Shown here: positions 1 through 64,000 of the stretch, piece by piece | Numbering within the stretch: the first letter of the stretch is position 1 | Layout: each line of letters starts with the position of its first letter | Origin: Bacteroidetes bacterium GWA2_40_15 | GTDB taxonomy: Bacteria > Bacteroidota > Bacteroidia > Bacteroidales > VadinHA17 | Assembly: GCA_001768195.1 (NCBI GenBank) | Contig: MENI01000014.1 | Location: 1-64,000 of the forward strand | Direction: 5' to 3' | DNA: 64,000 nucleotides | Program-made: the position numbers and the translations under genes | The notes under the pieces: model-generated | Told to the model about the DNA's origin: nothing | What the model saw: only the letters and a program-made list of their open reading frames with translations | Databases searched by the model: none

Positions 1-81
1 AACTACATCTCAATATTTTAATCCGTTTGCCTTTATTGATCTACCATGTAATTCCTTTCTCAGACTCCTTAAGTTGACGGC

Positions 82-125
82 TATGCCCTTTAGGGGGTGC
101 TCCGCGTCAGTGGAGCTGGGGCATA
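82..125. repeat. nested inverted repeat / hairpin
   Basis: Outer arms TATGCCC (82-88) and GGGCATA (119-125) enclose inner arms GCTCC (99-103) and GGAGC (112-116). It lies just past the 3' end of the minus-strand gene at 149-595. It could be a transcription end structure, but there is no T-run that would make a textbook intrinsic terminator. Nothing else was recognised in bases 1-148. Confidence 0.4.
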
Positions 126-148
126 AAAGGTGGGGATAATGATTTTCT

Positions 149-595
149 CTATACTATCGCCTTAAATAGATATAATGAAAGAATAACCAGTATCGTAAAT
201 GAAGAGATTGCTATCGGGAACCATACAGGCGCTATCCAGGGAACAGGAATAAGGAATAAAACATCAATAGTAGTGAGTTTAGGAGGCCATTTAATAAGGA
301 TATAGAGCGATAGATAATAAAAAAGATCCCATAAGGCGAAGGTCCAAAGGAAAAATACTATCCATTCCACAATATCAGAACCGGTCAGCAGGGCAATCAC
401 AACAAGCATAATGATTGTTGCTGCTTCGCGCGTCATTTCAATATAAAGGTATCGTTTCGGGAATTTTTTTAATGACTCCTTGTTCGATTCCGAGTCAATC
501 ATTCCCAGGGCTTTCCTCAGATAGACTACAACAACACCCTCAAAATGAGCCATTGCTATCCCAAAAACTGCAAGTAACAAAAGTTTTATGCCCAT
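149..595 (-). CDS. small integral membrane protein, unknown function
   Basis: This encodes 148 residues with about four hydrophobic segments: residues 3-26, about 58-72, about 76-102 and about 108-147. A short charged loop rich in Lys and Ser follows the first segment. No catalytic motif or family signature was recognised. It is transcribed on the minus strand like the operon at 656-3733, but is separated from the phosphatase stop by 60 bases on its upstream side, so it may be a last member or a separate unit. The hydrophobic composition and clean start make a real gene likely; the function is not known. Confidence 0.7.
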   Translation of the reverse strand: MGIKLLLLAVFGIAMAHFEGVVVVYLRKALGMIDSESNKESLKKFPKRYLYIEMTREAATIIMLVVIALLTGSDIVEWIVFFLWTFALWDLFYYLSLYILIKWPPKLTTIDVLFLIPVPWIAPVWFPIAISSFTILVILSLYLFKAIV

Positions 596-655
596 ATAGT
601 TTTAAGATTGATATTCTATCAAAATTACGAATTCCAGGCCAAAACTGAACTGCTA

Positions 656-1405
656 TTATGAGATACAAAGTTTCTCCCTGAGATCCTTCATCTTTGAGAT
701 ATCAAATCCTGCAGAAGCAAGATATCCTTCAATGCCGCCGTAATGATTATTCACCCTGTCGATTACTGAATTGATATTCCTTTGTTTAACTGTTATAACA
801 GACAACATTCTGTTCGAAGGAAAATAGCCGAAGGTGATTATCTTCCTTATCCGAAGGCGTCTCTTAAAGTATGGAAGAAGGGCATCATTCGACTTCATAA
901 AATCATCGATGATAAATTGGCTGTCTGTTCCCAGGGCAAGCAGTATGAGTGCAACAATAATCCCTGTCCTGTCCTTGCCTGCAAAACAATGAATAAGAAG
1001 GGGAGATCCCTCTCCTGAGGAAAGCAGCTCAGCTATCTGTCTGAAAGCTGGCGCCGAAGCATCAAGTATATCCAGATAAAGCTGATTGGATATATCTGCC
1101 AGTATTTTCTCTGTACCTTTTTTGTAGAGATAGGGTTTCAGCCTCTCCCGTGTTGTCTTCTGAAAATCGAGTGGCAGCGACAGTGTAACGGCATGGTCAA
1201 CTGACCTCCGTCGTTTCTTTATCTCATCCGGTGCTCTTAAATCAACAACTGTACGGATGTTCAGCTCACGTAACCTGATTATGTCCTCTTTGCTTATTTT
1301 GTCGGGATTGGCTGATCTGTATACAATCCCCTGCCGTATCATTCCATTTTCGTTGGCAGGTATTCCTCCGATATCCCTGAAATTCCTTACTGATTTTAAA
1401 TTCAT
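656..1405 (-). CDS. tyrosine-protein phosphatase (dual-specificity-like, Y_phosphatase3 family)
   Basis: This is a cytoplasmic-type protein tyrosine phosphatase. The catalytic P-loop is visible as HCFAGKDRTG with nucleophile Cys140 and Arg146, and the N-terminal NFRDIGG motif is typical of the PF13350 family. I chose the ATG at 1405 rather than an upstream one at 1429 because an AGGAGG ribosome site precedes it by about 10 bases and the start then falls just after the stop of the upstream gene. It is the last gene of an apparent operon with a sugar-isomerase-like gene and a lipoprotein phosphoesterase. The substrate (phosphotyrosine, phosphoinositide or other) cannot be read from sequence. 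Confidence 0.88.
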   Translation of the reverse strand: MNLKSVRNFRDIGGIPANENGMIRQGIVYRSANPDKISKEDIIRLRELNIRTVVDLRAPDEIKKRRRSVDHAVTLSLPLDFQKTTRERLKPYLYKKGTEKILADISNQLYLDILDASAPAFRQIAELLSSGEGSPLLIHCFAGKDRTGIIVALILLALGTDSQFIIDDFMKSNDALLPYFKRRLRIRKIITFGYFPSNRMLSVITVKQRNINSVIDRVNNHYGGIEGYLASAGFDISKMKDLREKLCIS

Positions 1406-1406
1406 C

Positions 1407-2831
1407 TCAGCATATCCTCCTGAATTCAATGCCTGAAATCTGAGCCAGTTTCTCTATTGCTGAAGCTCTTTTTCCCACTCCGATTGCACAATGGTGAGAG
1501 GGACCTGCTTTCGACCAGTTGTCGATAAATTCCCGTGCAGGAATGGGAAATTTATAACGGCTGTTGGTATTTCCGATCTGCAGTGTCGGGCCCTCAACCG
1601 ATTCACCCTCGGCTGTCAGAAGAGTTACTTTTCCATCACCTCCCTGGCAGACCGACAGTATTGTTACAGGCCCGTTAGCAACCTTCATCTGAATCGATAA
1701 TCCCTTCCCGGGCTTTCCGTGAAATACAGGAAGAGGCACAAGCCTTACTTTACCGCCGGCAATTTTGAAATGAGCCGGACCATCATGTCCCATCAGAACG
1801 ATATCATCATTGAAATCGAGACCGTAAAACTCAGAGAATGATCCACCGGTATTTAAGGCATCCATTATCTTCATTGCCAGAACATTCTTCACCTCACATT
1901 CGCCTGCAACAGGGATGTTGCTGCCTGTAAGAAGAGTCATTCCCGGGATAAGAGTGGTGACTATCTTTTCATAAGCCGGATCGCCCTCCCCCTCATAATA
2001 GTAGGCAAGAGCGCCCAGCCTGAATTTTTCAGCCATCCGGTCGAGAGCCACAGAAGTAAGTGCTGCCTGTTCCATATCTTCCTTTGAACACTCTTCTGAA
2101 ACATCAAACCAGTCACGGAACTGTCTGATCTTTGAATTTACATCATCATCAGAAACTTTTTCTCTCAGATTCTTAAGCGTTCCGAACTCAAGCAGTTCAA
2201 AATGGCTCCCGAAGGCAGCTGCCAGTAATGTTATGTCACTGTAAACATCAAGCATCCCGTTATAATAGTGGCCCATCACCCCCACCCTGCAATTCTTCAT
2301 TGTATTCCGCACTGAACATGCATCAATCCAGTCGTTAACCCCATTCCATACATATTCCTCCTCAAGATATCCTGTAATCAGATGGTAACTTATACCTGCC
2401 CTGTTAAATACACTTGCCAGTTCGGGAGTGACGCAGCTCTGGCAATATGACAACCAGGCTCCGGTCATTTTGCCGCGGTCGCCCATAGAGTTGAATTTCT
2501 CATAGTCGATAGCTTTTGTCGGCTGAAGGTTTAGTACAATCACCGGACAACTTATCCGTTGAATCAACGGAAGGACAGTATGTGACAAGGCGTAGGTTGA
2601 AATATTCAGGAAAACAAGATCGACACTGTTCCTGTTAAAGAGACCGGCGGCTGAAACAGCCTTATCAACCGTATCAACCATACCGGCATTGATCACTTCA
2701 ACACCTGTTTTTTCAAGCCTATCCTTAATCCTGTCCTGATATAAAGTTAATTTATCGAGAAGCCCTTCGAACTGGCCCCAGTAGGTATCGAGACCGATAC
2801 CGAATAATCCGATCTTTATTCTGCCTAGCAT
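1407..2831 (-). CDS. L-fucose/L-arabinose isomerase-family protein
   Basis: The product has about 474 residues and the layout of the fucose/arabinose isomerase superfamily. It has an N-terminal Rossmann-like half with KIGLFGIGLDTYW, a central part containing YYYEGEGDP and the GECEVKNVLAMKIMD segment, and a C-terminal barrel with HDGPAHF. Glu and His residues in these motifs would be candidate metal ligands. The ATG at 2831 is preferred over a TTG at 2852; it is 2 bases after the upstream gene's TAG and follows a GGGAGG 13 bases earlier. Family members of this class in Bacteroidota are often of unproven sugar specificity, so the substrate is left open. Confidence 0.85.
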   Translation of the reverse strand: MLGRIKIGLFGIGLDTYWGQFEGLLDKLTLYQDRIKDRLEKTGVEVINAGMVDTVDKAVSAAGLFNRNSVDLVFLNISTYALSHTVLPLIQRISCPVIVLNLQPTKAIDYEKFNSMGDRGKMTGAWLSYCQSCVTPELASVFNRAGISYHLITGYLEEEYVWNGVNDWIDACSVRNTMKNCRVGVMGHYYNGMLDVYSDITLLAAAFGSHFELLEFGTLKNLREKVSDDDVNSKIRQFRDWFDVSEECSKEDMEQAALTSVALDRMAEKFRLGALAYYYEGEGDPAYEKIVTTLIPGMTLLTGSNIPVAGECEVKNVLAMKIMDALNTGGSFSEFYGLDFNDDIVLMGHDGPAHFKIAGGKVRLVPLPVFHGKPGKGLSIQMKVANGPVTILSVCQGGDGKVTLLTAEGESVEGPTLQIGNTNSRYKFPIPAREFIDNWSKAGPSHHCAIGVGKRASAIEKLAQISGIEFRRIC

Positions 2832-2833
2832 GT

Positions 2834-3733
2834 CTATTTCTTTACCTCCCAACCGTAATCAATATACTTCCAGCTGATATCTTTATCCTTGACTGTCAGA
2901 AGCAGATAACCCTCTTCAATTCCCTTATGCGGTCCATCCCACCAGCCTGATGACACAGCGCCTCCGGTTACAAAATGAATTCCGTCAATATAAATATCCT
3001 CAAGCGAATGAAGGTGCCCCTGCAATACCATTTTAAGATTATGTCCGTTAAACAGGTCCAGCACCTCTTTTGCATTGTAAACAACTGACGAAGAATCGTT
3101 AGCAACTGTCGTCCCGACATATTTCTGGGTGTTTGCTGAAATAAAGGGAATATGAGTGCTTAGTACAATTGGTGTTCCGGGATCTGTATTAGTTAGTTCC
3201 TTCCTTATCCATTCCATCTGTACATCATCGACCCTGCCTATGTACCTGTCTTTTCCTGTGTCTTCTACCGAATTCAATATCATGAATTTCCATCCTTTAT
3301 GCATAAAAGAGCTGTAGGATTTACCAAGCCTTTTCTCAAACATCTTCTCACCATATTCAGGATTAAGAGGATCAGCTCCGCTCTTTGAATAGATACCGTA
3401 GATCTCATGATTCCCAATAGTATTGAAAACCGGCATCGCGAGACTTTTAACATTTTCAATGTAAAGGTTATAAAGCGAGTCGGCAAGGGAATATCTCTGG
3501 GCAAGGGCATCCATTATCAGGTCTCCGCCCATTATCACAAAATCGGGTTTAAGGTCATTCACTGACCTGATTGCCTGCTGAAAACCGGGAATGGCATTTC
3601 TTTCCCAGGTAAGGTGAATATCTGTCATAAAGGCAAATGAGAATGACTCGCTTTTGTCGTTTCTGGAACAGGAAACAGATGTGAATAATGCCATGTTCAG
3701 CATAAGCAACATAATTGCTGTCGAATTCTTCAT
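2834..3733 (-). CDS. lipoprotein calcineurin-like metallophosphoesterase
   Basis: The 299-residue protein starts with a lipoprotein signal peptide ending at a lipobox Cys22 (SVSC), so it should be membrane-anchored outside the inner membrane. All metallophosphoesterase blocks are present: DIH (Asp38, His40), GGDLIMD (Asp71), GNHE, THIPF and GHLH, which bind two metals. It is the first gene of the minus-strand operon with the isomerase-like and phosphatase genes; the spacing to the next start is 2 bases. The substrate could be a phosphodiester or a sugar phosphate. This cannot be decided here. Confidence 0.88.
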   Translation of the reverse strand: MKNSTAIMLLMLNMALFTSVSCSRNDKSESFSFAFMTDIHLTWERNAIPGFQQAIRSVNDLKPDFVIMGGDLIMDALAQRYSLADSLYNLYIENVKSLAMPVFNTIGNHEIYGIYSKSGADPLNPEYGEKMFEKRLGKSYSSFMHKGWKFMILNSVEDTGKDRYIGRVDDVQMEWIRKELTNTDPGTPIVLSTHIPFISANTQKYVGTTVANDSSSVVYNAKEVLDLFNGHNLKMVLQGHLHSLEDIYIDGIHFVTGGAVSSGWWDGPHKGIEEGYLLLTVKDKDISWKYIDYGWEVKK

Positions 3734-3919
3734 AGTTAATGGTTTGAATGTTATCGCTCAAATTTAATAAGAATAGCGGCTTTGGGAGTCAGAAATCCAT
3801 TAAAATCAAAATATTTGCTAATTTCGTGGAATGGCTGTGGAGTTATGCATTCATAATGTATTTACACAGACACCATTTACAGGTTTCCGGGAATTTTAAC
3901 ATATGCATTCCATCCTTTT

Positions 3920-4297
3920 ATGATCAGGACATTATTACTAGTCGGTACCGGAGGATTCCTGGGAAGTATATCGAGATATCTTGTTTCCCGTTTCGTGCAG
4001 AACAGCATCCCCTCTTCATTTCCTTATGGAACATTCTTCGTGAATATTGCCGGATGTTTATTGATAGGAATTATATATGGTCTTTCTGAGAGGAGCTCAT
4101 TGCTGACACCAGGATGGAGATTGTTTCTTGCTGCGGGTTTTTGCGGAGGATTTACAACCTTCTCTACATTCGCAAACGAGAATCTGGCACTGCTCCGTGA
4201 TGGTGAATTCTTCTACTTCTTTCTTTATACCGGATTAAGTGTATTCCTGGGAATATCAGCTACTTTTTTGGGAGTGTTAATAACAAAAATATTCTGA
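3920..4297 (+). CDS. crcB: fluoride efflux channel CrcB/Fluc
   Basis: The 125-residue protein has four membrane helices and the Fluc signatures GTGGFLGSISRY near the N-terminus, Asn42 (VNIAG) and GFCGGFTTFSTF at residues 73-84, the phenylalanine-rich pore stretch. It forms a dimeric channel that lets fluoride leave the cytoplasm. A DUF190 gene follows after 4 bases, a common pairing. I looked for a fluoride riboswitch in the 186 bases before the start and did not find its conserved pieces. Confidence 0.93.
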   Translation: MIRTLLLVGTGGFLGSISRYLVSRFVQNSIPSSFPYGTFFVNIAGCLLIGIIYGLSERSSLLTPGWRLFLAAGFCGGFTTFSTFANENLALLRDGEFFYFFLYTGLSVFLGISATFLGVLITKIF

Positions 4298-4301
4298 AAT
4301 T

Positions 4302-4655
4302 ATGAAACCCGGAGATAGTGCCAGACGTTTAAGGATCTATATCAGTTCAACTGATAAGTTTGAACACAAACCTCTTTACGAGGTGATAGTTTATTCAGCC
4401 AGGGAACATGGGATAACCGGTGCAACTGTTCTGAAGGGCATTATGGGTTATGGCTCAAGCAGCGAGGTCTATACGAATAAACTCTGGGAGATATCTGAAA
4501 AGGTACCCCTTATTGTTGAGATAATAGATGAATCTCATAAAATCGATTCCTTTTTAAAGAACAATAAACTGTTTTTTGAAAGCATAGGAAAAGGACACAT
4601 TATAACTATGGATGATACAACTATCATAATGCATAAAGCAGGGAAGAAGAAGTGA
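4302..4655 (+). CDS. DUF190 (PII-like) protein, CrcB partner
   Basis: This 117-residue soluble protein has the DUF190 pattern: RRLRIYISSTDKFEHKPLYE, then GITGATVLKGIMGYG, and a C-terminal acidic patch. DUF190 proteins adopt a PII-like fold and are often encoded beside crcB. It starts 4 bases after the crcB stop, so the two are almost certainly co-transcribed. A regulatory or fluoride-sensing role is an inference from this linkage only. Confidence 0.88.
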   Translation: MKPGDSARRLRIYISSTDKFEHKPLYEVIVYSAREHGITGATVLKGIMGYGSSSEVYTNKLWEISEKVPLIVEIIDESHKIDSFLKNNKLFFESIGKGHIITMDDTTIIMHKAGKKK

Positions 4656-4657
4656 GG

Positions 4658-4685
4658 GGGAGATTGGGAGAGGGAGCGTGGGAGC
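4658..4685. repeat. heptanucleotide tract after DUF190 gene
   Basis: Four degenerate 7-base units (GGGAGAT, TGGGAGA, GGGAGCG, TGGGAGC) begin 2 bases after the TGA stop of the DUF190 gene. Two similar period-7 tracts lie at 31997 and 36004. Confidence 0.5.
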
Positions 4686-4691
4686 GATAAA

Positions 4692-5528
4692 TTAGAGTAA
4701 CATTCCCAGAGCCTGATAACCAAAGTATAACCCGAACAGACAAAGTATTCCACCCAGGCTTTTAATAAAGACTGATATTGTCTTTATGTTTATCCTTGAC
4801 CTGAACCGAACTATCAGAAAAGCCATGAGCAGAAACCAGATTATACTGCCTAATGACAGAAAGAGTGCGTAGCATATACTGATGACCAGATGAAAGTATT
4901 TTGGATAAACTGTCTGATCAGCCAAACGATCTTTGTTCTTACCTCCGCCGATATTGTTAAACTGTTCCAGTGAAAAAGCCTGTGGATTTTCAATACTTAT
5001 GCCCTCTATCCTTTTGATCTCCTTTACATTCTGATCCATTTTACCTGAAAGACCGCCTGTATTGAACCCAAGTGAAGCAATCAGGGAGATAACAAAAAAT
5101 GACGAGGTAATAACTCCTATAAATAATGTAGGATTAAGAAAGTTAATCATAAATCCTGTATAGAATGCCCCTTTATCCCGTCTTTGAAATTTTTCCGTAA
5201 GGTGGGTCTTATCTTCAAGATTTTCTATATCGATTTTTGTCCTGATAATTTTGTAGCCCAGAAACAGAAAGAATATTGAACCGGCAGCAAATATATAAGG
5301 CATAGCCGGCTGATAAAAAGAATAAAGCTTTGTCAGACCAAATACAGCAACAAACACATAGACAAAGTCTGCAATTGAAGCTCCAAGGCTTACCAGATAA
5401 CAATAACGCAGCCTTCCCTTAAGAGCGGTGGTCGCAACAAGAATGCTTACAGGACCTGCAATAGGCATCGAGAAAATAAAACCTGCCAATAAACCGGCAA
5501 CAGATACAGCTATGATACTTTCGCTCAT
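4692..5528 (-). CDS. LysE-family translocator
   Basis: The 278-residue membrane protein has the LysE/RhtB N-terminal motif GLLAGFIFSMPIAGPVSILV, then paired helices up to about residue 105, a second motif GFMINFLNPTLFIGV, and a C-terminal set of three helices. Between these lies an unusually long polar loop (about residues 160-210, KMDQNVKEIKRIEG onward) not found in short LysE exporters. Members export amino acids or related small molecules; the substrate here is unknown. It converges on the crcB-DUF190 pair. Confidence 0.85.
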   Translation of the reverse strand: MSESIIAVSVAGLLAGFIFSMPIAGPVSILVATTALKGRLRYCYLVSLGASIADFVYVFVAVFGLTKLYSFYQPAMPYIFAAGSIFFLFLGYKIIRTKIDIENLEDKTHLTEKFQRRDKGAFYTGFMINFLNPTLFIGVITSSFFVISLIASLGFNTGGLSGKMDQNVKEIKRIEGISIENPQAFSLEQFNNIGGGKNKDRLADQTVYPKYFHLVISICYALFLSLGSIIWFLLMAFLIVRFRSRINIKTISVFIKSLGGILCLFGLYFGYQALGMLL

Positions 5529-5987
5529 TTTACCTGACTGAAAAAAATCCCTGAGTTACCAATTACATAAACGCTGAAAATTGAATCAAAGTTCTGAAAT
5601 TAATCTGATTTTTTCTGAGAATTCACTTTGAGACAGAAATTCTGATTTCGGGCTACCATAAAAGGAAGAAATAATGTCTAAATTTGATACAGAAAAATCC
5701 ATGCAAATAAAATGACTATCAGCAATGAAAAAAGATCTGTAATACTATTATAAAATCAATTCCATAATATTGTTTAATTCTCACGAACTCACCCCCTTTA
5801 TCCCCCTCTCTACTTTGTAAAGAGAGGGAATGTAACTAGATTACAGCGTGTTACACCCCCCTCTTTGTGAAACAGAGAGGGGGGTTGGGGGGGTGAGTTC
5901 ATGAAAGAGATAGGAGGTAATTAATTGATTTACAAGTTTAATATATCAGTATTAATAATTCCAGATACTCATACAAGATAATATACT
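5529..5987. other. 459-base intergenic region with nested palindrome
   Basis: This lies between the divergent LysE-type gene and the uroporphyrinogen-decarboxylase-like gene. It is AT-rich except for a GC-rich nested palindrome at 5782-5903. No coding frame, RNA gene or clear promoter was recognised. Confidence 0.6.
5782..5903. repeat. large nested palindromic repeat
   Basis: The outer arms are close to CACGAACTCACCCCC (from 5782) and GGGGGGTGAGTTCATG (to about 5902). Inside are two smaller hairpins: CCCTCTCTACTTTG with AAAGAGAGGG near 5804-5828, and CCCCCCTCTTTG with CAGAGAGGGGGG near 5855-5883. The whole is about 120 bases and could be a REP-like or miniature mobile repeat. No terminal direct repeat could be confirmed. 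Confidence 0.6.
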
Positions 5988-7088
5988 ATGAATTCAAAAG
6001 AAAGGGTTTTCAGAGCACTCCGAAAAAGGCAGGGAAATCCTGACAGAGTGCCAATTCAATTTGATCTTTGCAGGCAGCATATTGAAACTTTTGGAAAAAA
6101 GCTTGGTATTGAACCTGATTATGCCTTCTCATATTATGAAGATCTGACCTACAGGATCTCAGCCAATGAGATCAGAACAAAAATGGGGAGTGATGTTGTT
6201 GTAGCTGGAGGTACAGTTCCGGCTGGCTATAAACCTGAACCGGTATCTGGCGATGTTACAATGAATGAATTCGGGATGCATATGAAGCCAACCTCTTTAT
6301 ATGTAGAAGTTGTGAAATGCCCCCTCGAAAATTTAGCGACAGTCAGCGAGCTGGAAAATTATAAATTTCCTGATGCTTATGCTCCGGGAAGGTTTGAGAA
6401 GGCAAAAAGGGATATTGACAGGTTTGGCAAGGAATTCTTCATAATTGGAGATGTTGAGATCTCTCTTTTTGAGATGGCATGGCACTTAACAGGACTGGAA
6501 AAATATATGATTGGGATGATGTGTGATGAGCCATGGCTTGAGCCGCTGAATGAACTGGTTGAAGATTGGAGCACCGGACTGGCGCTTCAGCTTGTCAGGG
6601 CCGGAGTGGATGCAATATGGTTCGGGGAGGACCTGGGCAGCCAAACCTCAACCCTTATCTCACCTGAAGAGTGGAGGGTAAGGTTTAAGCCTCGTCACAG
6701 GAGGATGATCGGGAAACTGAAGAAGGAAAATCCGGATATTATAATTATCATGCACTCCGATGGAGCAGTTGCACCTCTTATAGATGATTTTATTGAACTG
6801 AGAGTAGATGTTTATAACCCTGTTCAACCAAATGTAGATGGCTCTGATCCGCAGGATTTAAAAGATAAATATGGCGACAGGATCTGCTTCTTTGGAGGAA
6901 TCGATCAGCAGTCATTGTTGCCATCAGGAGAGATAGCTGCAATACGTAAAGAAATTAAAGAAAGAATACGTATACTCGGAAAGGACAGAGGCTACCTTCT
7001 GGCCCCTGCTCATATTCTTCAGCCTGATGTTTCAACTGATACAATTGAAGCTTTTATTAAAGCGGCAACAGAGTCAGGCAGCTATTAA
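5988..7088 (+). CDS. uroporphyrinogen decarboxylase-family protein (URO-D/MtaA-like)
   Basis: The 366-residue product has the URO-D-family fold pattern: N-terminal [22 protein letters not shown], a central [35 protein letters not shown] and a C-terminal [14 protein letters not shown]. It lacks the uroporphyrin-binding N-terminal FMRQAGRY-type motif of true HemE, so it belongs with methyltransferase-like or uncharacterised URO-D paralogues that are numerous in Bacteroidota. Its TAA stop overlaps the TAA stop of the convergent acr3 by 2 bases. A role in heme synthesis is unlikely; a corrinoid or methyl-transfer role is only a possibility. Confidence 0.82.
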
Positions 7089-8158
7089 GCCTGGTGAAAG
7101 TATTTCTTTTTATAGTACAAAGCCACATTAACCAGAGCTATCATCACCGGTACCTCAACCAGCGGACCAATTACTGCAGCAAATGCCTCTCCTGAGTTTA
7201 TGCCGAAAATAGCTATTGCCACGGCTATCGCAAGTTCAAAATTATTGCTTGCAGCCGTAAAGGAAAGAGTGGTTGTCTGACCATATGTCGCTCCTGCTTT
7301 TTTGCTTATGAAGAAAGAGGATATGAACATAACAACGAAATATATAATTAACGGTATTGCTATAAGGACAACATCAAAAGGTAGTTTAACTATATACTCC
7401 CCTTTCAGAGAGAACATTACTATTATGGTAAACAACAAAGCTATAAGTGTTATGGGACTGATTTTGGGAATAAACCTTGTATGATACCACTCCCTGCTTT
7501 TCACCCTTATAAGTATAAAACGTGTAAGGAAACCGGCAATGAAAGGTATTCCAAGATAAATAAATACACTCTCGGCGATCTGACCTATTGTTATGTTTTC
7601 AACTATCGCATTGGTTGGTACTCCAAACCACCCGGGCAGGACAGCTATAAAGACCCATGCATAAACAGAGAAAAACAAAACCTGGAAAATTGAGTTAAAG
7701 GCTACCAGTCCGGCACAGTATTCCGTATCCCCTTTTGCCAGATCATTCCAGACTATCACCATTGCTATACACCGGGCAAGGCCAATCATTATGATTCCGT
7801 ACATATACGGAAGGTTGGCATTGTCTTTCCCGGGAAATAACTTAAAGAAGATAATAGCAAGGGCGAACATGAGCACAGGACCTATTATCCAGTTCTGGAT
7901 AAGAGAAAGACCGAGAACCCTGAAATTTCTGAAGACACCTCCCAGTTCCTCATATTTTACCTTGGCCAGCGGAGGATACATCATCATGATCAATCCTATT
8001 GCAATGGGGATATTGGTAGTACTATCGGGTGAAGCTTTCAGTGAATCCCAGAAAGCAGCAATTGCCGGGAAGAAGTATCCTGAGAAAACTCCTATTAGCA
8101 TGGCAAGAAAGATCCAAAGGGTCAGATACCTGTCGAGAATTTTGAGTCTGGGTTTCAT
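7085..8158 (-). CDS. acr3: ACR3-family arsenite efflux permease
   Basis: About 357 residues and ten membrane helices match Acr3, which exports As(III). Visible signatures are the N-terminal [18 protein letters not shown], the segment [13 protein letters not shown] with the essential Cys130 in helix 4, and the C-terminal [17 protein letters not shown] with the conserved Glu. The ATG at 8158 is preferred over a TTG at 8182. It is the last gene of arsR-arsC-arsM-acr3. A 21-bp element shared with two other ars genes lies 7 bases before its start. Confidence 0.95.
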
Positions 8159-8165
8159 AGTTTTA

Positions 8166-8186
8166 ATTTGAAAATCGGACAATTTG
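8166..8186 (-). repeat. 21-bp ars-locus element, copy 1 (before acr3)
   Basis: On the minus strand this reads CAAATTGTC, then CG, then ATTTTCAAAT. It ends 7 bases before the acr3 ATG. It differs at two central bases from copies at 10280 and 11836. A further ATTTTCAAATTTT-type stretch extends it upstream to 8198. Confidence 0.6.
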
Positions 8187-8198
8187 AAAATTTGAAAA

Positions 8199-9005
8199 TT
8201 ATTCCGGTTTATAAGCAGATACAGTTATGCTGAAAATCCCTCTCTCGCCGGAATGATAGGAGTTTAGCTCAGCCGGATTATTGTATTCCGACAACAGGGA
8301 ATCAGGAAGCTTAATCTCTTTCTGCTTATGAACCTTTATGTTGAAGAATCCGGCATCTTTAACGATCTCAAGGTATTCATCCATCCCACTGGCTCCCGAC
8401 ACACATCCTGCATACAGTTCTGCATCCTTCTGCATTTTTTCTGAGAGCCGGCCTTTAATGACCACATCCGAGACACAGAAATGTGCTCCGGGTTTTAATA
8501 CCCTGAAGATCTCACTGAAAGCTTTTGTTTTATCGGGTACAAGGTTGAGAACACAATTTGAAATTACAACATCAAATTTCATTTCATCAAATGGCATATC
8601 CTCAATATCCCCAATGACAAATTCTACATTTTTATATTTTAATTTTTTGCAGTTTTCCCTGGCTTTTAAGACCATTGGTTCTGTCATATCGAGTCCTGTT
8701 ACCTTGCCTTTTTCACCGACAATAGCACGGGCGACAAAGCAATCATTTCCTGCCCCGCTGCCAAGATCCAGGACATGATCTCCGGTCTTTATACCTGCAA
8801 AGTCTGTTGGGATTCCACAACCAAGGTTCATATCGGCATCTGGATTATATCCTTCAAGTTTTTCATAACTCTCACTAAAGACTGTGTAGTCCACACCTGT
8901 TCCGCAGCAGGATGAGCTGCCGCAACAGGAATTATCCTGATCAATCTGTTGCGCTATCTTTCCGTATTTGTCTTTAACAATGCTTTTAAGTTCTTCTGAT
9001 TTCAT
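8199..9005 (-). CDS. arsM: arsenite S-adenosylmethionine methyltransferase
   Basis: The 268-residue SAM-dependent methyltransferase converts As(III) to methylated arsenicals in the cytoplasm. The SAM site [11 protein letters not shown] is at residues 78-88. The three arsenic-binding cysteines of ArsM are found at Cys63 (NLGCG), Cys151 and Cys201 (YAGCVSGA). Two extra Cys pairs near the N-terminus (residues 27-28 and 33-34) recall metal-binding tails seen in some ArsM. Its start overlaps the arsC stop by 4 bases, so translation is probably coupled. Confidence 0.95.
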
Positions 9006-9427
9006 AGCTTTTTTCTTAATTCTGATTCATATAATTTATAAAAATCATCCCTTATGTCGTTTCTGATCCTGTAGAATTCATTTATTATCTCAGTATAAGA
9101 TCCTTTAAAGGAAGAAGGATCTTCAAATCCCATATGCAGTCTGTGACTTACCTTTCCGGGAAATAACGGGCATGTCTCATTTGCATGATCGCAAACAGTT
9201 ATTACATAGTCCCAGGACTCGTTAATGTATTCATCAACATGTTTAGGTGCGTGACTACTTATGTCAACTCCTGCCTTTTTCATAACATCAACTGCTGTCG
9301 GATTTACTTTGCTGGCAGGTTCTGTCCCTGCAGAGTAAACCTGAAGTCTCTTATCAAATGATTGCAAAAAGCCGTGAGCCATCTGGCTGCGGCAACTGTT
9401 ACCGGTACAAAGAATCAGTATTTTCAT
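9002..9427 (-). CDS. arsC: arsenate reductase, thioredoxin-coupled LMW-phosphatase type
   Basis: The 141-residue enzyme reduces As(V) to As(III). The P-loop CTGNSCR gives Cys7, Cys12 and Arg13, and the redox pair Cys79 and Cys86 is in the CDHANETCP segment, as in Staphylococcus pI258-type ArsC. The conserved SAGT motif is at 32-35. It lies 13 bases after the arsR stop and overlaps arsM by 4 bases. Confidence 0.95.
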   Translation of the reverse strand: MKILILCTGNSCRSQMAHGFLQSFDKRLQVYSAGTEPASKVNPTAVDVMKKAGVDISSHAPKHVDEYINESWDYVITVCDHANETCPLFPGKVSHRLHMGFEDPSSFKGSYTEIINEFYRIRNDIRDDFYKLYESELRKKL

Positions 9428-9440
9428 ATTTTCTTGTATA

Positions 9441-9764
9441 TCAACACGTTATTTTAGAATTTTTAACAGGCTCAAAGAACTGTTCAAACAGCTCAAGATA
9501 TCGCTCGATTTTATCTGAACATAAACAATAGTTAATTTTCAAACCATCAATTTCCCCGTGGATCAGACCAATATCCCTCAGTTCCTTAAGATGTTGGGAA
9601 ACTGTTGTCCGGCTTAGGGGAATATAATCAGATATATCACCTGAAACACAGGATTTTGTTTCGGCCAGGTATTTCAGGATCGCGAGTCTTGCAGGATGGG
9701 AGATCGCTCTTGCAAACCTTGCAAGTTCCTGTAATGATTCGTCGAATTTTTCAGCTTTATTCAT
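9441..9764 (-). CDS. arsR: ArsR-family repressor (arsC-arsM-acr3 operon)
   Basis: This 107-residue winged-helix regulator has the ArsR pattern ARAISHPARLAILKYLAE and recognition helix LSRTTVSQHLKELRDIGLI. Cys39, before the recognition helix, and a C-terminal YCLC are candidate metal ligands. It heads the minus-strand ars operon. The perfect dyad at 9775-9798 overlaps its predicted -7 box, which supports autorepression relieved by arsenite or antimonite. Confidence 0.92.
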   Translation of the reverse strand: MNKAEKFDESLQELARFARAISHPARLAILKYLAETKSCVSGDISDYIPLSRTTVSQHLKELRDIGLIHGEIDGLKINYCLCSDKIERYLELFEQFFEPVKNSKITC

Positions 9765-9774
9765 ATCTATAAAC

Positions 9775-9798
9775 TAATGTCGTAAACTTACGACATTA
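9775..9798. promoter_or_regulatory. ArsR operator dyad 1
   Basis: This is a perfect inverted repeat with 11-base arms TAATGTCGTAA and TTACGACATTA and a 2-base centre. The 16-base core (9779-9794) fits TTCGT-N6-ACGAA except for G/C at its outermost pair. It covers the predicted -7 element of the minus-strand arsR. Confidence 0.8.
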
Positions 9799-9814
9799 AT
9801 TTAAATTAAACAAA
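9783..9814 (-). promoter_or_regulatory. promoter of arsR-arsC-arsM-acr3
   Basis: On the minus strand a TTTG (9811-9814) and TAAGTTTA (9783-9790) are separated by exactly 20 bases. This fits the Bacteroidota -33 TTTG and -7 TAnnTTTG promoter layout. The -7 box sits in the centre of operator dyad 1. Confidence 0.6.
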
Positions 9815-9856
9815 TAAAAATGAAAAAATAAGTTTTTCAATAAAACTATTAAAAAC

Positions 9857-9876
9857 ATTTCGTATGTTTGCGAAAT
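9857..9876. promoter_or_regulatory. ArsR operator dyad 2 with embedded -7 box
   Basis: Arms ATTTCG and CGAAAT flank TATGTTTG (9863-9870), which matches the TAnnTTTG -7 box of the plus-strand arsR at 9896. The core 9859-9874 fits TTCGT-N6-RCGAA. No good -33 box was seen at the expected distance. Confidence 0.7.
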
Positions 9877-9895
9877 ACAAAAATGATACTGAAAA

Positions 9896-10258
9896 ATGAT
9901 CAGCAAAATTGAATTTCCGGTTGATACCATAGAGATCGCTAATATTGCCAAAGCAATAAGCCATCCTGCCAGGGTCTATATTCTTAAAAAACTATCCAAA
10001 ATGAATTCATGCTGCTACAGCGGCGATCTGGTAGAGGAACTGCCAATCGGACGCTCAACTCTCTCTCAGCATCTGAAGGAATTGAAGTATGCAGGATTGA
10101 TCCAGGGCGAAATTAAACCACCTTATATTAAATATTGTATAAACCGCAAAAACTGGGAAAAAGCAAAAAAACTCTTTTCCGGATTTCTGGATGACAGCCC
10201 TGTAATTATGGAAACAACAATAAAGAGAAAAAGTAAAACCGAACCCGTAAATCTATAA
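9896..10258 (+). CDS. ArsR-family repressor (divergent ars arm)
   Basis: The 120-residue winged-helix regulator shows AKAISHPARVYILKKLSK, a Cys pair NSCCYSGD before the recognition helix, and GRSTLSQHLKELKYAGLI. The C-terminal YCIN adds a third Cys. It is a paralogue of the divergent arsR and of the one at 25844. It heads the plus-strand arm that runs through the redox proteins and permeases to 14806, and the dyad at 9857 lies 20 bases before its start. Confidence 0.92.
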   Translation: MISKIEFPVDTIEIANIAKAISHPARVYILKKLSKMNSCCYSGDLVEELPIGRSTLSQHLKELKYAGLIQGEIKPPYIKYCINRKNWEKAKKLFSGFLDDSPVIMETTIKRKSKTEPVNL

Positions 10259-10279
10259 CCCATATCATTTTCAAATATT

Positions 10280-10300
10280 CAAATTGTCTCATTTTCAAAT
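10280..10300 (+). repeat. 21-bp ars-locus element, copy 2
   Basis: This reads CAAATTGTC, TC, ATTTTCAAAT and ends 8 bases before the ATG of the small thioredoxin. A partial second unit (ATTTTCAAATATT) precedes it at 10267. Confidence 0.6.
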
Positions 10301-10308
10301 ATATTATC

Positions 10309-10548
10309 ATGAATATCAAAATCCTCGGGCCGGGTTGCCCAAAGTGTAAAACACTTGAAAAAGTAACACGCGATGCGGTTGCCGAAACCGGCATTGATTC
10401 AACTGTCGAAAAAGTTGAAGACATAGTAAAAATAATGGCATATAATGTCATGCACACTCCTGTACTGGTCATCAATGAGAAAGTGGTACTCAGCGGACAG
10501 GTGCCAACTGTGAACCAGGTGAAAGAAATTCTCCTTAAAAATCAATAA
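10309..10548 (+). CDS. small thioredoxin/glutaredoxin-like redox disulfide protein
   Basis: The 79-residue single-domain thioredoxin-fold protein has CPKC at residues 10-13 after a short beta strand and a cis-Pro in HTPVLVINEK. It resembles the MTH895-type redox-active disulfide proteins often found beside ars and permease genes. It probably reduces a partner in arsenic handling, such as a permease or an arsenical-metabolising protein, but no partner is proven. Confidence 0.88.
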   Translation: MNIKILGPGCPKCKTLEKVTRDAVAETGIDSTVEKVEDIVKIMAYNVMHTPVLVINEKVVLSGQVPTVNQVKEILLKNQ

Positions 10549-10562
10549 ATCGAATAACATGA

Positions 10563-10623
10563 AACCCACATCCCGCTTAAGCGGGACAAACACGTATGTA
10601 TATAATTTTCAGACATGTGGGTT
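10563..10623. repeat. nested inverted repeat between thioredoxin and lipoprotein genes
   Basis: Outer arms AACCCACAT (10563-10571) and ATGTGGGTT (10615-10623) enclose a perfect 16-base palindrome TCCCGCTTAAGCGGGA (10571-10586). It may attenuate transcription in the arm or be a small repeat element. No poly-T follows. Confidence 0.5.
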
Positions 10624-10656
10624 CCATCAGGCCATTAAAATAAAAATTATATACTG

Positions 10657-11085
10657 ATGAAATCATACAGATTAATTATCGCACTGCTTGTAATAACACC
10701 GTTTATTGCCTGTACAGGACAACCCTCAACAGAAGTAAGCAGTACAACCAATAGTGACTCTGACAAAATAGAGGTCTACTATTTTCACTTTACTGCCAGG
10801 TGCACAACATGCAGGACCATAGAAGCCGAGGCAAAAAAAAACATTGAAACTCTTTACCCAAACCAGTTTAAACAGGGTTTGATCACATTCCGGTCGCTTA
10901 ACCTCGAAGAGGAATCTACCAAACCGTTGGCAAAGCGACTGGGCATTTCCGGCCAGACCCTGATGTTAGTAAAAGGCGATCAGAAAATAAATATCACCAA
11001 TGAAGGATTCATGTATGCGGTTGTCAAACCTGAAAAATTCAAAGAGATAATCAATGAAAAGGTAGATGGTTTGCTTATCAAATAA
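10657..11085 (+). CDS. ArsF-like thioredoxin-fold lipoprotein
   Basis: The 142-residue protein begins with a lipoprotein signal (IACTG, Cys19), a Ser/Thr-rich linker, and then a thioredoxin-like domain with VYYFHFTARCTTCRTIE. The CTTC motif is the likely redox pair. It resembles proteins named ArsF (nitrophenyl-compound nitroreductase subunit family) that pair with ArsG. Here the ArsG-like gene follows after 4 bases. The ArsEFG system handles trivalent roxarsone and arsenical derivatives in known cases; the substrate here is inferred only. Confidence 0.8.
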   Translation: MKSYRLIIALLVITPFIACTGQPSTEVSSTTNSDSDKIEVYYFHFTARCTTCRTIEAEAKKNIETLYPNQFKQGLITFRSLNLEEESTKPLAKRLGISGQTLMLVKGDQKINITNEGFMYAVVKPEKFKEIINEKVDGLLIK

Positions 11086-11089
11086 CTGA

Positions 11090-11791
11090 ATGGAATTTCT
11101 TACAGACCTTTTGGATAACAGCACTATGCCTTGGCTTACGGCATTGCTTCTGGGTTTAATGACTGCAATAAGCCCATGCCCTCTGGCAACTAACATATCT
11201 GCTGTCGGGTTTATAAGCAGGGATATTGAAAACCGAAACCGGGTATTTATTAACGGACTTCTGTACACTCTTGGCAGAGCTATTACCTATACAGCTGTTG
11301 CATTAATTATTTTATTGGGGGCCGACCAGCTGAAGTTCTCAGGTTTTTTTCAGCGTTATGGGGAAAAAATCATTGGTCCGCTTCTTATAATTATCGGCCT
11401 CTTCATGCTCGATATAATCAAAATAAATTTCCCCGGATTTACCAGCCTGACCTCGAAAATGCAGGATAAAAAGAAATGGGGATACCTTGATGCTGTTTTG
11501 CTCGGAGTTGTATTTGCGCTCGCATTTTGTCCCTACAGCGGTGTTCTTTACTTCGGAATGCTTGTGCCTCTTACTATCGCGAGCAGTGCATCAGGACTTT
11601 ACCTGCCGGTTGTGTATGCCATTGCGACAGGAATACCGGTTATTGTTTTTGCATGGATAATTGCATATACAGTATCAGGCATCGGAGGTGCTTACAATAA
11701 GATCAAGATCTTCGAGCTATGGTTTCGGCGGATTATCTCAGTTCTTTTTATAATTGTTGGAATCTATTATATAATCAGGGTCTATTTTTAA
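11090..11791 (+). CDS. ArsG-like membrane protein (DsbD/CcdA-type transmembrane family)
   Basis: The 233-residue protein has six membrane helices and the DsbD/CcdA-type Cys-Pro motifs AISPCPLATN (near residue 30) and ALAFCPYSG (near residue 145). This fits the ArsG family of aromatic arsenical efflux permeases, or a transmembrane electron carrier that recharges the lipoprotein encoded 4 bases upstream. Because DsbD relatives move electrons rather than solutes, both roles should be kept open. Confidence 0.82.
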   Translation: MEFLTDLLDNSTMPWLTALLLGLMTAISPCPLATNISAVGFISRDIENRNRVFINGLLYTLGRAITYTAVALIILLGADQLKFSGFFQRYGEKIIGPLLIIIGLFMLDIIKINFPGFTSLTSKMQDKKKWGYLDAVLLGVVFALAFCPYSGVLYFGMLVPLTIASSASGLYLPVVYAIATGIPVIVFAWIIAYTVSGIGGAYNKIKIFELWFRRIISVLFIIVGIYYIIRVYF

Positions 11792-11805
11792 AAAATTTAT
11801 AAAAC

Positions 11806-11827
11806 TATTTCGTGATTTCACGAAATA
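11806..11827. promoter_or_regulatory. ArsR operator dyad 3 (before permease)
   Basis: This is a perfect inverted repeat with 10-base arms TATTTCGTGA and TCACGAAATA and a 2-base centre. The core 11809-11824 fits TTCGT-N6-ACGAA. It lies 35 bases before the permease ATG, so the permease has its own ArsR-controlled input within the arm. Confidence 0.78.
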
Positions 11828-11835
11828 ATAATTTC

Positions 11836-11856
11836 CAAATTGTCTCATTTTCAAAT
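11836..11856 (+). repeat. 21-bp ars-locus element, copy 3
   Basis: This copy is identical over 21 bases to the one at 10280. It ends 6 bases before the permease ATG at 11863. Confidence 0.6.
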
Positions 11857-11862
11857 TACTCA

Positions 11863-13206
11863 ATGGAACTCAAAAAAGAACTCAGAATACTTGGATGGAT
11901 AGCAGCAATTTTTGCATTTGCATTCTTTCTTCCGATTGAAAGCGCCAGGTTTAATACAGCGATAGCAGCGACACTCGATCTGGTAAAATGGTATGCCCGG
12001 GAGCATGTTATTCTATGCCTTCTGCCTGCATTCTTCATTGCCGGAGTTATTTCTGTTTTTGTCAGCCAGGCATCAGTGCTGAAATACTTCGGAGCGCAGG
12101 CAAAGAAATGGGTAGCCTATACAGTAGCTGCCGTTTCCGGAACAATCCTGGCAGTATGTTCTTGTACAATACTTCCTCTGTTTTCGAGCATTCACAAACG
12201 TGGAGCAGGTTTAGGTCCGGCTATTGCTTTTTTGTATTCGGGACCTGCAATCAATATCCTTGCTATTATTCTTACTGCCCGCATATTAGGATTCGAACTG
12301 GGTGTGGCCAGGGTAATCGGGGCAGTTTCTTTCAGCATTATTATAGGATCAATAATGGACATAATATATCGGAAAGAGGAGAAGATCAAAAAGGAAGAGC
12401 AGATGAATATACAACCTCTGCCCGAAAAACGTCCGATGTGGCAGACATCCCTCCATTTCTTTACTCTTGTTCTTATATTGGTCTTCGCCAACTGGGGCAG
12501 CCCTTCTGAAGGAGACACCTCAGGTACATGGTACTACTTATGGCATTTCAAATGGTACATAACAGGATTTTTCAGTCTGGTGCTTGCCTGGTCATTGATT
12601 AAGATATTAAAGATCAAATGGCAATGGGTACTGGGAGCAGTATTGGTTACTCTTTTATCTGTCTTTTTGTCAAATATGCTGATCGACAGCGTTAAAATCA
12701 GGCCACTTGTTCCGGTGCTTGTAGGAATTATTGCACTTGCTGTAATAACTCTCTTAGACAAGAATGATGAAGAAAACCGGAGCTGGACACTTGCCACCTG
12801 GGATTTCGCAAAGCAGATATTGCCTTTGCTGGCAATAGGTGTTGTTACAGCAGGATTTCTACTTGGCTCCACTCATGACGGGAAGACAATTGCCGGGATT
12901 ATTCCCAACGAATGGATATCTGCTCTGGTAGGTGGTAATTCAATATTTTCCAACTTCTTTGCATCGGTTGTAGGAGCTTTCATGTATTTTGCCACATTAA
13001 CCGAGGTACCAATACTCCAGGGTCTGATCGCCTCAGGTATGGGAAAAGGACCTGCACTTGCTCTTTTACTGGCAGGACCCTCACTTTCATTACCAAATAT
13101 GCTTGTAATACGGGGAATTCTGGGTAATCATAAAACAGCTGTTTATGTAAGTCTTGTAATTGTAATGGCCACAGGTTCAGGACTTATTTACGGTTCAATC
13201 TTTTAG
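11863..13206 (+). CDS. permease, ArsP/UPF0718 (DUF318) family
   Basis: About 447 residues form two homologous membrane halves. The first half carries CSCTILPLFSSIHKRGAG and then AFLYSGPAINILAI, the hallmark of the DUF318 permease family that includes ArsP. The second half has FMYFATLTEVPILQGL. ArsP exports trivalent organoarsenicals, and the setting next to arsM and ArsG-like genes makes a similar role plausible. I chose the ATG at 11863 because an earlier in-frame ATG at 11812 would lie inside operator dyad 3. Confidence 0.88.
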   Translation: MELKKELRILGWIAAIFAFAFFLPIESARFNTAIAATLDLVKWYAREHVILCLLPAFFIAGVISVFVSQASVLKYFGAQAKKWVAYTVAAVSGTILAVCSCTILPLFSSIHKRGAGLGPAIAFLYSGPAINILAIILTARILGFELGVARVIGAVSFSIIIGSIMDIIYRKEEKIKKEEQMNIQPLPEKRPMWQTSLHFFTLVLILVFANWGSPSEGDTSGTWYYLWHFKWYITGFFSLVLAWSLIKILKIKWQWVLGAVLVTLLSVFLSNMLIDSVKIRPLVPVLVGIIALAVITLLDKNDEENRSWTLATWDFAKQILPLLAIGVVTAGFLLGSTHDGKTIAGIIPNEWISALVGGNSIFSNFFASVVGAFMYFATLTEVPILQGLIASGMGKGPALALLLAGPSLSLPNMLVIRGILGNHKTAVYVSLVIVMATGSGLIYGSIF

Positions 13207-13253
13207 TAACTTTTGTAGAACCGGGTTCGGTCCGCTGTATCCCCTGTCAGCAG

Positions 13254-13481
13254 ATGCAACCTGTAATGAAGTCAATAGAACAAAAATATGGCACACAGGT
13301 AAAGGTGGTTTTTCATGATGTCTGGACGGAAGCAGGGGCGCCATATGGGAAAAAGTACGGCATCGAAGCAATTCCCACCCAGGTATTTCTTGACGAAACA
13401 GGTAAGGAATATTTCAGGCATGTAGGATTTTTTCCTGAAGAAGAACTTATTAAGGTGCTTAATCAAAAAGGAGTTAAATAA
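13254..13481 (+). CDS. thioredoxin-family protein, start unclear
   Basis: From the first ATG this gives only 75 residues (MQPVMKSIEQKYG to the end), with the cis-Pro motif AIPTQVFLD. The thioredoxin strand and active site continue upstream in the same frame: codons from 13206 read VTFVEPGSVRCIPCQQ, with a perfect CxxC. That upstream frame has no ATG, GTG or TTG back to a stop at 13131. The real protein therefore probably begins near 13206 by an unusual start, or is joined to the permease by a frameshift, or lost its start. The overlap with the permease stop (TAG at 13204) makes coupling likely. Confidence 0.7.
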   Translation: MQPVMKSIEQKYGTQVKVVFHDVWTEAGAPYGKKYGIEAIPTQVFLDETGKEYFRHVGFFPEEELIKVLNQKGVK

Positions 13482-13501
13482 ATTTTTTAAATAAATTCAA
13501 A

Positions 13502-13972
13502 GTGAAGCTGTTATCCGTCATCACTGCTTTGTTTCTGTTTTTCTCATTAATGGCCGACAGGCGAAAAACATGGAATGGAATTGTTAAGGGTATGACCATG
13601 TTCCTGAAACTTCTTCCCATGCTAATGCTGATGCTGGCTCTGGTAAGTATTGTACTTTTTCTTATCCCTAATGAGACTCTTGTTAATTACATGGGTAAAG
13701 GGTCAGGTGTTAAAGGCTGGTTTACAGCAGCAGCGCTTGGCTCAATTGCCCTGATACCCGGGTTTATCGCTTATCCGCTTTGCGGAATACTTATTAAAAG
13801 TGGTGTAGCATATTCAATAATAGTTGTTTTCATAACAACCCTTATGATGACAGGCTTCCTTACTCTGCCTGTGGAAGCAAAGTTTTTCGGGTGGAAAGTA
13901 AGTTTGATAAGGAACCTGATCAGCCTTGCTGCGGCGTTATTTATCGGATTTATTATGGGATTTTTCTTATGA
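13502..13972 (+). CDS. half-size permease, first of a pair
   Basis: This 156-residue membrane protein begins with GTG at 13502. It has about four or five helices, with a motif MGKGSGVKGWFTAAALGSIALIPGF and YPLCGILIKSGV. It looks like one half of a DUF318-type permease, with no Cys-Ser-Cys motif. The next gene overlaps by 4 bases and supplies the other half, so the two probably form a heteromeric transporter. The substrate is unknown; an arsenical or a metal is suggested by the locus. Confidence 0.75.
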   Translation: MKLLSVITALFLFFSLMADRRKTWNGIVKGMTMFLKLLPMLMLMLALVSIVLFLIPNETLVNYMGKGSGVKGWFTAAALGSIALIPGFIAYPLCGILIKSGVAYSIIVVFITTLMMTGFLTLPVEAKFFGWKVSLIRNLISLAAALFIGFIMGFFL

Positions 13973-14484
13973 AAAAGCTGAAGAAATATTTTGCCCCCAT
14001 TGTTTTTCTGATACTGATCGGATTATCATATTTATTTGATTTTGCCGCCGGGGAGAAGATAGGACTAAATTTCTGGATGTTCTTCAAAGAGATGATCCTC
14101 TTCCTGCCTGTGATGTTCATCCTGATCGGACTTTTTGATGTTTGGGTTCCCCGCGAAAGAATTGAAAAACATATTGGTAAGGACTCAGGGTGGAAAGGCA
14201 CCGGACTTGTTATCCTTCTGGCTACACTCCAGGCCGGACCTCTTTATGGTGCTTTCCCCTTTGCTTATATTCTTTGGAAGAAAGGATGTTCAATACGAAA
14301 TGTATTCATTTACCTGGGTGCTTTTGCGACAATTAAAATCCCTATGATAACATTTGAGATCGGATTCCTGGGCTTGAAGTTTTCCCTGCTCCGCACTCTG
14401 ATAACCTTACCTGTTTTCATATTGATAGGGTATTTTATGGAATGGTATTTAAAAGATAAGGATTTTGAAGTTAAACAACCATAA
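13969..14484 (+). CDS. half-size permease, second of a pair
   Basis: About 171 residues start at the ATG that overlaps the previous stop (ATGA, 13969-13972). The segment EKHIGKDSGWKGTG followed by LLATLQAGPLYGAFPFAY mirrors the MGKGSGVKGW and GSIALIPGF segments of the preceding protein, which shows an internal gene duplication. It probably has four membrane helices. A cupin gene follows after 10 bases. Confidence 0.76.
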   Translation: MKKLKKYFAPIVFLILIGLSYLFDFAAGEKIGLNFWMFFKEMILFLPVMFILIGLFDVWVPRERIEKHIGKDSGWKGTGLVILLATLQAGPLYGAFPFAYILWKKGCSIRNVFIYLGAFATIKIPMITFEIGFLGLKFSLLRTLITLPVFILIGYFMEWYLKDKDFEVKQP

Positions 14485-14494
14485 ACTGAATCCA

Positions 14495-14806
14495 ATGAAA
14501 AACTATAATCTTCAGGAAATTCTTGATAGAATGGATAAAAAGCCATTGAATAAAGAAGTTTTCTGTACTACAGATCATTTGAAAGCACAGGTTATGCATC
14601 TGGAAGCAGGTAACACTATCCCTCCCTGCAAAATGGATAATGATGTTCTCTTTTATTTTTTAACAGGTGAAGGAACAATTACTGTTGATAATGAAACAAT
14701 CAGGATTATATCGGGTGATTGCGTGGTTGTACCCCATCAGGCTGAATCGAGAAGCATCCATGCTGAAACAGATTTAGAGATACTGGCTGTGCAGGGACTA
14801 AAATAA
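14495..14806 (+). CDS. small cupin-domain protein
   Basis: The 103-residue product is a single cupin barrel with FYFLTGEGTITVDN and GDCVVVPHQAESRSIHA. The usual His pair of the first cupin motif is not clear; Cys44 and Asp residues stand in that area. It is the last gene of the ars-related plus-strand arm. A role in sensing or binding a metal ligand is possible but not shown. Confidence 0.78.
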   Translation: MKNYNLQEILDRMDKKPLNKEVFCTTDHLKAQVMHLEAGNTIPPCKMDNDVLFYFLTGEGTITVDNETIRIISGDCVVVPHQAESRSIHAETDLEILAVQGLK

Positions 14807-14859
14807 AAATAATTCCGGATTATGCCAGCCTGAAAAAAACAAAAATCTTAATAAAAACT

Positions 14860-14867
14860 TAGCTTTG
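14860..14867 (+). promoter_or_regulatory. candidate -7 promoter box for the cotransporter operon
   Basis: TAGCTTTG matches the Bacteroidota TAnnTTTG -7 box and lies 142 bases before the ATG at 15002. No clear -33 TTTG was found at 19-21 bases, so this is tentative. Confidence 0.4.
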
Positions 14868-14889
14868 TATTTATATCATCCTAATAATC

Positions 14890-14991
14890 ATGACTCATCT
14901 GTCTGGTATTATAATAAAGATCCATTTTCCTCAGCGGGACATTCATATGAAGCCGGAATTTGAATATAACGGTGAAAAATTCAGGAATTAA
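14890..14991 (+). CDS. possible 33-residue leader peptide
   Basis: An ATG-started frame of 33 codons (MTHLSGIIIKIHF at its start) ends 10 bases before the giant transporter gene and follows the candidate -7 box at 14860. It has no recognisable domain. It could be a leader peptide or chance. Confidence 0.2.
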   Translation: MTHLSGIIIKIHFPQRDIHMKPEFEYNGEKFRN

Positions 14992-15001
14992 CATTTAACA
15001 A

Positions 15002-18000
15002 ATGGCTAAAGCAAATAAATTTGGTGTATTCGGGGGAGTCTTCACACCTTCCATTCTTACTATTCTCGGAGTCATCATGTATCTCAGGCTGCCCTGGATT
15101 GTCGGACAGGCAGGACTCCTGGCAACTCTGGGCATAATACTGGTTGCACACATCATATCGGGAAGCACAGGACTGAGCGTAGCGTCAATCGCTACCGATA
15201 AAAGAGTTGAAGCTGGCGGAACCTATTACATTATCTCCCGCAGTCTTGGACTGCCCATCGGAGGTACCCTGGGATGGGCTTTGTTCGTAGGTTTATCCTT
15301 TAGCGTAAGCTTATATTTAATAGGATTTGCCGAGGTTTTCCTGGGATATTTCGGATTTGAAGTGAATTTAACCACCATACGCATTACCGGCTCAATTATT
15401 CTATTTGTTGTCACCGTCGTTACATTTATCAGCACATCACTGGCTATAAAAACACAGTACATAATCCTCACGATCATGGTGCTTTCGCTTTTGTCAGTAT
15501 TTTTCGGCAATCACGACTATTTCCCTGTCGTATCGCAAATAGGAAACCTGCCCGACTCGCTCCCCTGGATCGCCCTGTTTGCCATTTTCTTTCCTGCGGT
15601 CACCGGTTTTGAGGCAGGTGTTTCAATGTCGGGAGATCTGGAGAACCCAAGGAAAGCCATCCCTCTGGGAACAATTTCAGCAATTCTTGTCGGGTTGGCT
15701 ATATATACAGGACTGGCTTTCTTTTTATCATATACAGTAAGCAGAGACTTACTGGTGAACGATCCCAATGTGCTTTTCAAAATATCATGGATTCCTCAGC
15801 TTGTGATAGCCGGAATCCTTGGTGCAACTCTCTCATCGGCTCTTGGAAGTATTTTGGGTGCACCCCGTATCATGCAGGCTTTGGGCAAAGACCGTATATC
15901 CCCGTTCTTTTTCAGCAAAGGATTTGGCGCATCTAATGAACCACGCAATGCACTTATGCTTACATTCTTTATTGCACAGGCAGGTATTCTCATTGGTGAT
16001 CTAAATGTAATTGCCCGTATCGTAACTATTTTTTTCATAATCACCTATGGCTTTCTAAACATCACTTATACAGTCGAAAGCTGGGTAAGCAGCGATTTCA
16101 GGCCATCGTTCAAAATTCCCCGTTTTGTGAGTATAATCGGAGCAATTGCCTGCATAGTAGTTATGATACAATTAGACATTCTGGCTTTGGCAGGTGCATC
16201 ACTGGTACTGTTGGCTCTCTTCTTTTATCTTAAGAACAAAGAACTCCGTCTTCAGACCGGTGACACAAGATCAAGTATCTGGCTCTCTCTTGTAAAAACC
16301 GGATTATTGAAACTTGCAAAGACTGAAACAGCAGGCAGAAACTGGCGTCCCAATGTGATTTTATTCAGCGGAGGTGCTCATAACAGGCCGCACCTGATTG
16401 AAATAGCCAAAACTCTTGTCGGCAAACTGGGCATATTCACCAATTTCGAACTTATTGAACAAGCCGACGAAACGCTCCTGTTCGACAGAACAGCTAAAGT
16501 CAGCAGGGAGACAATAGGTGATTATAAAGATATAGTTACCCGTAAACATGTTTGCCGCGATGTTTACGAAGGAATAGCAATGATAAGCCGTGTTTATGGT
16601 TTTTCAGGTTTTGAGCCAAATACAATCCTTATGGGATGGGCCAAAAACACCAGTGAAACTCAGAAACTGGAAAAACTCCTGGTCACCCTTAACAGACTTG
16701 GCTACAATCTCACATTTTTAAACTATGATAATGATGCCGGTTTTGGTAAATATAAACGAATAGACTTCTGGTGGAGCGGAAAAGGTCGAAACCTTGCTCT
16801 CGCCCTGCATCTTATTCGTTTCATAACAGTTACACCTGAATGGAGAAACGCAGAGATAAGAATCCTTGCCATTGATCCTAACGGCAGGAATCTGGAAAAA
16901 TATCATTCAATTCTTGGCCAGACACTTGATAATTACAGGATCCGTGCAAATATTAAAGTAATTAATAATGTTGAAAAAATAAACGAAAAAGATCTTATAA
17001 GTACAGAGTCATCCGGCACTGATTTAACAATCGCAGAACTTCCGGGTTTTGCGGAAAATAAATCCGACACTATTGTAAGCTATGCAAATGAATTAACAGG
17101 GAAACTGAAATCGTGCCTGCTGATACATGCATCATCGACTTTTGAAGAAATAAATGTCAGCCCCCAAAGCTCCCTGCAAAATCCTGATAACCCTGTTATT
17201 AATCATATAAATATCCAGGGTAAATCGATTCTGAAAGAACTTCCTTTCTCAAAAACTGATATTATTAATAATGAGGCTTACAACCTGGCACAACAGTTTA
17301 ATAAACATTTTAACACTTTAATCGGGAGTTCGCTGCTTGACATTCCTGAAGGTCGCAACAGCTTTCTGAATCACTTAAAAGAGTCTGCCGGGAAAATTGC
17401 AGAAAAGATAATAGCTGCAAATAATATTGAAAACCCTCAGAAAAGAGAGTGGGAGTATTTAACAATTCTGATTGATTATTCATTTCAGGCGCAAAAACAA
17501 CTTGAAGCTTATATAGCGAACTCCCTGCCGGATGAAAAAGAAAAAATTCAAAAAGGGTTTTCACTCTTCATCACTGAAATCGATAAATCACTAAACTTAC
17601 TCCCCAGGTACATAAGGCTGAAGTATAGCAAAGAAGATTATCTGAATCTAAAACCTGTCAGTCTTGCAGGCAAATCAGATAAGGGCATCAAAATTCTTCT
17701 GCTAAGCACTTTCAGAAAAAAAATTAATTACAAAATAAAGCTGCACCCTGCAGCAAGGTATTATCTCTATTACAAACAGCTTTCGTATTTAATGCAGTTT
17801 TATAAAGACTTTTCTGCCCAAACCATATCCGCATTTGCAGGATTTAAGGAAATTATTACCCTTAATTACGAGATGATTGAAAACACACAGTCGAATAAAT
17901 TCTCCGGTACAGAAATACCTGCTGCAGAGAATAATATTAAGGATATCGCTGAAGAATTAATCTCAAAAAATAATGATTTTGTGAACAGTCAAAGTCAGGG

Positions 18001-20146
18001 TATGTTCGACAAACTCACAGCCGACATGGAAAGTTTCATTAAGATTATCGAAAGCCCACAGGCCAATTACTTAAGCCGGAAATTCACATCCTTTCATAAA
18101 AAGAGTACTTACCTTGAGGATCAGCTGTCTCAGTTCCCTGATCAATGGGCGCATTTCATGAATGATCATGTTAACAGATCGTATATTGATTTTATGGTTA
18201 CCACACTTAAATACAGGTTGCTGTTAAAAATTCAAAAAGCACATCAGGATTTTGAAATGCTTGTTGAAAGGGCTATCCTTAAAGACCTGATGTCACTGAA
18301 GGATCAGGTTAAATCTATATCTGAAAAGAATGAAACGGGTAAAGATAAAAGCATCCCGTTTTCTGAAGAATCAATACTGTTAACATACACCGAGGATATT
18401 TTCAACAACCTTATAAAAGAAATTCATTCTACAGTGGCTGATCTCCCGGAAAGTGTTGTTATCACCGGAAATATCTCTTTGGCTGAAGTTCCCTTTGAGA
18501 AGGTCGAAAACTTAGATGAATATATTGTTTCCGTTCGCAAGACTGCCGATTTTTATATCAGCAATGAACTATGCGATCAGGTCAGAAAGCAATCAATGGA
18601 TGTCAGGCAACAACTATTAAACTCAATTTCAACCATAAAGGATCTGATCAGACTGACGAGCTTCAATATAAATCAGGAAAAATACACTCTTGCTGATGAC
18701 GCCGAAAATGAAAAATCACTTGAGCAAAATAGGATATTATCAGAATCCATTCTGCAAAGCATTATAAAGGAAGAAGATAAGTTATTCAGGATACATAAGG
18801 ACCTTAAAGCTGGTTTCTCTGATGCCTTAAAAAATGCTTTGGAACCATTGTCTTCAGTTGTAATTATCAAGACTTCGATCAATCTTAACAAAAAGATCAG
18901 GGATACTGAAAAACGCAGGTTTGCCAACTGGTTGCAAAAAGCCAGGGTTATTGTCAGTAATAGCGTAATAAGTCAACTGGTAAAATTACTTTACAGCAAA
19001 AGCGAAGGACTACTGTGGGCCGGACGGCTTGAGCAATCACGCGAGAAGAGTCTTCTTTTCCCCGGCGAACCTATTATTAAGGTGCTTGAAGAGATATCTC
19101 CCGATAGAACAATGATGCAACAATTACCTTTTTACTATGCAAACCTGTTTTCAGGGAAATCAAGCCTGAGTGAAGGTCTCTGGGTAGGAATGGAGGAAGA
19201 AATTGAAAAAGGCAGCAAAGCCATTAAAAAGTTCCTTTCGGGCACTCCCGGGATGATAATCATCACAGGCGAAAGGAGCTCCGGCAAATCGAGCCTCAGC
19301 AAGCATATTGCCAGCCTTCACTTCGAAAAACAAAACACTTTCATTGTTAAAGCTCCAAAAGAAAGCATTCCGGATATAAAACTCTTTGAACAGAAATTAC
19401 TTAATGCTCTTGGAGGAAATGAAAGTCTGGAATTCAGCATGGATATGCTGCCTCCCGGAAGCGTAATTATCATAGACGACCTTGAGCTCTGGTGGCAACG
19501 AAAACCATCAGGCACTCAGGTAGTGGATAAGATCATTTCACTTTTACAGGAGTACTCACATAAAGTATTGTTCATAGTTAATGTAAATAAATTCGCGCTG
19601 AAAATCATCAATCAATTATGTTCAATAAACAGTTGGGCCATCGACCTTGTGTTTTGTCAGCCTCTGAATGCACACGAAATAAAAGAACTTATTCTTATCC
19701 GTCATAAGGCTGGGGGTATGGATTTTATTCTGAACAAGAAGCACGAAAAGGAAATGACAAATCTCGATTATGCCCGCCTGTTCAACAGCTTCTTTAATTT
19801 ATCATCGGGAAACCCGGGCTACGCTCTGAATTTATGGCTGGCTGGCATAAAAAAGATAACAGGCAACACCCTGATCATGGATAAACCATCAGATAAAGCG
19901 GTTAGCTTTCCTGAGAATCTGCCAAAGGATGAAATTATTTATATATTGCAATTCATTCTGCATCGCCGGTTCTCGCTCGGCAGCCTTACTGAGTTGCTTC
20001 AAAGCGACTTTGAAAGTACTGATAAAATCGTTCGTATCCTGCTGCAGAAGGGAATCGTTATAGAGAAATTCCCCGAAGTATTCGCTTTAAACCCGGCACT
20101 GGAGATACTTCTTGTTAAAAAACTAAAAAGTCTTGAACTACTATGA
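15002..20146 (+). CDS. cation-chloride cotransporter (SLC12-type) fused to a C-terminal P-loop NTPase
   Basis: The 1714-residue protein has three parts. Residues 1-420 are an APC/SLC12 transporter with the signature FTPSILTILGVIMYLRLPWIVGQAG, then SIATDKRVEAGGTYYIISRSLG. Residues about 430-640 resemble the SLC12 cytosolic domain (NWRPNVILFSGG, HNRPHLIEIAKTLVG). Residues about 700-1714 are a long helical region followed by an ATPase with Walker A GERSSGKSS near residue 1421 and Walker B VIIIDDLELWW near 1488. Bacterial cotransporters are usually about 500-800 residues, so the ATPase tail is exceptional. The next gene overlaps by 4 bases and is MscS-like, which suggests an osmotic or ion-balance role. 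Confidence 0.88.
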   Translation: MAKANKFGVFGGVFTPSILTILGVIMYLRLPWIVGQAGLLATLGIILVAHIISGSTGLSVASIATDKRVEAGGTYYIISRSLGLPIGGTLGWALFVGLSFSVSLYLIGFAEVFLGYFGFEVNLTTIRITGSIILFVVTVVTFISTSLAIKTQYIILTIMVLSLLSVFFGNHDYFPVVSQIGNLPDSLPWIALFAIFFPAVTGFEAGVSMSGDLENPRKAIPLGTISAILVGLAIYTGLAFFLSYTVSRDLLVNDPNVLFKISWIPQLVIAGILGATLSSALGSILGAPRIMQALGKDRISPFFFSKGFGASNEPRNALMLTFFIAQAGILIGDLNVIARIVTIFFIITYGFLNITYTVESWVSSDFRPSFKIPRFVSIIGAIACIVVMIQLDILALAGASLVLLALFFYLKNKELRLQTGDTRSSIWLSLVKTGLLKLAKTETAGRNWRPNVILFSGGAHNRPHLIEIAKTLVGKLGIFTNFELIEQADETLLFDRTAKVSRETIGDYKDIVTRKHVCRDVYEGIAMISRVYGFSGFEPNTILMGWAKNTSETQKLEKLLVTLNRLGYNLTFLNYDNDAGFGKYKRIDFWWSGKGRNLALALHLIRFITVTPEWRNAEIRILAIDPNGRNLEKYHSILGQTLDNYRIRANIKVINNVEKINEKDLISTESSGTDLTIAELPGFAENKSDTIVSYANELTGKLKSCLLIHASSTFEEINVSPQSSLQNPDNPVINHINIQGKSILKELPFSKTDIINNEAYNLAQQFNKHFNTLIGSSLLDIPEGRNSFLNHLKESAGKIAEKIIAANNIENPQKREWEYLTILIDYSFQAQKQLEAYIANSLPDEKEKIQKGFSLFITEIDKSLNLLPRYIRLKYSKEDYLNLKPVSLAGKSDKGIKILLLSTFRKKINYKIKLHPAARYYLYYKQLSYLMQFYKDFSAQTISAFAGFKEIITLNYEMIENTQSNKFSGTEIPAAENNIKDIAEELISKNNDFVNSQSQGMFDKLTADMESFIKIIESPQANYLSRKFTSFHKKSTYLEDQLSQFPDQWAHFMNDHVNRSYIDFMVTTLKYRLLLKIQKAHQDFEMLVERAILKDLMSLKDQVKSISEKNETGKDKSIPFSEESILLTYTEDIFNNLIKEIHSTVADLPESVVITGNISLAEVPFEKVENLDEYIVSVRKTADFYISNELCDQVRKQSMDVRQQLLNSISTIKDLIRLTSFNINQEKYTLADDAENEKSLEQNRILSESILQSIIKEEDKLFRIHKDLKAGFSDALKNALEPLSSVVIIKTSINLNKKIRDTEKRRFANWLQKARVIVSNSVISQLVKLLYSKSEGLLWAGRLEQSREKSLLFPGEPIIKVLEEISPDRTMMQQLPFYYANLFSGKSSLSEGLWVGMEEEIEKGSKAIKKFLSGTPGMIIITGERSSGKSSLSKHIASLHFEKQNTFIVKAPKESIPDIKLFEQKLLNALGGNESLEFSMDMLPPGSVIIIDDLELWWQRKPSGTQVVDKIISLLQEYSHKVLFIVNVNKFALKIINQLCSINSWAIDLVFCQPLNAHEIKELILIRHKAGGMDFILNKKHEKEMTNLDYARLFNSFFNLSSGNPGYALNLWLAGIKKITGNTLIMDKPSDKAVSFPENLPKDEIIYILQFILHRRFSLGSLTELLQSDFESTDKIVRILLQKGIVIEKFPEVFALNPALEILLVKKLKSLELL

Positions 20147-20853
20147 AATATTTAAAAATACTGGCCATAGCACTTGCTCTTTTTCTTTTTCTGCGCCTGG
20201 TTTCCTCCTTTGTTCCCGTCCTGATTAGCAATAAGAAGATCAGAATGGCATTTCGAAGGATTTTTCCGGTTATTGAAATGCTTATGTGGATATCCTATAT
20301 TTTCTGGGCTTCGCATCAGATGTTTTACCATCTGCCTGTTTATAATCTTCTGACAGGAAGCATGATTATTGTAATTACAGCAATATTCGGGTGGTATTTA
20401 CTGCGTGATTTCATTTCAGGAATAATACTTAAGGCTGAAAACGGATTTGAACCCGGACAAAGGATCATATCTTCCGAAGCCTCAGGAACTATTAAGAAAT
20501 CAGGCTACCGCTGTATTGAAGTTATAACCAGTGAAGGAGAATATGTTAAAATACCCTATAGCAGACTAAGTCCTCTGAATATTACAAGGCCCGCCGATGC
20601 AGGCAGATGGGTTGAACACGTTGTCAAATTCAAAATCTCATCCAGGTACGAGTCCGAAAAAATCAGGAAGGTGCTTGAGAACCGCATACTTGAAATGCCC
20701 TGGATCGTTCCGGGCGAAAATTTCAAATTTACAATCACCCGTGATGAAACGGAAAACTACATTGTGGTAATACACATTCACTCCCTGAGCCCCGAAATGG
20801 CAATAAAAACGGAAGAGACCCTGCAGGTTTTTGTACGGGAAGTGTTTATGTAA
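20143..20853 (+). CDS. MscS-like mechanosensitive channel-family protein
   Basis: The 236-residue protein has three membrane segments in its first 95 residues. A MscS-type beta domain follows, with GFEPGQRIISSEASGTIKKSGYRCIEV and EGEYVKIPYSRL, and then a mixed C-terminal domain. The pore-lining Gly/Ala-rich helix of MscS is not well conserved, so it may be a gating partner rather than a full channel. It overlaps the end of the giant transporter gene by 4 bases (ATGA). Confidence 0.78.
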   Translation: MKYLKILAIALALFLFLRLVSSFVPVLISNKKIRMAFRRIFPVIEMLMWISYIFWASHQMFYHLPVYNLLTGSMIIVITAIFGWYLLRDFISGIILKAENGFEPGQRIISSEASGTIKKSGYRCIEVITSEGEYVKIPYSRLSPLNITRPADAGRWVEHVVKFKISSRYESEKIRKVLENRILEMPWIVPGENFKFTITRDETENYIVVIHIHSLSPEMAIKTEETLQVFVREVFM

Positions 20854-20884
20854 CAAAAAACAAACTGAAATTAAAATCCCACTT

Positions 20885-21238
20885 ATGAATAATATTGACG
20901 AACTCCTAATCTGGCTAAAAGAGACCTGGAATATCGAACTGTTCCATCTGGCAGAAAATTCAATAACAATCAAGACACTCATTTTAATTATCCTTTCACT
21001 TTTTCTGCTGCTTTTTATTTCATCGCTGATAAGTAAGTTATTGGTTAAAAAAAATTTCCCAAGGTATAATATCGATATCGGTATCAGCCAGTCGATAGCA
21101 ACAATTGTCCGTTATATTCTTGTGGTTATAGGTCTGATAATCATCTTTCAGACATCAGGTATTAATCTGAGCGCGCCGGGTCTGTTGGTTGGAGCGCTCG
21201 GAGTAGGTATGGTATGGACATCTGAAGTCAGGATTTGA
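20885..21238 (+). pseudogene. truncated MscS-type channel gene
   Basis: The frame starts with MNNIDELLIWLKETW and carries three helices up to the pore-helix start SAPGLLVGALGVG, where full MscS proteins continue with a Gly-rich pore helix and the beta domain. Here the frame turns to MVWTSEVRI and stops after 117 residues. No continuation is visible in any frame before enolase at 21299. It is best read as the 5' remnant of an MscS gene cut by a deletion; a short expressed protein cannot be excluded. Confidence 0.72.
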
Positions 21239-21298
21239 AAAATGACGTTGACAGTAAAAATTTAAAACAAATTTATATTCTAATTAAATTTAAGAGCT

Positions 21299-22579
21299 AT
21301 GAAAATCATTAATGTATCAGCAATGGAGATCCTCGATTCAAGAGGCAACCCGACTGTCGAAGCAACTGTTACTCTGGAAGACGGAACAAGATCAAGGGCA
21401 ATGGTCCCCAGCGGAGCCTCAACCGGCGAACGCGAAGCATGTGAACTGCGCGATGGAAATAAGAAGAGATACGGAGGAAAAGGCGTTTTGAAAGCTGTTG
21501 AAAATGTAAATAAAATCATTGCTAAAGAGATAACCGGAAAGGAATTAAGTAGCCAGCGTGAACTTGACTACCGCATGATTGAACTCGACGGAACTCCCAA
21601 TAAGTCAAAACTGGGAGCAAATTCAATTCTTTCCGTTTCAATGGCCTATGCGCGGGCAGAAGCTGAAAGCGCCGGAATTCCACTTTACCAGTATCTGGGT
21701 GGAAGTAATGCTCATTTGCTTCCTGTTCCATGTTTGAATATTATTAACGGAGGCAAGCATGCCGACAATAATGTTGATTTTCAGGAATTTATGATTGCTC
21801 CTCATTCGGCTGCAACATTCACTGAAGCTATCCGTATGGGCGTTGAAGTATTTCATACCCTCAAATCAGTTCTGAAGGCAAAAGGATATAGTACAGGCGT
21901 TGGCGATGAAGGAGGCTTTGCTCCTAACCTTAAATCGAATGATGAAGCTGTTGATGTTATCCTCGAAGCCATTACCAAAGCCGGCTATAAACCCGGAGAC
22001 GATGTCAGTATATGCCTCGACCCTGCCGCCAGCGAAATGTGGGAAAAGGGCAAATATAAACTGTTTAAAAGTACAGGTAAACTGATCTCCAGCGACGACA
22101 TGGTAAAACTATGGACAAAGTGGGTAAAAGATTACCCGATTGTACTTATCGAAGACGGTCTTGCTGAAAACGACTGGAAAGGGTGGAAAAATATGACAGA
22201 TACTCTCGGTAAAAAGATTGAAATAGTCGGAGATGATCTGTTTTGCACCAATAAAGCCATCCTTGCCGAAGGTATCGCCAAAGGTGTTGCTAACTCTGTC
22301 CTGATTAAACTTAACCAGATTGGAACAGTTACTGAAACCCTTGAAACAATTGAACTGGCTTACAGGAATAATTACAATGCATTTGTGTCGCATCGAAGCG
22401 GTGAAACACCCGACAGTTTTATTGCTGACCTCACGGTAGCTGTAAATGCCGGACATTTAAAAACCGGTAGCGGATGCCGTGGTGAGAGGATTGAGAAATT
22501 CAATCAGCTCATGCGTATTGAGCACGAACTGGGTAAGTATGCAAAATTTGCCGGGAAAAAGGCATTTAAAAATGCCTAG
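21299..22579 (+). CDS. eno: enolase (phosphopyruvate hydratase)
   Basis: The 426-residue glycolytic enzyme interconverts 2-phosphoglycerate and phosphoenolpyruvate in the cytoplasm. Full-length family motifs are present: [55 protein letters not shown], the Lys in [14 protein letters not shown] and the loop [17 protein letters not shown]. The start is the only ATG with the family N-terminus. It converges on an oxidoreductase gene with a 4-base overlap of the two 3' ends; the last codons form a short GGCATTT/AAATGCC hairpin. Confidence 0.98.
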
Positions 22580-23343
22580 GGCCTGATCTTCTCAAATAAT
22601 CCCAGGAGCTTAGTATTATATATCTCAGCTATCTGCGATTCATGTTCTCCGATGGGTTTAACCGGAATGAGGTCAATTACCTCTTCCGGTTTCATTTCTG
22701 ATGTGTACATTAAATTGATGGCAGCCAGCAGGGTTTGATGCACAGCTTCTTCCGATTCAGATTTTGTAAGTCCTGTTTGTATGCCTATCTCCTCCATATA
22801 CTTCCACTGAAACCAGAAATAAGTTGGCAGCATGGCAGAGACAATAGCGTAGCTTTCAAGTTTCTCCTCGGCAACCTCAAAAGTATGACCCATGGTTTTC
22901 AGAAGATCCATTACGGAATTCTTCTCCTCCCGGTTAAAATCAGTGGAGAAGCATACCGGATTAAAACCGTCATTTATATATGAAGTGGCATTGGGGATTA
23001 GCCTTGCAATGTTTTTAACCTGTCCAAGCTTTAATGATATCTTTGCAATGTTGATCTTTGGTGCAAGTGAGATAACAGTCGCACTGCTTTTGAAATTATT
23101 CTTCAACTGTTCAAGAGTATCCATAATCACCGGAGGATGAAGTGATATGAAAACTATATCCTGTGCTGCTGCAACTGAAGCACTCTCAACAGAGATAAAA
23201 GGATAAATGCTTTTCAGTCTGGAAGTAACTTCGCTGTTCGTGTCAGTAACAACAGAATTGAATTTCACATTCTTGTTACTGAATGCCTGCAGAAGTATTT
23301 TTGTAATTCTTCCGCCTCCTATAAAACCGATTGAGTGTTTCAT
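22576..23343 (-). CDS. pyrroline-5-carboxylate reductase-like NAD(P) oxidoreductase
   Basis: The 255-residue protein starts with the dinucleotide-binding motif [17 protein letters not shown] and has the ProC-like [17 protein letters not shown] and [15 protein letters not shown] segments. The C-terminal dimerisation part is shorter and less conserved than in true ProC, so the P5CR activity itself is uncertain and it may be a paralogue with another imine or keto substrate. Confidence 0.78.
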
Positions 23344-23378
23344 ACTTCATGTTATTATGGTTAAACTCTTATGTTTTA

Positions 23379-25826
23379 TTACTTAGCTTCAGGATTTAGT
23401 TTATTGAACTGATCATTAATAAAATAAATAATTGAAGTCAGTATGCTTAAAACAATTGACAAATCAAATATCGTATAAGCAATTCTGACAATCTGGTAAA
23501 TCAGATCAAATTTAATCATCATAAATAAACCAGAAACAACAGACAGAATTAAAAACAATGCCTGCATTTTGATTATCATTGAACCTGAAGGATACTCTTT
23601 CTTCATCCTGGCCCAGGTATATGCTCCTGCAATAATTGCAAGAAATGTTATGAAGAAATGATTTGAATCAAGTACCGGCCTGTCGGGCAAAACATAGCTG
23701 TTTACATCCGGTTTAAGATAAACAAACGCTAATCCGGAAATAAGTAAACCATAAACAATAAGCAGTAGTTTTGAGTTTATAATAAAATAGGTATTCTTTC
23801 TGCTTTCATAAGCTGCAAGCGATAATATTATCACTATAAGCAGAAAGATTATGGCCGGATATAAAAATGATTTAACAACCTGCTCCCTGAAAGCTGATAA
23901 ACCTACCATAAATCCACTCATATTCAGCCTTTTATATTGAGGTTCCATTAGCAGATTTCCATCATCGCTGAAGGGATACTTAACAATCTGAGCATAAAAC
24001 ATATCAGATCTGAAAGAATGGCAATCCGTACATCCGTTTGTTCCAAGTCCTGCTTTCGCAGGAAATACATCATGACTGTATTTGTACACTGATGCATAAG
24101 GTGATGATTCCCATGTCTCCTTTTCCAGGATCTTATATTCTTTCCCGTTAAGGTACATCCTGTCATTATTCACCCAGACTATCCTTTTTCCGGTCAGATC
24201 ATAACCTATATCCGCCATGCAGGCTGTTACCGAATTTATAAATGCATCAACCTCCTCAGGGGTATTGACTTCGGGTATGGTATCAGAGTTGTTGTCGGTG
24301 ATTTTTGCAAGCTCAGGATATTTCGATCTATCTTTTTTGTGAGCCATCCACATACCATAAATATCCTTCATATTAGGCTGATGTAATCCCTTCTGCCCTT
24401 CGGTATAGATTGCGGGCCATGCACTGTGAACGGCATTAACCGGGAAAATCTGACCCTTGTATTTGGCATACCGGGGTATGAAAGGATCTGTCGGCTGGTC
24501 TTTTGCCGTGAACATGCTCAGTTCACCGTAATGGTTCCAGTAATTCATGTTCTGATCGTAAAATGTCCAGATATATTTCGGAGGCGGCGAGATTTTTGTG
24601 CCCGGATTAAAGACATCACTTACCTGCACCAGGGCTGATTTGACTTTTCTTTCAGGAATATGGCATGTCTGGCACGAGAGTTTATCAAGATGCAGATCCG
24701 GAAGCCATAAATGTTTTGCAATGGGAGCATTAAGGTAACCTGTTGTATGGCAATCATTGCAGGTACGTATTGTGTTATCAAGATCATCACGTACACGACC
24801 CGAAGGATCATCGCCCTTCCCGAACTGATGAACCTCTTTTCCTTTTATTCTCTTATCAGTTGCCATTGATCCGGCAACATGGCAATCAACACATTTAATA
24901 CCTCTTGCGATGTGAACATCAGTATATTCCGTAAATGATGCTCCCCGTTTTTTCCATTGTGGCTTTGAGTGGCAGTTAAGACAGGTCTCATTCCTTGGTT
25001 CTCTCACAAGGTGCATTGAAACCTTGCCATCAGCTCCAAATTTTGCAATATTATATTTCACTTTAAGGTCAACCGTATCTTTAACTGAACCCTCCACCAT
25101 TGCCAATCCCGATCCAACAGTTGCCATCCACCTGAAATTGAATTTTGTAAGGTGTTCATTCCTGGTCTTATAGTCATATTCAGGAAGATGGCAAAGATTA
25201 CAATCTGCTTCGATCACACCCGACCGGTTCCAGTGAGCCTGGAAATAATCACCGTCAAAATTATTTTCACCACCTGCGGTATATTTCAGAGAGTCCATAT
25301 GTTTATCATATCTGAAACCTTCTCTGTCATATTCAAGAGAACCTCCACCGGGATGGCATGTACCACATCCATTTGTAATAAAGGTGAAGGAAGTCATATC
25401 CATCTCTTTTACAGAAGTATTGGATTTCTTCGACAGATAGCTATAAAGAGGTGCCGGTGAACACCAATTGCCTCCGTAATTACCCGGTGTTGAAACCCAT
25501 TGATACCTTTCAGCATAAGTGCCGGTTGCAATCTCATCCTTCCCCTGCTGGAAATGGAACCCTTCGGTAATCTTATTATAATCGTGGCATTTTCCGCATG
25601 TCTGCTTCGGAGAATAAGGTTTTTCAGCATTGACATTATGCACGGGGTCAATTATGTTACCATCTTCATCGTAAAGGAAGAATGGAGGGCATACACCTGC
25701 TTGAGTAATTAATTCACGCTGAAGAGAAGGTGTTTTCCTGTTTTTACCTCTGTTACCGGTAAGCGATACAAGTATCAGAACTACAAATACAAATATAAAC
25801 AGTAGAACCAGGTTTATATTTTTCAT
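23379..25826 (-). CDS. membrane-anchored octaheme c-type cytochrome
   Basis: The 815-residue protein has an N-terminal anchor (residues 4-22) and a large exported domain. That domain carries eight CxxCH heme sites: CGKCH (77-81), CGTCH, CNLCH, CLNCH, CVDCH, CNDCH, CQTCH and CTDCH. About five C-terminal membrane helices follow from near residue 660. The combination suggests quinol oxidation or reduction in the membrane coupled to a periplasmic multiheme reaction. The substrate is not recognisable. The gene lies 17 bases after an ArsR-family regulator whose operator matches the ars locus, so a metal or metalloid link is plausible. Confidence 0.85.
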   Translation of the reverse strand: MKNINLVLLFIFVFVVLILVSLTGNRGKNRKTPSLQRELITQAGVCPPFFLYDEDGNIIDPVHNVNAEKPYSPKQTCGKCHDYNKITEGFHFQQGKDEIATGTYAERYQWVSTPGNYGGNWCSPAPLYSYLSKKSNTSVKEMDMTSFTFITNGCGTCHPGGGSLEYDREGFRYDKHMDSLKYTAGGENNFDGDYFQAHWNRSGVIEADCNLCHLPEYDYKTRNEHLTKFNFRWMATVGSGLAMVEGSVKDTVDLKVKYNIAKFGADGKVSMHLVREPRNETCLNCHSKPQWKKRGASFTEYTDVHIARGIKCVDCHVAGSMATDKRIKGKEVHQFGKGDDPSGRVRDDLDNTIRTCNDCHTTGYLNAPIAKHLWLPDLHLDKLSCQTCHIPERKVKSALVQVSDVFNPGTKISPPPKYIWTFYDQNMNYWNHYGELSMFTAKDQPTDPFIPRYAKYKGQIFPVNAVHSAWPAIYTEGQKGLHQPNMKDIYGMWMAHKKDRSKYPELAKITDNNSDTIPEVNTPEEVDAFINSVTACMADIGYDLTGKRIVWVNNDRMYLNGKEYKILEKETWESSPYASVYKYSHDVFPAKAGLGTNGCTDCHSFRSDMFYAQIVKYPFSDDGNLLMEPQYKRLNMSGFMVGLSAFREQVVKSFLYPAIIFLLIVIILSLAAYESRKNTYFIINSKLLLIVYGLLISGLAFVYLKPDVNSYVLPDRPVLDSNHFFITFLAIIAGAYTWARMKKEYPSGSMIIKMQALFLILSVVSGLFMMIKFDLIYQIVRIAYTIFDLSIVLSILTSIIYFINDQFNKLNPEAK

Positions 25827-25843
25827 GTTTTATAGATTTAATA

Positions 25844-26176
25844 CTATTCGACATTCTCATATTTAACTATCCCCATCTTTGTAAACTCTTTGAAATATTT
25901 CCTTACAAGTTTCCAGTTATCAAAGTTGATACAATACTGAACTTTTGGTAGTTCAATGCTCCCCTGAATCAATCCCGCTTTTTTAAGTTCCGTCAGGTGT
26001 TGTGATACCGTTGAGTCAGCCAGAGGCAGTTCATTTGATATCTCCGTGAAACAGCATGTCTCAAGTGAAGCAAGATGTTTCAAAATAGCTATCCGTGCCG
26101 GGTGCGATATCGCTTTGGCAAACCTCGCCAGTTTCATATCGTCGTCACTGAAACCGTTACTTTTTGCTGAAGCCAT
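25844..26176 (-). CDS. ArsR-family repressor upstream of octaheme cytochrome
   Basis: The winged-helix protein has ARFAKAISHPARIAILKHLA, a Cys pair (ETCCFTEI) before the recognition helix, and ADSTVSQHLTELKKAGLI, plus YCIN. It is about 110 residues from the ATG at 26176; a TTG at 26200 would add eight. It is closely similar in pattern to the two ars-locus regulators. The dyad at 26241 overlaps its predicted -7 box. Confidence 0.9.
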   Translation of the reverse strand: MASAKSNGFSDDDMKLARFAKAISHPARIAILKHLASLETCCFTEISNELPLADSTVSQHLTELKKAGLIQGSIELPKVQYCINFDNWKLVRKYFKEFTKMGIVKYENVE

Positions 26177-26240
26177 GGCATGATAAGATAAATAAGACAA
26201 TTGCTCCCTGTCGCAGTAAATTTAACAGAAATCAGGGTCA

Positions 26241-26258
26241 ATTCGTAAAATTACGAAT
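26241..26258. promoter_or_regulatory. ArsR operator dyad 4
   Basis: Perfect arms ATTCGTAA and TTACGAAT surround two bases. The 16-base core 26242-26257 is TTCGT-N6-ACGAA, the same as dyads 2 and 3 in the ars locus 14-16 kb away. Confidence 0.75.
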
Positions 26259-26277
26259 CAGGAATGTAAAAAACAAG
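26246..26277 (-). promoter_or_regulatory. promoter of arsR-octaheme cytochrome
   Basis: On the minus strand CTTG (26274-26277) and TAATTTTA (26246-26253) are separated by 20 bases. This is the same -33/-7 geometry as the arsR promoter at 9783-9814, and here too the -7 box sits inside the operator. Confidence 0.55.
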
Positions 26278-26308
26278 AAAAATGAGATTTATTGAACAGG
26301 CTGATCAA

Positions 26309-26884
26309 TCAGTTTTTCACGCAGCGGACCGAGTATTTATCGCTTTTTGCAGTTCCCTCTATATCATCAATATCTGCCTTTCTTGAAATATCAGTTACAG
26401 GCATTTTGTCTATTATAAGATAGCTGAAATACTCTGCGCTGTTCTTATCATAATCGGTTGATGTCCAGTAGTAGCCACTTTCATCTATTTCGGAAAAGGT
26501 CCCCTCATGATCCTGCATACCTCCGAGTTGTATTTCGATTGAAGGGTAGCCCGGCGAAGAATTTCTCCATGAATCATGATGCTGAAAATGGTCAGAAAGG
26601 TCCCTGAATTCAGTCCCGGATGGAAGATGCCAGTCTGAAGGACAGACCTTAACAGCGGCTTTCCACTCATACAAAACACCATAAACCCGTGCATTGTTGG
26701 AATCGTTATCGTAATATACCGATCCCTGTTTTGGCATATACCTCAGGTTTTCTGCCATCCATGTCGTTCCATTTATGGTAACTGTCCGGTAAACAGTTCC
26801 ATCTCTCTTATCTGTGAATTTGTCCTGACCTGAAGCAATTGTAATTGTTACAAGCAATATCCCTGCAAATAATATCTTTTTCAT
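26309..26884 (-). CDS. exported FISUMP-domain protein
   Basis: The 191-residue protein has a signal peptide ending near residue 19 (IASGQ), followed by one Fibrobacter-succinogenes major paralogous domain. Its marks are DGTVYRTVTINGTTWMAENLRY, YGVLYEWKAAVKVCPSDWHLPS, GYYWTSTDYD and YSVRCVKN at the end. Such domains occur on secreted or surface proteins in Bacteroidota and Fibrobacteres; their binding partner is not known. Confidence 0.85.
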   Translation of the reverse strand: MKKILFAGILLVTITIASGQDKFTDKRDGTVYRTVTINGTTWMAENLRYMPKQGSVYYDNDSNNARVYGVLYEWKAAVKVCPSDWHLPSGTEFRDLSDHFQHHDSWRNSSPGYPSIEIQLGGMQDHEGTFSEIDESGYYWTSTDYDKNSAEYFSYLIIDKMPVTDISRKADIDDIEGTAKSDKYSVRCVKN

Positions 26885-26986
26885 ATTTATAATTGTTACG
26901 GAAAATAGTGAATCACAGAATACTTATCAAAAATTATTCCATTTGTAATTAATCATCGCAAAAATAAGTTATCAGCAATAATTAAA

Positions 26987-27015
26987 CGGTTAATAACTAT
27001 AAATGTTATTAACCG
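26987..27015. repeat. perfect inverted repeat between divergent genes
   Basis: Arms CGGTTAATAAC (26987-26997) and GTTATTAACCG (27005-27015) are separated by 7 bases. It lies in the 265-base gap between the divergent FISUMP and dCMP deaminase genes, about 90 bases before the latter's -7 box. It could be an operator; there is no T-run for a terminator. Confidence 0.45.
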
Positions 27016-27103
27016 GAGAATTTATTAAATCAATATCTGGCATTAAACGGGGATTATTTTATCATACGGTCTGCTGATAAAGCAAAGTCTTAAGGAAAAT
27101 AAC

Positions 27104-27111
27104 TACCTTTG
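27104..27111 (+). promoter_or_regulatory. candidate -7 box for the dCMP deaminase gene
   Basis: TACCTTTG fits TAnnTTTG and lies 39 bases before the ATG at 27150. No good -33 box was seen. Confidence 0.45.
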
Positions 27112-27149
27112 AACCCGCTTTTTAACCGGTTTAACAGAAGAAAATTTTA

Positions 27150-27620
27150 ATGTCAGACAAGAATGAACTGAGGCCTTACGGAGAGAAACAGACTCTGTTT
27201 GACAGGCGGTATCTGGAGATGGCTCTGATATGGGCACAGAATTCATATTGCATCAGAAGACAGGTTGGAGCACTTATTGTCAGGGAAAAGATGATAATAT
27301 CCGATGGCTATAACGGAACTCCTGCCGGTTTCGAAAATGTATGTGAGGATGAGAATAATATTACAAAACCCTATGTTCTTCATGCCGAAGCTAATGCCAT
27401 AACCAAGGTTGCAAAATCGAATAACTCCAGTGAAGGTTCAACGCTTTATGTTACCACCTCGCCATGCATGGAGTGCGCAAAATTGATTATCCAGTCAGGG
27501 ATAAAAAGAGTGGTATACTGCAACCGCTATCATAAAACTGACGGCCTTGAGCTTCTGAAACGGGCCGGAATTGAACTGGTTTTTATTGATCCTGAAAAAA
27601 ACATTTATGAATTACAATAA
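27150..27620 (+). CDS. deoxycytidylate (dCMP) deaminase
   Basis: The 156-residue zinc enzyme converts dCMP to dUMP for dTTP synthesis. Zinc-site motifs are LHAEANAI (His and catalytic Glu) and SPCMECAK (two Cys). The N-terminal part RRQVGALIVREKMIISDGYNGTPAGF is typical of the ComEB/dCMP deaminase family. The next gene starts inside its last codons, a 14-base overlap. Confidence 0.93.
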   Translation: MSDKNELRPYGEKQTLFDRRYLEMALIWAQNSYCIRRQVGALIVREKMIISDGYNGTPAGFENVCEDENNITKPYVLHAEANAITKVAKSNNSSEGSTLYVTTSPCMECAKLIIQSGIKRVVYCNRYHKTDGLELLKRAGIELVFIDPEKNIYELQ

Positions 27621-29205
27621 TCCTAACAGGAATATCTTTCTTCCTGTATCCCTTGCCCTTGCTATTGCTGTGGGTATTCTTATTGGTAAAATACTGCCTT
27701 CAGATCCCGATCTTCAGTATCACTCCAGCATAAAATCAAGAAATGACAAGATCAGCAACATTTTAAATATCATTGAAGAAAAATATGTTGATACTGTTAA
27801 CAGGAACGAACTTTCAGAAAGTGCCATTCCGGCAATTCTGAAGAAACTCGATCCCCATTCGATTTACATTCCTGCAAAGGATCTTGCAAGGGCAAATGAA
27901 CCGTTACAGGGTAATTTCGAAGGAATTGGCATATCCTTCAACATGTTTACTGATACAATACTTGTAATCAGCACTATCCCGGGCGGGCCATCGGAAAAGC
28001 AAGGTCTTCTGCCCCTCGACAAAATCATTTATGTGAATGATTCGCTGGTAGCCGGAAAGAAAATTGCCGATGAAGATGTCATGAGATTGCTTAAAGGTCC
28101 GAAAGGAACCGTAGTAAGGATAAAAATACTCAGAACCGGTCATAAAGAGCTACTCCCATTTGAGATTACCCGCGATAAAATACCTATTTACAGTGTGGAT
28201 GTCAATTATATGGTGAATAACCAGACCGGATACATAAGGATAACCTCCTTTGCAGTAACTACCTATGATGAGTTCATGAACGGCATCCTGGAGCTAAGGA
28301 GCAAAGGGATGAAGAATCTGATTCTGGACCTAAGGGGTAACTCGGGCGGAGTAATGGAGGCTGCAATAAGGATAGCAAATGAGTTTCTTGCTAAAGATCA
28401 GCTCATTGTTTACACCCTTGGAAGGTCACAGCCACGGAATGAAGCCAGGGCGAACAGCAAGGGTATTTTTCAGAACGGAGACCTGGTTATACTTATAGAT
28501 GAATGGAGTGCCTCTGCCAGCGAGATTCTTGCAGGTGCCATACAGGACAATGACCGCGGTACAATAATCGGCAGACGCTCATTCGGAAAAGGACTGGTCC
28601 AGGAACCTGTGTCATTTTCCGATGGCTCTGGAATGAGGCTGACTATTGCCCGTTACTATACTCCAACCGGAAGATCTATACAGAAACCATACAAGGATGG
28701 TTTTGATAAATATTACGATGATCTTAATGAGAGATATATTCATGGTGAATTTGACGTATCCGATAGCATTCAGTTTTCTGATTCCCTGAAATTTACAACA
28801 TCAGGCGGCAGAATAGTATATGGAGGCGGAGGGATAATGCCTGATAAGTTCGTTCCCGTTGATACAACTATGGTATCGCCTTATCTGGCCAAAGTACGTG
28901 CGCTTATATACAGGTTTGCTCTGAAATATACTGAGAACAACAATGTACAGCTTAAAAGGTATACGGAAGCAGATGAGATGGAAAAATATCTTGATAAGCA
29001 AGCCCTCCTGGATCAGTTTGTTGTGTTTGCAGAAAACAATAATGTCAAAAGGGATCCTGCAGGATTAAAGACCTCAGGAAAAATAATTCATACCCAGCTG
29101 AAAGCTTATATTGCCCGCAATGTATTAGATAACAAGGGATTCTATCCAATCTGGGAAGAGATTGATACTACTCTCAAATATGCGATAGAGTATCTTGAGA
29201 AATAA
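27607..29205 (+). CDS. C-terminal processing protease, S41 family
   Basis: About 532 residues: one N-terminal membrane anchor (residues 8-27), a PDZ domain around FEGIGISFNMFTDTILVIS to RIKILRTGHKE, and the S41 protease core. The core shows LRGNSGGVMEAAI, the nucleophile segment DEWSASASEILAGAIQDN and the general-base Lys in GRRSFGKGLVQEP. The enzyme trims C-termini of periplasmic proteins. The ATG at 27607 is used because it gives the anchor directly; an earlier in-frame start at 27571 would lie further inside dCMP deaminase. Confidence 0.92.
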   Translation: MNYNNPNRNIFLPVSLALAIAVGILIGKILPSDPDLQYHSSIKSRNDKISNILNIIEEKYVDTVNRNELSESAIPAILKKLDPHSIYIPAKDLARANEPLQGNFEGIGISFNMFTDTILVISTIPGGPSEKQGLLPLDKIIYVNDSLVAGKKIADEDVMRLLKGPKGTVVRIKILRTGHKELLPFEITRDKIPIYSVDVNYMVNNQTGYIRITSFAVTTYDEFMNGILELRSKGMKNLILDLRGNSGGVMEAAIRIANEFLAKDQLIVYTLGRSQPRNEARANSKGIFQNGDLVILIDEWSASASEILAGAIQDNDRGTIIGRRSFGKGLVQEPVSFSDGSGMRLTIARYYTPTGRSIQKPYKDGFDKYYDDLNERYIHGEFDVSDSIQFSDSLKFTTSGGRIVYGGGGIMPDKFVPVDTTMVSPYLAKVRALIYRFALKYTENNNVQLKRYTEADEMEKYLDKQALLDQFVVFAENNNVKRDPAGLKTSGKIIHTQLKAYIARNVLDNKGFYPIWEEIDTTLKYAIEYLEK

Positions 29206-29355
29206 TTTTTCCATCTTCAAACGGAAGATACATGTCATTAATTTATTAGATTTGCGCAGATAGCTAATTGCACAATGTGTATTTCTTCACATTTTTTTGT
29301 TGCCGGTTATGATAATTAGCATCTCAGATTTAAAAATTTATCAGGAGATAAAAAG

Positions 29356-29363
29356 TAGCTTTG
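29356..29363 (+). promoter_or_regulatory. candidate -7 box for sdhCAB
   Basis: TAGCTTTG matches TAnnTTTG and lies 44 bases before the sdhC ATG. A second match, TAGATTTG, is at 29247-29254. Neither has a clear -33 TTTG. Confidence 0.4.
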
Positions 29364-29407
29364 ATTATCATCCCTGATCTTTAAACACTCTAAATATTTC
29401 ACAACCA

Positions 29408-30052
29408 ATGAGTAAAGTTCTGTTTGCTTCAATTTCGAAAAAATTCGTGATGGCTCTTGCAGGATTGTTCCTGCTTACATTTCTGCCAGTACATCTTATT
29501 ATCAACTTAATGCTCTTAAAGAGCGATCCGGCCTCCTTTAATGAAGCAGCTCATTTCATGGCCACATTTCCTCCGGTTAAAATATTTGAGGTTGTGCTGA
29601 TAGCATCAATACTGATCCATGTTACATATGGCATTTACCTTCAGATATCAAACTGGCTGGTCAGGCCTGTAGGATATGTCAGCGGGAACAAATCAGAGAC
29701 ATCATTCTTTTCGAGATTCATGATCTGGACCGGAGCTACTGTGCTTACATTCCTTGTACTCCACTTCTTCAACTTCTACTTTGTGAAGCTTGGACTTGTG
29801 GATGGTGATCCTGAAGATTTCTATTCCATGGCTCATAATCTTTTCAAAATACCTGCTTACAATTATATTTATCTTTCCTGCTTCATCCTCCTGGGCTTTC
29901 ACCTGTTTCATGCATTCTCATCGGCTTTTCAGACTCTTGGTCTAAACCACAGGATTTGGACTCCGGTTGTAAAGAAAGTTGCATTGTTTTATGCGATACT
30001 TATACCTGCAGGATTTGGTTTAATTTCAGTCACTTTATGGCTTTTCAGATAG
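29408..30052 (+). CDS. sdhC: succinate dehydrogenase/fumarate reductase cytochrome b subunit
   Basis: This 214-residue, five-helix diheme cytochrome b is of the Wolinella/Bacteroides type. Candidate heme-ligand His residues lie in [22 protein letters not shown] and FHLFHAF. It passes electrons between menaquinone and the SdhAB part. The order C-A-B with short gaps is the standard Bacteroidota operon. Confidence 0.94.
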
Positions 30053-30074
30053 ATCAGAAGAAAATCTACAAAAT

Positions 30075-31994
30075 ATGGGAAAACTTAATTCAAAAATACC
30101 GGAAGGTCCTCTTGCTCAGAAATGGACAAGCTACAAAGCTTCGGTAAAGCTGGTTAATCCGGCAAATAAAAAGAAGCTTGAGATAATTGTCATCGGCACC
30201 GGACTCTCAGGAGCAGGTGCCTCATCGGCTCTCGGGGAACTCGGATACAGTGTTAAAACTTTCTGTTACCAGGATTCTCCCCGCAGGGCACATTCTGTAG
30301 CAGCACAGGGCGGAATTAATGCAGCTAAGAATTACCAGAGTGACGGCGACAGTATTTATCGCCTTTTCTATGATATGATTAAGGGTGGTGACTTCAGGGC
30401 ACGTGAAGCAAATGTTTACCGGGCTGCAGAAGTGAGCAATCAGGTTATTGATCACTATACAGCACTTGGTGTTCCTTTTGCACGTGATTACGGGGGAACA
30501 CTTAATACCCGTTCATTTGGAGGGGTTCAGGTTTCAAGGACTTTTTATTCCAGCGGACAGACAGGCCAGCAATGTCTTTTGGGAACCTATTCATCTCTTA
30601 ACAGACAGATAAAACAGGGAAATGTAAAAATGTTCCCGCGCCGTGAGATGCTTGATCTGGTCCTGATTGACGGCAAAGCACGAGGAATTATTGCCAGAAA
30701 CCTCATCACCGGCGAAATAGAGAGACATGCTGCACATGCAGTTGTTCTGGCAACCGGAGGTTATGGTACAATATATTATTTGTCGACTCTGGCCGTTAAC
30801 TCAAATGCATCGGCAGCATGGAAAGCTCATAAAAAAGGTGCATTTTTTGCAAATCCGAGTTTCGTACAGATACATCCTACATGTGTTCCCCAGCTTAATG
30901 AGTTCCAGGCGAAACTAACCCTTATGTCAGAATCTCTCCGCAATGACGGCCGTGTATGGGTTCCAAAAACCAAAGGTGATAAGAGGCCTGCAAATGCAAT
31001 TCCTGAGGAAGAAAGAGATTATTACCTTGAACGCAGGTACCCCACTTTCGGCAATCTTGTACCAAGGGACGTTGCATCAAGGGCTGCCAAGGAGCGTTGT
31101 GATGCCGGGTATGGTTTAGGAGAAACCGGACTGGCTGTAAACCTTGACTTTAAGGATGCAATTAAAAAACAGGGGAAAAAGGCTATTGAGAATAAATACG
31201 GGAACCTTTTTGAAATGTATAAGAACATCACAGGTATCGACTCCTACGAAGAGCCTATGCGTATCTACCCTGCCGGCCATTATACAATGGGGGGTCTATG
31301 GGTCGATTATGAACTGATGACAACAATACCCGGACTATATGCAATCGGGGAAGCAAATTTCTCAGATCACGGCGCAAACCGGCTTGGTGCCAGTTCGCTG
31401 ATGCAGACTTCAGGAGACGGTTACTTTATACTCCCGAATACAGTCAGCAATTACCTTTCTAACGAGATACGGGTTCCTAATATCTCAACAGATAGTCCTG
31501 AATTTGCAGAAACAGAAAAAGAAGTTGTTGAAAGACTTAAGAAACTTATCTCCATAAAAGGGAAGAAGACTGCTTCTTCTTTTCATAAGCGTCTTGGAAA
31601 GATAATGTGGGACTATTGCGGAATGATCAGAAACGAGGAAGGTCTTAAAAAAGCTCTTGTCCTTATAAAAGAGCTCAAGGATGAATTCTGGAGAGATCTG
31701 AAGGTTACCGGTGAATATACCGAACTTAACCAGGAACTTGAAAAGGCGGGCAGAGTAGCTGATTATTTTGAAGTTACAGAGCTCCTGGTAACTGATGCCC
31801 TGAACAGGAAAGAATCATGCGGAGCACATTTCAGGGAAGAGTATCAGACTCCGGATGGCGAGGCAAAACGCAATGATGAAGAGTATGCTTATGTAGCTGC
31901 CTGGGAATATGCCGGAGAGGATAATCCTCATATCCTTCACAAAGAAGAGCTGAAGTTTGAAGAGGTGGAGATGAAGGTACGAAGTTATAAATAA
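30075..31994 (+). CDS. sdhA: succinate dehydrogenase/fumarate reductase flavoprotein subunit
   Basis: The 639-residue flavoprotein has the FAD-binding GTGLSGAG at 41-48 and the covalent-FAD His73 in [14 protein letters not shown]. Active-site parts are [31 protein letters not shown] and the [19 protein letters not shown] segment. It oxidises succinate or reduces fumarate at the cytoplasmic face. It follows sdhC after 22 bases. Confidence 0.96.
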
Positions 31995-31996
31995 AA

Positions 31997-32024
31997 GGCG
32001 CAGGGCGCAGGGCACAGGGCGCAG
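31997..32024. repeat. heptanucleotide tract after sdhA
   Basis: Four units GGCGCAG, GGCGCAG, GGCACAG, GGCGCAG begin 2 bases after the sdhA stop. A second period-7 set in near-complementary sense (TCTGAGC, CCTGAGC, TCTGAGC) is at 32051-32071, so the pair can form an imperfect stem between sdhA and sdhB. Confidence 0.6.
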
Positions 32025-32121
32025 GGTTAGGGCAAATCAGTCCTTTTTACTCTGAGCCCTGAGCTCTGAGCATTAAAAAAAGAAGTTCAGATCTAAATTA
32101 ATTCAAAAACTCAATAAGCAA

Positions 32122-32856
32122 ATGAAGCTGACTTTAAAGATATGGCGGCAGAAAAACGCACAGGTCAAAGGTAATTTTGAGACATATCGGATGGATAATG
32201 TATCCCCTGAAATGGCATTCCTTGAAATGCTCGATTCCCTTAACAAGAGGCTTGTTGAAGAGGATAAGGATCCTGTGGCTTTTGACCACGACTGCCGTGA
32301 AGGAATATGCGGTTCATGCGGAATGTATATAAACGGTCATCCTCACGGACCTGTTCCGGCAATAACAACATGCCATCTTTCAATGAGGTTTTTCAAAGAT
32401 GGTGAAACTGTATGGATTGAACCATGGCGGGCAAAACCATTTCCTGTGATCAAAGATCTTATTGTCGACAGATCTGCTTTTGATAAAATCCAGATAGCGG
32501 GAGGTTATATTTCCGTCAATACAGGTTCAGCACCTGAAGCCAATAATATTCTTGTCCCAAAGAATGTTTCAGATGAGGCTTTCAATTCAGCTATTTGCAT
32601 CGGCTGCGGAGCATGTGTTGCTGCATGCAAGAATGCATCAGCAATGTTGTTCGTATCAGCAAGAATTTCTCAGTTCGCCCTTCTGCCCCAGGGACGGATT
32701 GAAGCAAAAGCGAGAGTAAGAGCCATGGTTGATAAAATGGATGAAGTTGGTTTTGGCAGTTGTTCCAATACAGGTGCATGCGAGGCTGAATGCCCGAAGC
32801 AAATCAAGCTTACAAATATAGCAAGGATGAACAGGGAATTCTATAAAGCGTTCTGA
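32122..32856 (+). CDS. sdhB: succinate dehydrogenase/fumarate reductase iron-sulfur subunit
   Basis: The 244-residue protein carries three cluster motifs. [16 protein letters not shown] with a later TTC binds the [2Fe-2S] cluster, [11 protein letters not shown] is a [4Fe-4S] site, and [15 protein letters not shown] is the third cluster site. It joins SdhA to the cytochrome b. The gap to sdhA is 127 bases and holds the heptamer repeat, longer than the sdhC-sdhA gap. Confidence 0.96.
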
Positions 32857-32864
32857 TCTGATCT

Positions 32865-34577
32865 ATGGAACGCAAGAAATTTGTACAACTTTTTGCAGCA
32901 GGCAGCGGTGCAGTAATAGCCGGCTCTTTGCCGGAATCTCCGCAGTTTTTTAATAAACCTGCTCATCCGATTCAGAACACCGGCGGATTATCAGCAGATC
33001 TTGTAATTGCCGGTGGTGGGCTTGGAGGTTGCGCAGCAGCTCTGTCGGCACTTCGCAATAACCTTAAAGTGATCTTAACTGAAGAGACCGACTGGCCCGG
33101 AGGTCAGTTATCGCAACAGGGTGTACCACCCGATGAGCATCAGTGGATTGAAACCCACGGGGGTACACAACTTTACCGGAATTTCAGGACTCAGATCCGC
33201 CAGTACTATCTTCGCAATTATCCGCTTACAGAATCTGCCAGGGCAAATAAGTTCCTGAATCCCGGTGACGGTTCTGTATCAAGGTTATGCCACGAACCGG
33301 CAGCAGCTGTATCTGTATTGAACGAACTAATGGCACCATACATAAGTTCCGGAAGATTGATCCTTCTCATAAATCACAGGGTTATATCGGCCGACGTGGA
33401 AAGAGACAAAGTCCGTTCCCTTCGTGCAATAAGCCGGCTTTCAGGAAAAGAAATTACACTTTCAGCCCCATGGTTTATTGATGCAACCGAACTTGGTGAT
33501 CTGCTTCCATTAACCGGAGCTGAATACGTTACCGGCACTGAATCAGTAAAAGATACAGGGGAATTGCATGCGCCGGAGAAAGCAGATCCTGAAAATAACC
33601 AGTCATTCACAGTATGCTTCGCAATAGATTATATTGAAGGAGAGGATCATACAATAGACAAACCGAAAGAATATGATTTCTGGAGAAATCATGTTCCTCC
33701 TCTCACTCCTCCATGGTCGGGAAAACTACTTGAGCTGCGTTATTCAACACCCTCCACGCTGGTTCCTAAAGATCTTGCCTTCAATCCTGCAGGAAATGAT
33801 ACATCACCACTGCTGAACCTCTGGAACTACAGACGCATTATCAATAAGAATAATTTCATCCCGAGAACCTACCGGGGAGATATAACTCTGGTCAACTGGC
33901 CGCAAAATGACTACATGCTCGGAAATATTATCACTCCGGACAAAGAACTGTTCAGAAAACATGTTGACAGAGCCAAACAGCTGAGCCTTTCACTTTTGTA
34001 CTGGCTTCAGACTGAGGCTCCCCGGCCCGATAAAGGATACGGATGGAAAGGATTGCGCATTCGGCGTGATATTATGGGCACTGAGGACGGACTGGCCAAA
34101 TACCCTTATGTCCGCGAGTCGCGGAGGATAAAACCTCTCTTCAGAATACTCGAAGAACATGTCGGGAGAGAAAACAGATCAATGGTAACCGGCATTAAAG
34201 AAAATATTAAGTCTGCTGAATTCTACGACAGTGTTGGTATTGGCTATTATCATATTGATCTCCACCCTTCATGCGCAGGAGACAATTATATTGATTTCCC
34301 TTCACTTCCTTTCCAGATACCACTTGGAGCGCTTATCCCTGAAAGGGTTGAAAACCTGATCCCTGCAAACAAGAATATAGGCACTACGCATATAACCAAT
34401 GGCTGCTATCGTTTGCATCCGGTGGAATGGAGTATAGGAGAATCGGCCGGTATGCTGATTGCTTTTTCGTCAGACAAAAAAGTGCTGCCACGGTATGTCA
34501 GGGAGAATAAGACTCTTCTTGAGGAATTCCGGAAAATGATCCGGTCTCAGGGTATAGAAACAGAATGGCCGGAATAA
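32865..34577 (+). CDS. exported FAD-dependent oxidoreductase (FAD_oxidored family)
   Basis: The 570-residue protein has an N-terminal signal-like stretch (residues 5-24) and then the FAD motif DLVIAGGGLGGCAAALSALR and WPGGQLSQQGVPPDE. Family marks further on are GLRIRRDIMGTEDGL, IDLHPSC and NIGTTHITNGCYRLHPVEWSIGESAG. Such proteins are frequent in Bacteroidota carbohydrate-use loci. It starts 8 bases after sdhB but fits better with the downstream sugar transporter and epimerase. The substrate is unknown. Confidence 0.85.
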   Translation: MERKKFVQLFAAGSGAVIAGSLPESPQFFNKPAHPIQNTGGLSADLVIAGGGLGGCAAALSALRNNLKVILTEETDWPGGQLSQQGVPPDEHQWIETHGGTQLYRNFRTQIRQYYLRNYPLTESARANKFLNPGDGSVSRLCHEPAAAVSVLNELMAPYISSGRLILLINHRVISADVERDKVRSLRAISRLSGKEITLSAPWFIDATELGDLLPLTGAEYVTGTESVKDTGELHAPEKADPENNQSFTVCFAIDYIEGEDHTIDKPKEYDFWRNHVPPLTPPWSGKLLELRYSTPSTLVPKDLAFNPAGNDTSPLLNLWNYRRIINKNNFIPRTYRGDITLVNWPQNDYMLGNIITPDKELFRKHVDRAKQLSLSLLYWLQTEAPRPDKGYGWKGLRIRRDIMGTEDGLAKYPYVRESRRIKPLFRILEEHVGRENRSMVTGIKENIKSAEFYDSVGIGYYHIDLHPSCAGDNYIDFPSLPFQIPLGALIPERVENLIPANKNIGTTHITNGCYRLHPVEWSIGESAGMLIAFSSDKKVLPRYVRENKTLLEEFRKMIRSQGIETEWPE

Positions 34578-34600
34578 CCTTTGAATAAAAAATAATCAAT

Positions 34601-36064
34601 ATGAAAGCAGAATCAAAACAGATATTGTATGTTGTCTGGCTTTCAATTGTAGCATCAATCGGCGGTTTTCTCTTCGGTTATGATACTGCAGTTATTTCAG
34701 GGACAGTAAATCAGGTGGCAATTCAGTTCGGCATGAATGATGTTGCTACGGGATGGTATGTAGGATGCGCTCTTCTGGGCTCAATAGGAGGAGTAATGGT
34801 TGCCGGTTATCTCAGTGACCGCTTCGGGCGAAAGATCATTTTGCTTATGTCGGCTGTGTTATTTTTTGTTTCGGCATTCGGATGTATGATTTCAGCAGAT
34901 GAGACACAATTAGTGATATATCGGATTATCGGGGGTATCGGAATCGGTGTTGCCTCTATCGTTTCTCCTTTATATATTGCTGAAGTATCTGTTCCCGCTT
35001 TCAGGGGAAGACTGGTGTCGATGTACCAGCTTGCGATAACGGTAGGTTTTCTTGGCGCTTACCTGGCTAATTATGGTCTGCAGCAATACTCCGAATCATT
35101 ACTCGAAAATGGTGCAACATCAGGGTTGTATGGTAAAATTTTTGCCACGGAAGGCTGGAGAGCGATGCTTGGCATGGAGACTTTACCTGCACTTCTCTTT
35201 ATGACAATCCTTTTCCTGATACCCGAAAGTCCCCGATGGCTGATCGTAAAAGGAAAAGAGAAAAGTGCCTTTATCATCCTGGGCAGAATCTTCGGCGAAG
35301 TTGAAGCAGGCAACCAGATCAATAACGTCAAACACCTTATTGAATCTGAAACTGTAACTAACTGGCGCATGCTTTTGGAGCCGGGTTTCAGAATGGCGAT
35401 GTTTATCGGAGTTGCACTGGCTATACTTGGCCAGTTCATGGGAGTCAATGCTGTACTCTATTATGGCCCTTCAATATTCATGGAAAGCGGTTTGTCGAGT
35501 GGTGATTCATTGTTTTACCAGTCGCTCGTTGGAACAGTAAATATGCTGACAACAGTACTTGCATTGATAATTATTGATAAAGTCGGACGTAAAAAGCTTG
35601 TTTACTGGGGTGTATCCGGAATGATTATAAGTCTCATTCTCATAGGCATATATTTTTCAAAAGGTACAGAGCTTGGAATACCGCCTGTTTTTCTGCTGAT
35701 ATTCTTCCTTTTTTACATTTTTGCCTGTGCAATATCAATCTGTGCGGTGATATTTGTACTTCTGTCGGAGATGTATCCTGTAAAAGTAAGGGGCGCTGCC
35801 ATGTCGATTGCCGGATTATCACTATGGATCGGAACTTACCTCATTGGTCAGCTTACCCCTGTGATGCTCTCAAAACTTACACCGGCAGGGACCTTCCTCC
35901 TATTCGCAGTTATGTGCGTACCTTATATATTAATAGTGTGGAAACTCCTGCCCGAAACAACAGGAAAGTCGCTCGAGGAGATTGAGGAGATGTGGATAAG
36001 CAGGGCGAAGGGCGGAGGGCAGAGGGCTAAGATAAAAGACAAAAGACCAAAGATAAAAGTATAA
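34601..36064 (+). CDS. MFS sugar:proton symporter
   Basis: The 487-residue, twelve-helix transporter is of the sugar-porter family: GGFLFGYDTAVISGTVNQ, GYLSDRFGRKIILL, PESPRWLIVKGK and the C-terminal PETTGKSLEEIEEMW. The last 19 residues (RAKGGGQRAKIKDKRPKIKV) come from a heptanucleotide tract and are unlike the family. It is followed by an AGE-family epimerase after 4 bases, so the imported sugar is likely epimerised or isomerised next. Confidence 0.92.
   Translation: MKAESKQILYVVWLSIVASIGGFLFGYDTAVISGTVNQVAIQFGMNDVATGWYVGCALLGSIGGVMVAGYLSDRFGRKIILLMSAVLFFVSAFGCMISADETQLVIYRIIGGIGIGVASIVSPLYIAEVSVPAFRGRLVSMYQLAITVGFLGAYLANYGLQQYSESLLENGATSGLYGKIFATEGWRAMLGMETLPALLFMTILFLIPESPRWLIVKGKEKSAFIILGRIFGEVEAGNQINNVKHLIESETVTNWRMLLEPGFRMAMFIGVALAILGQFMGVNAVLYYGPSIFMESGLSSGDSLFYQSLVGTVNMLTTVLALIIIDKVGRKKLVYWGVSGMIISLILIGIYFSKGTELGIPPVFLLIFFLFYIFACAISICAVIFVLLSEMYPVKVRGAAMSIAGLSLWIGTYLIGQLTPVMLSKLTPAGTFLLFAVMCVPYILIVWKLLPETTGKSLEEIEEMWISRAKGGGQRAKIKDKRPKIKV
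36004..36059. repeat. heptanucleotide tract inside the 3' end of the MFS gene
   Basis: Eight 7-base units, each ending in AG: GGCGAAG, GGCGGAG, GGCAGAG, GGCTAAG, ATAAAAG, ACAAAAG, ACCAAAG, ATAAAAG. They encode the basic tail of the transporter; because 7 is not a multiple of 3, unit gain or loss would change the frame and stop. Confidence 0.65.
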
Positions 36065-36068
36065 TAAC

Positions 36069-37229
36069 ATGGATCCCTTGAACTTAGCAAACCTCTACAG
36101 GGATGAGCTTTTGAACAACGTAATGCCATTCTGGCTGGAGAAATCGCAGGACACAAAATATGGCGGTTATTTCACATGCCTCGACAGGCAGGGAAATGTA
36201 TTTGACACCGATAAGTTTGTGTGGCTCCAGGGCCGTGAGGTGTGGATGTTTTCAATGCTTTACAATAACCTGGAAAAGAATCCCGAATGGCTTAAATGCG
36301 CCACGCAGGGAGGTGAGTTCCTTAAGAAATACGGTCATGACGGCAATTTAAACTGGTATTTCTCTCTTACCAGGGAAGGCAGACCTGTTGTTGAACCTTA
36401 CAATATCTTTTCATACACCTTTGCCACAATGGCATTCGGCCAGCTCAGCAAGGCAACGGGAAATCAGGAGTATGCTGATATTGCCCGGAAGACATTTGAC
36501 ATTATCCTGTCAAAAACGGACAATCCTAAAGGGAAATGGAACAAGGCACACCCGGGAACAAGAAATCTGAAAAATTTTGCACTTCCAATGATCCTCTGTA
36601 ATCTGGCACTTGAAATTGAACATCTGCTTGAGCCTGTATATCTCAGAAAAACAATCGACACCTGCATACATGAGGTGATGGATGTTTTCTACAGTCCGGA
36701 ACTCGGGCTTGTAGTTGAAACTTTAACTGTTGACAATAAACTCTCTGACACTTTCGAAGGAAGGGTTCTTAATCCCGGTCATGCTATTGAGGCTATGTGG
36801 TTTATTATGGATCTGGGAGTGCGCCTGAATAACCGGGAACTAATTGAGAAAGCTGCAAAAATTGCAGTTCAAATGACAGAGTACGGGTGGGATAAAAAAC
36901 ATGGAGGCATATTCTATTTTCTTGATATGAAGGGTCATCCGCCTCAGCAGCTCGAATGGGACCAGAAGCTCTGGTGGGTGCATATTGAAACACTTATTTC
37001 AATGGCTAAAGGTTACCAGCTGACCGGTTCACAGGAATGCCTGAAATGGTTTGAGATAATACATGAGTATTCATGGGAGCATTTCAGGGATAAAGAGTAT
37101 CCCGAATGGTATGGTTATCTGAACAGGCAGGGAGAAGTCTTGCTCCCGCTCAAAGGTGGTAAATGGAAAGGGTGTTTTCATGTACCGAGGGGGTTATACC
37201 AGGTGTGGAAGACGCTTGAAAAGATCTAG
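36069..37229 (+). CDS. AGE-family epimerase/isomerase
   Basis: The 386-residue protein is an (alpha/alpha)6-barrel enzyme of the N-acylglucosamine 2-epimerase superfamily. Catalytic His candidates are in LNPGHAIEAMWF and in GCFHVPRGLYQVW near the C-terminus; Arg56 in LQGREVWMFSM is also conserved. Members act on N-acetylglucosamine/mannosamine, cellobiose or mannose; sequence alone does not decide. It is co-transcribed with the sugar transporter. Confidence 0.9.
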   Translation: MDPLNLANLYRDELLNNVMPFWLEKSQDTKYGGYFTCLDRQGNVFDTDKFVWLQGREVWMFSMLYNNLEKNPEWLKCATQGGEFLKKYGHDGNLNWYFSLTREGRPVVEPYNIFSYTFATMAFGQLSKATGNQEYADIARKTFDIILSKTDNPKGKWNKAHPGTRNLKNFALPMILCNLALEIEHLLEPVYLRKTIDTCIHEVMDVFYSPELGLVVETLTVDNKLSDTFEGRVLNPGHAIEAMWFIMDLGVRLNNRELIEKAAKIAVQMTEYGWDKKHGGIFYFLDMKGHPPQQLEWDQKLWWVHIETLISMAKGYQLTGSQECLKWFEIIHEYSWEHFRDKEYPEWYGYLNRQGEVLLPLKGGKWKGCFHVPRGLYQVWKTLEKI

Positions 37230-37318
37230 GATAACCGGGGATGCTGAAAAAGTTTATTTTAACCTCTAAATCTCCAGGTAGGGTATTTGAAGTAAGAACA
37301 ATAGAACAAACGATTTAA

Positions 37319-37339
37319 GAAATCAGAAGTTCTGATTTC
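37319..37339. terminator. perfect inverted repeat downstream of the epimerase gene
   Basis: Arms GAAATCAGAA and TTCTGATTTC flank one central base, and a third copy of the right arm is at 37359-37368. A CCCCC-TA-GGGGG palindrome follows at 37376-37387. The set lies between the convergent epimerase and aminopeptidase genes and may end transcription, though no T-run is present. Confidence 0.35.
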
Positions 37340-37430
37340 GCTGTTCAAATGTTCTTCATTCTGATTTCAAAAAGCCCCCCTAGGGGGTAAAGGGCAGAGG
37401 GGTAGAAAACCTGTGCCATCGTCTGGAAAT

Positions 37431-38819
37431 CTATAACGAACAGACAGCCTCTATATCTTCTATTGTTTTTGGAATAGGCTTTCCCAAAACCTTATGCCCT
37501 TTTTCGGTGATAAGGACATCATCCTCGATCCGTATCCCGCCAATCGGCATGAACTTCGCGATCTTATCATAGTTTATGAATTCCTTATGCCTGGCTTCTG
37601 ATTTCCATTTTTCAATGAGCTCCGGGATAAAATAGCATCCCGGTTCTATAGTGAAAACATGTCCGGGTTTATATGGAAGGGCAAAACGGAGAAAGGCAGT
37701 ACCAAACTGTTCGCTTCGTTTAACTTCATCATTATAGCCGATAAAGTTTTCACCAAGTGCTTCCATGTCATGAACATCGAGTCCCATCATATGACCAATG
37801 CCATGAGGCATGAAGAGAGCATGAGCGCCTGCGGCAACAGCTTCATCAATATCGCCCTTCATCAATCCCAGCCCTTTCATCCCGTCAGCAATTATCCTGC
37901 AGGCGAGGAAGTGAATTTCGCGGTTCGATATGCCGGGTTTTGTTGCCTTTATGGCCTCTGTGTTTGCATTCAGAACGATCTCATAGACATCCTTCTGCAT
38001 CTGACTGAACTTACCTCCTACAGGTGTAGTCCTTGTTATGTCGGAGGCATAATGCAAATTGGTTTCGGCTCCGGCATCTGTCACCATCATTCTGTCCCTC
38101 TTAAGGATATTCCCATGCGAGTGGTTATGAAGTGTTTGTCCGTTTATGCTGAGAGTTATCGGGAATGAAGTTCCTCCGCCTTTTGCCAGGGCAATACCCT
38201 CAATGGCGCCAAAAATATCCTGCTCCTTCACCCCATGTCTGCACATTTTCATGGCAGTTACATGCATACCGTATGCAATATCGATGGCTTTCTCGATCTC
38301 ATCGATCTCTATTTTTTCCTTAACTGACCTCATCGACACGACTGCCATGATAAGCTCTACGGATGCAATTGTTTTCATCTGACATGGATTTTCCTTCAGC
38401 AGCGATCCGAGGATCATTTTTGATTCTCCCCTGTAGGGCGGGAGAAAATGCACTTTTCTTTTTTTTGCCAGTGCATCCAGGATCTTTTCTTCCAGCTTTG
38501 ACATGGGAGCAGTAATTGTAACTCCGCATTTTGCTGCGAGCTCTTTCACAGTTGGCTGAGGACCCATCCAGATTATGTCGTCCATGTCGAAATCGTTGCC
38601 AAAAACCATGTCTGTTCCTGAATCAAAATCGATCACTCCGGCAAATCCGGGATGGTCGAGTCCGAAAAAATAGAGAAAATCACTGTCCTGCCTGAAATGG
38701 TATGTATTTGCAGGATAGTTGAAAGCAGATTCATTATTACCAATAAAGAGAGCAACCCCGCTTTTCATGATCCTGCAGAGCTGCTCTCTCCTTCTCACAT
38801 ATACTTCACTTTTAAACAT
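37431..38819 (-). CDS. pepP: Xaa-Pro aminopeptidase (M24B)
   Basis: The 462-residue enzyme removes N-terminal residues next to proline. The N-terminal domain (NESAFNYPANTYHFRQDSDFLYF) is that of aminopeptidase P, and the dimetal site uses DAGAETNLHYASDITRT, HGIGHMMGLDVHD, TIEPGCYF and GIRIEDDVLI. It is cytosolic, without signal peptide. It stands alone between two intergenic gaps, with a 120-base gap to the act operon end. Confidence 0.93.
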   Translation of the reverse strand: MFKSEVYVRRREQLCRIMKSGVALFIGNNESAFNYPANTYHFRQDSDFLYFFGLDHPGFAGVIDFDSGTDMVFGNDFDMDDIIWMGPQPTVKELAAKCGVTITAPMSKLEEKILDALAKKRKVHFLPPYRGESKMILGSLLKENPCQMKTIASVELIMAVVSMRSVKEKIEIDEIEKAIDIAYGMHVTAMKMCRHGVKEQDIFGAIEGIALAKGGGTSFPITLSINGQTLHNHSHGNILKRDRMMVTDAGAETNLHYASDITRTTPVGGKFSQMQKDVYEIVLNANTEAIKATKPGISNREIHFLACRIIADGMKGLGLMKGDIDEAVAAGAHALFMPHGIGHMMGLDVHDMEALGENFIGYNDEVKRSEQFGTAFLRFALPYKPGHVFTIEPGCYFIPELIEKWKSEARHKEFINYDKIAKFMPIGGIRIEDDVLITEKGHKVLGKPIPKTIEDIEAVCSL

Positions 38820-38939
38820 ATCAGATTATTATTAGTCCTATAAAGTACTAAGATAGCATTATTTTATTCTATGCTCCAGCTTGAATCCTGTACCGGTTTC
38901 AGTATCTTTTTTGGGCACAGTACTGACACAAGGTGAAAT

Positions 38940-39923
38940 CTACTTCTTAAGTGTCCTGAAATACTCAAGGATTTTCCTGGCCTCATCCTGAGTAAGATTC
39001 TGGTTGGCCATAGGTGCCAGGTAACGTTTTAATAATTCCTTGGCCACTGCGTCATTTTCTACCATTACATTTGGATTTAGAATCATATTCATAACCCACT
39101 CAGGGTCCCTTCTGTTTAGTACACCTAACGGGGCCGGACCAACATATTTTACAAGGGGTTTATGGCATGAAGAACATTTGGCATTAAAGAGTTCAATCCC
39201 CTGATCCACCATTGACTGATTTATTCCACCAAGAGAAATACTGGTTACAGGACCAATACCTTTAGTCCTTGGGAACTTGGTTGCTATGCGGGCTTCAAAA
39301 TCTTCATAGGATTCAGATAATGCCGGGTTAGCTCCAGCAAGAACTCTTGCTCCCAAGGGCTGACCCTGCAATTTTACTTTTATATATTCTACAATTTTCC
39401 ACCGGTCCTTCTCTGATAACGTTGCTCCATATGAACCCATCAGTCCAAATCCTATAGTCACAACATGAAACAGTTCTCCCCGGGATGACTGAACAAGTCT
39501 TTCATCCGTAAGATTGGCGGGTTTAACCGGGAGCTTTCCACTGGTTACAAGGAATCCATCGCTCTTCCCACCAATACCATGACAATTGACACAGAATGTT
39601 TCATACAATTTTTTACCTTCAAAAACATGTTTCATGGTCATTAGTTCCGGGCTTAGAAGGGTTTGACCAGCCAGAAGTCTGTTTTCGGGAACTACATCAT
39701 AGGTGAATGCAGCCATTTCTCTGGGCATTGTTCCTGACACAGGGATCTGTTGGCTCGTGCTGTCTTTAAAAACCGGATTCTCAGAATAAGCCTCATACGC
39801 TCTTGAATAAACCATATCAGGCAAAAAGTCATATCCCGGCATATTTCGGTTCCTGTCGCATGACATTACTAATATACCGGATAGAATAAATATAGAAAAT
39901 CTGATGGATATAAGTTTTATCAT
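38940..39923 (-). CDS. actE: alternative complex III cytochrome subunit ActE, fused to a second monoheme domain
   Basis: The lipoprotein (lipobox Cys22, VMSC) carries two c-type heme sites. The first, CVNCH at 111-115, lies in the ActE domain (LFHVVTIGFGLMGSYG). The second, CSSCH at 250-254, lies in a C-terminal monoheme domain ending SPMANQNLTQDEARKILEYFR-like (here LAPMANQNLT), a type I associate with cytochromes of Bacteroidota nos clusters. Usual ActE has one heme. The start is the ATG at 39923; a TTG lies two codons earlier. It is the last gene of the act-nos run. Confidence 0.85.
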   Translation of the reverse strand: MIKLISIRFSIFILSGILVMSCDRNRNMPGYDFLPDMVYSRAYEAYSENPVFKDSTSQQIPVSGTMPREMAAFTYDVVPENRLLAGQTLLSPELMTMKHVFEGKKLYETFCVNCHGIGGKSDGFLVTSGKLPVKPANLTDERLVQSSRGELFHVVTIGFGLMGSYGATLSEKDRWKIVEYIKVKLQGQPLGARVLAGANPALSESYEDFEARIATKFPRTKGIGPVTSISLGGINQSMVDQGIELFNAKCSSCHKPLVKYVGPAPLGVLNRRDPEWVMNMILNPNVMVENDAVAKELLKRYLAPMANQNLTQDEARKILEYFRTLKK

Positions 39924-39948
39924 ATTCAATTAAAGATAAGATTATTGA

Positions 39949-41130
39949 TCAGGATTCATAATTCAAACTTTCCTCAAGGAACGGATCATTTTTATTTACA
40001 AGCGGACGTGAAGCCAATGAATTGAATATAATATAAATAAACAATCCGGCGTATGAAATTGTCATACATATCTCAAGTATTCCGATCCGTGCGCTCTCGC
40101 CCACAGCGCCTGGCATTATCATCTGATAATAATCAATCCAGTGTCCGATAAGCACAAATGCAGCAACTAATGCTGCTACTCCAAGCTGTCGCTTCGACTT
40201 GAGTCGGATAAGTCCGAAAAAAGGAACTACAAAATTCAATCCCAGATTAACAAAGAAAATAATCCTGAAATTTTCCTTTCTCTGCAGAAAGTAAGTGGTT
40301 TCCTCAGGTATGTGACTATACCAGATGAGAAGATATTGTGAAAACCAGAGATAGGCCCAGAAAATGCTGAATGCAAAAAGTAAAGTACTCAGATCATGTA
40401 CATGGTCTGTCCTGATATATACAAGATGTCCAATACGTTTAAGAAACCATATAAGCAGAATTATAAACGCAAGTGAGGTAACAAACATCCCTATAAAAAC
40501 GTACCAGCCAAAAATTGTACTATACCAATGGGCATCTATAGACATTATCCAATCCCAGCTGCTGGCTGAAACAGTTACTGCATAGAAAACAAGGAATAAC
40601 CCTGCATAGAGCTTCCTTCTGTTATGATATTTCAAATCACCTGAATTCATAAGTAAATTCGAATTCTTTTTCATCATCCGGATAAGGAATATCCAGCCTG
40701 CAAAGTATAATACAAGTCTTAAAAAAAAGAACGGTATATTCAGCCAGGCTTTTTTCCCTTCAAGTATTGCATCTTGACCAGAAGAATGAGACCAGTGATA
40801 TATTTTGTCCATACCAAAGTAAACAAGGAGCATAAGGAGAAATGCAACCGGGATAAAAGTAGTCATTGATTCCGGTATTCTCTCGAGCACTGTGTGCCAT
40901 CCTGACCAGGCTATCCTGTGAACTGCAAGAAAAAATGCACTACCAAGGGCGATACCAAGAAAGAATTGGTTATTAAGAAGTATACTTGCCCAAATCCTTG
41001 AGGACCCGGGTTTAGAAAAAAAGATGGCGCCAAGTGACCCGATAATTCCAACTACAATTACTATTGCAAGTACCTGGCGGAATTGTTTCCTGAAAATAAA
41101 TTGTTCATCCATAGTTGAATATTTACTCAT
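39949..41130 (-). CDS. actF: alternative complex III membrane subunit ActF
   Basis: The 393-residue protein has about ten helices and is the quinol:cytochrome c oxidoreductase subunit of the NrfD superfamily. Typical pieces are AVHRIAWSGWHTVLERIPESMT, VSASSWDWIMSIDAHWYSTI and FSIFWAYLWFSQYLLIWY. It binds quinone together with or in place of ActC. Its ATG overlaps the actD stop by one base. It precedes actE, the reverse of the Rhodothermus order. Confidence 0.92.
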   Translation of the reverse strand: MSKYSTMDEQFIFRKQFRQVLAIVIVVGIIGSLGAIFFSKPGSSRIWASILLNNQFFLGIALGSAFFLAVHRIAWSGWHTVLERIPESMTTFIPVAFLLMLLVYFGMDKIYHWSHSSGQDAILEGKKAWLNIPFFFLRLVLYFAGWIFLIRMMKKNSNLLMNSGDLKYHNRRKLYAGLFLVFYAVTVSASSWDWIMSIDAHWYSTIFGWYVFIGMFVTSLAFIILLIWFLKRIGHLVYIRTDHVHDLSTLLFAFSIFWAYLWFSQYLLIWYSHIPEETTYFLQRKENFRIIFFVNLGLNFVVPFFGLIRLKSKRQLGVAALVAAFVLIGHWIDYYQMIMPGAVGESARIGILEICMTISYAGLFIYIIFNSLASRPLVNKNDPFLEESLNYES

Positions 41131-41639
41131 TATTTTATTGCAATAATATTAATTCCGCTAAGCGTTAATTTTATCCTGTTTCTGGCCGACTCAACATCTT
41201 CTGCACTAATAAGAATTATAAACTTATCATTTGTAATGTTTTCATCAAAAGGTATAAATTTACTATCTGGCTTAAGTTTTGATTTTATCAACATGGCAGA
41301 AACCATCCCAAGTGCGGCAAAAAGAACGGTACATTCAAATGTTATCGGGATAAAGGAGGGTGCTGAGAAGAATGGTTTTCCTCCAAATACCAGCGGATAA
41401 TTGATTGTAAATACCCAGGTCTGGAAACCAAAACCAACTATAGCTCCAAATGCTCCGAAGATAAATCCTATAAGCGGGATCCGTGACCTCTTCATGGACA
41501 ATGCCCTGTCAAGTCCATGTACCGGAAATGGTGTAAGTACATCCAGAATTTTTTCATTGCTCTCCTTTAGTTTTCCAACAGCCTCTAATAAGGGAATCTC
41601 ATCATCAAAACTGACTGAGATATAATTTATATTTTCCAT
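41130..41639 (-). CDS. actD: alternative complex III subunit ActD (DUF3341)
   Basis: The 169-residue protein has a soluble N-terminal part, two membrane helices (RIPLIGFIFGAFGAIVGFGF and the segment near CTVLFAALGMVSAM), and a C-terminal ferredoxin-like tail. FPVHGLDRALSMKRSRIP is the family signature. It is a structural subunit of the complex and sits between actC and actF with spacings of 3 bases and a 1-base overlap. Confidence 0.92.
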   Translation of the reverse strand: MENINYISVSFDDEIPLLEAVGKLKESNEKILDVLTPFPVHGLDRALSMKRSRIPLIGFIFGAFGAIVGFGFQTWVFTINYPLVFGGKPFFSAPSFIPITFECTVLFAALGMVSAMLIKSKLKPDSKFIPFDENITNDKFIILISAEDVESARNRIKLTLSGINIIAIK

Positions 41640-41642
41640 AGC

Positions 41643-43007
41643 TTAAAGATTTTCAGGATGAGTTTCTCCAACAGTTTTCACGACAGATTTTACTTCGGCA
41701 ATCGCAATCACAGGGAAGACCCGGACGAACAACAGGAATGCCGTGAAGAAAAATCCCAGTGTTCCGACAAAAAGCCCGACCTCAACGATTGTTGGTTTAT
41801 ACATTGTCCAGCTCGATGGCAGAAAATCCCTGTGAAGCGAGGTCACAACTATGACAAAGCGTTCGAACCACATGCCTATATTGATAACAATAGATAAAAA
41901 GAAGGTGAAAATAATATTGGTTCTCAGCTTTTTGATCCATAATAACTGTGGAGAAATAACATTACAGGTCATCATTATCCAGTAGGCCCACCAATAAGGT
42001 CCGGTTGCCCTGTTCATTAGTGCAAAGTGTTCATATTCAACCCCTGAATACCACGAAATGAACAATTCTGTTATATAAGCCAGACCTACAATTGAACCCG
42101 TGGCAATAAGTATTTTATTCATATTCTCAACATGACTTACTGTAATATATTCTTCCAGTTTCAATGCCTTTCTGGTGATAATCATTAGGGTTAATACCAT
42201 TGCAAAGCCAGAGAATATAGCGCCTGCAACAAAATAAGGAGGGAAAATAGTGGTATGCCATCCAGGGATAACAGATGTAGCAAAGTCCATACTAACTATA
42301 GAGTGAACAGATAAGACAAGTGGTGTTGCGAGGGCAGCCAGGAGAATTGAAGTGACTTCATGTCTGTGCCAGTGTCGTGCTGATCCTTTCCAGCCTAAAC
42401 TTAATACTTTGTAAATAGTTTTTTTAAATCCCTTTTTGATCTTGTCGCGCAAAGTGCCTAAATCAGGGATCATTCCAACATACCAGAATACAAGCGATAC
42501 GGTAAAGTAGGTAGATATTGCAAACACATCCCACACCAGAGGTGAATTAAAGTTTACCCATAAACTTCTGGTATTTGGGTAAGGAAAAATAAAGAATGCC
42601 AGTAATGCTCTTCCCATATGAATAATCGGGAAAAGCGCAGCGCAGATAACAGCAAAGATTGTCATTGCCTCTGCCGAGCGATTGATACTGGTTCTCCATT
42701 TCTGCCTGAAAAGCAGGAGTATTGCAGAAATAAAAGTTCCTGCATGTCCGATCCCGATCCACCAGACAAAATTGGTGATATCCCACGCCCAGCCTACAGT
42801 TCTGTTTTCACCAAAGGTTCCGATACCTTGCCATACTGTCCAGAAGATCATAAAAGCTCCAAACAGGAGAGCAGTTCCGGAGAGAGTTATTCCAAGATAC
42901 CATAGTTTAGCCGGTTTGTTCATCAACGGGTTGAGTAAGTCACTTGTAATACTCTGGTAAGTTTTTCTGCCCTTTATTAAAGGGATTCTTAATGGAGATT
43001 GAAACAT
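41643..43007 (-). CDS. actC: alternative complex III membrane subunit ActC (NrfD family)
   Basis: The 454-residue protein with about ten helices shows NrfD/PsrC-type motifs: WDITNFVWWIGIGHAGTFISAILLL, HMGRALLAFF and SVHSIVSMDFATSVIPGWHTTIFPPYFVAGA. It holds the main quinol site. The long N-terminal segment IKGRKTYQSITSDLL is common in ActC. It follows actB by 13 bases. Confidence 0.94.
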   Translation of the reverse strand: MFQSPLRIPLIKGRKTYQSITSDLLNPLMNKPAKLWYLGITLSGTALLFGAFMIFWTVWQGIGTFGENRTVGWAWDITNFVWWIGIGHAGTFISAILLLFRQKWRTSINRSAEAMTIFAVICAALFPIIHMGRALLAFFIFPYPNTRSLWVNFNSPLVWDVFAISTYFTVSLVFWYVGMIPDLGTLRDKIKKGFKKTIYKVLSLGWKGSARHWHRHEVTSILLAALATPLVLSVHSIVSMDFATSVIPGWHTTIFPPYFVAGAIFSGFAMVLTLMIITRKALKLEEYITVSHVENMNKILIATGSIVGLAYITELFISWYSGVEYEHFALMNRATGPYWWAYWIMMTCNVISPQLLWIKKLRTNIIFTFFLSIVINIGMWFERFVIVVTSLHRDFLPSSWTMYKPTIVEVGLFVGTLGFFFTAFLLFVRVFPVIAIAEVKSVVKTVGETHPENL

Positions 43008-43020
43008 TCTTTTAGTTTTC

Positions 43021-45990
43021 TTATGATTTATTGTTTCTGATTTTTGTCAGATAATTCACTGCTGGTTTTGTATAAAGTTCTTCCAGGAGATTATAGCGTC
43101 TTCCGCTATTGATAAGTCTGCTGATCTCACTTTCAGCATCATTCATATCACCAAATGTTATTGCATTGGCAGGACAGGTCTGTGAGCATGCTGTTTGCAC
43201 TTCAGTATCTCTGATGGCCCTCCTCTCTTCTTTTGCCTTAAGCTTAACTGATTGAATGCGCTGTATGCAGAAAGAACATTTCTCGATGACTCCCTGCGAT
43301 CTGACCGTTACATCAGGATTAAGAACCAATCTCCTAAGGTCAGATGTCATACCGGCACTGTCCCTTAAATTACCGGAAATGGTTCCTGCCTCAGTATAAT
43401 TGAACCAGTTAAACCTTCTGACTTTATAAGGACAGTTATTATTGCAATACCTTGTGCCGATGCACCTGTTGTAAACCATCTGATTAAGACCTTCAGAGCT
43501 ATGGTTTGTTGCTGCAACAGGACAAACATTCTCACATGGTGCGTTATTACAATGCTGGCAGAGAACCGGCTGGAATACAACCTCCGGATCATCTTCACTT
43601 CCGGTGTAATACCTGTCGATCCTCATCCAGTGCATCTCATGAACACGCGCTACTTCTTTCTTCCCGACAACAGGAATGTTATTTTCTGCCTGGCAGGCTA
43701 TAACACAATTTGCGCATCCTGTACATTTACTGAGATCTATAGCCATTCCCCAATGATGATGCAGGTATTCCCTTGGTTTATAGAGACTCCTGGCAGTTTC
43801 TGTAAAGTGAACATGCAGTTCATTACCTGCAACCGGATCTTTCTCATACTCTTTTAAACCAGCCTCCCGGACGAGGGCCCTTCCTTCCATACTATGATGA
43901 GTTTGGGTCTGGGCAAATGAGTACTTCTTCCCGGTTTTGACAATATCATCAATACCAGAATAGTAAGCAATATTCCCGTCTTTTAATGATGACATGGGCC
44001 ATACATCCACTCCGGTACCGTCACCGACCATTCCGCAGTTACTGCGACCATAGCCAAGAGCAACTCCGATTGTGCCATAAGCCTGACCAGGTTGTATATG
44101 AACCGGTAATTCAATACTCCTGAGGCTTATAATGTCACCATCCTCAAGTCCCAGTTCCTTTGCATGGACAGGTGAAACGCAGGCATAATTATCCCAGCAG
44201 ATCTTCGTTACAGGATCAGGCAATTCCTGAAGCCATGGATTGTTACCCTGTCTGCCTTCACCAAGCGCGATGCTTTCATATAAAACAACTTCAACTTTAC
44301 ACTGAGATTTCTGATGATTGATTTTTCCAGCGTCAAAAGGGATTGAATCTATATTCTCCTTAACACTTTCAGTCTCTGTTTTGGGGATTGCCGGTTCAAA
44401 AACTCCTTTTTGGAGCGTATTCTCAAAAAAAGCATCGCTGGTCAGGTAATCGGTCTGCTGCGACATAAAACTGCTTCCCCAGAAACCTTTCAAAAAGTCG
44501 TGGAACACTACTCCCCCACCTGACCATTTCATCAATGAATCCTGCATCTGGCGGGTGTTATAAATAGGATTTATTACAGGCTGCATCAGACTGTACTTGA
44601 ATCTTTTGGCTTCCACATCATTCCAGCTCTCGAGATAATGATGGTCAGGGCAGATATACTGTACTAATCTATTCGTTTCATCAGGAACGCATGACAAGGA
44701 TACGGTTAAGCCAACTTTCTTAACACCATCAATAAATCCTTCCCGGTCGTACCAGGTATATGCCGGGTTTACATTCCAGACAATAAGGCCATCTAATTCA
44801 CTGTTCTTCATCTTTCTGACAAGTCTTTCCATATTCTCGTCCAGACCCTTGCGTACTCTCAGATATGATTCAAAAAGGATGGTCTGCCCGACATTCCCGA
44901 GTGATTTGTTTATTTCATTAACCAGTAGTTGAACCTGCTTATCATTTGAAGCAGAAATTACAAGTGATTTCCCTTGCGAGGCAAGCAATTTCTTTGAAGT
45001 TTCACTAACATCAACAGGTGAAGGCGGTGCATCTATTTCACGATTTTCAACTGACGCTATTATATCTTTATAAAGATTCAGAAGTATTGCCGTTTCATGT
45101 GATGGTTTCATCTGTATCCGCTTGTCTGCATTGCTGCCGGTAAGGCTTTGATTTGATTCAAATTGGATCAGGTAGTTCATCCCTTTGTCCGGATCTCTTT
45201 TCGAACTGAATTGCTTGGTATATTCGACAGGAGAAAGCCATGAGCCCAGAAAGTCTGCCCCCATACTCACAATCAGGTCTGCTTTGTCAAAACGGTAGTC
45301 AGGAATAACCTGTTTACCGAAACTTAATTTATTTGCTTCGAGCATGCCGGAGAAAGAAACAGCATCATACTGAATCCATTCCGCATCAGAAAACTTCTCA
45401 AGAAAACCGGAAATAACAGCCTCAGTAGATGGACTGAAGATGGTTGGGGTTATCAGGATAATTTTACCGTTCGTCTCCATAATTATTTTTAATCTGTCTG
45501 ATATCTCTTCATCAACAGACTTCCAGTCTGATGGGGTCCCGTTTTTAAGTGGCCCATGATACCTGTTAGTATCATACAGTTCAAGAACTGATGCCTGAAC
45601 CCTGGCGCTGGTACCACCCATTGTGATGCCCGACCCGGAATTGCCCTCAATTTTTATCGGACGTCCCTCTCTTGTTTTAACCATAATACTGCAATAATCG
45701 CTGCCATTCACAAAGCTTGATGCATAATAATTTGCTTCACCAGGCGTGATCTCAAGTGGAGCAATAACATATGGAACTGCTTTCCTGACTTTCGTCTCGC
45801 AGGAGGCTAAAGCGGAAATGGCAAAGCTGTATCCGCATAATTTCAGAAAGTCTCTCCTCGAGGCAGATCCATCCTTTTTCATCCCACTGAACAGATTAAA
45901 TATAGAATTATCACCATCTCTTACTTTCGCCACCTGTAAATCTTCCTGACCACCTTTTTTTGAATTAATTTCTCTCCAGTATTTCTTCAT
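43021..45990 (-). CDS. actB: alternative complex III iron-sulfur subunit ActB
   Basis: About 989 residues. A variant twin-arginine signal SRRDFLKLCG stands near residue 45, followed by a molybdopterin-oxidoreductase-like domain that in ActB holds no cofactor. The C-terminal ferredoxin part carries four cluster motifs: CTGCANCVIAC, CQHCNNAPCENVCP, CIGTRYCNNNCP and CSFCIQR with CSQTCP. The start is the ATG at 45990; a TTG lies at 45996. It is in frame and complete, with its membrane partner next. Confidence 0.94.
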   Translation of the reverse strand: MKKYWREINSKKGGQEDLQVAKVRDGDNSIFNLFSGMKKDGSASRRDFLKLCGYSFAISALASCETKVRKAVPYVIAPLEITPGEANYYASSFVNGSDYCSIMVKTREGRPIKIEGNSGSGITMGGTSARVQASVLELYDTNRYHGPLKNGTPSDWKSVDEEISDRLKIIMETNGKIILITPTIFSPSTEAVISGFLEKFSDAEWIQYDAVSFSGMLEANKLSFGKQVIPDYRFDKADLIVSMGADFLGSWLSPVEYTKQFSSKRDPDKGMNYLIQFESNQSLTGSNADKRIQMKPSHETAILLNLYKDIIASVENREIDAPPSPVDVSETSKKLLASQGKSLVISASNDKQVQLLVNEINKSLGNVGQTILFESYLRVRKGLDENMERLVRKMKNSELDGLIVWNVNPAYTWYDREGFIDGVKKVGLTVSLSCVPDETNRLVQYICPDHHYLESWNDVEAKRFKYSLMQPVINPIYNTRQMQDSLMKWSGGGVVFHDFLKGFWGSSFMSQQTDYLTSDAFFENTLQKGVFEPAIPKTETESVKENIDSIPFDAGKINHQKSQCKVEVVLYESIALGEGRQGNNPWLQELPDPVTKICWDNYACVSPVHAKELGLEDGDIISLRSIELPVHIQPGQAYGTIGVALGYGRSNCGMVGDGTGVDVWPMSSLKDGNIAYYSGIDDIVKTGKKYSFAQTQTHHSMEGRALVREAGLKEYEKDPVAGNELHVHFTETARSLYKPREYLHHHWGMAIDLSKCTGCANCVIACQAENNIPVVGKKEVARVHEMHWMRIDRYYTGSEDDPEVVFQPVLCQHCNNAPCENVCPVAATNHSSEGLNQMVYNRCIGTRYCNNNCPYKVRRFNWFNYTEAGTISGNLRDSAGMTSDLRRLVLNPDVTVRSQGVIEKCSFCIQRIQSVKLKAKEERRAIRDTEVQTACSQTCPANAITFGDMNDAESEISRLINSGRRYNLLEELYTKPAVNYLTKIRNNKS

Positions 45991-46017
45991 ACTCAAAGTA
46001 TTTTTAATATATCTTTT

Positions 46018-47106
46018 TTATTGATGACATTTTCCGCATTCCCTTCCCCCGATCTGGGAAACCATTACACTGTCAATTTTACCGGATTGGAGTGAATCAT
46101 AATAATTCCTGTAATATATCTGGTAATACTCATTTGAAAAGTCAACTGCCCTTGTATCATGACATTTTAAACACCATCCCATTGAAAGATCTTCTTCCTG
46201 TTTAACGATATGCACATTTTTAACATCCCCATGACATTCCGTGCAATCTAACATACCTATCTTTACATGTTGCATATGGTTAAAATAGGTGAAGTCAGGA
46301 AGATTATGAATACGTATCCACCTGACAGGTATGCTGTCTTCAAAAGCCTGGGTGATTTTCCTGATCTCAAAGAACCCGGATCTGGTTCCCTCCTTAACAT
46401 GCTTGTGACAGTTCATACATAGACTTACAGCAGGAATTCCGGCATTTCTTCCTTTTAGTACCCCGGAATGACAATAATTACATTCTATTTTATTCCCTGT
46501 TGAATGAATTTGATGGGAGAACTTTATTGGTTGAACAGGGGCATAATCTTTTGCACGGTTAAAAGCAATTGTAATATCTACAATTATCACAATGAAAATT
46601 ACCCACATCAAAAAAACCATAATCTTTCTGATCAAGACCGGGATCCAATGAAATCTGCGTTTGTCAATACTCAGGCAGATTAGAATCAGAATTACCGCGA
46701 TAACCAGAATAAGTCTGATTTTAAATGGTTGCTTTGGTACAGGCAATTCTGTGTTCAGACTTGCCATGTATGAAATAATATTAACTTCATCAATTTCAGA
46801 AAGAACACATCCGTCATGCGCCTGTTTAAGTACCTTTCCTTCAGGAGCGACAAAGAATTTCCCCAATCCGTCTTTCCTGTAAAACATTACACGGGAGGCA
46901 AGTGCGGGAGCTGACGGATTCCAGTCCAGCGAATCTGGTTCTGTAAAATAATGACAATCAGCACATGTTTTCCCATCCTTGTTAAGAACCTTATTAAACA
47001 GCTTTTCCCCGGCGACGATATCTCCGGGTGTCTCCTGACAAAAAACAGTAAACCAGCTGATACTGAGTATTATTAGCAGATTGCTTAATTTTCGGGTTAT
47101 TATCAT
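46018..47106 (-). CDS. actA: alternative complex III multiheme subunit ActA with an extra N-terminal heme domain
   Basis: The 362-residue protein has a signal peptide, then a monoheme domain with CADCH at 48-52, a membrane helix (about 128-146) and second helix, and the ActA part with CNYCH, CMNCH, CTECH, CLKCH and CGKCH. That makes six hemes, where ActA normally has five in this arrangement. It begins the act block, 26 bases after nosY. The extra domain could be a fused electron carrier. Confidence 0.9.
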   Translation of the reverse strand: MIITRKLSNLLIILSISWFTVFCQETPGDIVAGEKLFNKVLNKDGKTCADCHYFTEPDSLDWNPSAPALASRVMFYRKDGLGKFFVAPEGKVLKQAHDGCVLSEIDEVNIISYMASLNTELPVPKQPFKIRLILVIAVILILICLSIDKRRFHWIPVLIRKIMVFLMWVIFIVIIVDITIAFNRAKDYAPVQPIKFSHQIHSTGNKIECNYCHSGVLKGRNAGIPAVSLCMNCHKHVKEGTRSGFFEIRKITQAFEDSIPVRWIRIHNLPDFTYFNHMQHVKIGMLDCTECHGDVKNVHIVKQEEDLSMGWCLKCHDTRAVDFSNEYYQIYYRNYYDSLQSGKIDSVMVSQIGGRECGKCHQ

Positions 47107-47132
47107 ATCTTATCAAATATTAAATCCTGAAT

Positions 47133-47915
47133 TTAAAAATCTTTTTTTCGTGCAATCTTTACAATTAGGAGTGCAGGTATCAAAATCCAGCAAAGCAACG
47201 AGATAAAAGAAATTGATATGCCTTTGAGCGTCCCAAAGAATTTGAGAAAAACTGCGCTCGTCTGACCCATCAGGGCAGAAATATCAAGTCCAAGCATTAT
47301 CATTACCCTGGAAAGATCAACGGGATTCAGAATGGTAACAGTAATAGCAAGATAATCTGTAGGGTAGTCTTTGAAAAGTATCAGAAGAATCAGCAAAAGA
47401 CCATCGTATAAAATTGCCAGGAAAAACCAGATGAATAATGCAATACTAAATCCCCGGATCCTGTCTTCATGTTTCAGGGCTATGGCGAACGCAATCGCCG
47501 ACATGCTAAAACTAAGGCAGACCCCTGCCATTAAAATCAGCAAAAAGTCAATCAAATGATCCGATGCCAGTATCCCCTGAGTTAGAAATGGAATTGAAAC
47601 TCCTGCAACAAAACTTAATGACAATGAAAGTGACAAACCAGTATATTGTCCAATGAGTAATGAGCTCCTTTTTATTGGTTGGGCAAGCAATAGCTCGGTG
47701 AACTCTCGTGAGTTATAATAAAAAATAGCTCCAAATATAATCGCAACAAGCGGGATCAGTACGGTAACTATGTTCATCATGCTTACTATCGATTTTGTCA
47801 GATCGGCGCTGAAATATAAAATAGTACTGCTAATTATGAGGAAGAAGACGAAATAAATTATCGTCCAGTAACTTCTTATCAGATTGAAAAAACTGTATTT
47901 AATAAATTTTATCAT
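47133..47915 (-). CDS. nosY: nos ABC transporter permease NosY
   Basis: About 260 residues with six helices, of the ABC-2 type. FYNSREFTELLLAQPIKRSSLLIGQYTG is the family motif and ILNPVDLSRVMIML is typical of NosY. With NosF and NosD it supplies a sulfur compound or copper for the CuZ centre of N2O reductase. The ATG at 47915 is preferred over a TTG at 47930; it overlaps the nosF end by 17 bases. Confidence 0.92.
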   Translation of the reverse strand: MIKFIKYSFFNLIRSYWTIIYFVFFLIISSTILYFSADLTKSIVSMMNIVTVLIPLVAIIFGAIFYYNSREFTELLLAQPIKRSSLLIGQYTGLSLSLSLSFVAGVSIPFLTQGILASDHLIDFLLILMAGVCLSFSMSAIAFAIALKHEDRIRGFSIALFIWFFLAILYDGLLLILLILFKDYPTDYLAITVTILNPVDLSRVMIMLGLDISALMGQTSAVFLKFFGTLKGISISFISLLCWILIPALLIVKIARKKDF

Positions 47916-48618
47916 TACCGTTCCTGTCAACTAAATGAACTATTGCGTTTTCAAGAGAACTTTCTAATGTTTCCTTAAGTATCCCCTGCAAGTCTCCCGT
48001 GAATATGATTCTGCCATCCAGTAATAAAAATATTTTGTCTGAAAATTCCTCTACAAAGCTCATAATGTGAGTTGTATATATTATGATCTTCCCCTGTTGC
48101 TTTTTTTCGAAGATCATTTTTTTGAACTTCGTCAGTGAAACAGGGTCAAGACTGTTTGTCGGCTCATCGAGAATGATAACAGGCGTATCAAACAGAAAAC
48201 CCAGCAACATATTCACCTTCTGCCTGGTACCCCCAGACAGATTTCCAAGTTTCTTTTTCATTTCCGCCTCAAGCCCGAATAGATCAATAAGTTGAAATTC
48301 ATCTGCTTCCTGGTTCCGGATATCTTTTATTAGTTTAATAACTTCAACGACCCTAAGATTATCAGGAAATCTTGCCACCTGCGGAAGATATGAAATCTCG
48401 TTCCTGTACAGGGGTGTATCCTGCACATTAATCCCATTCACCCTGATATCGCCCTTTTCAGGAATAACGAGTCCGATTATGGATTTAAGCAATGTGGTTT
48501 TTCCGGACCCATTCGGACCAAGAATTGCATAAATACCAGGATCGCTGATATTAAGGTTTATGTCTTTGAGAACATGATTTTTATTATAATGCTTATTCAG
48601 CCCCTGTATATTAATCAT
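47899..48618 (-). CDS. nosF: nos ABC transporter ATPase NosF
   Basis: The 239-residue ATPase has Walker A GPNGSGKTT at 34-42, the signature LSGGTRQKVNMLLGF and Walker B VIILDEPTNSLDP followed by the H-loop THIMSF. It overlaps nosD by 8 bases and nosY by 17. It drives the NosDFY maturation transporter. Confidence 0.95.
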   Translation of the reverse strand: MINIQGLNKHYNKNHVLKDINLNISDPGIYAILGPNGSGKTTLLKSIIGLVIPEKGDIRVNGINVQDTPLYRNEISYLPQVARFPDNLRVVEVIKLIKDIRNQEADEFQLIDLFGLEAEMKKKLGNLSGGTRQKVNMLLGFLFDTPVIILDEPTNSLDPVSLTKFKKMIFEKKQQGKIIIYTTHIMSFVEEFSDKIFLLLDGRIIFTGDLQGILKETLESSLENAIVHLVDRNGNDKIY

Positions 48619-49852
48619 TATCTATTATCTTCATTTTTGGTTTATTATCCAAAAGGTTACTCGGGGTAATAACCGGAGCAATTTTTTCAGCATAATTAAA
48701 AATGTCTACCAGAAGACTTCTCATCAGGATGGTTGCTGAATGAATATTCAGGATCATATATGAAAAAAGCGTAACCGGACGATACGGGATATCTGATATT
48801 CCATCCTTGTTCAGGTCATATCTTCCCGAATTATCACTCCAGAAATTTCCATCATAATCATTATTATTCCGGCTGCTGTTTGTAGCAACATCAAAAGTAT
48901 TACTCAGAAAATTATTCCGGTTTATATGGTTATCTGTACAACTTCCCAAAATTTTCAGCGCCCATCCATTCCGAATAAAATCGTTACTCGTAATATTTGT
49001 CCTGATCACACCCTCTCCATATATACCAATGGTATTACTTATGAAATGATTAAGTGTGATCTCACTGTCTGAAATATCTTTAAGAAGCAGGCCATAAGAT
49101 GAACTACCCCAGTTATCTGAAAATTCATTTCCCGTCATCCGGATTGTTTTTGAAAACATTACTGCTACTCCGGCTCCATTCGACACAAATTTATTGTTCA
49201 GATAAAGGTCATTATCTGAAAACATGAAATGAAGTCCATACCGCAGATTATCAACAACATAATTATTTTTGACGGTGCTGTTATCGACAAATTCAAGGTA
49301 AATTCCATCCCGGTGACCCTCCACGTGATTTCCAATAACCAAAATATTTTTACAATACCAAAGATGGATTGCGTTTCCTGAGTTCATTTCACTAACTGCC
49401 TTGCCAATTATAGTATTGTTCCTGATAATACAATCCCTGCAGCGCTCAAGGTAGATTCCGAAGAAGGTATTCTCCAGATTATTTGCTTCAATAATACAAT
49501 GAGTCCTTTTAAAAATCCTTATGGCCGCTCTTTCTTCAACATAACTTGCTCCTACATCTTTAAAGGTAAATCCTTTAATAACTACATTATCAGCCAGTAC
49601 CTGCAGGATTGAATACTTATTTTCTCCATCCAGGACAGGATTACTTATCCCTATCAGTACAATTGGGATTTTGATTTCAATAGTCCCTTCAGAATAGTGC
49701 CCCTTGTAAACCATAACAGTATCCCCCGGCCCGGCATAAGTAATAGCAACTGAGATTGACTGATAGGATTTACTCTGACCTACCTCGAGTACTGAAGCAT
49801 TAAGACTTGTACTGAGAAAAAGAGTACTATATATTATTATACGCTTAATCAA
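48611..49852 (-). CDS. nosD: periplasmic copper-processing protein NosD
   Basis: The 413-residue beta-helix protein has a signal peptide (IYSTLFLSTSLNAS) and repeated right-handed helix coils with Asn-rich NNxI turns such as RNNTIIG and KNNYVVDN, of the CASH/NosD family. It delivers metal or sulfide to NosZ with NosFY. The start is a TTG at 49852, because no ATG occurs until residue 47. It overlaps nosL by 8 bases. Confidence 0.93.
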   Translation of the reverse strand: MIKRIIIYSTLFLSTSLNASVLEVGQSKSYQSISVAITYAGPGDTVMVYKGHYSEGTIEIKIPIVLIGISNPVLDGENKYSILQVLADNVVIKGFTFKDVGASYVEERAAIRIFKRTHCIIEANNLENTFFGIYLERCRDCIIRNNTIIGKAVSEMNSGNAIHLWYCKNILVIGNHVEGHRDGIYLEFVDNSTVKNNYVVDNLRYGLHFMFSDNDLYLNNKFVSNGAGVAVMFSKTIRMTGNEFSDNWGSSSYGLLLKDISDSEITLNHFISNTIGIYGEGVIRTNITSNDFIRNGWALKILGSCTDNHINRNNFLSNTFDVATNSSRNNNDYDGNFWSDNSGRYDLNKDGISDIPYRPVTLFSYMILNIHSATILMRSLLVDIFNYAEKIAPVITPSNLLDNKPKMKIIDND

Positions 49853-50309
49853 ACTCCTTTATCGCTTTTAACTTAATTTCTTTGAAATTCTTAATAAGTT
49901 CTTCCCATGTGTACAGGTACCCACCACTGGAAGAATAAAACTCTTTTGCAACTTTGTAATCACTGAATGCAGTAAGAAAAGCTCCCATTGGACTTGGCAT
50001 CTGCCCGGAAATAAGAAAACTTGCTGTTTTAGCATCAATCAGCCGACCCGGATCTGTATAGGAAGTCACTAACAGTGTACTTGCATCCATTCCGGAATCC
50101 TCATTCTCATAGATAAACTCAATAAGACATTCAACCGAGTCGAAAGTATAAACCTTTCCTTTTGATGTAACAATTTCTGAACCATACCGCTTGTCCATAA
50201 TGAGCATTTTGCAGTGTTCACATTCATCTGACCCATATACAATGGCCCGTTCATTGACTCTGCATGAGCTAATTAAAAGCACAACATATAATAAATAGTA
50301 CTTTTTCAT
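49845..50309 (-). CDS. nosL: copper chaperone lipoprotein NosL
   Basis: The 154-residue lipoprotein (Cys16, ISSC) has the Cu(I)-binding CEHCKM motif (Cys30, Cys33, Met35) and the YTFDSVECLIEF segment of NosL. It hands copper to the NosZ assembly system. It overlaps the upstream membrane protein gene by 4 bases. Confidence 0.93.
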   Translation of the reverse strand: MKKYYLLYVVLLISSCRVNERAIVYGSDECEHCKMLIMDKRYGSEIVTSKGKVYTFDSVECLIEFIYENEDSGMDASTLLVTSYTDPGRLIDAKTASFLISGQMPSPMGAFLTAFSDYKVAKEFYSSSGGYLYTWEELIKNFKEIKLKAIKEFD

Positions 50310-50884
50310 ACCTTTTTTTGCCTTATCCCAAAAAACACTGCCAAAACACCTGAAACCATAGATAAAACTATAAAGAGAGATCCTAACATGGGAGAGGAGA
50401 TTGCCGTAAAATTCATGATAAGTTTCTTCCCGATCAGGGGGGGTTGAAATGCCATACCTTCAACCTTTATTGCTGCATCCGGATTGAGGTTGTGCCCAAA
50501 ATCATATTCCCATAAATAGAAATCGTAGAAAGCAAGGGCAATAGTTGCAACAAAAATTATAACCCAGACGAGGTTTAACTGCCATTTATTAAATACAGCC
50601 ATTATGAAAGCCATACCTGCAATTCCCAGCAGGATATATTTTATATATTTTAATTCAGGGATAGAGTCCGGTTCAATGGGCTTCATTCCAATATAGTGAT
50701 TAAGAATATTTATATTTTTAAGAGTACCTGGCTTATCACCAACTATCTTATTGGCCCATATATAGAATCCCATTCCGCGGGGATACTGGGGCGCTATTAA
50801 GGTAATTTTCCAAATAGGGAATAGTAAAACCAGAAATAGGAAAAAACCTGCTGTCAGCATTGAAATTCTTGGCAATGATATCAT
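50306..50884 (-). CDS. unknown membrane protein of the nos cluster
   Basis: The 192-residue protein has four helices: residues about 8-28, 84-100, 104-128 and 163-188. A periplasmic loop (LIAPQYPRGMGFYIWANKIVGDKPG) and a second loop near VEGMAFQPPLIGKK are conserved-looking and rich in aromatic residues. It lies between nosZ and nosL with a 4-base overlap, so it is likely to serve NosZ maturation or electron supply. I cannot assign it to a named Nos protein; a NosB-like role is possible. Confidence 0.7.
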   Translation of the reverse strand: MISLPRISMLTAGFFLFLVLLFPIWKITLIAPQYPRGMGFYIWANKIVGDKPGTLKNINILNHYIGMKPIEPDSIPELKYIKYILLGIAGMAFIMAVFNKWQLNLVWVIIFVATIALAFYDFYLWEYDFGHNLNPDAAIKVEGMAFQPPLIGKKLIMNFTAISSPMLGSLFIVLSMVSGVLAVFFGIRQKKV

Positions 50885-50990
50885 TGGTATGTCAGTTTTT
50901 AACTAATATAGTAATTATCTGTCCAGGTACAGGCAGAACATCAAGCATGTACGGGGGTGATGAAGAATTACTTAAGATAATGAAACCAAT

Positions 50991-52955
50991 TTACTCTTCA
51001 AACCCTACACTCCATTTCAGCTCAGTTTTGGAATTCTTTTCAGAAACCCTGATGTACCCCTGCATCTCCTGGTGAAGTGCAGAGCAGAAGTCCGAACAAT
51101 AAAATGGGATTACACCCGGGAATTGTGGCTTCCAGTATAGTGTTTCAGTCTGACCCGGCATGATTAAAAGTTCAGAATTTAGTGCCCCCATAACTGCAAA
51201 CCCATGAGGTACATCGAAATCCTGTTCAAGATTTGTTACATGGAAATATACTTCATCTCCAACCATGATACCTGAAATATTGTCGGGAGCAAAATGGGAG
51301 CGGATAGTTGTCATGTAGACTCTGACCACATTCCCATTCCTGACAACCTTTACTTCATTTTCAGATTTTGTTACATGAGGATGCTTGTTTTCTTCCAGTT
51401 TAAATATCTGTTTTGAATTGCTAATCAGAACTTCTGCCGGAATTGCCTGGGCATAGTGAGGTTCTCCTATAGTCGGAAAATCGAGAATTAACTCCATTTT
51501 ATCGCCTGAAATGTCAAATAACTGAGCTGCCTGGTTTAGCTCCGGACCTGTAGGCAAATACCTGTCTTTTGTTATTTTGTTCAGTGCAAGAAGATATTTG
51601 CCCCAGGGCTTTTTGGAGTCTCCGCCTGGAATCATCAGGTGTCCTATTGAGTAATAACATGGAACCCTGTCGAGAACTTCCCAGGTACCTAATTTCCATT
51701 TGATTATTTCAGATGTTATAAAAAATGATGTATATCCGTTACCATCAGCATCGAATTCAGTATGAAGCGGCCCGAGGCCTGAACTTTTAACTATCCCTGC
51801 AAGGGTGGCATCCATATCAAGTACAGGAATTCCGTATTTTTCATCATCAAACTTTTCTTCACTGATGGCTTTCAGCATCTTGGTGAAGGAATGAACAGTT
51901 AGTTCAGCGGATAGCTTTCCGGCGCCCACTATATATTCACCTGAAGGATCAACATCAACGCCGTGAGGTGATTTCGGAGTTGGAAGAAAGTAAACCAGCC
52001 CGGGGCAATTCTCCGGCTTAAGAACTTTTACCTTCCCGAATGTTTCCGTTGAAGCAGAATGTGTCGCTTCATCATAGTAATTCCTTATATAAGGAGAATT
52101 CATTTCTTCAAATTTGCCTTCGGCAATATACTGTTCGGCAAGTTTCCAGTTTACGGCAGCAATATAGTCTTTATCATTCTTTGAAGCCTGTACCTCGAGA
52201 AGGGAATTGCTTTCCTCGGTGTTATAACATGTAAAGAATGTCCAACCATTTGAAGCATTTTTCCCTGAATGTGCAAGGTCATAATCAAATCCGGGCATAA
52301 GTATCTGGAAAGCTATGTTCATCCTGCCATCATTTTCAACTTTTACAAAAGATAATGTTCCTTTGTATTTACCGGTGTATTCATTCATTGAAATATCCTG
52401 TTGCGGAACCGGAACGCTAAATCGTGTCCCGGCAACTACATAGTCGGTGTTTTCAGTAGTAAATGGAGAACTGTGATTACCTGAACTGTTTGGCAATTCA
52501 ATGATCTCAACGGTTTCAAATGTTGTAAGATCTATCCTCGCAATTCTTGGAGTGTTATTACCATTAATGAATAACCACCTGCCATCAGGTATCCCGTCGG
52601 TCTGAGATAGCTCAGGGTGATGCGCATCATCCCAGGGTACGAATCCATAGGTTGTTTCCAGCATAGGTTTGGTCTCTTCATTGAAACCATATGCTTTTTC
52701 AGCATCAACTGAGAATACCGGGATCACTTTTAGCAGCCTCCCTGAAGGGAGTCCATAGACACTTACCTGGCCACTGAAACCGCCAGACAGGAAGGCATAA
52801 TATTCATCCAGTTCACCCGGAGCCACATACACTTTTTGCGCAGCTACGCCAGAGCCCAATGGCCCTTTTGATCCGTTTTTATCACCTGAACAGGAGGCGA
52901 TAAGAATGATAGAAAATGTAAAAAGGATCAGATTTCTGAGAAGTTGTAATTTCAT
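50991..52955 (-). CDS. nosZ: nitrous oxide reductase, Sec-type (clade II) NosZ lipoprotein
   Basis: The 654-residue enzyme reduces N2O to N2 outside the inner membrane. The signal ends in a lipobox Cys22 (LIASC) with no twin-arginine, as in clade II NosZ. The CuZ domain has the first His cluster in DDAHHPE (112-113) and further His residues in SPHGVDVDPSGEY and EPHYAQA. The C-terminal CuA domain has CSDFCSALHQEM (Cys620, Cys624, His628, Met631). Length is normal. It follows an Rrf2-family regulator and precedes the maturation genes. Confidence 0.97.
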   Translation of the reverse strand: MKLQLLRNLILFTFSIILIASCSGDKNGSKGPLGSGVAAQKVYVAPGELDEYYAFLSGGFSGQVSVYGLPSGRLLKVIPVFSVDAEKAYGFNEETKPMLETTYGFVPWDDAHHPELSQTDGIPDGRWLFINGNNTPRIARIDLTTFETVEIIELPNSSGNHSSPFTTENTDYVVAGTRFSVPVPQQDISMNEYTGKYKGTLSFVKVENDGRMNIAFQILMPGFDYDLAHSGKNASNGWTFFTCYNTEESNSLLEVQASKNDKDYIAAVNWKLAEQYIAEGKFEEMNSPYIRNYYDEATHSASTETFGKVKVLKPENCPGLVYFLPTPKSPHGVDVDPSGEYIVGAGKLSAELTVHSFTKMLKAISEEKFDDEKYGIPVLDMDATLAGIVKSSGLGPLHTEFDADGNGYTSFFITSEIIKWKLGTWEVLDRVPCYYSIGHLMIPGGDSKKPWGKYLLALNKITKDRYLPTGPELNQAAQLFDISGDKMELILDFPTIGEPHYAQAIPAEVLISNSKQIFKLEENKHPHVTKSENEVKVVRNGNVVRVYMTTIRSHFAPDNISGIMVGDEVYFHVTNLEQDFDVPHGFAVMGALNSELLIMPGQTETLYWKPQFPGVIPFYCSDFCSALHQEMQGYIRVSEKNSKTELKWSVGFEE

Positions 52956-53014
52956 GGTACTTAATTTAATGTTGATAAATAATTATATATAATAGTCACT
53001 GTAATAAACCCTGG

Positions 53015-53452
53015 TCATTCCAACTTCAAGGTATCCCCGACCCTCCTGTAATCTTCAGCAAGCATGCTTAAATTAACTGCCTCCATCCGTGACCTTATAA
53101 TAATATTCAGGTTGCTCCAGAACATCCTGAGGACACAATTCTGTTCTCTTGGACACTCTTTACCGGGTGAGAGGCAATCAATTATCGACAGGTCACCCTC
53201 AAAGGCAAGATATACATCATAGATTGTGATATCACCGGAAGGCCTGTTCAATCTGTAGCCGCTTTTTTTCCCGCCAGCATTGACGATCAGACCTGCAGCT
53301 TTCAGGGAAGCTATAATTTGATCAAGATACTTTACTGATACATCCTGATTTTCAGCAATTTCTTTTTGTAGTATCCCTCCCCCCATATTCTCCCTTAAGG
53401 ATAATTCCAGCATAGTTCTTAAACCATATCTTGTTTTTGAATTGAATTTCAT
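53015..53452 (-). CDS. Rrf2-family regulator, likely Fe-S cluster/NO sensor of the nos-act operon
   Basis: The 145-residue winged-helix protein has the Rrf2 N-terminus NSKTRYGLRTMLELSLRE and the helix VSVKYLDQIIASLKAAGLI. Three Cys, at positions 93, 100 and 106, have the spacing of the Fe-S-binding IscR/NsrR group. An NsrR-like response to nitric oxide would fit the genes it precedes. The gap to nosZ is only 59 bases. Confidence 0.85.
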   Translation of the reverse strand: MKFNSKTRYGLRTMLELSLRENMGGGILQKEIAENQDVSVKYLDQIIASLKAAGLIVNAGGKKSGYRLNRPSGDITIYDVYLAFEGDLSIIDCLSPGKECPREQNCVLRMFWSNLNIIIRSRMEAVNLSMLAEDYRRVGDTLKLE

Positions 53453-53467
53453 ATATTTTTACACTTT

Positions 53468-53486
53468 TCCTACTATTTTAATAGGA
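53468..53486. promoter_or_regulatory. imperfect dyad upstream of the Rrf2 gene
   Basis: Outer arms TCCTA and TAGGA are separated by nine bases, in an AT-rich context 16 bases before the regulator's start. It is the size of an Rrf2 site, but the match to a known consensus was not tested. Confidence 0.3.
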
Positions 53487-53770
53487 TAAATGTAGAGTTT
53501 TTTTTTCTTTAACAAAATAGTTCTTATAAAATTTTATCAGACCAATGAAAAAAAATTATGAGTATCAGGAATCATGTATATAAATTCATTGATTTTCAAG
53601 CGATTTCGAATCTAATATTCATGATTGCCGATAGTCATTAGAAAAATTAACCGTGTGATGGAGTGAGTTTTGGTTGATATACTCAATTATAGCAAACTAG
53701 TTTTTATGATGATATTGTCTTTTAATATACATTGGTGAGTTATCAATTTAATATATCGCATTTTGATGCA

Positions 53771-55867
53771 ATGCTTCGCAGAGTAAGTTATATCTTACTA
53801 AGCGCTGCTCCTCAGCTTATCAGATTTAAAAAAAAGCTCCGCCTTAGTTACAATTTTTTAAATCCCTTTGTTAAACCATCTGAAAAATTAAGGTTAGCAG
53901 ATGGCTCAGTGGTTTTAATTATTGGTGGCGGACCAGCTGGTTCTTTTTTCGCGATTAATCTCTTAAGAAAGGCAAAAAGTTCTGGCATAAAAATAGAGGT
54001 TATTATCGTTGAGAAGAAGAAGGTCATGAATATACAGGAGCTCAACCTCAACGAATGCCAGATTGGGGAATGTAATTATTGCGCCGGAGGATTAAGCGCC
54101 AAAGTTTGCGAGGCTTTAAAGAAGCTGGGGCTTATTTTACCTGCTAAGGTTATCATGGATAAGGTCTTTATAATCAATATTTTTGCTGATTGGAAGACCA
54201 TCTCTCTGGATGTCTTAAAAGAAATGAACTCGGTTTACAGAGGATCAAGACCAAAGGGAAGAACCGATAGTATATACAATTTTGATTCTTTCTTATCAGA
54301 GAGCTCAGTAAAAGAAGGTGCAAAGATCATCACATCTGAAGTTACCGGACTGGAATATTCTGACGATGGAAGGGTTGTCGTGAGTTTTAGGGGCAATAAC
54401 AAGACAATAAAATCAGATTTTGTGGCATTTGCAGGAGGTGTAAACGGATTCTTGGGGAATAGATTTTATACCGGAGAAAAGCCACTCTCCTACCTGCAGG
54501 AGATGATACCCGGATTCAAACCTCCCAGAGTAAGAAGGACTTTAATTTTTGAACTTGATACCGGAGAAAATGATAAATTAATGTACAAGATAAGTGGCGA
54601 ACTCTATTTTATATTACACGGTTCGCACACACTTAAACTGGAGATGATCTCCATAATACCCAAAGGAAAATATATTACAGTTGTTTTAATAGGTCCGGCC
54701 ATAGATAGTTCTACCAATAAGGATAACCTGAGAATTATTAATGAATTCATGAATCTGCCACATATAAAAAAGTTACTTCCCCGGAGGGCAGAAATCAAGA
54801 ATTTATGCGTTTGCAGTCCTAACATTGTCACCGGAACTGCTAAGAATCCGTATGGAGACAGGATTGCTGTTGTCGGAGACATGTTTACCGCAAATCTTTA
54901 TAAAGACGGGATAGGTTCAGCTTATGAAATATCAGCCATGTTGGCAGAAGTAGCTATAACCAGAGGCATAGATAAAAGAAGCCTCAGAAAAGGATACCGG
55001 TCAGTTATCAGAAAATATAATATAAATAACACCCTGGGGAAACTGGTGTTTTTATTCATCAGAATATTTTTCAGAAACTCCTTTTTCAGCCGCATAATAT
55101 ACCAGGCGGTTATTACAGAAAGGAAGACGAAGACAAGAGAAAACAGAAGACTTGAGAAAATCCTGTGGAATACTGCAAGCGGAGAGGATATCTATAAAAA
55201 CATCATCTTATCCATGTACCATCCCCTGGCAATCTGGGCGATCTTCTCAGGGGGGCTGCTGGTTACACTTAGAAACTATATGACTGAACTAATCTTTGGC
55301 CTGAGATGGGGTAATTTTTCAAGAAATACTACGGGTGTAGGTAAAGAGGTATTCGAGATCAATTCAAAAGTAATAAAGGAAGAGTTTTCCGGGAACCTCG
55401 GGGAAGGATCTCTGGATTTTGAAAGGATGTATTCAATCAGGATGAATGCTCCCGGAGAGAAGATCTTCAGAGAGTTAGGTAAATTCGGTGATAAAGACAG
55501 GAAGTATTTTAAACCACGATTTATAGATGTCACGAGGATTTCCGGTGAGGCAAACCAGCCTGGCTGTATCATACGATATAACATTTTCCCGAGACAATTA
55601 TCATTCAGTCTGCGTTTATTAAAATCTATCCCGGGTGAACATCTGAGTTATGAAATAATGAATGGGTTTGGCCGCGGGGGGATATTATTCTTTAAAATAG
55701 AGGCATTTAAGAAAGGTACTATGGTTATTAATGATGAAAATCTATTATCAATTTATGTCGGATTTAATTTCCCTAAGAACCTTTTTAAATACCTGTTTCC
55801 GGCATACATACATGATGTATTATGGAATTTCTCCCTTTGCCAGCTAAAAGAGGTGGTTGAGAATTAA
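53771..55867 (+). CDS. FAD-dependent oxidoreductase with an added C-terminal domain
   Basis: About 698 residues. Residues about 45-400 are a geranylgeranyl-reductase-like FAD domain: VVLIIGGGPAGSFFAINLL, a Cys-containing GECNYCAGGLSAKV, and GDRIAVVGDMFTANLYKDGIGSAYE. A hydrophobic stretch lies around residues 490-510. The last 200 residues (MYSIRMNAPGEKIFRELGK onward) look like a small alpha/beta lipid-binding or SRPBCC-type domain, but this is uncertain. The start may instead be TTG at 53732. It lies alone on the plus strand between the nos and nor genes. Confidence 0.75.
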   Translation: MLRRVSYILLSAAPQLIRFKKKLRLSYNFLNPFVKPSEKLRLADGSVVLIIGGGPAGSFFAINLLRKAKSSGIKIEVIIVEKKKVMNIQELNLNECQIGECNYCAGGLSAKVCEALKKLGLILPAKVIMDKVFIINIFADWKTISLDVLKEMNSVYRGSRPKGRTDSIYNFDSFLSESSVKEGAKIITSEVTGLEYSDDGRVVVSFRGNNKTIKSDFVAFAGGVNGFLGNRFYTGEKPLSYLQEMIPGFKPPRVRRTLIFELDTGENDKLMYKISGELYFILHGSHTLKLEMISIIPKGKYITVVLIGPAIDSSTNKDNLRIINEFMNLPHIKKLLPRRAEIKNLCVCSPNIVTGTAKNPYGDRIAVVGDMFTANLYKDGIGSAYEISAMLAEVAITRGIDKRSLRKGYRSVIRKYNINNTLGKLVFLFIRIFFRNSFFSRIIYQAVITERKTKTRENRRLEKILWNTASGEDIYKNIILSMYHPLAIWAIFSGGLLVTLRNYMTELIFGLRWGNFSRNTTGVGKEVFEINSKVIKEEFSGNLGEGSLDFERMYSIRMNAPGEKIFRELGKFGDKDRKYFKPRFIDVTRISGEANQPGCIIRYNIFPRQLSFSLRLLKSIPGEHLSYEIMNGFGRGGILFFKIEAFKKGTMVINDENLLSIYVGFNFPKNLFKYLFPAYIHDVLWNFSLCQLKEVVEN

Positions 55868-55876
55868 ACTGTTAAA

Positions 55877-58114
55877 CTATCTTTTCTCTACGCTCCATCC
55901 CACTTTCAGCCCGAAAATGAACCATCCCAGAGCAACAGTACCAAGAGCAAATATTGTGTCGCCGATAACCCTGAGCCACTTTAATGTCATCATTGCGGGC
56001 TGCTGCATGAATTCAGCCGAACGGGCATACCACAAACCTTCCTTCACACTTGCAACAGTCTGGGCAAGGCCTATTGGCAAGACGCTTATCAGCACCATGG
56101 CAGTCAGACCGATATTAATACTCCAGAATGCAAATTTTATCCATTTCTCTTTCCATACAGCCTCTTTATCCATGTCGCGGAGCACAAAGAGCATAAGCCC
56201 TATTCCAAGCATCCCATAAACCCCGAATAGTGCCGTATGCCCGTGAACAGGAGTTGTGTTCAGTCCCTGCATATAATACAATGCTATCGGAGGATTGATG
56301 AGGAAACCAAAGATTCCGGCCCCTACCAGGTTCCAGAATGCCACTGCAATAAAACTGTAAACCGGCCATTTATAAGCTTTGATCCAGGATGTGCTTCTGC
56401 TAAGCTTTACATTCCCCCAGGCTTCAAAACCCAAGAGTACGAGCGGAACTACCTCAAGTGCGCTGAATGTTGCACCTAGAGCCATCACCACGGTAGGTGT
56501 TCCAGTAAAATAGAGATGGTGAAACGTGCCAAGGATACCCCCCGACAAAAACACTATTGTTGTAAAGAGGACGGCTAATGTTGCAGTTGCAGTTTTAATT
56601 ATCTGCAACCTCACAAAGAGGAAAGCTACAACAACAGCTGCGAACACTTCAAAAAATCCCTCGACCCAGAGGTGAACAACCCACCAGCGCCAGTATTCGG
56701 CAACTGCCAGGTTTGTCTGCCTTCCCCACATAAGCCCGGCACCATAAAATGCTGCAATGGCAATTGTTGATATGAGGAAAAGTATCAGGAGGTGTTTACT
56801 CTCCGACTTCTTAACAATAGCCGGCCAGATTGCCCTTCCCATAAGAAAAAGCCATATAATAAGTCCCACAAACAGAAATATCTGCCAGAACCTGCCAAGA
56901 TCAACATACTCATAACCCTGGTGCCCGAACCAGAAATTCCGGACATAACCCATCTTTTGCATTACACCAAACCACTGACCTGCAAGCGATCCTATAACAA
57001 TCACAAGAAGTGCACCGAAAAGAAAATTAACTCCAAGCTTCTGATACTTAGGTTCACTTCCCGATATTGCCGGAGCATAGTATAATCCGGTTGCCAGCCA
57101 CGATGTTGCGATCCAGAATATAGCGATCTGAATATGCCAGGTTCTGGAAACCGAATATGGAAGGTAATCAGCCAGCGGAACACCATAAAAAGCCTGACCT
57201 TCGACACCATAATGTGCCGTTATTACACCCATCAGTACCTGAACAAGCAATAAGGCTGATACAATCCAGAAATATTTCACGGTTGCTTTCTGGGAAGGAG
57301 TCTGGGTCTCTTTTAAAAGCGGGAATACTGCAGGTATGGATTCCTCTTCCGAACCGCGACGTGCATAGTACCAGGCCATAAGTCCGATGCCGGCCAGAAG
57401 GATTATTACACTGAAACCTGTCCATAAGAGCAGCGAACCGGTTGGCCTGTTGCCGACCAGCTCTTCAGCGGGCCAGTTGTTGGTATAAGTGATCTCCTGT
57501 CCGGGACGCTCTGTGACGCAGGCCCACGAGATCCAGAAAAAGAAGGAGTTTAACAAGGGTATCCTTGCAGGGTCTTTCAGAGAATTTTCAGGGATACTGT
57601 ATATATCGCGCAGATCAGCAAGAGCAGGATCATTTGTAAACAACCCTCCATAGAACTTACTGTTCGATTTAATTGCTTCAGCTCTTAAATCTGAAACTGT
57701 CAGAACTCCTGATACAGGATCGAAGGTATTCTTCCGAAGATCTTTCTGAAGAACTATTTTGAAATAGGCTTTTCTTTCTTCGCTTAATTCATCATAAGAA
57801 ACTCCGTCCTGCTGACGAGCAAGCTCATTAAGGATAAAGACTGCTTCCTTATGAAGCCAGTCGGCACTCCAGTCGGGAGCCTGGTACGCACCATGGCCCC
57901 ATACGGTGCCAATCTCCTGACCACCGAGTGACTGCCATACATTCTGTCCATCTTTAATATCCTGACCTGTAAACAAAAGAGTTCCATCAGGTTTTATTAC
58001 CTTAACAGGTACTGGTGGAGCCTGCCGGTATATTTCCTTTCCAAAATATAACAGTACAGCAAAAGAGATCGCCATAACTGTAATAAAACCGATCCATAGT
58101 TTTCTTGTTGTCAT
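55877..58114 (-). CDS. norZ: quinol-dependent nitric oxide reductase (qNor)
   Basis: The 745-residue single-subunit enzyme reduces 2 NO to N2O with quinol. It has an N-terminal cytochrome-like extension without heme (GQNVWQSLGGQEIGTVWGHGAY). The heme-copper-oxidase-type core shows RTWHIQIAIFWIATSW, VHLWVEGFFEVF with its conserved Glu, GTFHHLYFTGTP and PVHGHTALFGVYG. The residues fit qNor and not the altered NO dismutase. It is last of the ric-hemerythrin-norZ operon and ends 9 bases from the convergent FAD gene. Confidence 0.96.
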   Translation of the reverse strand: MTTRKLWIGFITVMAISFAVLLYFGKEIYRQAPPVPVKVIKPDGTLLFTGQDIKDGQNVWQSLGGQEIGTVWGHGAYQAPDWSADWLHKEAVFILNELARQQDGVSYDELSEERKAYFKIVLQKDLRKNTFDPVSGVLTVSDLRAEAIKSNSKFYGGLFTNDPALADLRDIYSIPENSLKDPARIPLLNSFFFWISWACVTERPGQEITYTNNWPAEELVGNRPTGSLLLWTGFSVIILLAGIGLMAWYYARRGSEEESIPAVFPLLKETQTPSQKATVKYFWIVSALLLVQVLMGVITAHYGVEGQAFYGVPLADYLPYSVSRTWHIQIAIFWIATSWLATGLYYAPAISGSEPKYQKLGVNFLFGALLVIVIGSLAGQWFGVMQKMGYVRNFWFGHQGYEYVDLGRFWQIFLFVGLIIWLFLMGRAIWPAIVKKSESKHLLILFLISTIAIAAFYGAGLMWGRQTNLAVAEYWRWWVVHLWVEGFFEVFAAVVVAFLFVRLQIIKTATATLAVLFTTIVFLSGGILGTFHHLYFTGTPTVVMALGATFSALEVVPLVLLGFEAWGNVKLSRSTSWIKAYKWPVYSFIAVAFWNLVGAGIFGFLINPPIALYYMQGLNTTPVHGHTALFGVYGMLGIGLMLFVLRDMDKEAVWKEKWIKFAFWSINIGLTAMVLISVLPIGLAQTVASVKEGLWYARSAEFMQQPAMMTLKWLRVIGDTIFALGTVALGWFIFGLKVGWSVEKR

Positions 58115-58136
58115 ATTTAAATGGTTTCCAGTTTAT

Positions 58137-58700
58137 CTATTGACTTGCCTGATCCTGAATTTCATAAAAGGTAACCAGGTTCTCTATCATCTTTATATAA
58201 TCTTTAGGACCTGAAGATGAATAGTGAACTTTTTCAAATTCACCAAATCGGTAGAGAAGTTGATTATGTTCTGACTCCGATAATACATTATCAGCCATTC
58301 TGAATAATATATTATTCTCTTTTGCTATATGGTTACGTAAAAGATCAGAATAACCATTCATGTTACGGTAAATTTCAACAGATGCTGATTTATTTCCGTT
58401 CTTATATAAAATTATATTATCAGATATTCCCTTCACAAAATTTCTTCCCTGCACATGTTCATTTAACATTATTGCCACCGGGCCCTCCTGGGGCGAAAAG
58501 CCTTTCGTAGCCAGAAAAGGGAAGAAGAGATTCTCCTCTTTCGCATGATGTAATCCATCTGCAAAATTCCTGATTATATCCACTATTATTTCCAGATGGT
58601 TTACATCAGAGATCTTATTTAGGGTAATAAATTCCATCACATCAATAAGCCTCAGAATGTGAACATGGTCATCTTCAAGATTCCCGGTTGCCGTATTCAT
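58137..58700 (-). CDS. hemerythrin-domain protein
   Basis: The 187-residue helical protein has a hemerythrin-like His/Glu pattern: DDHVHILRLIDVMEF, GLHHAKEENLFFPFL, NEHVQGRNFVKG and NHIAKENNILFRMAD. It would bind a di-iron centre. It lies between ric and norZ with gaps of 12 and 22 bases, so a role in NO defence or iron-sulfur repair is likely. Confidence 0.86.
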   Translation of the reverse strand: MNTATGNLEDDHVHILRLIDVMEFITLNKISDVNHLEIIVDIIRNFADGLHHAKEENLFFPFLATKGFSPQEGPVAIMLNEHVQGRNFVKGISDNIILYKNGNKSASVEIYRNMNGYSDLLRNHIAKENNILFRMADNVLSESEHNQLLYRFGEFEKVHYSSSGPKDYIKMIENLVTFYEIQDQASQ

Positions 58701-58712
58701 TTGTAATAATTT

Positions 58713-59414
58713 TTAATTAACTGATTTCAAAATTCCGGGGAAAAGGATGTTGTTCTCGAGATGAACATGAACATGGAGGTCATCTTCAAATTGTTCCAAT
58801 AACTTAAATGTTAGGTTGTAAGTATTGCAACTATCTGGAGGTAACCGGTACTTATCAGTTAACACATTTATCTTATCCATAGCTCCTCCGGCGAATTCAT
58901 GCTCTTCAGATAATCTTGTTATTTCAGATAGAATTGTTCCCTTTGATTTCTGTGAACCCGTACTCATAAACTCCCTGATTGCCGGAAAGAATACCTCTTC
59001 CTCATTCCTTAAATGCTGAAGCAATTCCCTGTTTATTTCTGAAAAAAGCTCTGCTACCTGTTTAAGTTCAGGATGCCTGTCCTCATGTACCTCAGATATC
59101 TTTGAAGTATATTGTACAAGATCAGGCATTGTTCTCAATACATACTTATGATGAGTATTTACAATAAAGTCACATAAAAATACAGGCTCCCACTCATTAT
59201 AGTTATGAGTGGTTGTATTGGGAACAGATCCTAATTTTTTCAGTTCTTCTTTCAGCCCGGATGCATTTATTCCTTTTTCAGAACAGGTTTCACTGAATCC
59301 TTTTTTCCCGCCACAGCAAAAGTCAATGCCGGCTTCCCTGAAAACTGATGCTGCTCTGAAATCCTTTGCAACAATCTCTCCGATTGTCAGTAAGTCTATT
59401 TCCTCCTCTTTCAT
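58713..59414 (-). CDS. ric: iron-sulfur cluster repair di-iron protein (Ric/ScdA/YtfE)
   Basis: The 233-residue protein has an N-terminal DUF542 domain with a Cys pair (GIDFCCGGKKGF) and a C-terminal hemerythrin-like domain with VNTHHKYVLRTMP, HLRNEEEVFFPA, SEEHEFAGGAM and DDLHVHVHLENNILFP. It restores Fe-S clusters damaged by nitric oxide. It heads the minus-strand operon with norZ, and a TAGCTTTG -7 box lies 25 bases upstream on the same strand. Confidence 0.93.
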   Translation of the reverse strand: MKEEEIDLLTIGEIVAKDFRAASVFREAGIDFCCGGKKGFSETCSEKGINASGLKEELKKLGSVPNTTTHNYNEWEPVFLCDFIVNTHHKYVLRTMPDLVQYTSKISEVHEDRHPELKQVAELFSEINRELLQHLRNEEEVFFPAIREFMSTGSQKSKGTILSEITRLSEEHEFAGGAMDKINVLTDKYRLPPDSCNTYNLTFKLLEQFEDDLHVHVHLENNILFPGILKSVN

Positions 59415-59542
59415 CTCTTTTAAATTTGATTAACGCTACAAAGCTATAAAATTATTTATTAAATGACTAAAGGGTCTTTTGGTAATTTATAAAATATCTT
59501 TAATATTTTTCGATCAGATTTCTAACAAATAATTGAAGTAAA
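59415..59542. other. gap between ric and the Rrf2 pseudogene
   Basis: This holds the presumed ric promoter and AT-rich sequence; no other feature was seen. The rest of the 558-base non-coding stretch up to 59972 is taken up by the Rrf2 pseudogene. Confidence 0.5.
59439..59446 (-). promoter_or_regulatory. candidate -7 box of the ric operon
   Basis: On the minus strand this reads TAGCTTTG, which fits TAnnTTTG. It is 24 bases before the ric ATG. A GAC-N6-GTC dyad lies at 59465-59476 and might be a regulator site; neither has been confirmed. Confidence 0.4.
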
Positions 59543-59976
59543 ATGTTCATTAATGAAACGGAAACGCACTAAAAGGATTGGTTTACATCCAATCACAAAA
59601 CAATTATGGACAAAGACGTGGAATTGCAGAAATAGCCTGAGAAATAGAAGATCCTTCTTTTTATACTGCAATAATATTTGCAGCGATTGGTCAGGCAGGG
59701 ATTTATTAATTCGGTTAAAAGAAAAGGAGGGGGATTTTTTTCGAAGGCAATAAACCGGATCTTACATTTAAGGATTGAGTCACACATACTTAAGGTACTA
59801 ACATTATGACAGATTGTGGTTTTAGTTCAAATAATTGCAACGAAGATAATACATGTCCTTTACATGAAAAATATGCAACAATCAGGGAAGCCATTTTAAA
59901 GCTTGTGTTATCTGAGACGATCCGGTCATTGGCAAAGAAAAATGCACAGAATTTCATGATACAGAGCGCTTTTTAG
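59543..59976 (+). pseudogene. decayed Rrf2-family regulator gene
   Basis: Starting at ATG 59543 the frame reads MFINETETH and stops. From 59566 one continuous frame reads ALKGLVYIQSQNNYGQRRGI, EIEDPSFYTAIIF, GIFFEGNKPDLTFKD and finally TDCGFSSNNCNEDNTCPLH with KYATIREAILKLV. That is a complete Rrf2 protein with its three-Cys segment, broken by one early frameshift and five in-frame stops (first at 59638). It is divergent from ric, which is the expected place for its regulator. Confidence 0.85.
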
Positions 59977-62900
59977 ATAAGGGTATTATCTGATAATACA
60001 AAAGAAGATTTAGATGTGGTATTATTGTTTCGCTGATATTCCTTTACCTGATAAATAAAAGCCTGGAGCCTTGTTTCAAGTGAAGCGTCCTCCTGTCCGT
60101 CAAAGGCATAATCCACCCAGGGTATATTGTTATGATCTTTCCGGAATACATCAGAAACAGAACAGATCAGCGTTCCCGGCATACAGGTAAATGGCAGTAC
60201 ATTGCATATGCCTGAAACTCCATTTTTTGTGAGGGCAGAAGCAGTACCAATTGCCATGACCGGGTCACCGTCATAATCTTTATGCACGTAAGGAGCGGTT
60301 AATTGTAACATGGTTTCAAGGGAAATATTTTTTTCAACATCTATCAGTTCTTCCACTGCATTAAAAAGTTTTTTATAGGATGCATGTTGTGAAAACTCCT
60401 GTATTTTGGATTTCAGGATGTCCACATAGTCGCCTTTCCATTTGCTGTCGCGGGTATATCGGTATGTCGTATAAACAAACCATTCCGAAAATGGCGACAT
60501 CAGTGTTTCTGCCCCGAGTGCCTCAAGTTTTCCAACTATGTTTCCGCTGCAAAAACGATTATCTCTCATGAAAATTTCACCAACGATTGAAACAACCGGT
60601 TTGCGCTGGATAGTAAACACTTCTATGTCTCCGAATTTCTTCCCTGCCTTTTCAAGAATATCAACTAATCCTTTGGCATTATTTTCTATACATCTTACAA
60701 TGCTATCTAATGATTCATAATAAACCCTGTCAGTTTCTCCTTTGTTTTTCTCATAGGGCCTGTGTTGTTGATGAAGTTTGCGGATCATATCAACTGCCAC
60801 AAATCCCTTCCATGCATTAAACCTGAACTTTGTACCACTGCCCGGGGTGATATCTGAATAAGAACTATCGTTGGAGGGGGTAACTATCTTCACGTTTTTT
60901 TTACCGAGACGGTCAAAAATGACTTTTTGCAATTGGTTATATTGTCCGAATCTGCAAGGGCCGTTATGATCGGGCATAAAAAAGCTGATTTTGTTTTCAT
61001 CTGCACCGGGTTCCAGCAATTTCCTGATAAACGATCCGGTGGTACATATCATCGGGAAGCATTCCTTGGATGAAGTATACTTCCTTCCAATGTCAAGGTC
61101 CTCATGGGTCTGTATTGGCAGGGAATAGGATTCTATCCCGCAGCTTCGGGCAGCAGCCGCAGCAATGTATGAACCGTCATTCATGTATGGCCAGTACAAT
61201 ACCCTGTCGGTGGTGGGTGTTGCCTGCTTAAAGTTTTTAGAGATATTGCTTTTAGAGATATGTGGTTTTCTGCCTTTTTTCCTGATACTGTCAAGGAATG
61301 CTTCCAGACGCGTAATGAGTCCGGCATCTGCAGAGTGTTCATCGATTTCAATCTGCAGGGTTGGCTTTCCTCTCAGCACTTCGGTAACAAAGTGCATGAT
61401 AAAGGAGTCCGGGCCACAGCGGAAATTGCTGATATAAACTCCGTACAACTGATCATGCCTGGCAATTATCCGTGCTCCGCTTAGTATTTTTCTGCCGTTA
61501 GTCCAGTACATATTCGGAAAATCTTCAAAAATATCCTCTTCATTGAGCGGTAGAAAATCGAGGGGGATTGGGAGCACATTCTGGTTGATCAACTTCTCCA
61601 CGAGCCTGAGGTTCAGTTCAGCATCACCGGCATTATAGGGCCTGCCTATTATTACCACAGCCTCCTTGTCTTTTGGCAGGTTACTGAGAATTTCACTGCC
61701 ACGGCTCGTCAGCGAATTTTCAAAATTGGTTTGCTTCTCCCGTGCAAGGCAAAGCGCTTTTTTTACTGCTTTGTTGCCGGTACCGAAATGCTGCTTCATA
61801 AAGGCAGACATTTCTTTAACAAAAACTCTGTCAAAGAAACGTGGGTGAAGAGCAGGGATAAGCAGCTTGTCCTTATCCGGATGTTTTGCCAAAGCAGCAC
61901 GCACCATGAAAGGGTAAGTCTGTATCCACGGGCAGTTGCAGTTAGATGTCGGGTTATCAGCTGCTGCTCTGTTATTTACAACGAAGGGTATGAAAACATA
62001 ATCAACTTTTTTTTCCAGAAGATCCAGTATATGTCCATGCACAATTTCGACTGGGAAACAGGTTTCTGAAGTAAGCATTTCAAGTGATTTGGAAACAAGC
62101 GCTCTGTCGGTATGTTTTGAAAGTACCACTTGAAAACCGAGTTCAGTAAAAAATGTCCTCCAGAAAGGAAATTCCTGATAGTACAATATCAATTCTCTCG
62201 GGATACCAATGGAAATATTGCCTTTGTTTCTCTCTTCTTTGTAATCGCCCAGAAGTAAATTTTCACGCTCAACAAATAAGTTAGGAATGTCATCTGATTT
62301 TTTCTTCCGGTCAGCAATCTCATATTTCTCGCACCTGCCTCCGTAGTATAAGTGTTTTTTTTCTCCTTTAATCTTCACCATCCTGATTTCACAAAGGTCC
62401 TTGCAATCTTTATCCTTGCAGGTAAACTTATCTAATATAAAAGATGCATTGCGCACCTCAAAGCCCTTAAAATTTGTGTTACCGCTTTTATTGATTTTTT
62501 CTCTGGCGAGCATGGCCATCCCGATCGCGCCTGTAACATCGAAGTTTGGTGGAATAATAATGGGTTTCCCTGTAATCTGCTCAAAAGCCGCCACTACTCC
62601 TTTGTTGTTGGCAACTCCACCCTGAAAGAAAATCTTCTCTCCTATCCTTCTGCTGCCAACTACTTTCTGGATGTAATTATTAACGATGGAATAAGCCAGT
62701 CCGCCAACGAGGTTTTCGTTTTTCTCGCCTTTCTGCTGGTTGGCATTCAGGTCAGATTCTATAAAAACCGTACAACGGCATCCCAGCGAAGTCGGCTTTT
62801 CCGAGTTCAATGCTAATGTCCCGAATTCTTCAACGATATTGATATCAAGTTTCTCGGCCTGTTCCTCCAGAAAAGAGCCGGTGCCTGCCGCACATACTTT

Positions 62901-64000
62901 GTTCATTTCAAAATCGACCACTACACCATTGTCAATACTGATATATTTTGAATCCTGTCCGCCTATTTCAAAAATGGTATCCACCGTAGGATCGTAAGCA
63001 ACCGCAGCAGTCGCCTGTGCTGTAATCTCATTCTGTATCACATCGGCACCGATAAAATCTCCGGTAAGGTAACGTCCGGAACCGGTGGTACCTGCTGCTT
63101 TCACTTCGACTTTTTCTCCAACTTCCTCGTATATTTCTGTCAATCCCCGCTTGATAGCTTCCAGGGGACGACTGGCAGTTGGCAGGTATTTCCTGGCAAC
63201 AACATTATTGAGATCATCTATTAAAACAACATTTGTGCTTAGGGAACCAACGTCAACCCCCAGGTAAACAGGATATTTCTCTTGTCCGTTTAAGTTGAAA
63301 GTAACTTCCCTGGTCAGTATTGCAGAGGATTCTACCAGCACGGGAAGACCTGCACCGTTGCCATTGGTTTTTAACAGGTAGCCCTCCAGATCGCTTAGCC
63401 CTTTAAAAGGCAAAACACCTTGCGGTTGCTCCATGATATAAAAAATGGCCCCAAGGGCACCCATCGAAGCATGGTATTCCGGGACAATCATTTCTTCGTC
63501 ACTAACATGGAGTATCTCTTTAAAAGCATGGACAACACCGGCATTTGCAGCAACTCCGCCCTGAAAAACAATTGGTTTGACAAGCTCTTTGCCTTTAGCC
63601 AGGTTACTTTTGAAATTCCTGGCAACGGCAAAGCATAGTCCGGCAACAATATCATGAACCGGGGTAGCAATTTGCTGGAGGTGGATCATATCGCTTTTGG
63701 CAAAGACGCTGCAGCGGCCGGCAATATGGGGAGGATTTTTGGATAGAAGAGCAAGTTGACCAAACTCCCTGTCTATAGAAACCCCGATCCTTTTTGCCTG
63801 CTGGTCGAGAAAAGATCCGGTCCCTGCAGCACAAATACTGTTCATGGAAAAATCAGACAGGCTTGAATGTGCATTTTCTTTCCCCTTTTCCATAAAGATC
63901 AACTTAGAATCTTCTCCCCCCATCTCAATAATCGTCTTTGCATCAGGATATAATTTTGAGACAGATTTTGACTGCGCTATGATTTCATTGATAAATTGTC
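59973..64000 (-). CDS. 2-hydroxyacyl-CoA dehydratase activase-like protein (tandem BadF/BcrA-type ATPases plus DUF2229), 5' end outside window
   Basis: This runs off the right edge; more than 1340 codons are visible. The first ATPase copy is partial (TIIEMGGEDSKL, CAAGTGSFLDQQA). The second copy is complete: PVYLGVDVGSLSTNVVLID, TTGSGRYLTGDFIG, FEIGGQDSKY and CAAGTGSFLEEQA. A long C-terminal part follows, with the DUF2229-type SIGIPRELILYYQEFPFWRTF and CFPVEIVHGHILDLL, and then YNAGDAELNLRLVEK. The family uses ATP to drive an electron into a dehydratase through a [4Fe-4S] cluster. The target enzyme is not in the window. Confidence 0.88.
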   Translation of the reverse strand, partial: QFINEIIAQSKSVSKLYPDAKTIIEMGGEDSKLIFMEKGKENAHSSLSDFSMNSICAAGTGSFLDQQAKRIGVSIDREFGQLALLSKNPPHIAGRCSVFAKSDMIHLQQIATPVHDIVAGLCFAVARNFKSNLAKGKELVKPIVFQGGVAANAGVVHAFKEILHVSDEEMIVPEYHASMGALGAIFYIMEQPQGVLPFKGLSDLEGYLLKTNGNGAGLPVLVESSAILTREVTFNLNGQEKYPVYLGVDVGSLSTNVVLIDDLNNVVARKYLPTASRPLEAIKRGLTEIYEEVGEKVEVKAAGTTGSGRYLTGDFIGADVIQNEITAQATAAVAYDPTVDTIFEIGGQDSKYISIDNGVVVDFEMNKVCAAGTGSFLEEQAEKLDINIVEEFGTLALNSEKPTSLGCRCTVFIESDLNANQQKGEKNENLVGGLAYSIVNNYIQKVVGSRRIGEKIFFQGGVANNKGVVAAFEQITGKPIIIPPNFDVTGAIGMAMLAREKINKSGNTNFKGFEVRNASFILDKFTCKDKDCKDLCEIRMVKIKGEKKHLYYGGRCEKYEIADRKKKSDDIPNLFVERENLLLGDYKEERNKGNISIGIPRELILYYQEFPFWRTFFTELGFQVVLSKHTDRALVSKSLEMLTSETCFPVEIVHGHILDLLEKKVDYVFIPFVVNNRAAADNPTSNCNCPWIQTYPFMVRAALAKHPDKDKLLIPALHPRFFDRVFVKEMSAFMKQHFGTGNKAVKKALCLAREKQTNFENSLTSRGSEILSNLPKDKEAVVIIGRPYNAGDAELNLRLVEKLINQNVLPIPLDFLPLNEEDIFEDFPNMYWTNGRKILSGARIIARHDQLYGVYISNFRCGPDSFIMHFVTEVLRGKPTLQIEIDEHSADAGLITRLEAFLDSIRKKGRKPHISKSNISKNFKQATPTTDRVLYWPYMNDGSYIAAAAARSCGIESYSLPIQTHEDLDIGRKYTSSKECFPMICTTGSFIRKLLEPGADENKISFFMPDHNGPCRFGQYNQLQKVIFDRLGKKNVKIVTPSNDSSYSDITPGSGTKFRFNAWKGFVAVDMIRKLHQQHRPYEKNKGETDRVYYESLDSIVRCIENNAKGLVDILEKAGKKFGDIEVFTIQRKPVVSIVGEIFMRDNRFCSGNIVGKLEALGAETLMSPFSEWFVYTTYRYTRDSKWKGDYVDILKSKIQEFSQHASYKKLFNAVEELIDVEKNISLETMLQLTAPYVHKDYDGDPVMAIGTASALTKNGVSGICNVLPFTCMPGTLICSVSDVFRKDHNNIPWVDYAFDGQEDASLETRLQAFIYQVKEYQRNNNTTSKSSFVLSDNTLI

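Follow-up and report, generated by a model that had tools for sequence, protein, structure and literature searches.

A nos gene cluster joined to a complete alternative complex III gene set with a cytochrome-fused ActE in a Bacteroidales bacterium

Introduction

Clade II nitrous oxide reductases (NosZ) are a biological N2O sink; to our knowledge, little is known about electron delivery to these enzymes outside Wolinella-type systems. In Wolinella succinogenes, a cytochrome is fused to NosZ, and the quinol side consists of NosG/H and a bc complex, not alternative complex III (ACIII). A published precedent for co-located nos and ACIII genes is Methylacidiphilum caldifontis IT6, as its genome has been described (PMC11102522). 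The partner of Flavobacterium johnsoniae ACIII is reported to be cytochrome aa3, for which its one-heme ActE is dispensable; the same account leaves the role of the ActE branch as an open question, proposes an "unidentified acceptor" for that branch in Bacteroidota ACIII, and describes some ACIII clusters as lacking ActE (PMC8552683). Here, we describe a locus in which nos and ACIII genes adjoin and ActE carries a second heme domain.

Results

The window, i.e., the whole 64,000-nucleotide stretch of DNA analyzed, contains 13 intact ORFs at positions 38940-53452, all on the minus strand, in the order rrf2-nosZ-nosB-nosL-nosD-nosF-nosY-actA-actB-actC-actD-actF-actE. The original prediction of a complete ACIII and a complete nos cluster in one same-strand run is borne out, as is its description of the gaps as mostly overlaps or shorter than 30 bp with a maximum of 106 bp, to which one more gap of 59 bp should be added. 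In the nos half, the gaps are 59 bp (rrf2-nosZ), 106 bp (nosZ-nosB, the largest in the run), −4 bp (nosB-nosL), −8 bp (nosL-nosD), −8 bp (nosD-nosF), and −32 bp (nosF-nosY, a value that hinges on a TTG start); in the act half, they are 26 bp (nosY-actA), 21 bp (actA-actB), 13 bp (actB-actC), 3 bp (actC-actD), −1 bp (actD-actF), and 19 bp (actF-actE). A pattern scan of the coding strand found no terminator-like site in the 26-bp nosY-actA gap. There is little space for a terminator there. Across the whole window, the pattern scan was uninformative (60 promoters versus 49.6 expected; 17 terminators versus 13.7 expected). We infer that the 13 genes are cotranscribed.

A search for act genes adjoining nosZ in other genomes, suggested along with the original prediction, recovered the join with identical gene order in two more: L044, whose contig begins within nosZ and stops within actE, and G131, which comprises loci L123 and L122 on either side of a contig break inside actB. 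All three genomes are draft assemblies, two of them titled MAG; because the order repeats in two further genomes, the join is neither chance nor an assembly slip.

The nos half encodes a clade II system: a Sec-type NosZ (50991..52955; 654 amino acids [aa]) that scores 912.8 bits against TIGR04246 (cut-off, 625), and NosB between NosZ and NosL/NosD. NosZ, the sole nosZ match in the genome, has a lipoprotein-like N-terminal signal (read by eye) and a CuA-type loop, CSDFC, at residue 620. The gene downstream (50306..50884) encodes a 192-aa membrane protein that had been taken as unknown, in a locus set apart from NosB-using clusters. That contrast was wrong, and we rejected a novel protein: it carries LNHYIGM and FGHN motifs (LNHYIGM and YGHN are the NosB motifs given in PMC9697520), and its homologues occupy the nosZ-nosL interval of related clusters. 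Next are nosL (49845..50309; PF05573, 1.5e-17), nosD (48611..49852; TIGR04247, 401 bits, cut-off 300), nosF (47899..48618), an ABC ATPase gene identified by PF00005, position, and homologues in nos clusters, and nosY (47133..47930), an ABC permease gene whose name rests on position, with homologues and a PF12679 (ABC2_membrane_2) match exactly at threshold (27.2/27.2 bits). NosB, -L, -D, -F, and -Y would mature and copper-load NosZ. The gene list for 38940-53452 includes no nosR or nosX, and this run holds no NosG/H genes or separate c-type cytochrome gene, the cytochrome being fused to ActE; a free cytochrome or NosG/H is often present in clade II nos clusters, although not defining.

The act half encodes the ACIII core, i.e., pentaheme ActA, ActB, ActC, ActD, and ActF, in one cluster. 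ActA (46018..47106; 362 aa) has six CxxCH motifs (residues 48, 209, 230, 288, 312, and 357), distributed over an N-terminal monoheme domain and a pentaheme part, and matches 6BTM_A over residues 182-361 (1.7e-45). ActB (43021..45996; 991 aa), with molybdopterin-fold and Fe-S halves, matches 6BTM_B (4.9e-206), and ActF (39949..41130) matches 6BTM_F (1.1e-79); among ACIII chains in solved structures, those of 6BTM were the best matches for all three. ActC (41643..43007; PF03916, 2.1e-22) is the NrfD-type quinol-binding subunit, and ActD (41130..41639) matches PF11821 (2.1e-50). Quinol:cytochrome c oxidoreductase activity is predicted for this complex from its sequence.

The nos-linked set is not the only ACIII of this organism, a possibility we rejected: the genome holds three complete-looking sets, one oxidase-adjacent, one adjacent to other cytochrome genes, and one nos-linked. 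Window ActC is 56 to 58% identical to the two other ActCs; a fourth candidate (30%; C52) and a fifth, partial one (28%; C15) were not accepted as ActC. One of the other sets is convergent with a heme-copper oxidase cluster, in which COX1 was identified by Pfam and sco, cox3, cox2, and ctaB were named by reading translations. The situation that would have spoken against a dedicated complex, a single act set serving a terminal oxidase, does not apply here. The bc1 cytochrome b family (PF00033) has no match in the genome; 9 of 14 control genomes were positive.

ActE (38940..39929; 329 aa) has two CxxCH motifs. Its heme domain at residues ∼1 to 200 (CxxCH at 113) is 41 to 45% identical to the genome's two other ActEs, marking it as an ActE-type monoheme domain; unlike typical one-heme ActE, it is followed by an extra cytochrome domain at residues ∼206 to 329 (CxxCH at 252). 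We tabulated ActE in 68 loci, the window included and most Bdellovibrionales left out; among the 60 that yielded an ActE N-domain, only the three nos-linked proteins (window, L044, and L122) departed from exactly one heme motif. Across 393 genomes of the order, three, from two families, encode the fused form, and it is nos-linked in every case. In an AlphaFold2 model the N-domain is confident, the linker weak, and the C-domain helical with modest confidence (block means of 48 to 73, not counted as fold evidence).

By sequence, the ActE extension is a nosZ-linked cytochrome type. Neighborhoods of nosZ were compared in 11 of 18 other nosZ genomes; the remaining seven have divergent NosZ types (L029-L041) and gave short loci only. 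In all 10 other same-NosZ-type clusters examined from the order, a homologue of the ActE C-domain is encoded as a free monoheme cytochrome just upstream of nosZ (40 to 62% identity; E down to 3e-48). It also matches the C-terminal domain of the seven divergent NosZ proteins (26 to 34% identity; E of 2e-13 to 1e-8), i.e., judging from homology, the same cytochrome domain is fused onto NosZ itself in those relatives. Across the phylum sample, 49 of 56 C-domain matches lie ≤3 kb upstream of nosZ. At an E value of 1e-25, a nosZ-linked C-domain cytochrome is seen in 49 of the other 127 nosZ genomes but not in the remaining 78, where it could be missing, more divergent, or substituted by another protein. 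The second-heme cytochrome of ActE corresponds to a free lipoprotein encoded beside nosZ in many relatives.

Each of the other 127 nosZ genomes in the phylum sample carries ActC, 122 of them with a single match. No ActC match was observed within 20 kb of the nosZ gene, a result that draws on the 34 matches sharing the nosZ contig, with 98 of the 132 lying on a different contig and having no distance. Patterns derived from window ActB, which favor close kin, detected 98 relatives; when the contigs of the best 80 were scanned, some of them from Bdellovibrionales and Myxococcales, nosZ was present at a single locus of the 80, L044. Because all 127 genomes carry ActC, ACIII is probably a general electron source for NosZ in Bacteroidota, and we rejected act-nos adjacency as a sign that only this organism feeds NosZ via ACIII. 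What sets this locus apart is that its ACIII copy is private, adjoins the nos genes, and carries a fused cytochrome.

In congruent trees of NosZ, ActA, and ActE, the three nos-linked clusters group as a clade each time, with 100/100 support; across the two families, proteins of the join are down to 50 to 86% identical. Five Bacteroidales MAGs have chimeric ACIIIs that combine a nos-type core (ActBCDF) with oxidase-type heme ends and adjoin an oxidase. In the three of five compared with the window, ActA and ActE are 41 to 45% identical, versus 62 to 82% for the core. For ActF, grouping of the chimeras with the C26 copy was rejected (approximately unbiased [AU] test, p = 7e-92), whereas the ActE and ActA N-domain trees group C26 with the chimeras at 100/99 and 97/96. 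For chimera ActE and ActA N-domain, however, a grouping with the nos trio was not rejected by AU tests (p = 0.21 and 0.095), so the case for chimerism rests on the conflict between ActF and these heme ends. The last 230 residues of ActA (the pentaheme part) place the chimeras next to the nos trio (92/91), which fits but does not prove a crossover within actA; in the ActC tree, window and chimeras group with a support of only 86. Since the chimeras mix a nos-type core with oxidase-type heme ends, the heme ends of ACIII appear to follow the partner enzyme.

The run opens with rrf2 (53015..53452), which encodes a 145-aa Rrf2-family regulator (PF02082, 2.2e-31; TIGR00738, 102.7 bits, cut-off 73.3) with a homologue (58% identity) at the same position in L123. 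It has three clustered cysteines, which we take to indicate the Fe-S sensor type. Just upstream, on the same strand, lies a candidate Rrf2 operator, TTATCCTA-N9-TAGGAAAA (53465..53489), with a similar dyad at the matching site in L123. Among 169 loci, five contain an exact TCCTA-N9-TAGGA: four copies of the window and L123 nos loci, plus L059. Taken alone, the window dyad scores no better than chance (171 of 300 shuffles scored at least as high; 4 matches with ≤3 mismatches in the window versus 3.8 expected), and the score of the L123 dyad was reached by 11 of 300 shuffles. Rrf2 would control the 13-gene unit.

Discussion

We consider it likely that the 13 genes form one Rrf2-controlled unit, a private electron line from menaquinol to N2O. 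Menaquinol would be oxidized by ActC/ActB; from there, electrons would travel through the pentaheme part of ActA to heme 1 of ActE and then, by way of its tethered heme 2, to the CuA center of NosZ (menaquinol, ActB, ActA, ActE heme 1, ActE heme 2, NosZ CuA). The complex looks purpose-built for NosZ because one of its subunits carries a fused NosZ-partner cytochrome. The original prediction that this ACIII is dedicated to N2O reduction gains from the two other ACIII sets, the ActE fusion, and the 100/100 clades of NosZ, ActA, and ActE. Physical association, the direction of electron flow, and any energy conservation are what we infer. The other two sets could feed NosZ too, and the nos-linked ACIII could serve other acceptors.

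More tentatively, and with rather less than even confidence, we suggest that ACIII and NosZ of the three clusters make up a respirasome: a quinol:N2O oxidoreductase whose tethered cytochrome would shuttle between ActE and NosZ. The "unidentified acceptor" of the ActE branch would then be the free nosZ-linked cytochrome plus NosZ, and ACIII would have two exits, from the ActA N-terminal heme to an oxidase and from ActE to N2O reductase, with recombination swapping modules when the partner changes.

An exclusive line could be too narrow a reading: the nos-linked ACIII may be a general-purpose menaquinol oxidase whose electrons also go to an oxidase or to other acceptors in the periplasm, with NosZ equally fed by the other two sets and the join reflecting shared anoxic regulation. 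Window ActA does retain the N-terminal sixth heme, whose proposed role in F. johnsoniae is to serve cytochrome aa3 (PMC8552683), and sharing of one ACIII must be common, since ActC, carried by every one of the 127 other nosZ genomes sampled, is mostly (122) a single match and none was seen near nosZ. Yet this genome has a separate oxidase-linked ACIII, the cluster has its NosZ-partner cytochrome fused to ActE rather than free, and the window differs from the oxidase-linked chimeras far more in ActA/ActE (41 to 45%) than in the core (62 to 82%), which together make this account unlikely. That a nos cluster merely landed upstream of an ACIII operon, with no functional tie and an unrelated cytochrome as the ActE extension, is very improbable: the M. 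caldifontis IT6 nos cluster, inside its ACIII cluster, is ascribed to horizontal transfer (PMC11102522), but here the join is kept across two families in proteins down to 50 to 86% identical, the trees of NosZ, ActA, and ActE are in agreement, and it is the nosZ-linked cytochrome in particular that extends ActE.

On the preferred reading of a private line, the fused ActE is a concrete candidate for both the electron supply of NosZ and the role of the ActE branch, and the two-heme ActE offers a sequence marker for genomes with an N2O-devoted ACIII.

Among relatives, 10 loci (L126, L128-L132, and L134-L137) share the nosZ-B-L-D-F-Y order, a clade II Sec NosZ, and a homologous cytochrome; there, in contrast, a separate gene upstream of nosZ encodes the cytochrome, and nosY has no same-strand act genes adjoining it. 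In G271, an act set lies about 3 kb beyond nosY on the opposite strand. The same nos order and NosZ type are described for Flavobacterium azooxidireducens (PMC9697520). The W. succinogenes cNosZ system with NosG/C1/C2/H (named in PMC11102522 and PMC9697520) resembles ours in NosB and a monoheme donor domain. F. johnsoniae ACIII-aa3 (PDB 6BTM), as described, shares the six subunits, the sixth, N-terminal ActA heme, and a lipid-anchored ActE; our locus differs in its second, NosZ-partner-type heme domain and its nos neighbors (PMC8552683). In Rhodothermus marinus ACIII (PDB 6F0K), ActE is likewise the last heme and is proposed to donate directly to the partner reductase within a supercomplex, but ActA has five hemes and the extra cytochrome is on the caa3 oxidase, whereas here it is on ActE (PMC5928083); the likeness to an ACIII-partner supercomplex is, in our case, one of gene linkage and fusion. 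M. caldifontis IT6, compared by its published description, differs in its adjoining aa3 and cbb3 oxidase genes and separate nosC genes, and that description, in the part available to us, makes no mention of a fused ActE (PMC11102522). Thus, nos genes beside ACIII were already known from IT6; the fusion of ActE to the nosZ-linked cytochrome is new here.

Gene organization of the nos-ACIII run

Thirteen genes on the minus strand of the window follow one another in the order rrf2-nosZ-nosB-nosL-nosD-nosF-nosY-actA-actB-actC-actD-actF-actE, confirming that complete nos and alternative complex III (ACIII) gene sets share one same-strand run, whose widest intergenic gap (106 bp) separates nosZ and nosB. 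The run includes rrf2 (53452-53015; PF02082), nosZ (52955-50991; TIGR04246, 912.8 bits against a cutoff of 625), nosB (50884-50306), nosL (PF05573), and nosD (TIGR04247), with nosF and nosY between nosD and actA. ActA (47106-46018), ActB, and ActF match chains in the solved ACIII of Flavobacterium johnsoniae (6BTM; E = 1.7e-45, 4.9e-206, and 1.1e-79, respectively); ActC and ActD match NrfD PF03916 and PF11821; and actE (39929-38940) encodes 329 amino acids (aa). The product of nosB, labeled an unknown membrane protein in the original prediction, is NosB, because its LNHYIGM and FGHN motifs correspond to the NosB motifs (LNHYIGM and YGHN) in the available excerpt of PMC9697520. Only 26 bp separate nosY and actA, and a pattern scan of this spacer for a terminator found no terminator-like site on the strand of the run.

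An M24 aminopeptidase gene (37431-38819) lies on the same strand 120 bp after actE; it may share the actE transcript, since on that strand no terminator-like site is reached until beyond this gene. Beyond the rrf2 end are genes for a qNOR-type protein, a hemerythrin protein, and an Fe-S repair (RIC) protein (55877-59414), and a second qNOR-type protein is encoded on the same contig just outside the window (L015:815-3112).

rrf2 leads the run in the window as well as in L123, a nos locus of genome G131, and in each a dyad of the form TTATCCTA-N9-TAGGA lies just upstream of it. Of 169 loci compared, five contain an exact TCCTA-N9-TAGGA: four are copies of the window and L123 sites, and the fifth is L059. 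We consider the dyad a candidate operator only.

A two-heme ActE

Window ActE has CxxCH motifs at residues 113 and 252; the two other ActE proteins of the genome (205 and 197 aa) have a single heme motif apiece, as do 57 of 60 ActE rows matching the ordinary ActE heme domain (N-domain). The three rows with two motifs are those of the window, L044, and L122. The additional C-domain (residues 206-329) is 40-62% identical (E down to 3e-48) to a free, lipoprotein-like monoheme cytochrome of 149-182 aa, whose gene lies just upstream of nosZ in all 10 other same-type nos clusters examined from the order Bacteroidales (L126, L128-L132, and L134-L137; NosZ of 900 bits or more). At lower identity (26-34%, E = 2e-13 to 1e-8), it matches the C-terminal domain found in seven divergent Bacteroidales NosZ proteins (L029-L035, of which L035 is incomplete), where the cytochrome domain is fused to NosZ itself. 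By homology, then, a single cytochrome domain occurs in three settings: free beside nosZ, on NosZ, and on ActE. No separate cytochrome gene lies directly upstream of nosZ in the window or L123, the two loci covering this position (the L044 contig starts inside nosZ); rrf2 is there instead, and the free cytochrome is missing from the window cluster because it is fused to ActE. AlphaFold2 (18 rows) predicted the N-domain confidently, the linker weakly, and a helical C-domain with modest confidence.

In four tandem pairs (L030/L036, L031/L038, L032/L041, and L034/L040), a NosZ of roughly 790-900 aa with a C-terminal cytochrome domain adjoins a second NosZ-like protein scoring below the TIGR04246 cutoff.

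Distribution

Searching other genomes for act genes beside nosZ, as originally proposed, yielded nos-linked sets with fused ActE in G131 (HyVt-375 by its coordinates; L118/L122) and G370 (CSMAG_193 by its coordinates; L044, whose ActE is cut at residue 283 by the contig end). These two and the source genome are the only three among 393 Bacteroidales genomes whose ActE carries the two domains in a single frame, and they span two families (f1 and f15); any ActE-type match at 1e-25 was found in 61 of 393. An ActB search of 84,980 species genomes recovered 98 loci; of the best 80, one (L044) has nosZ and 38 have cox1. G271, another genome of the order, retains the free cytochrome and carries an act set on the opposite strand, about 3 kb beyond nosY.

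Of 395 genomes sampled across the phylum, 128, including the source genome, matched NosZ at 1e-150 (127 over the cutoff). All 127 others contain ActC at 1e-70 (80/80 and 47/47), and 122 of these gave only one ActC row; the smallest nosZ-ActC distance, among the 34 of 132 ActC rows on a nosZ contig, is 20.2 kb. C-domain rows (n = 56) lie mostly within 3 kb upstream of nosZ (49, low coordinate to low coordinate); two are distant on the nosZ contig, and five are on a different contig or in genomes with no nosZ match. No C-domain cytochrome was found at 1e-25 in 78 of the 127 other nosZ genomes.

Other ACIII sets in the source genome

The source genome (4.77 Mb, 127 contigs, 99.98% complete, 1.06% contamination) contains five matches to window ActC: itself, C26 (56%), C15 (58%), C52 (30%), and a partial C15 match (28%). 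A second act copy near an oxidase, which the original prediction suggested looking for, is on contig C26: a full actA-B-C-D-E-F set faces an oxidase cluster with COX1 (by Pfam) and sco, cox3, cox2, and ctaB (named from reading translations). A third ACIII set, in the order actA-B-C-D-E-F, is found on contig C15 (L007/L008), where nearby genes encode YceI, small cytochromes, DUF5777, a ResB/cytochrome-c-assembly protein, and Crp-type regulators. The ActA of this set bears seven heme motifs and an additional cytochrome domain at its N terminus. The alternative that the window holds the sole act set, serving a terminal oxidase, is at odds with the C26 and C15 sets. nosZ is single copy, and cytochrome b family PF00033 had no match in the genome, the identical search being positive in 9 of 14 control genomes.

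Evolution of the heme and quinol subunits

NosZ, ActA, and ActE of the nos-linked sets each form a 100/100 clade, window + (L044, G131); these matching trees suggest that nos and the heme subunits move as a unit. Five cox-linked sets (L042, L043, L045, L046, and L072), from Bacteroidales MAGs of which three are titled fen, look chimeric. Their ActB (68-69% identical to the window), ActC (81-82%), ActD (62-67%), and ActF (63-69%) resemble the window proteins to roughly the same degree as do those of the other nos-linked sets; their ActE and ActA are instead closest, outside the chimera group, to the oxidase-linked C26 copy of the source genome (60-63% and 55-58%, respectively; all identities from L042, L043, and L046). 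Sliding identity placed crossovers inside actA and near the actE start. Grouping of C26 with the chimeras was rejected for ActF (AU test, p = 7e-92) and recovered for ActE (100/99) and the ActA N-domain (97/96); AU tests did not reject the opposite grouping, chimera heme ends with the nos-linked sets (p = 0.21 and 0.095). Each chimera genome has a single ActE match. We read these patterns as an exchangeable quinol core with heme ends that follow the partner.

L044 (1870-5230) and L123 (10385-13811) contain 3.4 kb between nosB and nosL that the window lacks; in L044, this stretch codes for a YtkA-like protein together with a TonB-dependent receptor that may serve copper uptake.

Proposed electron route and comparison with known systems

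In solved ACIII structures, electrons pass from quinol at ActC through FeS1 of ActB and the ActA hemes to ActE (excerpts of PMC5928083 and PMC8552683). In F. johnsoniae, aa3 does not need ActE, and one possibility raised in the latter excerpt is a branch at ActA/ActE to an unidentified acceptor. Since window ActE has the NosZ-partner cytochrome tethered to it, which adds a second heme, electrons from menaquinol would pass through ActC/ActB to ActA, ActE heme 1, ActE heme 2, and the CuA site of NosZ. Gene order, homology, fusion, and distribution are direct observations; cotranscription, assembly, electron flow, and energy yield we infer. The original proposal of an ACIII dedicated to N2O reduction is supported, with corrections: NosB is present, ACIII probably feeds NosZ widely in Bacteroidota, and nos beside ACIII has a published precedent. 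The 13 genes quite probably constitute one Rrf2-controlled unit providing a private menaquinol-to-N2O line. A true ACIII-NosZ respirasome, in which the tethered cytochrome shuttles between ActE and NosZ, is a more tentative suggestion, on balance doubtful. Both readings are slightly weakened by the detection of the nosZ-linked cytochrome in only 49 of 127 nosZ genomes at the cutoff used.

The consulted portions of PMC10390337, PMC9426454, PMC8076601, and PMC5317091 mention no nos-ACIII join, and neither a two-heme ActE nor an ACIII set private to NosZ was described in the literature consulted. Six-gene clusters adjoining nar genes, for which the authors propose another complex, we read as ACIII-like from the excerpt of PMC10732223. 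According to partial texts, Melioribacter has an Rrf2-nos cluster, but its ACIII is described beside oxidase genes (PMC3534657); nos within an ACIII cluster was seen in one paper of the literature consulted, on Methylacidiphilum caldifontis IT6, with separate nosC genes and adjacent aa3 and cbb3 genes (PMC11102522). The window locus is an ACIII set adjoining a clade II nos cluster, with an extra heme domain on ActE.
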